A stretch of 64,000 nucleotides of DNA from Escallonia rubra (Eukaryota > Streptophyta > Magnoliopsida > Escalloniales > Escalloniaceae). A model generated the notes under the pieces. It saw nothing but the letters and a program-made list of their open reading frames with translations, did no database searches and had not been told where the DNA came from. Each line of letters starts with the position of its first letter. The first letter of the stretch is position 1. The stretch lies in NCBI GenBank assembly GCA_033065855.1, contig JAVXUO010001186.1, forward strand, positions 372,001 to 436,000, given 5' to 3'. A program made the translations under genes and the position numbers. Positions 1 through 64,000 of the stretch are shown piece after piece.

Positions 1-229
1 ATAATACTCTGATAGTTTGCACGTGGTATTCATCTATTTCAGTTTCTTACTGTATAAGCGAGAACAACTGCATTTTGTATTGAGATTATTGGGTGATAAA
101 TGGTATTGGTTGGTGCCATACAGGATAGTCTCCTACACCATTTTCAACAATTGTCGATGTCGCGCTTCTGTCCTTATTCCCTCGTTCTACAATTCCTGAT
201 GTTGTACACGGATAATTTGCTGAGATCAA

Positions 230-1315
230 ATGGCAAGTGGGAAATTTCCAGAAGATGTGGTTACAGAAATTCTTCTGATGCTTCCTGTTAAAACCTTGTT
301 GAGATGCAAGTCTGTTTGTAAGAGTTGGTATACTTCGATAACAAAGCCTAGTTTCAAAACTGCACACCTTAATTGCAACACTGCTCTTAAAAGAAACCAT
401 CGTATCCTACTTAAGTGTTTTTTGCAAGGAAGTAAGAGAAGTGTCCTGTCCTTCCTTAGTGACGAAATAAGCGGTGATGATCATGTCCCACCAACAGAGA
501 TCACCATACCACACTCCAATGAATTTCTACAGATGTTGGGTCCTAGCAATGGCCTAGTATGTCTTACGGATCACGATGATATTATCTTATGTAACCCTTC
601 AATCAGGGACTTCAAGGTCCTTCCTGCTCCTTCATTTAACTATCCCAAGGGTTTGTTTTCTAGTACGATGGGTGTGGGATTTGGTTTTGATCCACACTCC
701 GGTGAGTACAAGGTTATTAGAATTGCAGAACTCCATGAAGATGATGCAGACTGGGGCTACAAGTTTCATTCTGTTAATGTTGAAATTTACAACCTGAGTA
801 CCAACTCTTGGAGAGAAACAGACGCGGTTGTGCCCTGCGTTTGGTTCTTTCCCTGTTCTGAGCTTTTATTTAATGGACATTTTCATTGGTGGGCAAATGA
901 TGAAGATCGTGATGACGAGTCAATGCTTTCTTTCCACATCAGCACATAGGTTTTTCAAGAGATACGGTTGCCTGATGTGTGTGCATTTCCAGACGGAAAC
1001 GAGAGGGGTTTTCTAGTTTTAAATGAATCCATTGCATTACTCCTTTTTAATCCCTCAGAGCAGACGTCCTTCGACGTATGGTTGATGACTGAATATGGCG
1101 TTGCTGAGTCGTGGACAAAACTATTTACTATTGGACCGCTTGTACAAGTCGAGCGGCCTGTATTGTTTTGGAAACATGAGCTGCTTATGGAAAAAACCAA
1201 TGGCCAGTTTGTATCATAATATCTCAGATCTCAAAGGTTAAAGGAATTTCAGTTGTATGGAGCTTAAGAAAGTTTGAGGGTTGTTGCTTATAGTGAGGGC
1301 TTAGTTTCGATCTAG
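230..1315 (+). pseudogene. S-locus-F-box-like (F-box/FBA) gene, three in-frame stops
   Basis: An intact protein of this family would be the substrate-binding subunit of an SCF ubiquitin ligase. The F-box is at residues about 6-45 (PEDVVTEILLMLPVK, then CKSVCKSWY). An F-box-associated domain follows, with NGLVCL, NPSIRDFKVLP, VGFGFDP, YKVIRI, VEIYNLSTNSWRE and HWWA. The frame is closed by TAG at 947-949 (codon 240), but the same frame goes straight on with VFQEIRLPD and EYGVAESWTKLFTI, which the family expects next. Two further stops lie at 1217-1219 and 1265-1267, and the frame ends at a TAG at 1313-1315. The total of about 361 codons is the usual full length, so this is a whole gene with nonsense changes, not a truncation. 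The layout resembles S-locus F-box (SLF) proteins, but FBA proteins are a very large family, so an S-locus role is only a possibility. The ATG at 230 is chosen because the F-box follows directly. Confidence 0.85.
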
Positions 1316-3180
1316 CGAGGAAGCGATATCAATTAACATGACGGTAGTCTGATCGCTTTAACACCCGCCCTTCTTTTCCTCACTGTTCTAGACATGAAAT
1401 TTCGATCTATATCGCAAGCTGAGAAATGCTTTTATGTTTCATAATACTTGTCCTACTTTTAGAATCTATTTGTTAATTTTTCTTTTGAATTTGTTGACAA
1501 AGTCTATCTCTGTACCCTATTATTGTATCTGAGGCATACTCAAGGCCCCATTATAATAACATTCTTAATTGGGCATCACTAATGACTATTTGAGTCATTT
1601 TGTTTTTGGGGAAGGGGGGGGGGGGGGGGGGGGGGAGGGGGGGCATGGATATAGAGGACCAGAGTACGTACACTGTAATGTTCGTTGGCTTAGATTTTCC
1701 AAGTGTAAAATATGTTGACCTCCCCTGAGGTTTTGGTTTGCTACACGTGGATGCCTTCTAGTTTTGAAAATTATAGCGCACTCCGCTGTTTTAAATTTTC
1801 TCTAACAAAGACCCCCCTAAGTTACTTTGCCATTAAAACATTGATGATGTCAGCAAAATGCTCTTCCAATATACCATGAACGCCCTTAAGACAAAAAAAA
1901 TTGTCAACGCACCTGTAGACTCTCCATTTTTCTAAGCATATTTAATTAATTAAATAATGGGTTGCATTATGAATTAAAAGGAATTATTGAGTTTAGGCTT
2001 AGTAGTGTATTTTAAATAAATGATTAAGTCTAGTTTATATAATTAATGCGGTCCAGTTCAGTTTAATTGTTTGGTCCACTTCAGTACAGTCTTGTCCATT
2101 ACATATCGAGTCCAGTCTATCAGTCTGGTCCACTGCATTAGTCCAATCCACGTAGATTTAGGTGCGGTCCGTGGTCTAGATTATCTTAAACAATGAAATT
2201 TGTCTATAATGACTTTGGGAAACAATTCATAATTTATCCTTGATATGAAGATCAAATCAACCCATTTTAAGGTTAAGAAATAGCTTATCCCGAATCTGGT
2301 ACATCCCATTTGTGATTTCAAAGATAATTATTGAAATTAGGGACATATAATGCCCTGAAATTTGGGACAAATATTTTTTATAAATGGGGTGAACCGACGG
2401 GTTTTTTACTAAACGGCCAGCTAGTTGACTTTTGTCAATGTGCAAATTTATCATTATTTTGACTTATCTCCAGCCATGCAGATTGGCATTGACAATTTTA
2501 TTAGATTTTGCAATCCTGAGCACTACAAAAAGGGGTCTTGGCCTCCATTTTATGGGCCAGACTTTAAGTCTAGGAGCCTGTTTTCTATAGAGTTTGCACG
2601 CCATTTTTTCGCGAAGTGAAACTAATCTAAAAACATCATTTTGTCCTTCCGCATCTTGGATCCAATGTTGAGCGTTCCCGAGTCGTCAAGGCAAGCTGCA
2701 TCGCAAGTTATTTTTATTAAGGTTTCATAGGGTAGGAATCATATAGACTGTCATCCCTTCCCCATATTCATATTTCATTTCAAAATAATACAAAAGGTTA
2801 TTTTCATTTTTCTTTCTCTAAGTCTAAGTCTCGGATTGTTGACTACCTCCAGTAGGACCAGTGTCGAACTACAGTAATTTTGATTCCGATTAGTTTGATC
2901 AGATACATAGGCCATTTGACCCCGGTTGTTGAATTCAAGCCAAAAATATAAAAATTAACTTGGGTTAGTTTTGTCATATTTTTACATGCTATGTGTTTTG
3001 AAGACCATTAATCACTAGAAATGAAGTAGAGACCAAAAGGGCGTGGCGGGTGCTAAACACATTCTTGTTTCTTAACTTAGTCCCCGGACCCCTCTTATGG
3101 TTTCGATAGATTAATCGTCATCCTTCTTGGAAATCTTTGAGTCATTTTTGGGTTTTCCTTATTTTTCCTTACTAACTAAA
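1316..3180. other. Intergenic, no gene recognised
   Basis: No convincing coding frame was seen. About 1690-1900 (ACCTCCCCTGAGGTTT and following) resembles one end of a Mutator-like family seen better elsewhere in the window, but no partner end or target duplication was found. 2040-2180 is rich in short GTCCA-type words. The last few hundred bases may be the LTR of the retroelement whose primer-binding site begins at about 3181. Confidence 0.4.
1608..1643 (+). repeat. Poly-G tract
   Basis: About 36 bases that are almost all G, broken by two A's and one more A near the end. It is a simple repeat and a possible G-quadruplex site. The length may be unreliable in the assembly. Confidence 0.9.
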
Positions 3181-6100
3181 ATGGCGACTCCAATTAAATC
3201 ATTTTTTCAGAGGCGGTGCGCCACAATGGAGACTCTGCTTGGGACTAAAAAATCACTAGGATGATTAGACTTGAAATTTTTTTTTTAGTATTTTTTTGGC
3301 CTTTTTGTATTTGCTTTGTATTTTGTAGTATGTACAATGTGACATAATTGTGGTAGTTGCGCTTTTATTTCCCTACCTCATACACGTGCACGTCTCACCC
3401 CACCCCACCTATTTGAGACCAACACACTCGAGACCCTTGGTTTTCCTGGGCTCAAGGCGTAGTCTTGATCAACTCCACATGCCTCGTACTAAAGATTCAT
3501 CCAAGTTTGTTGGTATATTAAACGACTTGTATAAGTATTGGTGATCGTCCATTATTAACTTCATAGTTAGGGGCATGAGGTATATGGTACAGTCGAGCTG
3601 ATGAAGTGACATTTACACCATTGTTATAAGGAGGAAAACTCACATCCGGACGATTTAGTGTTCTGCCCTTTGTTGGGAGAATACATGTATTCGCCTAGGG
3701 CATGTTGGCATGGAAACCACCAGCATTCTGTAAGCTACAATGGTAATTTCACATAAACGGGGAGACTCTGACTAACCGACCGGTCATCCATGTTCTTAAC
3801 CAGACAGTTAGTCGGTGTGTGCATCTGCTTGAAAATTTTGAGATTGGCTAGTTCATACCTTGATCCAATCCACTAACCAACCAGCCCGTCAACCTCTGGG
3901 ATGACCGAACAGTTAGTAAGAAACATTGATTTTCAAGAAAAAAAAATTTGGCCAAGAAGTTTTCTCTTGATTTGTCCATTTCCCAAGTTTTCTTCTATGT
4001 TCTTTCTCTATTTTCTACATCCTCATCACCTTCATCTCTGAACTAGCCATAACAGGGCACCTCGAAACAATTACCAACCGGCCGGTCAACCTCCCAGACG
4101 GCCGGATGGTTAGTCAGAAACCTTGATTTTCAGAAAAAATTATAAAAAAAATCCTTTGAACCACTAACCGTACGGTTAGTGAGACACCTTGACTTCCTGG
4201 AAATTTTCAAGAAAATTTGCTAGAAAAATTTTCTTTAACCAATGACCAATCGGACGGATATCCTCCTTGATGACCAGACGAGTAGTTAGAAACATTATCT
4301 CCTCGAAAGATTTCCAGGAAAGTTTCCAGAAATAAACTTCAGACCACTGACCAACAATGGTTGGTTAGTCATCTTCACCAAAAAATCAAAAAATACAGTT
4401 GTCAAAGCCAGGAAAATTCCACCCCCCCCCCCATCAGGGTATGAGCCGCCCAGATTAATATATGCCAAATGTATTAATATGTTTTTGATGACTTTCCCTA
4501 TACAGTTAAGGCTAAGTGTGGTTGGTATCGAGACTTGTCCAGATAACTCTCACGAACTCCAATGGCCGAAGAATTCTCATAGATCTCTAACTTGGTCCAT
4601 ATCATCAGTGAACTTCAGAAGGATCTTGAGAATGGTCTTACTACCCTAACCAAACAACAATCCCAGACCGCCGAGGAATTGGATAACCTCAAGATGAGAG
4701 GTAAGAAAGACCCGGAAGAAGATGGGAAGAAAGACGATAAAGAAAAGGGTTCAGAATTTGATTGGATGTATGAGTCTGAGGAAGAAGAGACTAAACCTCC
4801 TGTGGGCCTAAAGTAGAATGATAAGTTAGCAGCTCTTGAGTCCCAGATTTCTAGAATGAGGAGGGTCGATGACTCGTTAGACCTTAGCGTCTTAACCATG
4901 AACCTCGATGATAGGTTATCTCTCAAGTTCAAGATGCCAGAGATGGATAAGTTTGACCGGATCACGAATCCTAAGATTCACGTGAAGATGTACATGAGAG
5001 CACTGGTCTGATATGGGGTGAATCATAATCAATTAATACAGTTGTTTCACCGTACCCTTATCAGAGATGCTTCTCGATGGTTCCTTACTTTGTATGAAGC
5101 CCGAGTCTGCACACAGGAAGATGTTGTGAGAGAGTTTGTTAGATAATATCAGTACAATGCCAACCTACATATCCCCTGAAGAGATTTGCAAACCACAAAA
5201 CAAGAGCAAAGGGAGGTCGTTTCAGCTTTTATCATGAGGTGGAGAAATAAGGCAGCTCAAACGATGAATCGCCCGACGGAGGAATAGCAAGTGAACATTG
5301 TGAGAAGCAACCTGCTGTCGGTCTACCACGATTACATTTTTTATCGTTATCACACGTCGTTTAAAGCTCTCATGGGATCCCTCATTCAGATAAAAGTTGC
5401 AATCAACAAGGGAACCATCTATCATGAATGGAAACTACCAGGAGCTTACCAAGCCAGTTCAAGGGGTTCCAATGTATAGCATAAGCTCACAGCAACCAAC
5501 AATGTTAACATCGTACAAGCACCTCGAGTAGCTACATGGGAACATGTTGTAGATCCCAGATGAAAGTTCACCCCCTTTGAATGCACCACTCTCCAAGGTT
5601 CTTGAACATTTACTAAGGAGGGGAATGATTTACAAGCTACCACCTACCCCCACAACAGCGGTAATACCCAACGGATATAACGTGAACGTCTTTTATGATT
5701 ATCACCAAGGAAAAGGTCACCCCACAAGATATGCATCACCCTCCGACACGTCATACAAGACCTCATTGACAAGGGTGAAGTGTCCCCTCCTGTCATACCA
5801 AGTGTCCAAAAAGAACCCTTGCCTACCCATGGGGTTAACTATAACCAGTCAGTTATGGATCCGACTGTTTTTGTTGTTTTAGCCAACCAGCCAGTTTCAA
5901 AGTCAGTGTTTGCTTATGAGTCTCTACCACAGTTTAGTGATGTGATTACTCGGGAGGAGTTGATCAATGAAGAAACCTTCACAGTGGAAGAAGAATATGC
6001 TGAAGAAACAGGGTTTATGTTTCGACCCAATACCAGTGTATCACACTTAACCAGATCAAATAAAGTGTACCAGACCCCATCTCAACCAGCTACATCTGAC

Positions 6101-7653
6101 CCATTGTTCTCTCAAGACTCTCCTAATGATGAGGTCCTTAGACAGTTAAATAAGACCCAAGTCAAAAATTTTATATGGGGGTTCCTCTCAGCCTTATACT
6201 CTCACCGTAAGGCCCTTATCAAACTTCTCATCAAAGCCCACATATGGATCCAAACTCAACCCGGAAACCTGTCCCAAGTGTTAGGGGTCATACATTGTAG
6301 AAATGTCCTCACATTTTTTAGTCTGACCTACCCAAATCCGGACCAAGCCACAATGACAAGCGCCATATTACTATGCGAGCCCTAGATAAAAGGATTTCAT
6401 TAATCCTTATAAACAATGGTTCTGCTCTAAATATTTGTCCCCTTCGCATTGTTCATACTCTTGGGATAGACCCGTCGGAGTTCTCTTTCCAATCAAGCCG
6501 TCTGAGCCTATGATAACACCAGAAGGGAGGTGATTGGTACAATGAAGCTTCCAGTGACTCTGGGTTCTGCTAGCTTTGATGTTGAGTTTTAGGTATTGGA
6601 TATTTTGGTCACCTTTAATCTTCCGTTGGTTCGACCTTGGATAGATTCTCTGGGTGTAATCCCCTCTACATTGCACTAAAGGTCAAGTTCGTGTTCAATA
6701 ATGTTATTTTCACCATAATGTGACATTCACAGTTGTCACAAATTGGAGAAATCGAGAAGGAAAGTGTTCAGGTGCCGCACGATTCTTGGGATATTATGCT
6801 CAGTGGATTTAGGATGGATCACTCGGTTCGGTGTCTCGATTTTGAGGAAGTTTGTCACGGTGTGCCTCTTACAGCAGTACGATAGTACTCCCCATGTTAA
6901 GGAAATTCTACAACTTTTCCTAAAAAGGTTTAGACCGAAACAGTCAAGGAATTCCTAGCTTCCCCGATATGGAGAACAAGAAAGACCAATTTGGCTTAGA
7001 ATATAAGCCAACCAAAAAGGAGAAGAAGGAAGCTATGCGGAAGCTTGCACAGGCCAAGAGGGAGAAGGAGGGTGAAAGTGCATGAGTACAACTAAGATCT
7101 CTACTATGAATGGGCGCTTCATCAAGAAAGGAGGAAGTGGGCCGTTCTATGATTTCCAGAGCCAGTTTACAGTGTTGACACCGGGAAGTAGATAAAAGGA
7201 TGAAAGATATTCTGCGACTCTGAGTGGGTCGAAGATGAAGGAATGTCAGTGCAGACAGAGCCACATACCAAAGAAGTCTCAGATTGGGTGGATATGATGG
7301 ATCCGAAAGCAATGAAAACATGCTTTACATATATGTTTGTCTTAATACTTATCTGTGAAGCGGATGACCAGACTGTAGACCCAGCATGCCTAATCACTCC
7401 AGCACAAGGTGACACACATAATTTGATGATAGAGTATAGACCGCTTACTGTGGGAGAGGTTACAAAAGGAAGTCTTGCTGCCAAAGATGATGCGGAACCG
7501 GAAGACCTGGATGCTTATGTCACCTTAGTCAATGTGAGAGAAAAAAGACAACAAGTACATTACAGACTTGGTTTTCTGAAGTCTAGTTTTGTTTGTGAAT
7601 TTGACACCCCTTCTCTATTGTCTTTCTCCTCTTTTATATTTGCTTGTTCATAA
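3181..7653 (+). mobile_element. Ty3/gypsy fossil (Ogre/Tat-like), gag-protease part
   Basis: A primer-binding-like sequence near 3181-3246 (ATGGCGACTCCA and GGAGACTCTGCTTGGGAC) matches the tRNA-Arg-type site used by Ogre/Tat elements. A gag region lies at about 4850-5450, recognised from KIHVKMYMRAL, LFHRTLIRDASRWFL and the following MRWRNKAAQ segment. The spacer after gag (VIQDLIDKGEVSPP) follows. At about 5890-6700 is a protease-like region with the Tat-type LNKTQVKNFIWG lead-in. The stretch to about 7650 looks like the post-protease linker. No reverse transcriptase, integrase or 3' LTR was seen. The element is old and heavily broken, with well over ten breaks. The lineage name is tentative. 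Confidence 0.7.
3766..4370 (+). repeat. Imperfect repeats around ACCGACCGGTYAGT words
   Basis: About six diverged copies of a motif pairing an AACCGACCGGTC-like half with a GGTTAGTNAGAAACNTTGA half, at irregular spacing of roughly 100 bases. They lie between the primer-binding site and gag of the fossil retroelement, so they are probably leader repeats. Confidence 0.6.
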
Positions 7654-8890
7654 CCATCTCCCTTTTGTAACTGTTCATCTCTATATTTATTGAAAACAAT
7701 TTTTTAGACTTCATCACCAGCCGCTTCCTACTAATGTCTGAACATTACATGCAGTCAGTTTACTGACCCCTCTCCATGATCTTTTCGATAATGTTGGCAA
7801 TCGTCCGTTCCAAGAACCGTTTATCAACCGCTGCTACCGATTTTCCAGCCTCATCCCCATGTTAGACACTAATGCCGATTATCTTGCACCTGTTAGCGGT
7901 TTTTCTCTTTGCACGATCTATTCAAATTTTTGCTTCCCGCATATTTGCACCAATTTGTTTGTCTTTATCATACTACTATTGGTAACTGGCGATTCATTAG
8001 TCACCGCAGCAGACGTGCTTGTTTCCACCTATTTCTCAAGACACTTTCTACGGTCTTGAGCGCGGCATGTGTCTATGCTTTTATCAACTGTCATAAAAAT
8101 ATTTATGCCGCCAACAGATATCCAAGACTAAACAAATATCATTTCTCTAGGCTGGAGCATGACATTTAAGCTTCAATCTCTCCGAGTTCAACTGTTTCCT
8201 ATATATACATGTCTGACCATTAATTTGTAATATAATTTCTTGCTACAATGTTTATTTATTTGATGTGTCTATTCCTCCTTTCTCAATGAAGTGTCCATGC
8301 ATGCCTTCTTGTTTCTAATACGGAAACAAGTAGTCATAGATGTCATTGCAGAATGTATAAAGAAATAAATAAGAGAAGGAAGAAAATGAATAGTCTCTGA
8401 CCAGTGACTTGAGGTGGTTGTAATGTTGATTGAGTCATTCACTCCATATAACTCATGGTCTCATGGTTTACTTTGTTACTTATCATGCCATCTGTTGTTA
8501 TGTGGAAGTATGGAGGATATGATTGCGTTGCTTTAGTGCGCTTCATAGACATATATTGTAATTTTTCATCCGAAATTATGCCTTTTAAGGACGACTAGGT
8601 AGTTTCATGCAAATTTTGAGTAGGAGCCCGTACTCCAGCTGTAGCCTGCGGATTGTTGATGGAGAACTAGGCCTTTTTTATGCGGCATACTTCTAGTTCC
8701 TTTCCCGAACCAGCGTTATTTTCTTCATCTGTAACTCTAAATGTTTGTTTGACAATGTTTTTTTCTTTGTGATTTACATTTCATGGTGGGAATATTTAAC
8801 GCTTTTCTGCTTTAGCATGATTATCATGATCTCGTCATGAAGTGTATTCTTCAATTCTTTGTTACCAAACTTCATCTGATAGTCATAATC
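7654..8890. other. No gene recognised
   Basis: Short open frames such as 7859-8169 show no recognisable domain. The sequence looks like unconstrained AT-rich DNA between the gypsy fossil and the fucosyltransferase scrap. Confidence 0.4.
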
Positions 8891-9179
8891 CTGGATCGAA
8901 CTCGGGCACTACTTCCTCCCCATCTTGAAGAGTACCAAAGGCAAAGATGTAGGGTTGCTTTTCATGCCCTACGGTTCGGGCAAGAAGTCCAGGAACTTGC
9001 CACAAGCATTTTTTATAGGTGGATGGCTGACTCCACATCTACCAACCATATATTCGAATATCTAGGTACTTTTGCTTATTTATAGCTTATGAGACTCTGG
9101 GATTACCAGAGACGATTTAGCATATTATGGTTGTGCTGAACAACTCATGTACCACCTTGAGATTCAGCAGGCAGAGTAG
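8891..9179 (+). pseudogene. O-fucosyltransferase-like gene fragment (PF10250-like)
   Basis: Two blocks resemble plant GDP-fucose protein O-fucosyltransferases, Golgi type II membrane proteins. Block 1 (8891-9019) reads LLPPHLEEYQRQRCRVAFH then ALRFGQEVQELA, matching the family's RCRVNFHALRF region. Block 2 (9102-9179) reads TRDDLAYYGCAEQLMYHLEI, like the TRDxLAYHGCAEL segment of the family. Between them a short FIAYE-like stretch lies in another frame, next to about 50 bases with no counterpart. The usual LHLRFE motif and both ends of the gene are missing. The blocks are in different frames, so this cannot code for the family protein. It is a decayed or transposed fragment. The call rests on remembered motifs. 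Confidence 0.5.
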
Positions 9180-9345
9180 ATGATGTATTTAATTCCCATA
9201 TAAGCTTATCTAGCTTCTTGTTTATGTTGTGGCCTGAATTCTTCTCAAGGATGTACATACTGAACTCATTCAACACTAGCGATCATGGATGATAAAACGT
9301 GGAAATGTCAAGGGGAATCTTTCAGTAGATTCGGCATAGCAACAT

Positions 9346-10457
9346 TGATAGAAAAGGTGAAGGAAAGATAATTATATTAGAAAACATTATAAAACTGAGT
9401 ACAATGAGGCCTTTATATAGGTAAGAGGAAACTATCGTACCAGAAACAGAAAAGAGAATCATATATAAGCTAGGAGAACTCTAGAATGTTCTAGACATAC
9501 GACAATAGGGGAAAAATAATTGCCATATTAATATATATATTATCTAACATCCCCCCACACACTCAAGTTGCTAGAGAATAACAAGCTTGATTTTGGAGGT
9601 TAAGTCCAGAGCAGTGTCTTAGTACTAGGTGCATTAAGAGAGATCCAAGTTGAGATGAATTCCATGAGAGAGTCAGGCGATGCAAGAACATAACAGGAGT
9701 CCTGGGGTGAAGTCCGACAACAATTAAGGTCTTGGGGCGATGTCCGGAAACTAAGAATAGACCAGGAGTCCCGGGGTGAAATCCAACGACCATAAAGTCT
9801 CGGGGCAAGGTCCGACTACCATAAAGGTCTCGGGGTGAGGTACGGCGACTAAGAACTAGGCGAGAGTCCCAGAACAAGGTCCGACTACCATAAAGGTCTC
9901 GGGGTGAGGTACGGCGACTAAGAACAGAATAAGAGTCCCGGGGTAAGGTCCAACGACCATAAAGGTCTCGGGCGAGGTCCGGCGACTAAGAACAAGGCAG
10001 CAGTCCCGGGGTGAGGTTCGGTGACTTAGAACAAGGCACGAGTCTTAGAACGAGGTCTGCAGATTAAGGTAACTAAAGAGGATTTTTTTTGAACGAAAGA
10101 GATATGCTTGAATTGATGAACAGTAAGAGTGGGCGGTGGCTAGGGTTTCAGCATAACGAAAGAAGCACTTAAGTTGGCCGGGCGAACGACAAAAGGTTGT
10201 CCGCCGAAGTTTGCAAAAAAATTTGAAAGACTCTCAAACCGGCGGATCGTATGGATATGATACCATGATAGAAAAAGGTGAAGGAAATATAATTATATTA
10301 CATGAGCGTTATGAAACTGAGTACAATGAGGGCTTTATATAGGCCAGAGAGAACTATCCTACCAGAAACAAAAAATGGAATCCTATATAAGTTATAAGAA
10401 CTGTAGAATGTTCTAGACATAGGACACTAGAGAAAAGGTAATTGCCATATAAATATA
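9346..10457 (-). mobile_element. Miniature LTR retroelement (TRIM-like) fossil
   Basis: Two direct repeats of about 200 bp (9346-9549 and 10266-10457) begin TGATAGAAAAAGGTGAAGG-like, and the left copy ends TTATCTAACA, giving TG...CA LTR ends. Read on the minus strand, a site like TGGTATCATATCC (10253-10265) directly follows one LTR, as an initiator-Met-type primer-binding site would. A polypurine run (TGTGGGGGGA on the minus strand, 9549-9565) directly precedes the other. The roughly 700-bp interior has no coding capacity. The right LTR stops exactly where the CACTA element begins. By its size and lack of genes it is a TRIM-type non-autonomous element. Identity between the LTRs is clearly below 90%, so it is old. 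Confidence 0.7.
9690..10070 (+). repeat. Minisatellite inside the TRIM-like element
   Basis: Five to six copies of a roughly 65-bp unit built from GAGTCCCGGGGTGAGGTCC, CATAAAGGTCTCGGGG and GGCGACTAAGAACAAGG segments. Copies differ by substitutions and small length changes. Confidence 0.85.
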
Positions 10458-10700
10458 CACTACAAGAAATATGCCTATTAGCGATGAAATTTAGCGATGG
10501 AATACATTACATCACTAAAAGTCACCTATTCCGACGGAATTGGGCGATGGAATAGGTTTCGTCACTATATTGACTCTAAAAATATTTGAGAAAAAAATGC
10601 GCAGGAAACAAAAATAGGCGACAGAATTTTCCGTCACAAATAATTTAGCGACGGAATTTGGTGATGGAGTTTATCGACGGAAGTATGTCCATCGCTAAAT
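10458..10700 (+). repeat. CACTA left TIR and sub-terminal repeats
   Basis: CACTACAAGAA terminus followed by copies of TTAGCGATGGAAT / CGACGGAATT in both orientations, the binding sites expected for the element's own regulatory protein. Confidence 0.9.
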
Positions 10701-12351
10701 GTGTTATTTTAATTTTTAATAACAAAAAAAGGCTTTTATTAATTATCGAAAATAGAATAATATATATAATAAACCAAGAAAAAAACTTAAGTGTTTCGGC
10801 CAAAAAATAGAACAGAACAAAAGAGAAGTGGAGGCAACCCTTCGCGCCCCCATCTCTCCCACCCCCGTCGCCGTTGTGGACCCTTCGCGTCGCCATCCCT
10901 CCCACTCTGAAAGTTTGTGCGAAACCCCCTTACTCACTGATGGAAATTCTGTAAGGCTGAATCGTCTTCTTCTCACTAACTGTTAGGGCTTTGATTTTTG
11001 GTATAATCAAATTAGGATTCTTATATCAATCGTTTGGGTCTTCAATCTTCCGATCTTCCTCTTACTCTCATCTTCTTGCTAGGTAATTTTTCCTCTTCTT
11101 CTCACTCACACTTTCACATCTCAACACTTTATCTAGTTTTAATTCCTCTCTCTGCAATTGTATTTAATTAGGACACTTATGTCATCAACTAGGATTGCGA
11201 TGTAGTAGTTAATTTATTGTGTGCATATGTGTGTTTGTTTGATGAGACTTCAAATTTTGTTCATCCATCTGGGCTTCTGCTTCATATTGAGGAGGAAGTG
11301 GGTTTCAGGCATTAGAAGCAAAGTTAATTAAACCTTGTTGTTGTTAATCGAAAGCAACTGAATAAAAAATAATAATAACTGCTGGTTGTGTTTATTGATA
11401 TGAAGTAATAACTTCTGGTTGTGTTTATGCTGTATTTGGCGGCATGGGGGTGGGATTATGCAGATAGAATAACGGTAGGGAATAGAGATGGAATCTTTAA
11501 CATTTTTTTTGTTTTGAAAGGATGAAGCAGATAGAATAGCTTAGCCTGGTTCATTTCTGTTTAGGGTTTTAATGAATTTGATTGGAATTTTCCAGTCTAC
11601 TTGACAATCTATGGGTATACTTTTTACATTGGTTGCTCCAAATGTTCTCTCTCTTAAGATATGGAGGTGGCAAGAGATGGAACAGAGTAGGTGTTTAAAC
11701 TGAACTTGATGTTTTTTCATAAACTAGACATGCTTTTTTAGTCCGAGTATTGGTTTCTTTAATGATTCAAACTTCCGTAGGATAATTGGATGGGAAGGAT
11801 AGGAATGATTGGCTTGTTTGGTTATATGCCATGTTAGGCATCAGTCTTATACCAATGTATGTAGGCTTCCTCCGCTGATCATAATTCTATATATAATGCA
11901 CTGGAGCTGGTTGCAATTCAACATGATCGGTGTTTATAAAATTGTTATCCAAACTGTTATCTTATGTAATTATTTCTGTCAAGTGTATTTGTATCACAAA
12001 CTTATTTGAATCTTGGTTTCAAGGCTTTTCCCTCTGCTACTGAAGCTAGGTAATGACTGCTACTAAGAGTTTACAGAGTTTGGTTTTAAGGCTTTTCCCT
12101 CTGAAATGAATAGTAGCATGCTGAAAGAATTGGTGTCATGTAATCTAGTAATCTTATGTCTTCTTTTACTTTTTCTTAATCTTCATTCTATTAGATGCCA
12201 ATGAATGTCACTTCGAGTTATGGTAGTTAGTGTTTCTACTGCGTATGCCCTTCGTGCATCTCATGCCTTGAACTTTGCCTTGGGAAAAATGCCTTGCACT
12301 GTGTATTTTTTCTAATCTCTAATTTGCACTTTAGGACCAACCCCGGGAGTT
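10701..12351 (+). other. CACTA leader, no recognised coding sequence
   Basis: Region between the left sub-terminal repeats and the first transposase exon. It contains a TC-rich stretch near 11050-11130 and an intron-like AT-rich body. A 3' splice site (GCACTTTAG) lies near 12334, just ahead of the first transposase block, so this is probably the promoter, untranslated leader and an intron. Confidence 0.5.
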
Positions 12352-12715
12352 TTGAGAATATCGGTTGATCGTAGTTGGATGGAAAAAATATTGGATGATC
12401 GTAAGGGGCTAAGTGATGAGTTTCGAGTCGGAGTCAGAGTATTTCTTGAATTTGCGTTTAACAACGAAGCCTTTGTAGATACTCAAAGGATAAAGTGCCT
12501 GTGTAGAGACTGTAACTTATTGCGCTGGGGCGAGGCTGATGAGGTAACATTGCATCTTTTTCGCAAAAGATTTATGCGTAACTACGCAATATGAACTCAA
12601 CACGGGGAATCAATTGATTTGTCATCCTCCGTGGTTAGGCAAGATAATACTTCACAATATCGTAATAGACACCGGGCGTGCAGAGTTTGACATGGATGAT
12701 TATCATGACGATCCT

Positions 12716-12907
12716 GATATTGATCTTCCAGAAGAGCCTAACTTGAAAGCTCAGAAGTTTTATGAGCTATTAAGAGATGCCGACGAGCCACTATGGGATG
12801 GCCCGAACAATGATATTGATCTTCCAGAAGAGCCTAACTTGAAAGCTCAGAAGTTTTATGAGCTATTAAGAGATGCCGACGAGCCGCTATGGGATGGCCC
12901 AAACAAG
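12716..12907 (+). repeat. 96-bp in-frame tandem duplication in the transposase
   Basis: Two adjacent 96-bp copies encode 32 residues each (beginning DIDLPEEPNLKAQKFYELL), with about two base differences, so the duplication is recent compared with the rest of the gene. It preserves the reading frame. Confidence 0.95.
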
Positions 12908-15644
12908 CACACCAAGTTGTCTGCTGTGACACGGCTGTTACATTTGAAGTCGGAACATGGGGTAAGTGACAAATGATTTGATGGTTTTTTAACCGCATAT
13001 TAAAGAGCTATTACCAGATAGTGAGAAGTTTCCAGGTTCGTACTATGATACAAAGAAAATGGTAATGAAACTCGGGTTGGGTTATAAGAAGATAGATGCA
13101 TGTAATAATGACTATGTGTTATTTTGGAAGGAAAACAAGGATAAGTTGAAGTGTCTGATTTGTGATCATTTGAGTTATAATGCAAGAAGGGGGAGTAAGA
13201 AGAACGTGGCTTTCAAAATATTGAGATACTTTCTGATAACACCAAGGCTTCAAAGAATGTATTACTCAACGAAGACAGCCGAACATATGACATACTATAA
13301 CACTCGTCCCAAAGAAGTCGGTGTGATGAGACACCCCTCTGACAGAGAAGCATGGAAGGACTTCGATCTAAAACACCCAGACTTTGCTCAAGAAATTCGG
13401 AATGTTAGACTGGGGTTGGCGACTGATGGTTTCAATCCATTTGGTCACTCCAGCACCCCTACTCCACATGGCCCGTAATTGTTGTCCCCTACAATCTCCA
13501 TCCCAACATGTGCATGAAACAACCTTATATGTTTATGTCACTTCTTATTCCTGGTCCAAAGAGCCCCGGGAGGGACATAAATGTGTATTTGAGGCTATTG
13601 ATTGACGAGCTCAAAATGCTTTGGGATACTAGTGTTTCCACTGTCGATGTCTTTCAAAAACAGAATTTTCAAATGCGGGCTGCAGTGATGTGGACTGTCA
13701 ATGACTTTCCTGCATACGGAATATTTGTAGGGTGGAGTACACATGGTAAGCTAGCATGCCCTTGTTGTATGGACATGAACCAGGGTTTCACATTGAAATA
13801 TGGAGGTAAGGTCTCATTTTTTGGATGTCATAGAAAAATGTTGCCAGAGAATCATTCCCTGCGAAAACAGAAGGACACGCGTGACAAAAAGGTTGAGCGT
13901 GGTGTGGTAAAGCAAGATCATTTGTTTGGCGATGAAGTGTGGGAGGACGTGAATAAGCTTGATGTTATACCTTTTGGTAAAGGTTTTGCTAATCAAAAGA
14001 TTCCTGGCTTTGGAAAGACACACAATTGGAGGAAACAAAGTATCTTTTGGGAATTATCTTATTGGAAGACACTCCTAGATCGCCATACTTTAGATGGAAT
14101 GCACATTGCGCAAAACCTCTTTGACAATATATTCAACACAATGATGAATGTAAAGGGAAAGGGTAAATCTAAAAATCATTTAAAGGCAAGGAAGGATCTG
14201 CAAAAAATTGGTATTCGGCTTGAATTACATCCAAAAACGATCAACGGTAAGACGATATTGCCAAAAGCATCCTATACCTTGGACAAGATGCAAATACAAC
14301 AAGTGTGGGAGTGGGTTAAAAAGTTGAAGCTCCCAGATGGTTATGTGTCAAACATATCCCGTTTATGTAACCTTGTATGTTTTATGGGATCAAGAGTCAT
14401 GACTGTCACGTGTTTATGCAAAGGCTCATTCCTATTGCCTTTCGTGACTTTTTGCCGAAGGCCGTAATGGATGCCTTGACTGAACTTTGTCATTTCTTTC
14501 GGGATCTTTGTTCAGTAGCACTTCGAGAGTTTGACATGAAAATTCTAGAGAAAAGTATCGTAGAAACAATATGCAAGTTCGAAAAGATCTTTCCTCCCTC
14601 CTTTTTTGATTCGATGGAGCATTTACCCGTTCACTTGGCCTACGAAGCTAGGGTTAGTGGACCAGTGCAGTATCGATTGATGCATTCGAGAGGTAATACT
14701 TATGCCATCTACTCTCGTATACCTTATTTTTTGATATACTTTGATTCTAAAACCCATTCGATATCCTTTAAGTTTATGTTTGGATTAAAGAAAAAGGTTC
14801 ACAATAGAGGTCGAGTAGAAGGTTCGATTGCAGAGGCCTACATAATAGAGGAACGTGTGAACTTTTCTTCTCTTTATTTTGAGTCCAGAGTTGAAACAAG
14901 GACAAACCGATTATATATAAATGAGGATGATGTTGACACAAATTCAGAAAGACGTTTATCCAACTTCACACATTCGGGTCGTCCTTTTGGATCTTACACT
15001 ACCTGATGGTTAAGTGACAAGCAATATGATGCCGCATCGTTATACATCCTTCTTAATTGTAAAGAGGTCATGTCTTTGATCGTGTAAGTAGTTGCGCATA
15101 TTGTCGGCTTGTCTTTTATATTGCTTAATGGGATAACATGCTTAGCTTAATTATTTATAGTGAATTTGATAACGAAGCACGACTTGCCAATTCTAAAATC
15201 TCTGATAAAGAACTTGAATAGTTGCGTAACAACAAGTTCATTACGTGGTTCAAGCAACGTGTAAGTTTGAAAAGTAGATAATAGTTGTCTAATTACTACT
15301 GTTATATTACTAACATAATACTATTCTATTGGACATTGTTGCAATAGGTTCACAAGGTTGATCAAGCGGTGGATATTCGTTTCAAAGAACTTGCTTGTGG
15401 CCCTAGTAGATTGGTTAGATGCTACAAAGGTTACATCGTGAATGGCTTTAGGTTTAACACGGTAGATATTGACTTGAGTAAGCAAACTCAAAATAGCGGA
15501 GTTTTGGTCAATGGCGATTGTTATAATGACAATTGCCTTGATTTCTATGGGAAATTGGATGAGATTGTTGAGTTATATTATATGGGTAGTAGAAATCAAC
15601 TAGCAATGTTCAAATGTCATTGGTTTGATATCACATCTAGAGCT

Positions 15645-17845
15645 TGTAACACCCCGATATTTTTCGGATCTAATTACAAACTTTAGCGACGAATTGGTGA
15701 GCAATATTTCTGTCAACTTTAGAAACCATTAATTATAATCTAACACTAACAGTTATAAGGGATAATGATTGAAGTGTTTAGTGACGATTAGCGTAACTGA
15801 AATTTTGTCGACAATTTTTAGCGACAAACGAACGTGTAGGGTTTCTTTTCATTTTTTTTAATTAGGGTTTTCATTATGTGTATATGTATATATCAGACAT
15901 TATTGTGGCAGCCGACTAAGGGCTCCATTTCAGCCGTCACAGCCACAACCGAGAGAGAGAGAGAGAGAATACACAAAGAGGATTAGAGAGCAGGAGAACG
16001 GGACAAGGGAAGAGATCAATCAAGAAGATTTTTTTTTCCCGGCGATCGGACTTGATTTCTCGGTAAGCTTTTATATTTAACGTTTCTTCTCTAATATTTA
16101 ACATAACTACATCTTAAGGGGGGAGATGTGAGAGAACCCAGAAGAGTTTTCCTTTCGTATATTGAAAACTGCCGTAGTCCGCAAATTCGAAACAATTGTG
16201 TAGAGTATATATTGTAAGTTATGGCTGTTACGTATATTTATATCTACGTATGGGTTGGATCTGTGTTGACATGGTTTCGGTTTGTGAGAGTTTTGTGTGG
16301 GAGAAGAAAAGAAAAGGGTCACTGCGGTGGGGCAGTCGATGTCGCCGTGGTGCGTTATGTTGGATGTATGTGTGATCGTGTAAACTGTGAGGCTTGGTTT
16401 AATGGGTCTGCCGTGAGTTTAGTATGTGGGATTGTTAATGCATGGATGTGGAAGCTGTGTGCCTTGGAGTCTATTCGTAGGTGTTATGAGAGAGGGAAAC
16501 AAGTGGCTGCCGTAAATGCTGTATGGAGGAAACATTTGTGCGTGGGTTAGAGTTGTGTGATATGGGTTGTGAAGAAAAGAGATGAGGGAGTGGATGATGT
16601 ATTTTGTATGTGTGCCGTTAGTGAGGACGGTTGAACAAACAAGAGGAACACCACCGCATGAGGCAGTGGGTTCAATGGCCACCATGGCCTTTACTTTATG
16701 GGTTATCAGTGGGTGTAAGGGTGCAGCTGGGTCGCGAGTTTGTGGGTTGTGGCAAATGTGTGTAGACCTTGTGTTTTAGAGGTGATATAGGTGTGTACAT
16801 AGCTGCTGTGTTTGTACATGAATGAGTGTGAGGGTGTTAAAGGAAGAAGGAGACATGGGCATATGAAATGGTATATATGTATATATATATATAAGTGAGT
16901 GCATGGTGCCATGAGTCTGGGAGTGCACTGGTGTGTATCTGTGTTATATATGTGCGTGTAGCGTGTGTGCATTGGAAGGAAAGGGATATAAAAGGGCCTG
17001 CAATGGCACCCAGAAATGTTGTTGTGTGTCTTTTAGGAAAGAAAGTGAAGAGTGTATTGTGGGAAATGTGTATGTGTGAAGTGGGTTTGTGATAAGGGAT
17101 AAAAGGAGGAGAAGCTGCGTGAACAGTAACCTTGTACTCTGGGTTTGGACAGGAGAAGAGAAGAGAAGTACAGAGCGGGAAATTTGGGTTAGCGTTAGGA
17201 TCGACACGTACGTAGACTAGCACACAGTTATCGTTAGTATGTAAAATTTTACAGTGTAATGCGTTAGACTATATTAGAATTTCTGGTAAAATTTTATAAT
17301 TTTCTGAAATCATATGCATTTTTAATATTTTCTACAAACTTAAAATTGTAAAATTATTTTGGAGCCTTTAAACCCTGAAAATGTTCTCGGAAAACTTATA
17401 GAAAACGATTCGGACGATTTTTCATATAAAACTTTTGAAGAGTATTTTAAAAAAAAATACTTTTCAAAAGTTTTATATGAAAAATCGTCCGAATCGTTTT
17501 CTTATTTTTAAATCTTTGTGCGACCTTACTGGGCTCTCAAAAGCTCACTCCCCTTTGACTTCTTTTCCGCAGGTTATAACAAACAATAGATCGCTTTGGG
17601 GGTGGACTAGATCTGAGCCGAGCGAAAGAGAATTTAAGTTTCAGTCTTAGTCTTTAGAACCCCTGCGTGGGTCATTATTGGTATTTAGGTTTGTTAGTTT
17701 GGACTTGATGTTTCAACTATGGTTAAGTCGATTGATTCGTTGCTCTGACAGATTGGTAGTATTTATTTTGTTTGAGGTTGGGCATTTTATGATTTAGTGA
17801 TTGATGGATCGAGTGTTAACGTTCCGAAAATTCCGGGATGTTACA
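15645..17845 (+). mobile_element. Solo LTR, 2.2 kb, in the CACTA transposase
   Basis: Begins TGTAACACCCCGATATTTTT and ends TTCCGGGATGTTACA. It is flanked by the 5-bp target duplication GAGCT (15640-15644 and 17846-17850), the hallmark of an LTR retroelement. The two ends are also imperfect inverted repeats of each other for about 24 bases. No gag or pol was seen, so it is an LTR left by recombination. Its layout (GAGA repeat, GT-rich middle, GCTCTCAAAAGCTCACTCC block near the end) matches the long LTRs at 27-47 kb, so it belongs to the same family, probably Ty3/gypsy of a Tekay/Del kind. The lineage is uncertain. Confidence 0.8.
17401..17501. repeat. Near-perfect hairpin, 48-bp arms
   Basis: Arms 17401-17448 and 17454-17501 are inverted repeats with one mismatch (47 of 48) around a 5-base A loop. 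Each arm starts GAAAACGATTCGGACG. The arm resembles a segment present once in the related LTRs near 42840 and 44360, so one arm looks like an inverted copy of the other made in place. Confidence 0.95.
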
Positions 17846-19105
17846 GAGCTGGAGTGCGTGTTAGTCGACATGGGAGAGTAGACGTCAATCTCAAGTGAAG
17901 ACTCGGATCAAATGAACCTTTTGTGTTTGCTAATCAAGCTGTACATGTGTTTTATGCAGAAAGTGTATCAAAAAAAATTTCTAATTGGTGTACAGTTATC
18001 AAGACCAAAATATTAGCAGTTGGCAAGTACCAAGAAGATGCACTGGAGATTTATCTAGTGGACGCTACTCATGTTATAGTACCTATTCAAGTTGACGACG
18101 ATACAAATGACATACCTCTTCAAACAGTAGGTTTTCCAGAAGAACTAATGGGAGAGGAAGTTGATGATGATGACCTTCGAGCTGTAGCAATCATAGAAAA
18201 TCACCGGAATGCTGAAAATGTGAAATTTTATGAAGATCAAGACGAGGACGAGGATGACGACGGGGACATGGACGAGGCTGATGATACTGGTGAAGAAGAA
18301 GAAGACGACGATGAAGAACTAGACGTGTCCAATAGCGATAACGATTAATACTTGATTTTTTGTTTTTATTATCAACTGATTTGGTGTTTGGATTTTTTGT
18401 TTGGATTTGGCATTAATTTGTAGGGTTGGTAATCTTTCACTTTGTCTCGAAAGATATATCATTTCTACCAACTATTGGAGTGAAATATTATGTATTGCCA
18501 TATTTAGTTTTCTTTACATAAACAATTATTGTTATATAGTATCTTTTACAGTTATGCAACGCTCTTGTGCTGCTCGAGGTCGTAGTCGTGTTGTATCTGC
18601 TCCAGCTCGTGGAGGTCACGGTGGAAGTAACTCGTCTTCGGAGCAGCCTGTTGAGGTGGAATCGTCAGTAGCTTCAACCGATGGTACTCTAAATGGAAGA
18701 ATGGGTGATAGTTGTTTTTTGTTTGAATAATTAAAGTACATTGCAGGTTTGATGTGTTTTCCTGATATGCTTTTTTGCAGCTTCTCTTTGTACTAGGGGT
18801 GCAACACAAGGAATCATAAGAAAGCTTCCACTAGGCTCCAAAAAGAGAATCCATGTGTCATAAGAAAATGTAATCTGTAGTGCTTATTTACTAGTTGTAC
18901 AATATCATTGTTTCCATTCTACTTTATTGTAACACTCTTTATTTTTTAGGTATTAGCTTCATTGAGGACGAGGTGCGGAGTACCATAGGAGCTATCTTTA
19001 GGGCATATGAATTTCCCTTATGTGGTGTGGTCAAGCTGGAAGAAGCACCCTGAAATGAAATAGATGCTTTGGCAAAATTTTTTGGTAAGCTTATGCTTTA
19101 AACTT

Positions 19106-19400
19106 CATGTTTTCAGAGCCTGCTTATGCATTAAATTTCATTAGTAACTAGGCGAGAAATGCATCCAGTTTGAAGTGAAACGTAAATCTTCGTTCTTGTC
19201 TCGATCTTAATCTCCTTTTACATGTTTTCAGAGCCTGTTTACGCATAAACTTCATTAGTAATTAGGCCAGAACTATCCAGATTGAAGCGGAAACCTGAAT
19301 CTTCATTAACTACTGAACCGTGGTTGCATGTTTTCAGAGCCTGCTTATGCATTAAACTTCATTAGTAACTAGGCAAGAAATGCATCCAGTAACAAAGCAA
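19106..19400 (+). repeat. Three tandem copies of a ~110-bp unit
   Basis: Copies begin at 19106, 19221 and 19327, each starting CATGTTTTCAGAGCCTG and running through CTTCATTAGTAACTAGGC. They lie in an intron of the second CACTA gene. The repeated unit contains a TTTTCAG splice-acceptor-like word. Beyond it, to about 20002, I saw no further coding block. Confidence 0.85.
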
Positions 19401-20002
19401 ATGGGATATCACATAGAGTTTTCCTAGATTATGAAGAGTAAAGGAAACCCACTTTAGTTTCTAGCCCAAAAATGCTTCAGAGCACCTGCATTGTGCTGAT
19501 TTCTGTTCTCAGCTCATTCTTCCTTCTTGGTTCTTCGACAATGCCTAACCTCACCCTTCCTGGTCAACACCCAGACCATGAAGCTGTTGTTCTGGATCTC
19601 CACAGTTACTTCTCTCCAAGGACCACTCTTTCTTAACTCCATTCCTTCAATCTCCTTCTCTCCCTGATACATCTTTGACCTTGCATTGTGTGAGTCAAGT
19701 GGTGGGCTTAAGCTTTTTCTAAAATTGATCTTAAAAGCCTTATGCACTGATTTTTTCTTCCTTTTAGTTGGATTTTTAGTGTTCATCTTGATGCCCAGAG
19801 TTACCAAAAGTTATCTTCTATTTAAGCATTTTTTTCTTCTGAGGTGAAGGCTTAATTTTGCTACAAAGAAAGGGGAAAAAACAGAGCTCTCTCTTTTTTA
19901 GCTCTCTGTCTCCATTTCCATAATCAGGTTACTTGTCCTGCATTGTGCTAATTCAGTGCCTAGTTTTTTCAAAAAAACATTTTTGCTGTTGAATATTTGG
20001 TG

Positions 20003-23000
20003 TGTTGGGATAAGTATAGCTTCGCGTATACTTGTGCAGAAAACAACTAAGTACGAAAATACTGAAATGTAATTTACTAAACAGAACAAACAGTGTTAGC
20101 AAGAGCAATTAAAATTAACTCACAGCAAAATCAGAAAAACAACAATGGAGAACCGAGGCGTGAATTTGATTCACTGTCCTTAAGACTTTATTCGTCCCGC
20201 AACGGTGCTAACGGTCTCTTGACGAAAAGCCTCCCAGGATACAACGGTAGTACGTCTGAAAATAGGAGCACTCCAAATCTTCAGACCCGGCGAACCAAAA
20301 CAGCAACAGAACTCTTTCTTTTTGGACACTTGAAAAACGGACGGACAGAAGAAAATAAAATTCGGGATTAAAATTTAAGTAACTTCTGTAACTGACTCGT
20401 TTTTATATACAGGACCGGACCGGGACGGGACGGGCGGGCGCGTGCGTGGGGTGCACCTTGGGTCAACCTAGGTCCTCCCTCGTTACAAAAGTTGGGTACC
20501 CCCAAGGGGCCCAACCCTTAGCTCAAGGCTAAGCCTTATAAGGAGACAATTTGGCTTTATCTCTTCAATGTGAGATACTCTTTTCCCTTCAAGTTGAACC
20601 ACCAACTTTAACTTCAATTTTCTCATTCACCTTCCATTTGTTTTAAACATGTGAATATACCATGATCATCTATTCCAATAGATGAACATGAATCAATTTG
20701 TTCCTAACCAAAATATGGTTTGGAACCCTATTAGAAAATTGAGTCAAAGTTGCTTCTCACAATGGGTTTTAAAACCCAATTCCAACAATCCTCCACATGA
20801 ATAGAAAATTGACTGGACACTATACACAAAGAAACACTGACATAAGAAAGAGTTCCTTAGAATGACACTGCATCGGGATAGGTAGCTGATGGCCTTGAAC
20901 CTTTCCTAGTGAGAACTATCGGATTTATTGGTTAACCAGTGAACGTGATGTCTTGAACTGTTCAACCTTTAGTGTAAACCAAGACAATAAAACTTCACAC
21001 AGTATCGCTCAAACATTGTTTTGAGGTTCTCATTGTTGTGTTCATTTTGGCCCTGAACACTCCTGGTTTTCATGAGTACTCTATGACAATTCAGCCTTAC
21101 AATTCTCATAGAAGCGGCCCATTTCTTACTCACATAGGTGACTTCTTATTAAGAGGTTCCTACTGCACCCCCACTTGGATTTCCAAGATATAAGAGTCAT
21201 TAAAAGCATAGCTTAACCTAACCTTTTGTAGGTGCCACTGTCTTCTCATCATAGGAATGGATATTAGGTTTTAACCCCCCACAGTGCTCTGTCTGAGTCG
21301 CATTTACATAATTCAATTTCCCTTTGAACCTAGATCTTGGGATCTACAGTCAGCTAGGTAGGGTTTCCATTATGGCAACTCTTTAGTTCATAGGCTTAAT
21401 TCCCATTCCCCTCGATGACATATTTACTTTCTCTCTAGTCAAAGCTTTCGTTAACAGATCCGCAGTATTATCCTTTGACTTCACATAGTCAATAGAGATA
21501 ATTTCATTAGAAAGTAATTGTTTAACGGTATTGTGTCTGCGACGTATGTGTCTAGAGTTTCCGTATTACATATTACTTTGTGCTCTTCCAATTGCAGATT
21601 GACTATCACAATGTATGCAAATTGGTGGCACAGGTTTAGGCCAACTTGGAATATCCTCCAAGAAATTTCGAAGTCACTCCGCTTCTTCTCCTGCTTTATC
21701 TAAAGCAATGAATTCAGATTCCATAGTGTGTCTGGCAATACAAGTCTGTTTAGAGGATTTCCATGAAATAACTGATCCTCCCAATGTAAACACATATCCA
21801 CTTGTGGACTTTGTTTCATTAGAATCTGATTTTCAATTAACATCACTATATCCTTCTAATACAGCTGGATATCTTGTATAATGCAGCCCAAAGCTTAAGG
21901 TATATTTTAAGTACCTTAAAACTCTTACAATAGCTATCCAATGATTCTTCCCTGGATTGCTAGTATATCTGCTCAGTTTACTGACAACATATGCTATATC
22001 GGGTCTCGTGCAATTCATGATATACATTAGGCTACCAATTATGCGCGAATACTCTAATTGAGATATTCCTTCACCAGTATTCTTTGTTAGATGTAAATTT
22101 ACATCTAGTGGTGTCTTAACCGGACTATCATCATAACTTTTAAATTTGTCTAGCACTTTCTCAATATAGTGAGATTGTGACAAGACTAGTCCATTTGATG
22201 TTTTGGTAATTTTCATACCAAGTATAACATCAGCCACACCCATATCTTTCATATCAAATTTACTGGTCAACATTTTCTTTGTAGCCTTAATGAATTCATT
22301 ATTGCTCCCAATAATGAGCATGTCATCAACATAAAGACAAACAATGACATATCCTTTTTATGTGCCTTTAACGTAGACACATTATCACATTCGTTGATTC
22401 TAAAGTCATTTTCAATCATGACTTTATCAAAATTTTCATGCCATTGTTTCGGAGCCTGTTTTAGTCCATAAAGTGACTTAACAAGCTTGCACACCTTCCT
22501 CTTATGATCAGGAGCTACAAACCCCTCGGGTTGCTCTATATAGATCTCTTCATTTAGATCTCCATTTAGGAAGGCTGTTTTCACATCCATTTGGTGTATC
22601 TCAAGATTATTAATAGCTGCAATAACTATCAATATTCGAATGGATGTTATTCTTGTAATTGGTGAATATGTATTGAAATAATCAAGGCCTTCCTTTTGTC
22701 TATATCCCTTTACAACCAATCGGGCCTTATATTTTTTGACCGTTCCATCAGCTTTCATCTTTCTCTTGAAAATCCATTTACACCCTAATGGTTTATTTCC
22801 AGGAGAAAGATTCACTAGCTCCCACATATGATTTTGCATGATGGATTCTATTTCACTGTTAATAGCCTCTTTCCAATAAGGAGCTTCGGGACTCGACATT
22901 GCTTCACTGTAAGTACGAGGCTCATTTTGTAACAAATATGTTAGAAAATTAGGACCAAAAGATGTAGACGCTCTAGCTCTCTTGTTACGTCTTGGCTCAT

Positions 23001-24970
23001 CGTCCTCTTGTGAGGGTTCTTGGTCCATACTAGTTATTTCTAAAGAACTCCGTTCTTGTGCCACTCTATAAGGAAACACATCTTCGAAGAAATGTGCATT
23101 CCTTGTCTCCATAATGGTGTTGACGTGTATATCGTCAACTTCAGATTTATGCAGTAAGAACCGATATGCCGAGTTATGGCTTGCATATCCAATAAAAATC
23201 CCATCAACCGTTTTAAGTCCTATTTTGACCATTTTAAGTGGTGGGATATCTACCTTTGCTAGACACCCCCACACTTTAAGATATTTGAAAGAAGGAGGAC
23301 GTCCTTTCCATAGCTCATAAGGTGTCTTTTGCAACTTCTTGTGAGGTACTTTATTAAGTATATGATTTGCGGTTAAGACCGCTTCCCCCCACAAGTTATC
23401 CGGTAGTCCAGAATTTATCAACAAAGCATTCATCATTTCCTTTAAAGTACGATTTTTCCGCTCAGCAATTCCATTTGACTGAGGCGCATATGGTGCCATG
23501 GTCTCATGAATGATTCCGTGATCGGCACAAAAATTTTCAAGAGGAAAAACATATTCTCCACCTCTATCACTCCTTAGTACTTTGACTTTCTTGCTAAGTT
23601 GATTTTCAACTTCAATTTTGTATTACATAAATGCTTCCAAGGCTTCATCCTTGCTTTTAAGAAAATATACATAACAAAATCTAGTACAATCATCAATAAA
23701 AGTAATAAAATACTTTTTTCCTCCTCTAGATTGTACCACCTTTAAGTCACATATATCACTATGAATTAGACTTAAAGGTTCCGTACTTCTTTCAATTGAC
23801 TTGAAAGACGTTTTTGCCATTTTAGCTTCAACACAAATTTCACATGCTTTATGTGAGTCAAAATCCATTTTAGGCAAAAATCGATTTTTCACAAACTTTT
23901 GTAAAGAACCATAATTCACATGATCTAATCTACGCTGCCATAAATTAATAGATTCCAACAAGTAANCAGAAGAGATATTTTTATTAATATCAAAATTCGG
24001 TACAACTTTAGGCACGATGATCATTACATTTAATTTAAATAGACCATCACAAAGGTACCATTTTCCTACAAACATCCCACTTTTAGTGAGTACAAACTTA
24101 TCGGACTCAAATACTAGCTTAAAACCATTTTTACTCAACAATGAGCCCGAAACTAAATTCTTTCGTATATCCGGCACATGAAGCACATTGTTGAGACTCA
24201 ACTCTTTGTCGGATGTCATCTTTAAGACCACATTGCCCATCCCTTGCACCTTTGAAGAGGAAGAGTTTCCCATGAACAGATTCTCGTTGTTGGCACTCTC
24301 ATATGTAGTAAACATACTTCGCTCGGAGCACACATGTCGAGTAGCACCCGTGTCTACCCACCACTGTTTGGGATTTCCAACTAAGTTGACTTCGCATCCC
24401 ACCGCAGATAAATTCAAATCTGTCACATCCTCGGTAATTTTGGTAACTTCCGTCACATTGGCTTGAGAATGCTTTCCTTTCTTTCCTTTGTTCTTGCGAC
24501 TGTAGCAATCCTTAGCTCGATGGCCTGGCTTGTCGTACACATAGCAATTCCCACCAAACTTCTTCTTTTTATCACTGCCCTTGGAATTTGAGCCACTTGC
24601 TCCACTTGGACCGTCCGATTCGGAAATTTTTCTCCTATTTGACGGACCTTGCTCGACCACATTTGCCTTGGCTTCTTGATGATAATTGCCAGCCTTCTTC
24701 TCGGACTGGCGATTTTCCTCCTTGTTCCTCAATCTCCCAATCAAATCCTCGAGCTTCATCTCCTTGCGTTTATGCTTCAAATAGTTCTTGAAATCTTTCC
24801 AAGTAGGTGACAATTTTTCAATCAAAGCAGCCACTTGAAAAGACTCTCCAAGTACCATCCTTTTCGCATGAATATCATGCAGAATTAGCTGAAACTCTTG
24901 GACTTGACTAATCACTGCCTTAGAATCCACCATCTTGAAATCAAGGAATTTGCCGACTACAAATTTCTTT
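20003..24970 (-). mobile_element. Ty1/copia retrotransposon fossil
   Basis: Minus-strand gag and pol parts in order: a gag segment ([17 protein letters not shown]) with a zinc knuckle ([14 protein letters not shown]); protease ([12 protein letters not shown]); integrase (LWQRRLDHVNYGSL, HSDICDL, NGIAERKNRTLKEMM); reverse transcriptase (GCKWIFKRKMKADG, QMDVKTAFLNGDL, SLYGLKQAPKQWHENF); and RNase H near 21420-21900. One LTR of 785 bp (20003-20787) runs from TGTTGGAATTGGG to TATCCCAACA on the minus strand, preceded by a GTGGAGGAT polypurine tract. A matching second LTR was not seen, so no target duplication can be read. The element is broken in a handful of places. It lies within the second CACTA gene, so it is younger than the CACTA insertion. 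The lineage may be Tork/TNT1-like. Confidence 0.93.
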
Positions 24971-25430
24971 GAGCCGGATGATTCTAATGGTCAGCCATTG
25001 GAAGAGCAAGACCGCCCATATGTCTCCAAGAAGGCAAAGGCCATCCGCGTAAGTTTGTTTTTGCAGCTGATTTTTTATCTATTTGGTTTGATGAATCTCT
25101 AACTCAACTTGCATTTTGCATGAGTTACAAGATGCATATGCTGTGAGATTTGATGAAATTAGTTCTCAGGAGCCCAGCTCTTCCTGGATAGACTATGATG
25201 CAGCAGAATTGTGGCGACAAACGCCTGGGGTTCGCGACAAGAAAGGACGTATACGTGGTACTCGCAAAACCGCACGAGATGCCAGGGCATCGATGCATAT
25301 TTCACTGGATCAGCTTCCATCCTCCGAAAATTGGAAAGACGAAATTGCTAAGATTGTGCAACATGAGGTGCAGAAGATGAAAGAGATTGAAATTGCTAAG
25401 CTTGTAGAGATTGAGGTGGAAAACGGATGA

Positions 25431-26126
25431 AAGAGAAGGACATGCAGCAGGTACTCTTTTCTTTGATGCATCGTAGTGATTCTCTTGCATTAATTTGAAT
25501 GAAATTGTTAAAAAGGAAGGGGGAAACCTGCTGTAATGGGGCTGCCAAAGGGCAGCAGCTATGTGAGGTTCTGTGGTGTTTTTGTGTGTGTAAAAGTGTA
25601 AAAGGAAGGGAGAACTGTTGTGTAGTGTGTTTTGTGTGCGATTGAGGAAAAAGAGGGAAAAGGAAGGGCTGCCGAGTGGGCAGCTGTGTTGGGGGCATTG
25701 TGCGTCAGTTATTGTGATGTTTAGATGGATGTAAAGGAGGAAAATAGGAGAGGGAGAGGCTGCCAAGGGCAGCCATGGTAGGGTGGTGCAATTGGATTGT
25801 ACAATTTGGTTTGTTTGGTTGGTGTTACTTTTAGGTTAAAGTCATTGACCGTCTATTGAAAAAAATGAAACCTTCTTTCTTGGCTAATTAGTTTTGGTGT
25901 GTTCTGGGGCTGAACACATGGGCAATTTACATGTCAAATTTATCTGTGCATTAATTGAGATAAACAGCTAAGCTTAGAAGATTACCAAGTTTGTTGTGTC
26001 TGTTTGCTGATAGATAGTGTATTTATATGGTGGTGGAACAGTTTTTCTAGTATGAGACAGTTAATTTTTCATTAATACTGCACGAAATACATCCTTTAAC
26101 ATGCCTTTACTCGCTTTGATACAGGC
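25431..26126 (+). other. Intron-like region of the second CACTA gene
   Basis: Noncoding stretch between two exon blocks. It holds three short inverted words of the kind GGGCTGCC...GGGCAGC at about 25537, 25665 and 25750, spaced about 100 bases apart in GA/GT-rich sequence. I recognise no gene in it. Confidence 0.5.
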
Positions 26127-26469
26127 CGAAGTTAGCGCGATTGATGGTAGTGAGAATGGCAATGATGAAACATTCGACGAGCTATGTGGATGATTGTCTT
26201 ATGTGACCAGATTTGACGTTATGTTTGTTGGGATTTTTGTTCATTTTCGTAACCAAGCAACTGATTGATTTAGATGTATTATTGTTCACTTTTGGTGATA
26301 TTTAACAAATGTTGAATATTTGTTATCTTTAGTTCATTATCGGATGTTGACGTTGGATTATTTAATGATGGATTATTATTGTCAATAGTTGTTGCATTAA
26401 TTAAGAATAGTATAATCTATTTATGCATATTTAATGATTTTTATTTTCAAAATTTTTAGCTCTTAAATA

Positions 26470-26967
26470 TGATTTTTGCGACGGAATTAGCGACGGAAAA
26501 AATCAATTAGCACCTAGAAATATGATTTTTGAGACAGAATTAGCGACGGAATATTTCCCTTTAGCGACGGAATAATTCTCCTTTAGCGACAGAAAATATA
26601 AGCTCCAATATATGGTTTTGCGACGGAATTGGCGACGGAATATCCGTCGCTAATGATTTTTTTTAAAAAAAAAAATTTAATTATATTTTAAGTATATTTA
26701 TTTATTTTTAAAAAAGCTAAATTTTCTGAAAAATTGCAAAATAGTTTTAGCGACGGAAATTCCGTCGCTAAAGGATGACCAATTCCGTCGCTAAAGACTA
26801 AGGCATCACTGATGGAACACAAATTCCGTCGATAAAACCTTTAGCGACGAGGGTTTAGGCGACGGAACTTTACCGACGGAATTTCCGTCGCTAAAGGCTT
26901 TAGCGACGGAATTTGCATATTTAGCGACAGAAAAATTCCGTCGCTAAAGGTTAATTTTCTTGTAGTG
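26470..26967 (+). repeat. CACTA right sub-terminal repeats and TIR
   Basis: At least a dozen TTAGCGACGGAAT / ATTCCGTCGCTAA words in both orientations, ending in AATTTTCTTGTAGTG. Local inverted pairs would form hairpins. Confidence 0.93.
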
Positions 26968-27504
26968 ATTCTGATATCAAATGCATATCTCCGTGTTTGA
27001 CAATAGCTACAAGCAAATCGAAAGAGTACTCACGAACACCGGTTATCGAAATTAGGGTTCGGATAAAAGTTCTTACCGATGGTTCAGATAGGAACCCTTA
27101 CCTGGATCTGAAGTTAAGCTATCTAACCAGAAAGTTGTTGCTTTAACCTAAATAGAACAATCCATTTAAAAGAATACAGTCTATACTACAATATTATGAA
27201 TTCAGTACTGACTCACGCATACTCCCAGAATGGCCCCCTCACCGAGTATGTAAAATTACCAAAAACATCCTTCTCCTGCTTAAATAACCAAAACCGCCTT
27301 TCCACAACTAGAATCACTAAGATATCCTTACAGTGTGTGAATTTACGCAAAAAAAACCTTTTATAGGTAAAATTACCAAAATATTCCCCTCTAGATGGCA
27401 AATTATCAATTACCCCCTAGGAATTTCCGGCAACGAAAAAATAATAAAAACACATCAAAACACTATTTTAAGCATCTACTAAATCATTTTTGAGCTAAAA
27501 AGTA

Positions 27505-28681
27505 GGGTAAATTACACACGGCACCCCTGAGGTTTACCCTCAATTACCCACGGCTTGGTCTAAGAATTTTCGTTACACTAAGCCCCTTGTAGTTTGTCAT
27601 TTTATTACATAAGACCCATTTCCGTTAGGGCACCGTGAGAAAAAAATAGGGCAACATTGGTTTATTACGATATACCGAAAATACCCTTATGTGTTCCTCT
27701 TCCCTCTCACCAGAAAAAGCCAAGTTATCGCCGCCACTTCTGCCCGCCATCACTGGCGACGCTGCATCACGGAGAGAGCAGGGGAAGGGAGAACACGCTG
27801 CATCACGGATGCCTCTCTCTCTCTCACTGGATGACGGCGACTCATCATTCGGCGTCTCGTCGCGGCCGAAGGAGTCGATCACCACCGCGAACCCATCGTT
27901 CGACGACGGCGACGTCGCCACCAAGGACATCCACATGACCTCACCTCTCTCTCCATCCACATCTTCCTGATTGAATTGATCTACACCTCACTTGTGTGAG
28001 AGATTCATCAGGAAATTAAGAAACCCTATTTTTTATGCAATCTCCTCACAAATCAATTCCCAAAGTACACGACCTAAGCAAAATACCAAGATTCATCGGG
28101 AAGGCACCGTTTATAGAGTCGAATCCAGAACTCGTTGGATGACGGCGGCTCCTCGTTCGGCGTCTCGTCGCTGTCGGAGGATTCAATTGTCGCCTGGATA
28201 ACAACGGCATCTCGTCGCGACCGGAGGAGTCGATCGTCGCCGCAAACCCGTCGTTCGATCGGCGACGGCGGCGCCACCACTAAAGACATCCACATCGATC
28301 CCCTCACCTCCCTCTCCATCCGCATCTTCCTCCCAAACACCTGCCTCGGCTTTGATCTCAAATCTAAAGCCGCTAGGGGTTAGGGCAGGGACGAAAGGAT
28401 CAAATCCGAATTTCGGATCCATTCCGAAAGATCAGAGCTCCAGCCTCCACCTTTCCTTGGCATTAATTTGATCCATGTGTGTGTGTGTGTGTGAGAGAGA
28501 GAGTGTGTGTGTGTGTGTGGGTAAATTGACTTGTTTGTTGGGGGTATGACCGTCCTTTCATTAATTTTGTTAACTCTGTTAACGGAAAAATAAAAATATG
28601 TAGCTTATTGTAATTTTCAAAAGATAAGAGGGTCCGTGTGTAATTTAGGGTAAACCTCAAGGGTCCGTGAGTAATTAACCC
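27505..28681. mobile_element. Pack-MULE (Mutator-like element carrying host gene pieces)
   Basis: Terminal inverted repeats of about 55 bp (GGGTAAATTACACACGG at the left; GGGTTAATTACTCACGG on the other strand at the right, both continuing into CTTGAGGTTTACCC-like sequence). They are bounded by a perfect 9-bp target duplication TAAAAAGTA (27496-27504 and 28682-28690), diagnostic of the Mutator superfamily. The interior has no transposase but a GC-rich gene-like block, much richer in GC than the surrounding LTR. It is inserted in the long LTR 26982-30317. Confidence 0.93.
27824..28375 (+). pseudogene. Captured carboxylesterase (CXE16-like) N-terminal fragments
   Basis: The block 28131-28375 reads SSFGVSSLSEDSIVA, then SSRPEESIVAANPSF in another frame, then TTKDIHIDPLTSLSIRIFLP and NTCLGFDLKSKA. 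Plant carboxylesterases of the CXE11/CXE16 type (alpha/beta hydrolases related to GID1) have SFGVSTR..ESVAAANPSF..GVATKDIHIDPLTSLSVRIFLP near the N terminus. A second copy at 27824-27950 reads SSFGVSSRPKESITTANPSF then VATKDIHMTS. So the element holds two copies of the same exon region, the downstream one with an extra internal repeat. The catalytic part (HGGGW, GxSxG) is absent, so no enzyme can be made. The parent assignment rests on remembered family sequence. Confidence 0.65.
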
Positions 28682-29689
28682 TAAAAAGTATTGTAAGGAA
28701 TTTTTGTCCGAAAATCCCGAATTGGTGTCCGAATCGTGCTCTCAGAAGCCGGTTTCGCTAAAACTACATATCAGCCTCGAAATGGCACCAAATTTTAGAT
28801 AATGAAACATCTTAGTAATATAATATTTTCATAAAATTTTTAGATTAAAAAAACTTGGTTTCCTATGTCAAATAATTCAGGAATTTCTTTTAATCGGTAA
28901 CCTAATTTAGCGTCCTTCGCGGACACAAAAAAATCCCAAATATTTCAACAGTGTGTGTCTCGTAGTGATAACAGGGGTCACTTTACATCCCTTCGTCAAA
29001 ATCAACTCAGAAATGGCCTTTAAAAATAGTTTAGTAAACCGTTGTAATAATAAAGCGTTACGTAGTATTCGATCGAGTGCTATGTGACTAATAGTGCTAA
29101 AAATAGCAAAACGACATTTATAACTCTTGAAACATAGAAAACACACTACGTTAGCTACATACAATTACCGTAAAAGTTTCAAAATTTAATAACTTAAATT
29201 ACTATTTTAAAATAAACCAAACCCCTTGTTGGATAAAATCATTTAGGATGCTTTGCAAGCTCAGAAAAATTCCAGGTCGTAAATCTCATAAAACTAGTAG
29301 GGGTTACTGTTTTGCACTTTGTCCAAAACAATTTCTAAACATTTTTTTAAAATTTGGAAAGTCAGTGTTGGAATAAAATGATCTTCAGTGACACTTTTAA
29401 GTTCAAAAATTAAACCCAGCTTGGCTACTGCTCGTCCACTGTTCATCATCCCTGTCGGCAGCCCCCCCTTTCCAGTTAAACACACACACAAGCCCACTTT
29501 CAATAATCCACTTCTCCCCTTCCCTTTTCCCACAAACACATATACACACACTAACACACACAAAAACTAACTCTAACACGCATACATACACAAATTACAC
29601 ACACATATACACTGTCGAAACACACATTAAAACACACAAAAAGTATTCCCACTAAAAGGAAAAAGATTACCTTTGTGAACTTTTCTCCA

Positions 29690-30005
29690 AATTTCCCATC
29701 CTCTCTCTTCTTCCTTTTTTCTTCTTTGGTTTTTCTTCTTTCTTTTCTCGTCAACCCAGAACTTCTCTCTGTTAATTTTTTTATTCTTTCTCTTCTTTCC
29801 TTTTCTCTTCTTCTTTTCCCTCCTTTCTTTTCTTTCTTCCTTCTCTTCTCTTCTCTTTTTCTTCATTCCCCAAGCTTTCCTGTTTTCCCCTCTGTTTTCT
29901 TTCCTTCTTTCCCTGTTCTATTTTCTGTTTCTGTTCTTTCCATTTTCTTTGGTTTTTTTTCTGTTTCTTTCTTGCTTTCTTTTTTATTTTTCTTTTGTTT
30001 AATTT
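29690..30005 (+). repeat. Pyrimidine-rich tract
   Basis: About 315 bases almost entirely T and C (CTTCTTTTC-type words), part of the minus-orientation LTR and next to a CA-rich tract at 29480-29640. Open frames here are composition artefacts. Confidence 0.85.
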
Positions 30006-30431
30006 TCCTTTTTAAAATCTTCTCTTAGTTTAATAATTAAATTAACTTAGTCAGCATAAAAGCCAAGTAGGTGGTGGCATTCTACTCTAAAATTTTACAC
30101 CTAGCATGTTTTTTTTAAAAATTGCAAAATAACCCCCAAAATTTCCTATATTTAGAAAATGACCCCAAAAGTTTTCAAAATTACATTTTTGCCCCAAAAT
30201 CATTTTAGCTTTTAATTCTCTACTAATCTCTGAGCATTGCTCAAAATTATTACCCATTAATTTAATCTGGGTCTCAGATAATTATTTTAAACCGCTCGAA
30301 AACTGTAGAATATTACAAAAGTAGGATGTGAAGTCTAGTTAAAAAAAACATATAATTGGCTAGTGTTTGAAAGGGGGAAAAATGAAGTGGGGAAAATGTG
30401 CCGATTATTGGATGGAAGCCCGCTTTCCATT

Positions 30432-30562
30432 TTAATCAAGATGAATATCTTAATAATACTAAGTGCAAATCATATCATATCGTGATGGAAGACTCTTATC
30501 TTCAACGTGGTGACACGGTAATTTAAGCACTTCCTATTATTAAGATATTCATCTTGATCAAA
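30432..30562. repeat. Fold-back element, 35-bp arms
   Basis: Arms 30432-30466 and 30528-30562 are inverted repeats (32 of 35 match; core ATCAAGATGAATATCTTAAT) around a 61-base loop. This suits a small MITE or a miRNA-like hairpin. No target duplication is obvious. Confidence 0.85.
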
Positions 30563-31176
30563 GGTTATTGCATAACCCACTAAAATGAGACGTGGTTCCT
30601 GTTATGTAGCCCTGCACTCTGTGTGTTTCACTGCATCTTTTTCCTTTACCTTGCTATGAATTTCTCTAAGATGGATTAATACGTAAAATGCTGAGTTTAG
30701 TCATTGTTTCTATCCTAACTTGACTAGTTCAACCATATTTTTTACGATATAATTTTTCTTCAAGTTGAATTACATGGTTATTGTGTTTAGCTAAGTCTTT
30801 GGAGCTTTCAAAAAAGTCAAAAGAACAAAATATTAATAGAATGACTTGAGTAATTTTTTTAGTAGTGTGACTAAATTAAGTCGAATAATCAAAGAATAGA
30901 AATTCTTAAACTGAGGGTTGGCCAACTTGCAATAACCATGTCGAAACACCAACAGACAAACTGTGCACACCACAACGCAAACCTCCTACCATCCACCCAC
31001 CCAGCCCCCATCGTAGACCCCTTTGACGACCGCACAACCACCCGGCCACACCCATGGACGCGAGAATACACGCAGACAACCCCACCTCCTACAACCCCAA
31101 CATGCTGCTCCCCTCCCCCGCCACACCCCTTACCACCCGTTGCACCATCAGACAACCCTCAACCCATTCAATATTG
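30563..31176. other. No gene recognised
   Basis: AT-rich sequence, then from about 30940 a CA/CCA-rich block (CCACCCACCCAGCCCCCATC) that continues after the hAT insertion at 32126. Frames in it are low complexity. Confidence 0.4.
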
Positions 31177-31184
31177 TCGCTAGC

Positions 31185-32117
31185 CAGTGGCGGAGCTGAT
31201 GGGAGGCACCGGTGGGCAGGTGCCCTTTCAAAAAATTTCCTTCTTATGTGGTATATTTTACCCACAATGATAAAAGTGCTCACCTAAAAATTCTAAAATT
31301 ACTTAAATGAAATATTTTTTTAATCATTTTACATGTTAAAGTATCTAAAAATTTTAGCGAAAGTTAAAAGAAATGTCCTTTTAGTCATTTCAAAAGCTAA
31401 ACTTATACAAATAAACAAAAAAAAAAAGACAAAGTTCAAACTCCGAATAAGTAAACACATAAAGTCAAAGTATTTAACCCCACAGTTTAGACTTTACAAG
31501 ACGACAGAGTACACCGCATTTGGACTCTGACTGCTACATCGCATTCTCTACCTCTGGCCTCTCTTGTTTTCTTCTCTCCCTCCTCCAGCCGGTCTACACG
31601 TCGCGTAAGATCCAATAAAGTCAAGCCCCGTCTGGTGGCTTTGGGGTAAAAAATGCTTCCCTCGATTGGTATTGTAACAGAAGGAGGTTTTTTATCTTGT
31701 TTTTGAGATGCCTGAATCAAGCTGAACTGCTGCTCGTTGGCCTATGGCAATTTCACGGTGCACTCTTTGTTTGTATTTTAACATCGGAAGGTCATGGCAG
31801 CAATTTTCACGGTGAGATCCATGTTTGGAACTTATAATTTACATGTCTAACTCTAGTAGCAATTGAGCCTTTAACACCCAAATAATTCTTTGTTGAGCTT
31901 CTACTTGAGTCATCTAGACAGAACCAATGGAATTCAAATTTCACAATTCCATTAGTTTGAAAGCGGACTTAATTCCATGAAAAATTAACTTTTGTTGATG
32001 TAAAAGCATGGACAAGCTTATTGGGACATGAGTTTTGGGAATATTTTTCTCGCCGAATCTTTAAAAAAAAAAAGTTTCAAGTGCCCACCTTGCTCAATTT
32101 TTCTGGCTCCGCCATTG
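31185..32117. mobile_element. Non-autonomous hAT element, 933 bp
   Basis: Ends CAGTGGCGGAGC (left) and GGCTCCGCCATTG (right) form a short hAT-type terminal inverted repeat. A perfect 8-bp target duplication TCGCTAGC flanks it (31177-31184 and 32118-32125), as the superfamily requires. The 933-bp interior is AT-rich with no transposase. Confidence 0.93.
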
Positions 32118-32125
32118 TCGCTAGC

Positions 32126-32827
32126 AACAACCCCCACCCCCTACCACCTACCTAGGCATGCACACCAAATAACACGTACACGCGCAGTTGCAAAAACGTA
32201 CACCAGCAGTTGCAAAACACACACACACAGCCCCTATCCAACCCTCCTCCCCTCTCCTCGTTCTGTCTAAACACTTTACCCACCGCATAACCCGAGTCCC
32301 TAACCACCACCTACCCACCACAAACAAGACTCACTCCCACACTCCACCTTTACCACCCCACTACCGCACACACCCTCCAGCGGACAGACACACCAAACGC
32401 AGAAACATGACACAGACCCACATACACACAAACACAAAAATAGTCACAAAATGAACATTTTATGTCTGAATGAAAAAGAAATGTTTCAGACACTTATTTG
32501 CAGTGAAGAATTTCTATGTTTTTCATTTTTCTTTGAGGATGGAAGATGCCATTTTTCAGATGTTAATGTGCATAAAACTGTGATATGTTCAGGGGTATTA
32601 GCCTATTAGCCCATTAAACATGCCAATAAACTCATCAGCACCATCACTGTCGTCTTTATTGCCGTTGCACTACAACACCTTCACAAAGCCACCAGTTACA
32701 ACAATTATCAGTACCACCGCCCCTTGATTGCAACACCATCGTTATTACAACACGTTGCCACCACCACCATCCCAGTTACCATTTCTACCACCCAGTTATA
32801 TCACCACCACTACTAACATTGCAGTGG
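32126..32827. other. CA-rich low-complexity sequence, no gene
   Basis: 32126-32440 continues the CA-rich block split by the hAT element. 32640-32815 is a run of CAC/ACC-type trinucleotide repeats. These blocks look like LTR-family sequence, but I could not set limits. Confidence 0.4.
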
Positions 32828-35020
32828 GAAGAGAGAGCATCCATTGGGTAAGATTTCTTATCAAATATTTTGTGTATAAATTGGTGGGTATTGTGGATTT
32901 AATGTGTATATGTTTTTCCTTCACTGTGTGCGCGGGCGCGCGCAGTAGGTGTGGTGTGTGTTGCTATCGGTTGTGTGTGAGTGTGTGAGCGTATATATGT
33001 TGTGTTGTGTGTGTCCTACTGTGTGTATTTGAGTGTAAATGATGGGTGTAAATATGTGTAAGTTTGTGTTACTGTGTGAGAGCGGGTGGGGGAGAGAAAT
33101 GTTTGTGTTTCGGAAGGGGTAGACTGCTGGGTTTTGGTAAGGAAGAAGGTGCTGAGGAGAGATGTAACACCCCAAAATTTTCGGAGCGTTAACCAATCAA
33201 TCGATCAAATCCTCAATTATCTAATCAATTCAATACCACTAAGGATAACCCAATAACATCCATATCAGAACTCTACAATAACTCAATTGTCTCAGTAAAC
33301 CGTTCTCATCACAAAACAAATGTAAAGTACCTAATTTATTAAGTTACACATTGGTTCCCTCGCAGGGGCTTAAGTAAAAAATAATGAAAACATTAAGCTA
33401 TTCCGTAATCAAGCTCATTTGTTCCGGAATCTTACTGACGATTACTTCCTGCAGAAGGGAACTGAAAAATGGAGTGAGCTTTCGAGAGCTCAGTAAGGTC
33501 GCTTAAAATTCAGTAGAGGATACAAACGATTTGGAGAATTTATTTCAATGGCAATATGGGAAGAGATTAATCTCAATCCCTCAAATCAGAAATCAATAGA
33601 AACATTTTCGATTACACTGAAACAATGAAGATGATATTGAACATGAGTACATGCAAAGCCACACAGGTAGTGCAGGGTAACACTTAGCAAAGCCACACAG
33701 GCAGTGCTCACTAACAAGATGGTTACATATGCATATGTTCACTAGCTATACCATTAAGGTACTTTTCCCGCAATAACAAACCATCCTTATATCACCCCAA
33801 TACAGACCATCCTTATAACGCCTCAATACACTATCTCATGTCAATATTCAGTATGCAAAAATCGATAATACAATGATTAAATAGATGCACAACGAGAATA
33901 AATATATAGCATCGAATAGAATTTTCAATAAACGTGTCAGGCTCAAAACAGGGTATTAATGACAATCAATGCAATTTCATAACAATTATATCCGAGTCCA
34001 ATGAAACTTCAATAACAATTTGGAAAGACATTTACGATATCAAATAGATGAAATAGGGTTTCCGAAGAAATCCCTTACCTCGATCCAAATGAGTTGAAGT
34101 TAAAACGCTCTCGATCAAATCCTCGGAATTAACCTAAGTTAACAAATCACTTATCAGAACACTATCCATACTAATATATTATAAACCTAATATAACTATC
34201 CCCAGCGTAACCCATATCTCTACCCAGAACAATGAAATTCGAAGCGGGTTCCACACACGGCCAACTTATGCCGAAACTCGTCACACTCCTTGAGGCTCAG
34301 AAATACCCCATAAATGTTTTTAATATTCATTAAACATTCTTTATGGCTTAATACTGCATATGGAATAAAAATATATATTTTGAATATTTTTTAATAAAAA
34401 ATAATTTCTTTAAATATACCAAAAACCCATAAATTGCCATAATTGTTTCTAGCTGGAAATAATGAGCAAACTTTTTTATAAAAGCCTTAATATATGTATG
34501 AAAATTATAGAAATAAAAATCAGAATTTAAAAGGCATTAAAACTATTTCTTTGTTTTGCTAAATTCCATGCAATACAGAAAATGATAATAAATCAACTCC
34601 AAAAATCAGCAAATTTATACTGAGTCTTTCTTATACTATAAAAATATTACTCTAATTTTTTTAGAACATTTTCATGAGTTTAAAGGCTTAAAAGAATGCT
34701 ATAAGTCTAAACTTGCAGAAAATATAACAAATACATACGTTATCGGAAAAATATGAAATTTTAACAGAAATTCTAGTATTACCCAACAACTATTCTTGTA
34801 AAGTTTCAACATTTTAAGATAATTGAACAATGCCCAACATCCACGTGGTACAATTGTGCCTAAACCATTTTTCCGTTAGCCCACTCTTCCTTGCATTTTC
34901 CTCTTCCTTTCATTTCAGTTTCACTTCCACTCACCTTCACATGCAACCTGTGTGGATATACTATTTTCACCACGTACACGCACCCTTTTCCATCACCAAC
35001 TCACCGCACATAACACTCCT

Positions 35021-35083
<63 letters not shown>

Positions 35084-36163
35084 GGGGCGGAACTACATAT
35101 GTACGAGGGGGGGCTAATGCACCCCCTCAGATTTTGAAATATATATATTATATATAGTGTTTTTTTTTTTTCATTCGCGACTTTCCCTTTCTCTCTCTCT
35201 CTCTCTCATTTTCTCGGCTCTCACTCAGTCAACTCTCACCGGAGTCACCGCTCACCGGCAGGGGCTCACGGAACGGCGCCTCTCACTCTCTCCGTCACCG
35301 CAGCACCGCCCACGGCCACCGGTCATCGGCTCATCGGTAACGCCGGTCGCCGTCAAGTCAAGGTCTCAACGTCTGCCGCCCCTACTCTCACGGAACGGAT
35401 GGCCTCACGGCGGAGGAAGTGCCTTCTCACGTCTGTCGAAGGCTTGAAGCCCTGATTCCGAAGCGCGAAGTCCTTCCCCAGTCCGGCAGTCCTCATTCTA
35501 ACTCCGGCCAGATCTAGCTTAGATCTACGAGCCGGCAGACGAACAAAGGAAGCGACGAATCTCTCCGGTCAGCTGTCACGGCGCCTGAAATAGTGAATTT
35601 CAAGCAGATCTGACTTCTGACTTCTGAGCCTCAGTCACCGGTGGTCACGGCGAAGAACCCACCGTCAGCGACATTGCGACAACAACGCAGTTCTGATTTC
35701 TGAGGACTGAGGTTAGTCTATATTTTGAACGATTTCTTTTGCTATTGAGAATTGATTATTTGATTAATAATTTTTGGTGGTTATTTGTGTATTTGATAAT
35801 ATAGATTATTAATTGATGCTTTATGGCTGTTAATCGTGCATTGAGCACTTGAGATTTGAGATTGTTGATGGAGGATGGGACCCAATTGGATTTTTATCCC
35901 ATTTGAGCATTGATTATTTGATTGATAAATTTAGGCTGTGTTAATTGTGCATTTCAAAATTGAGATTATTAATTGTTGATTATAAGTTGTTAATTGTCTA
36001 TTGAGCACTTGAGATTTGAGATTGTTGATGGATGATGGGACCCAATTGGATTGAGATGTCGGATATGTGATTTAGTTGAATGGTGGGTTTAAATTAGGTT
36101 AATTAGGTTAACGCGATAATAAAACATGACTGGAAAAGTAAAAGAATAAAATATTTGTAATTC

Positions 36164-37055
36164 ACTAGGTTATTTGATTGATAATTGATGGATTGATACT
36201 TAAAATAATTTATTTATTTTCAGAATGGAAAAGTACTTTCAAAAGAAAGCAAAGGTGGAATAGTTATTGCAGTCTAATAAGAATGAGTGTAGAAATCAAT
36301 ATACTATTCAACAGTCTATGATTCCAACAGTAAGGGACAAGGCTCCCATTGTGTATCGTGATATTCATTCTGGACATTCAAGCAGAGTTAGCGATGAGTT
36401 CAATTCTGACGAGCTTATTGCGGATCCTGGGTTGCGTCCGAATATTTTGGATTATGGTCCTAATGTTCGAGATAAAGTTCGACGAGCGTATTGGTCGAAA
36501 GGTCCTTGCCAACCTCGTCACCACAATTTTCCATTTACACAATTCGGAACTCAGTCTCGTCGATTTGTTTCTTCTTGGTTTGACATTTATTCAAGTTGTT
36601 TCTTCTTGGTTTGACATTTAACTAGGTTATTTGATTGATAATTGATGGATTGATACTTAAATAATTTTTTTTTTTCATAATGGAAAAGTACTTTCAAAAT
36701 AAAGCAAAGGTGGAAAAGTTATTACAGTCTAATAAGAATGAGTGTAGAAATCAAGATACTATTCAACAGTCTCCAATTTCAACAGTAACGGACAAGGCTC
36801 CCATTGTGTATCGTGATATTCATTCCGGACATTCAAGCAGAGTTAATGATGAGTTCAATTCTGAAGAGCTTATTGCAGATCCTGGGTTGTATCCGAATAT
36901 TTTGGATTATGGTCCTTATGTTCGAGATAAAGTTTGACGAGCGTATTGGTCGAAAGGTCCTTGCCAACCTCGTCACCACAATTTTCCATTTACACAATTC
37001 GGAACTCAGTCTCGTCGATTTGTTTCTTCTTGGTTTGACATTTATTCGAGTTGGT
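36164..37055 (+). repeat. 455-bp tandem duplication at the start of the hAT transposase gene
   Basis: Units begin near 36164 and 36619 with TAGGTTATTTGATTGATAAT, include the splice acceptor, ATG and about 130 codons, and differ at only a small percentage of bases. The junction carries a short extra repeat of TTTCTTCTTGGTTTGACATT (36569 and 36597). Confidence 0.95.
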
Positions 37056-38793
37056 TGGAGTATAGTGTAGCAAAAGATGAAGCATATTGTTTGTGTTGCT
37101 ACTTGTTCGGAAGTGCTCATGGGGAGCAAAGGGGCTGTGGTACTATTGTTAGGCATGGTTTTAACGATTGGAGAAAGAAGGAGAAATTCCAAAAACATGT
37201 TGGAGAAGTTGGTAGTGTACACAACCTTGCTTTAACTAAGTGTCAAGCCTTTGATAACCCTCAGCAGAGTATTGAAGTAGTTTTGTCCAAGCAAACAGAT
37301 GAAAGTAGGGTTCAATACCGTACTCGCTTGACTGCATCAATTGATGTTATTCGGTTTCTCTTACGTCAAGGCTTGTCTTTCCGTGGGCATGATGAATCTA
37401 AAAATCAGGGAAATTTTCTAGAACTGTTAGAATTTATTGCTGATTACAATGAAAATGTGAAAAAAGTCGCGTTGTCGAATGCTCCTCAGAATCTCAAATT
37501 GACATCACCAAAAGTTCAGAAAGAAATTGTTAGTGCCATTGCTGGAGAAATAAGAGATGCAATTGTTGGGGACATGAAAACTGAATTATTTTCCATTTTA
37601 GTTGACGAGTGTCGTGATATTTCAGTCAAAGAACAAATGGAAGTTGTCTTGAGATATGTGGACAAAAGAGGACGTGTGATTGAACGTTTTCTTGGTATTG
37701 TCCATGTTGCTAATACCGCTGCCTTATCATTGAAAGACGCGATTGACAGTTTATTTGCAATGCATGAATTGAGCATTTCAAGAATTCATGGACAAGGCTA
37801 TGATGAAGCAAGTAATATGCAAGGTGAATTCAATGGTCTTAAAACCTTAATTCAAAGGGAGAATGAAAGTGCTTATTATATTCATTGCTTTGCTCATCAA
37901 CTTCAGCTAACTCTTGTAGCCGTTGCAAAAAAACATTCTCAGATTTCATTGCTCTTTAATTTGGTTGCTAAGGTAGTAAACACTGTGGGAGTTTCATGCA
38001 AGCGAAGAGATGCTATTCGAGAAAGTGAAGCCATTAGACTTGCTCATGACCTTAAGAGTGGTGATATCGTCAGTGGTCGAGGTTTAAATCAAGAAACTAG
38101 CATCAAAAGAGCAGGAGAGACCCGTTGGGGATCACATTACGGTGCATTATTGAATTTGAGTCATATGTTTGCTTCAGTGATATGTGTGCTTAATAAGGTT
38201 GTTGAGGATGCTACAGATTATGAACAGAGAGGTGAAGCATTGGGTCTTTTGAACTCGGTGCCAACTTATGATTTTGTCTTCAACATGCATTTGATGACAA
38301 ATATTTTGGGGATGACGAATGAACTTTCACAAGCATTACAAAAGAAAGATCAAAACATTGTGAATGCAATGAAGTTGGTAAGAATAACAAAGCAACGATT
38401 GCAGGACTTTAGAGATCATGGGTTGGAAGACTTGCTGGAAGAGGTCTCACAATTTTGTGTAAAACACGATTGTTAACCCTACGGTTATTTAACCTAGGAT
38501 TATATTTGTTTTTTATGATAACTAACATTAATGATTATGCTGTTTAACAAGCATTGAGATGATGAAACAAAAGGAACAATTAGACGAGCAACACGGTCAA
38601 AGACTCTCAACGGAACGCATCAAAGAGGAAATTCGACGATTGAAGTTTTCATGCTTTTATTTCCGTATTTGTAAACTAGACATAGAGAGATGATCGTTAC
38701 GATGACTGTATACCTAGAACTTGCCCATAGGTTTCCCTTGCATACATAGAAAGTTTTGCATGCTCTAAGAGCAGGCAACGGCATTTTCATGGA

Positions 38794-39005
38794 TGCAGTT
38801 GACTGCATTGGGATGCAGTCGACTGCATGTTGGGGAGTAGGGTATTACAGTCGACTGCATCGGAATGCAGTCGACTGCAATACTTCCAGTAGCCTATTAC
38901 AGTCGACTGCAATGGATTACAGTCGACTGCAAGTTGAAAATTTGAATTTCCGACGGCTACTTTTTGGGTTACAGTCTACTACAATGGGCATTGCAGTCGA
39001 CTGCA
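38794..39005. repeat. Array of eight 14-bp GCAGTCGACTGC palindromes
   Basis: Eight copies of TGCAGTCGACTGCA or one- to three-base variants (TACAGTCGACTGCA) lie within 212 bases, just upstream of the TATA-like CTATAAATA at about 39067. Position and symmetry suggest LTR promoter elements bound by a dimeric factor. That is inference. Confidence 0.9.
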
Positions 39006-39063
39006 TTTACCGTTTGGCGCATTTAATGCCCCACCTAACCCCAAACGGTCATATTTATTCCCA

Positions 39064-39076
39064 GCTCTATAAATAC
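39064..39076 (+). promoter_or_regulatory. TATA box of the SIRE-type LTR
   Basis: CTCTATAAATACTC lies about 60 bases downstream of the palindrome array and upstream of a CATCTTGGGCATTG start-like region, the standard U3/R layout of these LTRs. Confidence 0.6.
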
Positions 39077-41305
39077 TCATCTTGGGCATTGTTTTCATTC
39101 ATCAATTGCATTCAAAGCTCTCATATCTTTCATATTCTCAAAGATCAAAGCAATTGTTCAAATCTCTCTTGTTTTCATTGATTTCTCATCCTTTTCAAGA
39201 GAGCATTTATTGTGAGCTTACATTAGAGAGAGATACACTTTCATAAGTCATCATACACTCATCTCTCTTGTTCTAGTACTTCAACTTGTACTCATCTACT
39301 TCTTAAGAGTGAAATCTTGTACACATTTTTTCATTGAAAGGTTCTTGTATCAAAGCTTGGGGTTGTCAAGCTTTGGAGCTTTGGGTTTGTCAAAGCTTGT
39401 TCTTGATGTGGGCATAGCATCAAGGGATTGTAAGAGGTTCGATCTTGACCCGTAAGGAAGATCATACTAGTGGATTCTAGGGCCTTTCAAGGGACTTCCT
39501 TGAAGGGATGGACGTAGGCTTGTGGGTATATCAAGCCGAACCATTTAATTCTCCTTGTCAAGTATCTCTAAACCCTTCTCTCTTTACATTATTGTTTTAC
39601 ATTTGTGTTGAGATTGGTTGTTTGCTTATTTGTGTTATTGAGATTGAGGTTTGTTGTTTGTTAAATTTTAAAGTAGTCTTCAAATCCTATTCACCCCCCC
39701 TTTAGGGTTATTTTATTGGTTTCAACGATATTGACGTATTGGACATGAGTGCGAGGTTTGTAGCCCCGGGGAGGCAAAGACGTAATGCTGAAGAAGGTAC
39801 AAATTTTTACCATTATCGTGTTGATATTTTTTTAACGGTTGTTGATTTGCAAATCAGTGAGTTGAATAATCGTTTCAGTGAGGTAACCACGGAGTTGCTT
39901 ATATGTATGGCATGTCTCGATCCAAGTGATGGTTTTTCTGCTTTTAATAAGCAGAAGTTGATACGTCTTGCACAGTTTTATCCATATGACTTTTCGCCGA
40001 TAGAGCTTAAGGTACTTCAAAGTCAGCTCGAGACTTATATTATGGATGTAAGCTCCTGTGAAGAACTTTATGAAGTCAGGGGAATTGGTGAACTTGTTAT
40101 AAAGTTAGTTGAGTTGAAAAAGGATGTGCGATATCCTTGGGTATTCTTGCTTTTGGGATTTGTCTTATTTTTACCTGTTGCAACTGCTACTGTAGAAAGA
40201 GCTTTCTCTGCAATGAAGATAATAAAGACTCGACTTCGGAATCGCATGGGAGACGAATGGATGAATGATAGCTTGGTTTGTTACATCGAGAAAAATGTCT
40301 TCAAAACTATTACAAATGAGGCTATTATCGAACGCAACCAATTTTCTGCGCCTCATCGAGTAGTTATTTAGTGCTTTCGTTTGTAAACACTGAAATGTGT
40401 ATTTTATATTCCCTTTTTTTGTGTTATAAAGAGTCTTTAGTGACTATCATGAAACTTAATAAGACCTTTTAGATGTTTTTTAGTATGTTTTGTGTATTAT
40501 CAAAAAGTGCACTTTGTTTTTGTGTGCTATTTTACTTATAAAAATATTTATCTCCTTCGATATATTTATATATATATATATATTGTGCACCATCTTCATT
40601 CCATTTCACACCCATATTATATTTCATCTCCCACGCCCACTGTCGTGAGGACGCCCACTGCCGTGCGCAGTGGGTTCTCCCTCTTCAATCTCCCTCTTTT
40701 TTTTTACACACTCACACACAAAATATATTTACACACACCGCACACATATATGTGAACACACACTCTCCAGTAAACCTCACTCACTCATGTTTGCACTTAC
40801 AAACACCTACACAATTGCATTACTTGTACATAACTCAGACGCCCACTACCTCATGGCAGTGGGTCTCCTACTTCTTCTTTCATTTACACCTATACATAGT
40901 ATATATAACACAACTCACACACACACACACATGTATTTCCTTATCCATTTCTTTCCCAACTGCAACTCTCTCTTTCTTCAAGTTATATACACTCACCCCA
41001 AACACATATCACCCACACAGACCCATGCTACACCCTTCTTCCTTCTTCTCCTTTCTTACATACTCACACACATTTATGTAAACACAATTTATACACATTA
41101 CACCCACAATTATGCGCCACTGCCGTGAGATAGAGAGAGGGATGAACCACTGCTGTGAGGCAGTGGTTCATCCCTCTCTCTCTATCTCATCTTTCTTTTC
41201 TTCTTCCCCAACACTCTCATACACTCCACAATCAGATAAACACACACCTAGCATGCACCAGTTGCCTCACGGCAACTCCAAACATGCACATATATAACAG
41301 ATACA

Positions 41306-41309
<4 letters not shown>

Positions 41310-41350
<41 letters not shown>
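41310..41350. repeat. (AT)n microsatellite
   Basis: About 20 AT units. Similar (AT)n and (CA)n tracts at 35030-35080, 40560-40590 and 43830-43865 mark the middle of the same LTR family. Confidence 0.95.
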
Positions 41351-41353
<3 letters not shown>

Positions 41354-42899
41354 ACAGCCACACATATAAACGGTAATCCACACACTCACGGATTCGCACA
41401 TTCTCTTTCTCTGTACCTATGTTGTCTCTTATATCCATAAAAATATGCCCGATACCTATGGTCATTCCCACGCAGCAATCTCTCTTTTTTCTACCCGCTC
41501 GTTTATTGTAAACCACGGCAGTCACGGCCTCCACTTGGTCTCACAAGCACGGCAACCCATAACCCCGAACAATCTAACCCTTTAACAGCCCTCTTAAACT
41601 AAGCAATACCCATTTATACACCTACCGAATTACACACATATACATACACATGAAGCATGAATCTGTAAAAGCAAGCTTACCGGAAATACTTAGCCGGAAA
41701 ACCTTCTTCATGGTTTCTCTCTATCTCTCTACCGTGGATCAGAAAACAATGAGGGAAAGATTAGGGTCGGCTGCTCTCTAGTAGAGTATATATATACTAA
41801 AAACCCTAGATAAAAAATTATCACAAAACCCCCCAACATTTTCATTTGTCACTAAATTTTCTTACCCGATATTTTTGTTTTGTGAACCGGTCCAAAATAG
41901 AATATTTACGATGAATTATGTGTTAGGAAATTTATTAATGGGTTGTTACGCTATCCTGTTTGACAAGTCGTCACTAATAAGTACACTGCTACTAAAGAAA
42001 ATTTTAACTGTCCCAAAAAATTTATACTGACGCTAAAAATTATATCAATGCTAGAAAAATAATTTTGTCCCTAAAAATACCAATTTAATTTGTGAAGACT
42101 ATTTTTAGGGTTAGGGGTAATACAAGAGAGACAGGGAAAAATTGGGATTTAAAACTTTGAAATTAAAAAGTGTCGTTAAGATAATATTACTTCAGTACTT
42201 TTTTTCCCAGTTTTTAAAACATGCTTAGATATTTGGGTAAAGTGCAAAAAAGTAAACCTTATTATTTTTGCAAGACCTGCAATCTGAAATTTTCTAGTAT
42301 TTTTCTTTGTTTGTGAAGCAGGCTAAATGATTTTATTCGAACAAGAGATTTTGGTGTACTTGAAAATAGTACTTTAAGTTAATAAATTCTGAAACGTTTA
42401 CAGTAATCTTATGTAGTAAAGATAGTGTGTTGTTTAAAGTTTCGAGAGTTTTAATGTCGTTTGCTATTTTAGCGCTGCTGGTTGCGTAGCGCTCGATGGG
42501 ATATTGCGTAACTAAAACCTTTACTATTACAACAATTTACTAAGTTATTTTTAAATGTTATTTCTAAGCAGTTTTTGACAAAGTTTAAAAGATTACTCCT
42601 ATTACCTTTATGAGACGTACACCGTGGGAAATTTTGGGATTTTTTTGTGTCCGTGAAGGATGCTAATAATTGAGTCAGTGAAAGGGGATTTTTGATTTAT
42701 TTAATATAACAAATCAGCTTATTTTTGTCTGGAAATTTTAGGAGAACCTTATATTACTGATATTTGTCATTTTTTACAATTTTGTATCATTTGCAGGTCA
42801 ATAGCTATTTTAGCGGAATCGGCCTTTGAGCGTTTGGTCCGGATATCGGTTACGGGTTTTTGAGTGGAAATTTTTTCGAAACACTTTTTAGTCAAAAAA

Positions 42900-43828
42900 T
42901 GTAATACCCTGATTTAATCTAACAAAGAATTAGATTAATCGAGGGCATTATTTTCATCGATACTATTATTTTTATCGATAATTGACTAATTAGAATAAAA
43001 TGGGAGGTTGGTATGGCCTTCGGGGCCAAAATATAATTTTGGAAAGTTAGGGGGCAAAATTACAATTTTGGAAAATATGGTGAACGGGGTGCATATTTTA
43101 TTAAGTAGCATCATATTGATGATGATTAGTTAGGAAGTGAAATGAGGGGTTAATGTGGTTTTGGGGTCAAAGTGCTATTTTTCAAAGTTGTGGGGCGAAA
43201 GTGTAATTTTAGAAATTTTGGGGGCTAAATTATAAATTTTGAAAGCGGGCAAGATGTGTCAGATGTAGGAAGAATGAGGCATAATGTGGGGCCACGTTTT
43301 GCTGGCTGGTTAGTGACTCATCTAATGATATTATAAAGTATAAGATTAGATAAGAGAAAACAAAAGATGAGAGAAGGAAAATTCGGGGGGGGGGGGGGGG
43401 GGAGGAAACTACAAATAAGGAAAGAATAGCAAAAGGAGAAACAGGAAGAACAGAGACAAAGAAGCAGAGAGCTCATGGAGGGAAAGGAAGAAAAAAAAGA
43501 AAGCAGGAGAAAAGGGAAAACAAACCTTAAGGGTAAACCCTTGTCTCTTTAGTAAAATTTAATGTGTAATTGTAGGGTGGGGGTGTTCTTATACATGGAA
43601 ACATATATGTATAGATATCAATATACATCCGGGTATGTGAGGTTGGAGGGAATTTTTGTGTAAAAGAGGCGTGTAGGTGTATAAGAAGGTGTATATGAGG
43701 ATTTAGAAAGAAAATGGGGAGAAATTGGTGGGTTAAGGATATACGGGGTGTGGTTGGGTGTGTTTTTCAGTATATTCGTAAGTGTGTGAGCTACGGGTGC
43801 GTTGATGTGTGTGGGATGTATGTTGTAG

Positions 43829-43864
<36 letters not shown>

Positions 43865-46578
43865 TCAAAATCTGAGGGGGTGCTATAGCCCCCCTCGTAC
43901 ATATGTAGTTCCGCCCCTGTGTGTGTGTGTGTGCAGCCATGGGGGATGTGAGGAAGAGGAAGAAGACTACGTGAAAATAAGGTGTGATAGTGTGCCAATC
44001 TGAATAGTGACATGTAGTTGTCGCTAAAGATGAAAAGTCATGAAGCAGTTTCTTATCCGATTTTTTAAAAGCAGTTATGGTCAAATTTAACCAAAGTCCA
44101 AAAAAAAGAACCTAGTTATTTTTATGAGATCTGTGTCGTGGAAAAAGGTCAGATTTTTCCGAGGTCAGGAAGGGAGTGACCGGATGCGGGAAATTTGGAA
44201 TTTACGGGGAAATTTAAAATATCAAATTAGCGCGATTCCGTGCAGAAAATTTATGAGAACCCTGGCATGTTGAGAAGTTCCATTTCCCAAGATTTTATGT
44301 CATTCCGAAGTTGTTTGCTATTTTTGGTCGAACGGACTTTTAAGCGCTCGGTCCGGACACCGATTCAGAATTTTTGGGCAAAAATTTTCTAAAATTCTTT
44401 TTAGCTCAAAAATAATTTCAGGATGCTTAAAATAGCGTTTTAAAGTTGATTTCAAGCATATTTGGGGTGTTGAGGTGGTAGTGAACCCTCAGGCAATATT
44501 TTGGTAATTTATCGCCCAGAATGGGTATTTTGGTAATTTTTTCTATAAAATTTTTCAAATGACTTTTTAGTTCGGGAAGGGGCGTAAGACACCTGAAATT
44601 TGAAGTAGTTTTGAGATGTTTTTAGGGCGATGGCCACTAGGGGGTGCTTGGTAAAATTACATAAGTCGGGGGGAGTATTTTGGTAATTTGTCATGTTGGC
44701 GCTAAATTTTTAAGAACGCGCGTAATTCAGCGTTCGGAGTTGTGGGAAGTGAGGAATGGTATTAATACGTTGAGATAATGAGATAGTGGTTATTGCTAAT
44801 ATGTTGGTAATGCTAGGTTAAAGATCCGGTTATCGGATCGAATTAACGAGCGATCGTAAGACACTATGAACGGTTAATGAGAAGGGGTAGAATAAGGAGT
44901 ACGTATATGTTGAATGATGTCTAACGAGCATAGTATTATTTGACTAGGTGATGCAGCTTGTTGCGATCAGAGCTTGCGAGTTGCTTCGGCTATAAGCCAA
45001 TGAGGTAAGGACAATGCGGTTCTGATATGCTAATTAATTATTTCGGTTAGCATGACATGTTAATGACGTATATGTTGAACTCTTGTGGTTATGATTGGAG
45101 ACCGGTATTTGTTGATTTGGAATTACGTTGTTGAGTAAGGTGAGTAATTTCCCTTAGTCCGCCCCGTTGATGAAGTTTGGTAAGAATAATTTGTGTTCTA
45201 GTATGCTATGATTTGATTCGATTAGCATACCTGAATTTGATNATGATGATGCGTAGGGGTTATCGTATGGTTGTTGGAGATGTCGGCAGTTATTGATGGC
45301 CGATATCTCTTCTCTTTGATAAAACCATTGAGGAATTGTGGCAAACTTCTCCTGAGTCCGCCATGTTGTTGATGTTTATGTTGTTTGTGGAATGTCGGCA
45401 CTTATTGGTAGTCGACATTCCTCTTACGTAAGAACGTTGTTGAGGGCTTGCGGTAATCTTCTTCCAAGTTTTCTATGTTGATGACGTTACGTTGAACTCT
45501 TGTTATTAGGTCTGAACACCGGTTGATCTTTTGATCCTGTATTCCTTTTTGAGCTGTGTTGTTGAGGACGTAAGGTGAAATAAATTTTTCCTTAGTCCGC
45601 CCCGTTGAAGAAGTCCTGCTGCTTGGTTGTAAGGTGGTTAGGGAAAGCACTCTAGATGAGTTCCCTTCTTGTTGACAATGTCTCTTCTATTTATTTGAGA
45701 CTGAGATGAACATCCCGTAAAATGGGACATCAATATGAGGAGGATGGCCTATGAATTATGATCACTGGCCAAAGAGGATGAATGTCGCTCGAGCAGAGTC
45801 TGTCGTGTCTGGTCGAGTCCTGTCCGTCGTGTCCATGTGCATTGCATTTGATTTTCTTTTGATGTTGATGATTTTAATGATTTGTATTTCAATGATGTTT
45901 ATCTTTACGACCTTGGATTTCGGGTTCACTTGCATAGTCGGTCGGTCAGTCAGTCTAGTCCATGAGGAGGTGGCAATAATGGCGTTCTATTGGGCCTTGA
46001 AGCCACTCAGTCTAACGAAAGAAAAATTATCGTTTGACAATTATGCTGATGTCGAAAATTTATTGGAACTCTTGATTCATTTCTATCGTTGAGATGATTA
46101 TTATTCCTCCGAGTCTCTTGAATCATTTGTACACGATACTCCTCGTGTTGTCTTTACTGGGCGATTTGCGCTCATTCCTTATGTTGTATTGTGCAGGCTA
46201 TAAGGTTGATCAAGGAGAACCCTCTAAAAAGCGAAAGGAAACAAGCTAGAAAAGTATAGCAAGGGGATCAGTTGTGTGAGGTAAGACAAGCTAGAAATTG
46301 TGAGATAAAGATTGAGCTGCGAGATAGGTTGATAAGAGTCACACGACTACAGTCGTTTATTAGGTTGTAACCATTCATGTTGTTTAGAGACTTGAAAGTC
46401 TTCCGCTGCAGTATGATGTATGTTTGTAAGAAATTTTTTTGTAAGGACGCATTTTGGAGCGTCTATTAATGATGTATGAGTATGAGGATATAGTTGCTCT
46501 GTATTCAGCACAAGGTTTTGAATGTGATTATAGTCGATAACTCAGCCCGGTGATGTCACCTGGGTTGAGGGTGTCGCA
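42900..46578 (+). mobile_element. Long solo LTR (plus orientation), 3.7 kb, nested in the outer LTR
   Basis: Starts TGTAATACCCTGATTTAATC and ends GGTTGAGGGTGTCGCA, with AAAAA on both sides (42895-42899 and 46579-46583) as the 5-bp target duplication. That duplication is low complexity and therefore weaker, but the outer LTR reads on across it. Inside are a G-tract (43385-43402), GT/AT microsatellites with a 57-bp hAT-end fragment, the GGTCCGGACACCGATTC block, TTTTGGTAATTTT repeats, and diverged repeats around CTTAGTCCGCCCCGTTGA (45140-45620). It has no genes. One base at 45242 is N. Confidence 0.75.
43863..43919 (-). repeat. 57-bp hAT terminal fragment
   Basis: On the minus strand it reads CAGGGGCGGAACTACATATG onward through ACCCCCTCAGATTTTGAA, about 95% identical to the left end of the hAT at 35082-35140. 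It lies between (GT)n/(AT)n and (GT)n tracts of the plus-orientation LTR. Confidence 0.92.
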
Positions 46579-47156
46579 AAAAATGACTTCAGGTTACTTA
46601 AAAGGGTGTTTTAAAGTGTTTTTGAGAATTTTCGGTTCGAGGGCACCATGGGTGTTTTGGTAATTTTCCACCTAGAGGGCGTATTTTGGTAATTTTACCT
46701 TCAAGATGTACTTTTTGGTAAGTTCACATACGATGGGAATATCTTAGTGATTTTACTTATGGGAAGGACATTCGGGTGATTTAGATATGGGAGGGTGCTT
46801 TTGGTAATTTTACACACAATGGCTATTTTGGTAATATTACATTCTCGGTGAGTGGGTCATTGGGAATAGGAGTGAGTTGGTACTGAGTTTATAGTAACGT
46901 AGTATAAAGTGTATTCTAATAATTAGATTGCTTTGTTTAGGTTAAAATAGAAGAATTTTTCGGTTACGATAGCTTAGCTTTAGATTCAGGTAAGGATTTC
47001 TATTTGAACCCCGAGGGTAAGGGATTCCTATCCGAACCCTTAATTCGTTAACTGTTTGTATTCTTTCTTTTGAATTGTAGTGGCTAAATTCATCAACTTT
47101 TGTTCGTATATGTTCTTTTGATTTGCTCATATCTATTCAAGAACTATGAGTGATGA

Positions 47157-47648
47157 ATTAATATCAGCATGTTGATGCTCATCTCTTATTTAAGAATTTG
47201 TTATGTGGAAAATATTATAAGGATGGTCTGTTATTGCTGAAACGCAAGCTAGTACCTGGATGGACTAGTTATTGTACATCATGCATAAGTATTATATATT
47301 GTGCATTGTCTGTGTGGCGTTTTCTCTGCTCATGGTCAATATCTTCTGAATTTGCGTAAATTGTATCTTAAAATGATTGTTTGAATATCTAATCGAAGGG
47401 GATTGAGTTGAGACTCTTCCCCATATTATTATCAAACTACGTGTGATAGTTTGAAATCTTTCCCCAGATTGTCTTTGAACTATCTGTACTCGTTTTGGAA
47501 TCCTTTGGAAAATCATCATTGTATCTTAAAATGATGGACTTGAAAATGATCTTCAAATGATTATTTTGGTATCTGATCGAAGAGGATTGAGATTAAACTC
47601 TTCCTCATGTTGTTATCAAACTGTTTTATGACTCTTTGAATGCTTTAG
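47157..47648 (+). other. Sequence downstream of the outer LTR, with a ~180-bp duplication
   Basis: Begins with a primer-binding-like TTAATATCAGCATG. Two diverged tandem copies (about 47360-47525 and 47525-47660) share TTGTATCTTAAAATGAT, ATCGAAGRGGATTGAG and TTATCAAACT. No coding domain was seen. It may be the start of a retroelement interior. Confidence 0.45.
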
Positions 47649-47698
47649 AAAATTATCATCGAGTTGACTCTTGCAAGAGTCAACTCGATGATAATTTT
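47649..47698. repeat. Perfect 50-bp palindrome
   Basis: Two 25-bp arms with no spacer and no mismatch, reading AAAATTATCATCGAGTTGAC then inwards to CTTG/CAAG at the centre (47673/47674). The left arm continues the duplicated sequence on its left. The right arm directly abuts the CACTA-type sub-terminal repeats. Confidence 0.98.
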
Positions 47699-49060
47699 GC
47701 CAGCGGTCCCCTATCGCTGTTGTAGGCCGCACTGCGAAAGACTTATAGCAGCGGTCATATGTACTTACTGCAGCGGTCTCCCGCTACTATTTTAATTTCA
47801 AAATTTGCCTTCAAACTTATCTATAGCAGCGATCATGGCAACGACCGCGGTTACCGACTGCTGGCATCTGTAGCTTCCTAATTCGAATTTAAATGTATGG
47901 CAGCGGCTGAGTGCGCTGCTATAGTATTTTTACAATAATTGATTTATTTTCATTTTCATAATGTCCAATGTATGGGAGCGTACATTGACTGCTGCTAAAG
48001 GTATACAATTTCTTTTTTCATTATTTTTATTTGTTTGAATATAAAACGCGATTAAGGACCTATAAACGAAATCATCTAAGCTATAACAAAGTAATGTATC
48101 ACTTAACAAGCCGTAAAAATATTAAAGTCATACACCATAAAATGTCATTGCATAAAATATCGAATAGTCACGAACAAAAGGGTGGGGGTTAAAGACAAAA
48201 ACTTGTAGTAACCTTCCCACATCAAACTCTGCATCAATTTCACTAGAATCAAATTTTCTAAGACAAGGCCTACATATATAGCTCTTTCAAAAGATAAGAC
48301 GCAACGCAATTTGCAACATCAAGCGCTCCCATTGCTCGATCTATTTGCATTTGTCTCCACATTAACCTGGGACATAATCAAGCAACCGTTAGTGCGCTAT
48401 TCAGTTGACCCCCATGAAGTTTGTTCAACTTAGTCAGTAAAAATGAAAACAATAAGTTGCTCAAGTTGTATTTGCTTTGAGTCTTAGGACTCAAAGCCAA
48501 TACAAAAACATCTAAACATGTTCGATCTCTGGAAACAGGTTATGTTAATACCAAATTAATCTTTAATAACACGATAAATTCAGCTCTATTACAATTGCAT
48601 GCATAAATTAACTAATCTTATCCTTAGATATCATGAAGGCCAGGTTGTTTGCTGCAATCGCGATGAAGTTAGCATAAAGCTTCAACCTCCACTTGCCGTT
48701 TTACATCAAAAGGCTCACCCAATGTTTTCTAAACAAGCTTGTGGCTGAGAGACTAGGCTCATCCAATGTTTTCTAACCGATTTTCTAATTACCATGACCT
48801 TGTAGATACCCAAATGTACAGGTTTCAACAGTTATCTTCTCATGCAGCAAAGTTAATCTAAAAGATAATTTATGCAACTATTGGACACCGAAGTCAATCT
48901 AAAAGATATTTGAACACTTTCATGCTGTGGCCCCTCACTCATTCTTTTGATTGTATACCTGAGAACTAGAACCGGTGGCTGTTATAGAACAGTTCCCTGT
49001 AAGTCGATCAAGTGCTTCTTGCATTTTTGTCATTTGTGCCTTCATTTCACGAGATCATGA
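47699..49060 (-). mobile_element. CACTA remnant (TATAGCAGCGG family)
   Basis: 47699-47990 holds repeated TATAGCAGCGGTC, AGCAGCGATC and GCGCTGCTATAG words in both orientations, the sub-terminal pattern of another CACTA family. The CACTA terminus itself is missing where the palindrome lies. Two minus-strand exon-like blocks follow, so the element would point left. The right limit is unknown. Confidence 0.55.
48270..49052 (-). pseudogene. Exon-like remnants of a CACTA second gene
   Basis: Minus-strand block 49052-48935 reads REMKAQMTKMQEALDRLTG, then ends QVYNQKNE and a stop. A Met/Leu-spaced helix like this is common at the C terminus of CACTA second-gene proteins. A downstream block 48368-48270 reads RLMWRQMQIDRAMGALDVAN then CVASYLLKELYM and a stop, directly after a TCCCAG acceptor-like site. 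I do not recognise a specific protein in the second block. Neither block has a full gene around it. Confidence 0.35.
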
Positions 49061-51092
49061 AACATAATTTATCTATAAACGCCAAAATATGCAAATAAGG
49101 ATCTTGTCAAGCATGATATCAACAATTACAAGTGATGAAATTACTAGTGATGAAATGATTAGATGTGCTAAGTTAAAGAGTTGGTCGAGTATTTGGTCAC
49201 CAACGTGGCTGAATGGAGAATCTTTGTTTTGATCTCCCCTCTGCTTTCTTATAGCTTAAGCAAGGAGAACCAAAACTTCAACTGCAATTTGTTCAAAGAC
49301 AAGCTAATCTGGAATGGATGACATATAGTATAAATTCAAAAAGAATTAGACGTGTGTAATTTGAAATTCTAGAGGAAAACCTTAACAGTTAACTAATATT
49401 CAACTCTCTGCGCATTATTGTGATTGCAATCATAAGCAACATCTGAGTTTTTGGTACATTTATAAGCGCCATTATTTTTCGGCTATGTTCATTAACTCAC
49501 CTCAATTTCCAAATAGCCGATACCCGTATTATCCTCCTCAAGGATGAATCGTCTGAAGCAATTGACACACTGGTAGAAGAATTATTTCCATAATTTACCA
49601 TACAGTTGTCTGCAATTAAAATGCCTATTAAGGACTCAACAATGCCAATGAATAAAGAAAAAAGCCTGACTGACTGAAAACTCGTCACATGCTACCATGA
49701 TAATTAGCTGCCTAGGTCAACTATTCATGGAGATAGAGATTACTTCTTAGGCTGCGTAACTCTTCTTTAGCATGCTTTTCAAAGGGATACAATATTAATT
49801 CTCATCTCTACATGATGTTTAGTGAAAATGCATATGACAAGAATAATAGTCTAACAGTCCAAATCAAGGGAGTGACATGAAGGAGCGGTATGCGACATGA
49901 TCTTAGGACACGTAAGCGGCATTTAATGAGGATAAATCTGAGCTTAAGAAAGCAGTTAGGCTAAACAACACAACTTTGGGCATGCTTTTTGAATGTTGTT
50001 CTCCACTAATCTTTCAAAGACATGTATAATATGTATATATGTTGTGGGGATAATGGGAAGAAGGGTAAAGTCAAAACACAAACTATTCAAACTAAAAGAT
50101 GCCTAAAAGGAAAACATGCCATCAAATGTAAAACACAGGGCTACATGGTTTGTCTCAAGCATCCATCCATGTACTTTCTTTTTCTTTTTATTTCCCTTGG
50201 TCCAGTGGTGGAGGTAGGAGTTTTGTTTGAGGTGGGCACTTTACAAACAGATTTATCAAAATTTTATTGTCATCAAATATTAATGCCATTAACCTAGGCA
50301 AAGATTAGGGCAAAAGAAAAAAAAATGAAAAATGGTAGGAAAAAAATATAAACGCCTAGGATGAAAACTCTGTAAATGGCGACCTAGGAAAAAGTTAGGG
50401 CAAGAAAATTTCTAAGTCCTATCAATAACCTATGGGATATCAGCCAGCATCTGTTTAAATATCTTCGTAGCTGGACTCTCCTCATGATTTAAGACTATCT
50501 TTCATTCTCCAAATGTTTCTTGTAAGCTGCCCTCTGAGATACCGGAATTATAATCTTTTTGAGTTCCTCCACCTAAAAATCCGGTCGTTTGTCCACTTTT
50601 TATTTGTCTTTATTACCCTGCCTGTCCAACTGACCTTCGAGATAAGCATCCAGTTCCGAGTAGCTTTGATAGTTGGATTCCCTCGCGGTGGTTTCTCTTT
50701 TAGGAGCAAAGCGGGATGTCATTGGGGCTTGGCCATGAGTAAAGACCGGGAACCAATCCAAGAGTGACTCCTCTAAGTAACCCGAACTTCATCCGCAGTC
50801 TGAGGACGACGAAAACTTTGTATTATGCTCTGAGAAAACCTGTCAGACTCAGACATCTTCGGGCCCAACCTGATAGCAACACGAGCTTCCTCCTTGGCTT
50901 GCTCCAAAGATTTTCTCTCACAAGCGCTCGGGAAGTCCCAATCCAGCTCTGCCCTTAGCTTGCTTTTTAGAGCTAATAGTTTTTCTTGTACACGAATCCG
51001 AAGCCAACAGATGTATCCGTTAGGCAACATAGGAGTAACATGTTCAATATTAGTAATGAAAGGTTTTTACTCAATGAAACTATAGGTATAAG
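49061..51092. other. No recognised gene
   Basis: Mostly AT-rich, unrecognised sequence. CAGTGGTGGAGGTAGGAG at 50203 resembles a hAT terminus like that at 31185, but no partner was found. A minus-strand frame at 51030-50773 (85 codons; helical, charged KLRAELDWDFPSACERKSLE) stands out by amino-acid composition, but I recognise no family and it lacks an obvious gene context. Confidence 0.35.
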
Positions 51093-51350
51093 CACTACAA
51101 AAAAAAGGGGTTTCGACGACGCTTATTTTTTGACGCTTAAAAAAATATCACAAATTAGCTATAATTTACGTCACTTCTACCATAACGTCGGATAATTTAC
51201 GACACAAATTTTTATGTGTCACAAAGTTTTCGACGTTTTAGTACATGCCATTTCTTGAGCGTCTTTTTACCCTTTTGCGACACTAATAAAACATCATTTA
51301 TTAACATGCTGCTTATTAGGGACGCTTAAGAGAAATGTCGTAACTCTTGG
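51093..51350 (+). repeat. CACTA left TIR and sub-terminal repeats (second CACTA family)
   Basis: CACTACAAAAAAAAGGGG terminus followed by GACGCTTA, TTACGTCAC, AACGTCGG and TGTCACAAA words in both orientations. No TTTGTAGTG right end was found in the window. The element may include some of the sequence up to about 60 kb, but its sub-terminal words differ from those at 60330-60565, so they may belong to different elements. Confidence 0.7.
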
Positions 51351-52569
51351 ATGTTAAACGACATTGTTTGGCCATTTCAGGGGGGGGGGTGGGGGGGGAA
51401 TAATGGCGCCGATATTTTTGTGCTACACTGTTCATCTTCTCCAAAAATCCCGCGAGAATCAGCCTCCCTCTCTCAGTTGCTCGATCTGCCAAATAGCCTC
51501 CCTCCCCAAAACTTGCCAAACAGTCTCTCTCTCTCACACACGCCAACAATCGGCCATGCATGAAGACCGAAAATCAGCCTTCCTCAGGTACGTATTCTCC
51601 CTCCCTCTCTCAATCTCTTCATCTTGTAAACCCTAGTTATTCTAATTGAATGTTCTTGGAGTTTAAAAATTAACAAGCAAAGAGGGCAGGGGTAAACATC
51701 CGTGACTACACATGAAATACTTTATCTCTTCTTCTCTAATTTCTTCCTCTTTCATTACAACACACAATACGACACACAGTTGTGGGTAATGGTACACACA
51801 CAGGCCTATCGGGGCCTATTACCGGATAGCAAACTTGATGGTGAGAGATCGAATTTGAAGGATTCGATTGGGTTATTTAAGTTAGACGATTGGGGAGATG
51901 AAGGGATCGCTTGCTCTGTTCCGGTGGTACGCGTAGAGGTGGAATTGTCGGGTGTGGGCGATGGAGGAGCCAGTGTGATCACGTTTGTGGATAGCTTGCA
52001 TATTGGCGCAGTGAAAGGCAGGGCAGGAAAATTAATGAATTGACTTGTATGCAACTAGAAGCATAAATATTATAGCAACAAAGCTAGGTAACTCACTCTC
52101 ACATTGGTTCTGATGTGAGGAATTAGTACTACTTTGTTTTCTTGTATTTGGTGAATTTGTGTCAGCGACTCTGGAAGGTGGAAATTTGTGGCATACGGTA
52201 CATTTGAAGTGTATTTTGTGGTCCTGGCAGTGTCATATTGTTTAGGTCTTGTTTTGGGCTCACGGTCGAGTTATCAGCAATTGAAAATATGTACTCCATT
52301 ATGCAAAAGCGAAATGCATGTGATCCATAGTCCCAACTGCAAACTTGTTTGCTATTTTAAGATGTACTTTGTTTTCTTTTCCTTTCGTCAATCGACTATG
52401 AAAGTTACATATTTATTGCATCTAGGAAGGAAAGTAATGGTAGTGTTGGATGAAATTTTGGTATCTGAAGCGTACGTAAAAGTGTCGGTGTCATGTTACT
52501 TTTGGTGCGCCTGATTCATCGTGTGGTTACATACAAGTGTAACTAAGATGCATGTTCAGGTTTGGCTCT
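51351..52569 (+). other. Possible leader exon and intronic sequence
   Basis: A G-tract (51380-51400) precedes a CT-rich exon-like stretch ending CCTCAGGTACG (about 51585), a good splice donor. This suits a transposon leader. Later frames (51702-52043, 52188-52514) show no known domain. Confidence 0.35.
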
Positions 52570-52578
52570 TGTTTATTA

Positions 52579-53742
52579 GGGTTAATTTTACGCTACACCC
52601 TATACTTAGGGGTCAGTTGCACCCAGCACCCCATGGTTCTAAAATTGGCACCCAGCACCAAAAATTTTAAAAACTTGGTACCAAGCGCCAGATGACGGTC
52701 AAGAGGCACTTTGACCACACGTCTGTTAGTTTTTAAGGGGCAAATGCGTCTTTTTGATTGTCAATTCTCTTGCCCTATAAACACATCAGAATCCCTAATT
52801 CCCATCTTCCCCAAATCCATCCCCAAACCTGTAATAGAACACCCTCGATTCCATTGATCCCCAAATCTCACCACTCCCATACACAAAATCACAGACAGAC
52901 AGAAATTGACTTAGTATCTACGATGGGCGAAGGTGATTGGGGCGTGTTGGACGACGACGGCTAACCTGGATGTGGCGATGGCCTCGTGGTTGAAGTCTAA
53001 GCCCAAGAATGGATAAGGTGGGTTCGGTGATAGATGCAAGCTGTGGGGTTGGTAGATTGCGCAGGGTGTGGGTCAATGGGGGTAGTGAGGCTATGAGTGC
53101 AGTGATAGATAATGGGTTTGAGGTTGCGGTGGTGATTTGGGACTGGGGTGATTGTGCGGTGGTGATTGTAATGGTGTGGTGACAGTTACAGGTTTATGGG
53201 TGCGGCGGTTTGAGCAGGTTTTGGGTCAATGGGGTGGTGAGGCTGTGAGTGCAGTGATAGATTATGGGATTGAGGTTATGAGTGCGGTGGTGATCTGGAA
53301 CTGGGGTGGTTGTGCGGTGGTGATTGTGATGGCGTGGTGACAGTTGCAGGTTTATGGGTGCGGCGGTTTGAGCAGGTTTTGGGTCAATGGTGCGGTGGGC
53401 TGTGAAGGAGTGTGGCGTACTCGATGGTGGGAGGAACAGTCGGACGCCAGAGACGATCGCGACGAGGTGGGTTATTGGTGCTGATGGTGGTGCGCAGTGG
53501 TTGGGGGCACTGAGAGAAACAGAAGAGAAACAGACCAATTTGGAGCTGACTAGGATTTCATGGATGAAAAGACCATTTTGCCCTTAAAAATTTAACAGAC
53601 GTCTGGTCAAAGGCCATTTTGACCGTCAATTGGTGCTAGCTACCAAGTTTTTTAAATTTTTGGTGCTGGGTGCCAATTTTAGAACCATTGGGTGCTGGGT
53701 GCAACTGACCCCTAAGTATAGGGTGTAGCGTAAAATTAATCC
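52579..53742. mobile_element. Mutator-like element with ~180-bp TIRs
   Basis: Inverted termini starting GGGTTAATTTTACGCTACAC (left) and GGATTAATTTTACGCTACAC (right, other strand) match for roughly 180 bases with few changes. They are flanked by the perfect 9-bp duplication TGTTTATTA (52570-52578 and 53743-53751). The interior holds a short frame starting MGEGDWGVLDDDG and GC-rich tandem repeats of about 150-180 bp (53040-53400; GGTGCGGCGGTTTGAGCAGG words). No transposase is present. The interior may be captured genomic sequence, source unknown. Confidence 0.93.
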
Positions 53743-53751
53743 TGTTTATTA

Positions 53752-56700
53752 GGCTTGTGATTGGAGTTAATCGGTCAAGGTCACAGCCACTATCATAGTT
53801 CACATGGTTCTAACATTAAAAGAAACATCCTGCTTATCGAGTATGGACCATTCAGAAGGATGTTTGCATGTGGTGCGATCACTGAGTGCTACATGCATAA
53901 TATTAGGGGTCAAATAAGGTGGTTCCATGGCAAGTAGAGGAGAGACGCTTATGGAACTGTTGTGGGCCACTAGGAATATAAGTTCAAGAATGGTTGATTA
54001 GCAATTGCAAGAGCAATCATTGACATTGAGGTTTGCATGTGGTTTCTTTACTAGCTTTCTGGTGGTAGCCTTAAATTGTTCCGAGGAAGAAATTGTACCT
54101 GGAGATGTTCAGGACAGCCGAAACTCATCTACTTTTTGTAAATACAAAGATATTTACCTTGTTAGAAACTTGGTTCCACTAGCCAAAACAATACGTTGGA
54201 ACCAGCTTTTGATCTTCTGGTTCTTTGCTACATATTTCTCGGATACAACAATAAGATTTCTGCTTAGTTTGATAACATACACAGAGGAAGTAAATCATAC
54301 GTGCTCCTACATGCACGAACAAACATGAGTGACCTGATTGCATATGTTAGACTTGCTGTTTGAATATCATGTGGCATTCGCGTATGCTTCCACTGAATTT
54401 TCTTTCCCCATAGATTTGCTCATTACAAGAAATTTGCCCAATTCAAGTTCAATCCAAAATAATTTGCTCATTGCAAACATGATTTGCTATTTTTTCTTGT
54501 GCATTTTTGTAAAACAGCTATTGAACATGAGGAGATCAATTTTCTGGTGCTGTTAATTACATCTTTTCCGCTATGCATGTGGCCATGGTGTATCATATAC
54601 AAATCTAGTTTATGTAGCAAAAAAAAAAAAAAGATTTAAGTTTCCTTGATTTGCTTTTCGTGGCCTTACATGCATCTCTCTCTCTCTGGACATCGTTATT
54701 GGAACTCCTACTCGCTTGAAGGACTTGATTGAAATAGGGGTTTGCATTCTAAAGGAGGTTTCTTTAGTGGTAAGTATATGATATCCTTTTCTATTGTGTC
54801 ATGCTAGGGGGCTATTGTGCGGTCATTTTGCTAATAATAGTCCCTCTATGTTTGTTTTCTGTAACTTGATGACCACGGAAAATACATGTGTTTTTCAACT
54901 GTGAAGTTTATTTTGCAACTATTATCAATTGTACTGACTGGGAGTATTTCACTTCTGTGGAAAGGCTCTTTTCCTGACGGAGGAGGTCATTTAGAAATAG
55001 GTTTGTGATGGTGAGCACAATTAAAGTCTTGGTTCATGGTAAATTTAATGGAGTAGGAAATTGTTTACATGTGGTAGTACGTTGTTGGAGTTGGTTCATG
55101 AGGAAGCTCAACCCTAATAATCATTCCTCCCATCTCTCTCTTTCTCTCAAACATCCAAATCTGGCTTCATATCTCATTGTTTTAGGCGCCAATGTGAGGG
55201 TTTAATCTAGATGCTTGTTTATCTGTGTTGTTGTAAGAATGGGGGTGTACTACGGTTGTCTTGATGCAAGAAACTATTCTTATAATGGTTTATGTATGTT
55301 GTTAATGTTGATATTGTGATCATACTACAAATGTAATTCATACTACGTTGTAAGAAAGTATGCCTCAGACATTTTGTCCAAGTTACAACAATATGTTTTT
55401 CTTTTCGTCTTTCTATTGCAAAATTTTCATGTTTTCCAATTAATGTTCTTGTGGATAAGAGAGAAAAAGTTATATCCACCTAAGCACTATGGCCCAAAAT
55501 TCCCAAGCCTAAATCCTCTTTAGTTTAGAGGTTTGCTGAACTTGTATCCATAATTTTTAGACATCCACAAGCAAGCTAGTAATAGTAAGTATATGAAATA
55601 ACTTCGCGAGGCAATGTATTAGACCATTACTGAAATGCAGTTCCTATTTAGTGCATATATGTACTCAAGTAGCCCGCAACACATTGCTATAAGTAGTTGT
55701 ACAATACTATGAACTTATAGATGCTACATAAGGCCACGGAAAAAAGCTAAGCTGGAGTGAAATCGTGAACCTTTGGAAACAGTACAAGGCAATTCTTAGC
55801 TGCTGCAGAACTCCAATAATGGTAGATGGACTTGACACAAAGAATTGGCTTACGATACTAGTGGTAAATGGCCTAATCATAGCAGATTTTATTAGTCTGT
55901 ACATGATACTTTAAAACATGCACCCCACTATATCGATGTTGTTTGACGCTACACTCACATGTCAGTGCTCTGCCTGCTTGTCCAGTTTTTGCTTATGCGA
56001 TCCTATTGATAATAGAAATATTTTCTTTGAAATAGCTATTTACCGATGGATTCTTATTGATCTTACTTCTAGCTGCAACTTGATTGTGATGCCTTATAAG
56101 GTCAACTATATATGGCAGCTTAGTATATTTGTTATGTTTGGATTTAACACACTATCGTGCACAGAACTTGCTATGAGTGCAATACAAATTTGATGATAGA
56201 TCACACTAAGAAAATTCTTCCATAATGTTAATGGGTTGGACAGGTTATCTAGTCGGGTATGCCCCGTGATATGTCTAAATGCTAATTACTGAAAAAGATA
56301 GATTGAGAAACACCAATGGGTTCCCAATGTCTAAATGCTAATTATTGGAAAAGATAGATTGGCTAAGTACAACTGTTATCTTTATAAATGAAGCTTTAGA
56401 TTATATTAGTACATTTGGTGAGTTGTTTGTGGAGCTGAATTTAGCACAAGTATGGCCAGGCCAATGTTCCTGTTTTTCTATCTATGCAATGGTTGGTACC
56501 ACCTTTATGCATTAGGGCGGGCAGTACTTGTTGCATGTATCAATGTGTTTGTATGTTTTACATCATTGCCTAAAGAACTTATGCATTGTAGCAAGCTGCA
56601 CCACATCAGGTTGAACCTGTTTGTTCCCTTTTATACTTTCGATTTTTGTTTTTGTCTTTTCTTTCTTGGGTTTTGGAAGGCCAATTATATGTTCAGATTT

Positions 56701-57371
56701 TGCTGAAACTTATCACACTACTATGTTCGGTAACATTTCTTAGCAATGGAATTCGATAAGGCATGTACTTTGTCAACTGTAGGGATTTTGTTAGATGTTT
56801 TTTTGTAGAACTTTGGCAAACTAAATATATTTCTGGTCTTTAACTAACATACAAGGAACCTAATTGCAGATCTTTAGTTGATGCAAAGTGTGCTATATGC
56901 AAAGCTTCGGATGAGACCATCTGATACCGTAGTTGTTAATTGTAAGTTTTTGTTGTTCTCTTTTTCCTTTTTTGTTTGTACTTAATTAGAAGTTTATCAG
57001 CATTCAACCCTCTTATGTTTTGTCGTCGATCTTAATTAGAAGTTTATCAATATTTAACGTTTTAATTAGAAGTCTATTCCACATGAAGTACCAAAATGCC
57101 TGCTACCAATAGATTTCCCTAGGGAATAACAAGCATATCATTAAACCCAACAATAGAAGCAACAATAAAATATGCACTCTTACTTCTAAGGATAATTAAC
57201 CCACAGGTCATGAAAACCTATTTTTTCTACTACTTCTCATGCCATGATGATCAAAAGAGTAAACTGAACTTCATTAAAATAGGTTAACTAAATGGATAAG
57301 CCATAATAATTTATGTGATGTAAGGATATAATTCTTTTGTTTATATGTACACTCTCAGGCTCAAAGTCAAT
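53752..57371. other. No recognised gene
   Basis: AT-rich sequence with a few short frames (54005-54328, 55918-56193, 56452-56706) that lack recognisable domains. CTGGTATTTC-like and TTTCAG words could be splice sites of a transposon leader, since a 3' splice site (CTCTCAG, about 57353-57359) directly precedes the next transposase exon. I see no other structure. Confidence 0.35.
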
Positions 57372-60013
57372 ATGGATAACAGTTGGATTAATATACGAAA
57401 TCGATTGGATCATTTGTATGAGAAAGAGGCTAATGATTTTGTTGAGTTTGCCTCCAAGGATATACCTAATGCTACAGAGATACTATGCCCATGCACGAAA
57501 TGCCATAACATGAGATTCGTGAAGAAAGTAGATGTGGCAGAACATATTGTGGTCGATGGTTTTCTAGAAAGCTATACACATTGGATTTTCCATGGCGAAT
57601 CATCGTTGACTTCAAGTTCTATTCCTGAACCAGCCGTGGGTGACAGAACACAAGAAATGATACACGATGCTTTTGGTGTCCCTATGTTTAATCAGCTAGA
57701 TAGGGTAGGTAGTGAGGGAGGAAATGAAGATGGTGATAGCGTAGATGATACAACTAAGATGTTCTTCAATCTCGTAAAGGAAGCTGAAAAAGAGTTGTAT
57801 CCGGGTTGTAAAAAGTATTCAACACTCTCGTTCTTGATTCTACTGTTGAATATAAAGTGTCTCAGTGCAATGAGTGACAAGGTATTTACAATGTTGCTTA
57901 AGTTATTGAAAGATGCATTCCCTAGAGGCGAAACATTACCGAAGTCATTTTACAAAGTTCGAAAGATAATTGGGAATTTAAGGCTTGATTATAAGAAGAT
58001 ACATGCATGCCCCAATGACTGTATGATATACTGAAAAGATACATCTTATGAGCGCGAGGGTATACATTGTCATACCCCAAGATGCAAATAGTCAAAGGCT
58101 ATATATAACAAATAATGATGATGAAGTTAAGGAAATGAAGATGTCCGCAAAGGTAGTGGGGTACTTCCATTTGATACCAAGACTTCAGAGGTACTTCGTG
58201 TCACCAAAGACAACATCTCTTATGAGAGATCATGCGGATAAGCATACTGATGATGCTGATTCTCGTGCTTGGAAACATTTTGATAAACTTCATCCATATT
58301 TTGCGAGTGATCCACGCAATGTAAAACTTGGGTTATCTTCGGATGAATTTAACCCGTTCATGAGTATGAATGTAGCTCACAGCACATGGCCAGTAATTTT
58401 GATTCCATATAACTTGCCTCCTTGGAAGTGCGTGAAACAAAAATACATGACAATGTCCCTTCTAGTAGATCTAATAGATGGTCCTCAGGGACCAAGTAAT
58501 GACATAGATGTGTAGTTACGTCATTTGGTTGACGAGCTCAAGGAATTATATATGGATTGGTTTAGACATGAATAATGCAGCTAGTAATCGAATGTTTAAG
58601 ATGCACTCTTCAATGACATGGAAAATAAGTGATTTCCAAAATATGTGATCTTGTCGTGATATAGCATGAAATGGAATTGGCTTGTCCTTCATGTCACAAG
58701 TATATGAAGTCTCGTCGTCTGTGTCATGGAAAAAAAAGAGTGCCATGCGACACATCGTAGATGTTTGGATCAGGGGCATAAGTTTCGAAAAGATAAAGTT
58801 TCTTTTGATGGTATAGTTGAATTAGATCCAAAAGCCAATTCCATTATCCGGAGCTGGGTAAGTGTAAAGCTCAAGAAAGTAAGAAGAGGAAAAGAGACAA
58901 CGGTGAGGACAACAGTGAGGACAACAGTGAGGCACATAATTGGAAAAAGCTAAGTATATTCTTTGAGCTCTCTCATTAGAAGGACAATTTGCTACGCTAC
59001 AATCTTGATGTGATGCATATTGAGAAAAATGTATGTGATAACATACTGTGGGCGTTGTTGAATATTGATGGCAGCGGAAAGGACAATTTAAATGCTTGCA
59101 ATGATATAAAGGAAATGGGTATTCGAAAGGCACTGCATCCTCAACAACGGGCTGGTGGCAAATTTTATTTGCTACCATCATCTTTCACATTGGACAACAA
59201 GAACAAATATGATATGCTGAAAGTTTTGAAGCAGGTTAAAGTTCCAGATGGTTATGCTTCGAATATATCACGACGTGTCAATCTTCAAAAAAAGAAGTAT
59301 TTCGAGACTCAAAAGTCATGACAACCACATCCTAATTCAACAGCTACTTCCTATCTCCTTGCGAAGCGTGTTGCCAGAAAACTAGTGAAACCTTTGATTG
59401 TGCTAAGCAATTATTTTAGGCAAATTTCCTCAAAAGTCATGCATGTTGATGAATTTAATCGTATTCAATAACGTATTGCGCTTACACTTTGCCACCTTGA
59501 TAGGATATTTCCCCCATCATGTTTCGATATCCTGGAGCATTTGNTTATTCATTTAGCCGAAGAAGCTTTGATAGGTGGACCACCACAGTATCATTGGATG
59601 TACCCCATTGAGAGGTGTGTTACTGCTTCCAAATTTAGTTTTGCGTTATTTGTTAGTTATGGCCCACGTGTGATAACTTTCTTGTAGAGATTTCTTTTTT
59701 CATTTGGCATTATACGTACCTTTTCACTCACAAGGGCTATGTAAGAACTCAAAGCCGTCCAGAGGGCTCAATTGTGAAAGGATATTGGTTAGGAGAATGC
59801 ATCACATTTTGCTCAAGGTATCTAAATGACGATGTTGAGGCAAAATTGAATCAACCAGTTAGGCTTGATGATGGCGGAGACAGTTCCATCAATTCAGTAA
59901 GAGGTCGCCCGTTAGGGGTATTAGGGGGATTTGTACTTGATGACATTTCATATGCACAAGCACATCGATATGTTTTTGTTAATTCTGATGCAATAACTCA
60001 ATATTGGTGGTGA
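57372..60013 (+). pseudogene. Second TNP2-like CACTA transposase gene (decayed)
   Basis: Starts MDNSWINIRNRLDHLYEKEA, the usual transposase-associated start, with a zinc-type CPCTKCHNMRF. The TNP2 core blocks follow: LIPRLQRYFVSPKTTSLM, WKHFDKLHPYFA, NVKLGLSSDEFNPF, WPVILIPYNLPPWKC, then LRHLVDELKELY after a stop, YNLDVMHIEKNVCDNILW, VPDGYASNISRRVN, IFPPSCFDILEHL and ECITFCSRYLNDDVE, ending at 60013. Stops fall at 58032-58034 and 58513-58515, among others. The segment 58560-58980 is scrambled relative to the family, including a GTGAGGACAACA triplicate near 58900, and 59320-59460 has further frame changes. About six or more breaks in all. One base at 59544 is N. The ATG at 57372 is preferred over the one at 57345 because family proteins begin MDxSWI. 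Confidence 0.85.
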
Positions 60014-60329
60014 CAATCTAACATGAATACGGTTATTTTCTCTATGTACGCCTGGTTTTGTAACTCAATATATTAATTTATGCTGTGAACATCATGCATC
60101 CATTAGAAGGAGTAATCATTGACTTCACCACATGATGTCAATAAAGTTTATAATGAGAGTTTCCAATATGGTTTAGAAATCATGTAAGTAACATCAGTGC
60201 AGTAAGCCTGAAACTTTTTACACCATAAAAAATAGGTCCAAAAGCTATACGAGGAAGGTGATGAGGCATTATCTAAAGAACTTATATCATTGGTGATGGG
60301 TCCTCTAAAGTAGGCAGAGAAATGTACAT

Positions 60330-60565
60330 GATATGACAATTGCCGACAGAGTTTCTGTCGTCAATTTTATTTTCCCTATTTTAATTTATTTTCTTTTTTT
60401 GGTAATAATTTATTACCCAAAATATTTAGCAACAAAATTCTGTCACTAAACGTTCGTCGTATAAAACTTTAGCGACATAAATTGCATTGCAAAAACTTGT
60501 TCCTTTAAAATAGTTAGACTTTTAGCGACAGAATAAAGTCGATCTGTCGCTAAAAGTCAAACTAA
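60330..60565. repeat. CACTA sub-terminal repeats (TTAGCGACAGAAT type)
   Basis: Words such as GCCGACAGAGTTTCTGTCG, TTTAGCGACATAAATT, TTTTAGCGACAGAATAAAG and CTGTCGCTAAAAG in both orientations. They resemble those of the 10.5-27 kb element more than those at 51.1 kb. No TIR follows. Confidence 0.7.
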
Positions 60566-60599
60566 TTTCAAATTTTTAATACCTAAACATGTAATCACA

Positions 60600-61012
60600 A
60601 TCCAACAATCCTGCAACAACATTCTAACAATAAAATGTATACAAAATTCAAAAGGGCACGGGAGCTGGGTACATTAATAGAGTAGGGGGGCACGGGAGTG
60701 GGATACAAAATGTTAGGAGGGGAAGGGCTTATCAGGGTTCGGCGAGTCCCGGATATGATGGGCATGTCCTGTAGCAGTGCCATGCATGTAAAGGAACAGA
60801 CACATTAATCTCGATAACAATCGTATATTGTTCGCTAATTAAACGTATATAGTGGTTGTACCTGATTATGCACCGTGATCCTCTTATAAACCTCCGCATC
60901 AATGCGACGGACCTCGTCCTCATGTAACGACGAGCCCTCCACGGTCGGTGTCTGCGTTAGTGGAGATGCAACGGGGGGTGGGGACGCTCCTATCACGGCA
61001 CGTGTAGTTATA
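60600..61012 (-). pseudogene. Exon remnants of a CACTA second gene
   Basis: Minus-strand block about 61012-60863 is open and reads RAVIGASPPPVASPLTQTPT then VEGSSLHEDEVRRIDAEVYK, ending at a CAG|GTAC splice-donor-like site. A second block near 60783-60600 is Pro-rich (TLISPSPPNILYPTPVPPYS). Pro/Ser-rich linkers and acidic helices are usual near the C terminus of these proteins. It faces opposite to the adjacent TNP2 gene, so two elements or an inversion are involved. Confidence 0.45.
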
Positions 61013-61019
61013 CCGGGGA

Positions 61020-61390
61020 GGCCAATTAAAAGTGATTAACCCTAATTTACTGTTAATTTCAACTCTGATTAGCCATAATTAAAACTGATTAACATTAATT
61101 AACCCAAATTTATTGTTAATTTAATCCCTAATTAGCCCTAATCACTATTGATTAACCTAATTAAACCTTGATTGTCCTGATAAATCGTAGACAAACCCTA
61201 ATTAAACCCAGTTAGGGTAATTAACTGTAATATGTTCTAATTAGGCTCAACTAGCCCTAAGTAGCCCGAATTAATCCCTGAATAACACTAATTGAGTCTA
61301 ATTAAACGTAATTAACTGTAATCAACCCTAAATAGCTCGAATGGCCCTAATTGCCCATAATTAACACATTAACTCCCCATTTTCACCTTA
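61020..61390 (-). repeat. Degenerate (TTAACCCTAAT)n array, left side
   Basis: TTAACCCTAATT-type words, the reverse complement of the arrays at 62391-64000. It forms the outer part of the left arm of the inverted repeat. Confidence 0.85.
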
Positions 61391-61485
61391 ATTGGCTATT
61401 ATCTATTTCTGTTCGGTACAAAATCATTTTGTTATAATGAACTTGAGCAGAGAAAAATATCATTCCTAAATCCTTTAATATCTAA

Positions 61486-61883
61486 CGATCGCCAAATCGG
61501 GATTCTCAAGTAAACCCAGTGCTTTTGGTTGATAAGTAATGGACTCAAAAAATTTCCCTTAGCTCGTCATGTTGAACCATCTCGTCTAAGATCTTATCTT
61601 CCAGGATTTCAGATAACACTTTTGACTCGCAACTCTCCATGTCTGCAGAAGATAAGACTTTCTAAGACAAAAGATCTTTCTTAGCCTGTCGCAGACATTC
61701 CCTGCCCTCCATTGTTCTTGAGGTAATTAGATGATAAATACACACAATTTTCTTCAGACCAATTCCGTATGCCCGACATATGGCTTGCCTTTCAACTGAT
61801 GGATTGCAACCAATATCAAGCAACACAAATCTCGACGCCCCAACCAAATTTATGCCCCACATAGCTTGCCTTTCAAACCTCAT
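61486..61883 (-). pseudogene. SNF2 ATPase C-terminal fragment (CLASSY-like), left arm
   Basis: The minus strand from 61883 reads MWGINLVGASRFVLLDIGCN, then PSVERQAICRAYGIGLKKIV: Snf2 helicase motif V (GINLVGASR) and motif VI (QAxxRAYxIGxKK). YHLITSRTME and RQAKKDLLS follow, then, after a stop, SSADMESCESKVLSEILEDK and ILDEMVQHDELREIF. The order and spacing match the end of CLASSY/DRD1-type SNF2 proteins, chromatin remodellers that help Pol IV/Pol V in RNA-directed DNA methylation. Only the last roughly 130 residues are present and the frame is broken more than once. Exact subfamily is uncertain; SNF2 membership is clear. Confidence 0.75.
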
Positions 61884-61945
61884 TTAGCTCGAATTAGCCC
61901 TTATTAGCATTAACCCTATTTAGCTCGAATTAGCCCTAATCGGCC

Positions 61946-62303
61946 CTGGTTGGGGCGTCGAGAGTTGTTTTGCTTGATATTGGTTGGAACCCATCAGTTG
62001 AAAGGCAAGTCATATGTCGGGCATACATGATTGGTCAGAAGAAAACTGTGTATATATACCATCTAATTACCTCAGAAACAATGAATGGCAGGAAATGTCT
62101 GCGACAGGCTGAGAAAGACCTTTAATTTGTCTCAAAAAGTCTTCTCTTCTGCGGACATGAAGAGTTGCGAGCTAAATGTGTTATCTGAAGTCTCGGAGGA
62201 TAAGATGGTTCAACATGACGCGCTAAGGAAATTTTTTGAGTCCATAACTTACCAACCAAAAGCACCGGGCTTACTTGAGAATCCTGATTTGGTGGATCGT
62301 TAG
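61946..62303 (+). pseudogene. SNF2 ATPase C-terminal fragment (CLASSY-like), right arm
   Basis: The plus strand 61946-62122 is open and better conserved than the left arm: LVGASRVVLLDIGWNPSVER, then QVICRAYMIGQKKTVYIYHL and RQAEKDL, covering helicase motifs V and VI with the expected Gln of IGQKK. A TAA follows at 62123. The remainder continues in the next frame (LSQKVFSSADMKSCELNVLS, then VQHDALRKFFESITYQPKAP) to a stop at 62303, which may be the native C terminus. Compared with the left arm, four residues (ILDE) are missing before MVQHD. It cannot code for an active ATPase. Confidence 0.78.
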
Positions 62304-62390
62304 ATATTGAAGGATTTAGGAATGGTGATTTAATTTCTCTGCTCAAGTTCACTATAACCAAATGATTTTGTACCGAACCTAAATAGATAA

Positions 62391-63305
62391 TAGCTAATTA
62401 AGGTGAAAATGCTGAGTTAATGTGTTAATTAGAGGTAATTCGAGCTATTAAGGGTTGATTACAATTAATTGCGTTTAATTAGACTCAATTAATGTTATTC
62501 AGGGTTTAATTCAGGCTACTTAGGGCTAATTGAGCCTAATTAGAGCATATTACAGTTAATTACCCTAATTGGGTTTAATTACGGTTTATCTACGATTTAT
62601 CAGGATAATTAGGATTTAATTAGGTTAATCAGCGATGATTAGGGCTAATTAGAGATTAAATTAACAGTAAATTAGGGCTAATTCGAGCTAAATATGGTTA
62701 ATGCTAATGAGGGCTAATTCGACCTAAATAGGGTTAATTGGGTTTAATTAGACTTAACTATTTTTAATTAGGGTTTAAGTAAGAGCGAATTAAGTTAATT
62801 AGAGTTAATATGTTAATTGGGGTTAATTAGGATTGAGTCACTTTAGAATTCGTTGAGTTCATTCATAGAGTTGATATTGTCCCACCTATGATTGAGTTCA
62901 GGGTTTAAGTATAAGTTAGGGTTAGGGTTAGATTGTACTTAGGATAATTATGATTAATTTGGCATATTTTAATAGGATTTAATTAGAGTTTAGTTAGGGT
63001 TAATTAGGGTTACCTATGAATGTGTTAGGGATTAATCGGGGTAAATTGAAGGTTAATCGGGGCTATTTAGGGTTAATCAGGGTTAATTATGTTTACTTAG
63101 GGTTACTTAGGTTAAATAATAGTTAATTAGAGTGAATCGGACTTAATTACAGTTAATTGAGCTTAATTAGGATTGATTGGGGTTGATCGGGGTTAACTAG
63201 GTTTAATTAGGGTGAATCAGGGTTAATTATGGTTAATTGTAGTTAATTAGGGTTACCTTGGGATGTGTTAGGGGTTAATCGGGGTTAATCAAAATTATTT
63301 ACGGT
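62391..63305 (+). repeat. Degenerate telomere-like (GGGTTAATTA)n array
   Basis: Runs of TTAGGGTTAATTAGGG, TTAATCGGGGTTAATC and relatives, with a basic unit of about 10-12 bases and heavy drift. A longer period of about 243 bases is visible: the stretch TTAGGGTTACC...GTGTTAGGG.TTAATCGGGG occurs near 63004 and 63247. Confidence 0.85.
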
Positions 63306-63665
63306 TACCCCTTGTGGAGGGATTCAATTTTCATGTGACTCCCAACTACCAATCAAAGGGGCTAAGGTATCAATTTCTAAAACTTCACATTAAAACAATT
63401 CTGGAAATCAGAAAGAATAATTCAACATCAGAATAACTTGAAAAAAAATTATTCTAATAAAAATAATTCCACAAGTCACAGCAAATGCCAAGAATATAGC
63501 ACTATGCAGGGCATGGGGGATTGATGAAACATAGATACTACAGATAATTGAGGGTTTAGTGTACTATGTAGAATGTACATAAACGTAGACATGTAAGTTT
63601 TGCATTTAATGAAATAAATGACATTTCACAAAAAATTAAATCAGAATAATTCTAACATGTACTTC
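63306..63665. other. No gene recognised
   Basis: AT-rich sequence interrupting the TTAGGG-like arrays. No coding frame or repeat was recognised. Confidence 0.45.
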
Positions 63666-64000
63666 GAGTAATTTAGATGTACTTAGGCTTTATTAGGCTA
63701 ATTCAGATGTAATTCGAGTAATTTTGATGTACTTAAATTAATTAGCCTTTGTTAGGGGTAATTAGGGTTTATCCGAGGTAATTAGGGTGTAGGGTTTAAG
63801 GTTAACTGGTTCAAATAGGTTTAATCGGGGCTAATTATGGTTAATTGGTTCAATTAGGATTAATCAGGGCTAGTTAGGGTTTATTGGTTCAATTAGGGTA
63901 AATCGGGATTAATTAAGGCTAATTGGTTCAATTAGGTTGAATCGGGGTTAATTACAATTAATTGGTTCAGTTAGGGTTAATCGAGTTTAAATATGGTTAA
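63666..64000 (+). repeat. Degenerate (GGGTTAATTGGTTCAATTA)n array, runs off the window
   Basis: Continuation of the telomere-like words in a new higher-order form: AATTGGTTCAATTAGG recurs about every 55-60 bases from 63800 to 63970. Confidence 0.8.

Follow-up and report, generated by a model that had tools for sequence, protein, structure and literature searches.

Small RNAs derived from pseudogenes have been surveyed in rice (PMC2708354). The passages of that survey drawn on here describe a screen for adjacent paralogous pseudogenes, which yielded two cases, and report a length of 24 nt for 53.4% of the antisense siRNAs that pseudogenes give rise to, a size that is read, for some of them, as fitting local repression. 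Action in trans is also argued there, from 38 gene cases and the two adjacent-pseudogene cases. The locus described below is likewise a truncated and broken gene copy, in our case with an inverted paralogue next to it. In rice, however, the small RNAs were measured, whereas those of our locus are hypothetical.

Mu killer of maize (PMC3440606) is a partial inverted duplication of a coding region that could in principle give a hairpin RNA, as could the locus studied here. On the other hand, Mu killer is derived from a transposase gene and its silencing has been demonstrated, while our locus comes from a host-type gene, has arms diverged by about 10% and has no known effect. In the portions of the paper cited here, its authors propose as a new model that the small RNAs arise from short antisense transcripts, with a long hairpin still allowed. 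The CHS cluster at the soybean I locus (PMC3804491) is, like our locus, an inverted repeat of a host gene, but in the sections we cite it spans 27 kb, has measured siRNAs and gives a visible phenotype.

One more comparison concerns CLASSY genes. CLSY1-4 are partners of Pol IV, as stated in the cited part of PMC7617993. Silencing that acts on a CLASSY gene is described in rice for OsCLSY3 (PMC12680349, as excerpted); that loop runs through MITEs in the promoter and not through an inverted repeat of the coding sequence. Among the literature matches listed, no title or abstract start describes a CLASSY inverted repeat. No CLASSY-like peptide strings occurred in the papers searched, and word searches of PMC12389316 (0 passages) and PMC11603163 (7 passages) gave no usable sequence motif.

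Set beside these systems, our locus is real but ordinary and of a familiar type: a pseudogene duplicated in inverted orientation within repeat-rich DNA. We put the probability that it is a neutral duplication, decaying in its surroundings, at about 0.75.

Structure of the inverted repeat

The window, i.e., the whole stretch of DNA that was analysed, is 64,000 nucleotides long. A minus-strand blastn self-comparison revealed one inverted repeat at 61097-62683, seen as a single match of the span onto itself with 83.2% identity (gaps and spacer included) and 1689 bits. When 56001-64000 was shuffled 20 times by mononucleotide, the top match reached 57.2 bits, and chance is therefore excluded. The match ranks as the strongest of 11 inverted pairs in the 64-kb window (E<=1e-10), with the runner-up at 338 bits; one of the 11 pairs (61876-61940/62671-62735) is itself a part of this locus. 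The sequence-only reading had described an inverted repeat with a spacer of about 100 nt, and the self-match confirmed it at coordinates close to those first assigned (Table 1).

Table 1. Coordinates of the features at and near the inverted repeat (window positions)
Feature	Position	Strand	Basis or remark
Decayed CACTA transposon, interrupted, left of the array	57324..59603	+	Pfam PF13963 8.2e-25, PF02992 8.1e-36
Left stretch of the degenerate 10-bp (TTAATTAGGG)n array	61035..61400	-	TRF; extent to ~61400 by eye
Left arm of the inverted repeat	61097..61846	-	blastn self-match; arm alignment
SNF2 C-terminal pseudogene fragment, left arm	61485..61847	-	tblastn with arm peptide, 65% over 121 columns
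Spacer between the arms	61847..61946	.	not unique sequence
SNF2 C-terminal pseudogene fragment, right arm	61946..62303	+	tblastn 61946-62122 and 62031-62300
Right arm of the inverted repeat	61947..62683	+	blastn self-match; arm alignment
Right stretch of the degenerate 10-bp TTAATTAGGG-like array	62424..64000	+	TRF and sequence; runs off the window

Aligned to each other, the arms are 89.6% identical over 728 sites (K2P 0.114) and differ by 54 transitions, 22 transversions and 6 gaps of 1-12 nt. From the spacer outward, each arm consists of about 115 codons of an SNF2 C-terminus, about 95 nt of UTR-like sequence, which we take for a 3'UTR, and the degenerate 10-bp array. The identity is nearly equal in the three parts: 0.901 in the array, 0.906 in the UTR-like part and 0.888 in the SNF2 part. 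The arms had been read as carrying SNF2 sequence. That assignment stands for the inner part of each arm; the outer part is the UTR-like sequence and the array.

The left stretch of the array contains a 63-bp tandem duplication at 61035-61164 (TRF), and the right stretch is interrupted by about 350 nt of other DNA (~63300-63660). Because the array continues past the right arm to the end of the window, no unit can be seen to stop at the right edge of the inverted repeat. The array units are TTAATTAGGG/TTAATCGGGG, a 39-bp period is seen at 63796-64000, and the array resembles no family that we could name.

The spacer has two recognisable parts. Positions 61851-61876 are a second, 26-nt copy of 61768-61795, with a local score of 40 compared to a maximum of 26 in 500 shuffles, and positions 61876-61940 are an inverted copy (92%) of the array piece 62671-62735.

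Identity of the SNF2 fragment

In phmmer searches of PDB, the right arm peptide matched a RAD54-like protein best (E 1.9e-8, 37.7 bits), followed by ATRX (1.1e-7, 35.3 bits), a SMARCA chain (1.3e-7, 35.0 bits) and ERCC-6 (2.1e-7, 34.3 bits). For the left arm, ERCC-6 (4.5e-7) and RAD54-like (4.6e-7) were level at 33.4 and 33.3 bits. The right arm had 76 distinct PDB sequences at E<=1, with SNF2-type names nearly throughout the best 60 of the 76. The similarity covers motif V-VI and the C-terminal helicase region and supports an SNF2 ATPase as the gene of origin, and the earlier assignment of the fragment to this region of an SNF2 helicase was upheld. In Pfam the short arm fragment matched neither an SNF2 nor a helicase family.

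The scores of several SNF2 subfamilies are too close to fix the subfamily. A parent outside the CLASSY/DRD1 group, e.g., a Rad54-, ERCC6- or ISWI-like ATPase, would agree with these narrow score differences in the right arm and with the tie in the left. CLASSY names were absent among the best 60 of the 76 PDB matches of the right arm and among the 37 rows for the left arm. Two observations point away from such a parent. An approximate tail sequence of Arabidopsis CLSY4 aligns to the fragment at 49% over 111 columns (104 bits), which is a lead and not a test, because this tail may contain errors or be biased towards the query. CLASSY proteins also lack a SANT-SLIDE or chromodomain tail and end shortly behind the helicase, and the fragment may do the same: the right-arm frame ends in DLVDR-stop at 62301-62303, possibly the natural end of the gene, although a mutation that made the stop is also possible. 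We regard a non-CLASSY parent as rather unlikely. The CLASSY assignment, resting on the RAD54-like best match of one arm and on the approximate CLSY4 tail, is no more than plausible.

An intact parent gene was absent from the 64-kb window, where only the two arms matched well in tblastn and the next match had an E-value of at least 3.4. Pattern scans of the viral_contigs collection (1 and 18 stretches) and of genome_contigs (37), both of them non-plant collections, confirmed no relative.

Lesions and coding constraint

An open reading frame is missing in both arms. In the left arm the frame is interrupted by a stop at 61662-61664, and this arm has, relative to the right arm, one extra nucleotide near 61556 and one fewer near 61489. 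The right arm, relative to the left, has 4 additional nucleotides near 62127, causing a frameshift, and lacks 12 nt near 62207. These lesions are judged by comparing the arms with each other, in which gain and loss look alike. No frameshift or internal stop is common to both arms, and the copied piece may therefore have been uninterrupted at the time of duplication.

Functional SNF2 proteins carry motif VI as QxxxRxxRxGQ. The motif is changed to ICRAYGIGLKK in the left arm and to ICRAYMIGQKK in the right arm. The second arginine has become methionine in the right arm and glycine in the left, and in the left arm the last glutamine has become leucine. Both SNF2 copies are pseudogenes with no functional motif VI and not working members of the family.

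Up to the left-arm insertion, the differences at codon positions 1/2/3 were 11/9/13 among 91/90/90 sites (p 0.70). The tail beyond the insertion, with 18 sites per position (54 in total), had 0/1/4. Combined, the counts were 11/10/17 (p 0.32), with a weak lean to the third position in the short tail; about 13 of the 338 SNF2 sites, located beside the left-arm insertion, are left out of this count. Maintenance of the arms as coding genes after the duplication was rejected, since the combined counts have no significant third-position excess and both frames are broken.

Origin and age

We propose that a 3'-terminal piece of an SNF2 gene, probably CLASSY/Rad54-like, came to lie beside the degenerate 10-bp array in transposon-rich DNA, and that an inverted duplication would then have copied the piece together with the adjoining array. 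In and beside the spacer, the 26-28-nt tract that occurs twice and the array piece in inverted orientation suggest a template switch during replication. Both copies would since have decayed as non-coding DNA. Taking substitution rates between 6.5e-9 and 1.5e-8 per site and year, the K2P distance of 0.114 would place the duplication, very roughly, 4-9 million years ago. At present the pseudogene is most likely itself silenced as repeat DNA, with any small RNAs acting mainly on their own locus.

Alternatively, the SNF2 tail and the array could together make up one dispersed repeat family, and the arms would then be two of its insertions, or two of its units in opposite orientation, and not the result of a local duplication. 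Both arms are flanked by the array, a further inverted array piece (62671-62735) is represented in the spacer beside the start of the right arm, and the left array has a tandem duplication of its own, all of which would suit such a family. However, the SNF2 tail has no other copy in the window, and a comparison of 60960-61110 with 62650-62860 found one direct repeat of 8 nt and none of 9-12 nt; this test for a target-site duplication is weak, because it is not apparent where the unit ends on the right. We consider dispersed units improbable and prefer a local inverted duplication.

If neutral decay is the right account, the locus is one more broken gene piece, and its main use is as a caution that the shape of a hairpin is no evidence of silencing.

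Folding, pairing and methylation

The earlier claim that a transcript across the arms folds into a hairpin was borne out by RNAfold. The minimum free energy was -1030 kcal/mol for the + strand and -1072 kcal/mol for the - strand, and the predicted pairs that span the midpoint numbered 676 of 697 (+) and 695 of 712 (-). With G.U pairs allowed, there were 8 (+) and 9 (-) helices of at least 21 bp. A transcript, if made, would thus still fold across the arms in this model. With a fold that keeps this strength, dicing could take place should the locus be transcribed.

Comparison of 61020-61846 with 61947-62780 gave three exact matches of at least 20 nt (23, 20 and 20 nt). All three fall short of 24 nt and lie in the array part; the SNF2 parts of the two arms share no identical stretch of 20 nt or more. 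Each arm would therefore make its own, diverged siRNAs.

Selection that keeps the hairpin paired left no sign in the wobble counts. In the + transcript, 25 transitions keep the pairing (G.U) and 29 break it (A.C; p 0.68); the 95% interval for the G.U share is 0.33-0.60, and the counts reverse in the - transcript. Such a comparison of two arms excludes a strong bias only, and siRNA production needs no such selection.

We observed no clear methylation scar either. Transitions occurred at 9 of 64 CG sites compared to 45 of 459 other C sites, both arms pooled, an excess that is not significant (p 0.28), so there is no positive sequence sign of long-term methylation. The CpG observed/expected ratio was 0.689 at the locus and 0.688 in the window. 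Rfam at the gathering level gave 0 matches in the 64000 bases, and ARAGORN with the bacterial code gave 0 tRNAs.

These results bear on the functional claim of the sequence-only reading, in which the hairpin is transcribed and diced to 21-24-nt siRNAs that repress the CLASSY parent, a feedback on RNA-directed DNA methylation. In favour of the idea are the folding of the repeat across both arms, the natural inverted duplications that silence their relatives, as described for soybean CHS (PMC3804491) and maize Mu killer (PMC3440606), and the rice CLASSY gene OsCLSY3, itself a target of RNA-directed DNA methylation through OsCLSY4 acting on two MITEs in its promoter (excerpted text of PMC12680349). 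Against it stand the absence of a pairing-preserving bias, the SNF2 part with no exact duplex of 20 nt, the unproven subfamily of the fragment and a window with no parent. The proposed siRNA and feedback role thus found no sequence support, the divergence of the arms looks neutral, and we consider the role very improbable. Neutral divergence is compatible with recent or accidental siRNA production. That the hairpin is transcribed in some tissue, and that its small RNAs lower a CLASSY-type gene as a lineage-specific brake on the DNA-methylation machinery, is equally remote. If small RNAs against a CLASSY gene did arise here, the self-limitation of the methylation pathway could be approached directly, by deleting the locus.

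An assembly artefact, for which one could cite the three isolated N bases in the window, is very improbable: with 76 differences in 728 sites and 6 gaps, the arms are too unlike to be a single sequence that was duplicated falsely, and this divergence, with different indels in each arm, appears to speak against a simple assembly duplication.

Genomic surroundings

The CACTA transposon left of the array has the Transpos_assoc and Tnp2 transposase domains, and a second Tnp2 copy at 12457-14685 matched it in tblastx. Elsewhere in the window there are hAT-type fragments, an F-box ORF and a copia element. With these remains and the F-box ORF present, the DNA appears plant-like.

A Pack-type transposon with a captured gene piece would be bounded by terminal repeats and a target-site duplication; at the edges searched, neither terminal repeats nor a target-site duplication of 9-12 nt was seen to delimit the locus. 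A matching pair of CACTA-type ends around it was likewise not found, the right side leaving the window; lone ends of this type occur to the left, CACTACAA (51093) and CACTACTA (56716). At 60.6-61.0 kb we noted by eye, from the translations, a possible two-exon remnant on the minus strand, which had no Pfam match. A small palindrome with GCGACAGA/TCTGTCGC is located at 60504-60571.

Several features lie farther from the locus. At 10458-26967, CACTACAAGAAA ends face each other with 14 of 20 bases alike, and the flanking triplets differ (ATA, ATT). Tnp2 ORFs (~12.5-15.0 kb) and copia ORFs (21.8-25.0 kb) lie between these ends, and the whole may be a CACTA element of 16.5 kb into which a retrotransposon is nested. 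At 26478-26967, next to a CACTA end, GCGACGGA/TCCGTCGC motifs are dense and run in both orientations, as in a subterminal repeat region. A 103-bp palindrome at 17400-17502 is 93% self-complementary, possibly a small hairpin transposon, and its neighbour at 17271-17387 has an inverted relative at 34663-34779. Two ORFs at 36938-40368 with DUF4371 and hAT dimerisation domains are hAT-type transposase remains, and a tandem repeat with the palindromic unit TGCAGTCGACTGCA is found at 38791-38936. The F-box ORF (224-949, PF00646 1.1e-9) is the sole host-type gene recognised among the 8 of 16 listed ORFs that were run on Pfam.
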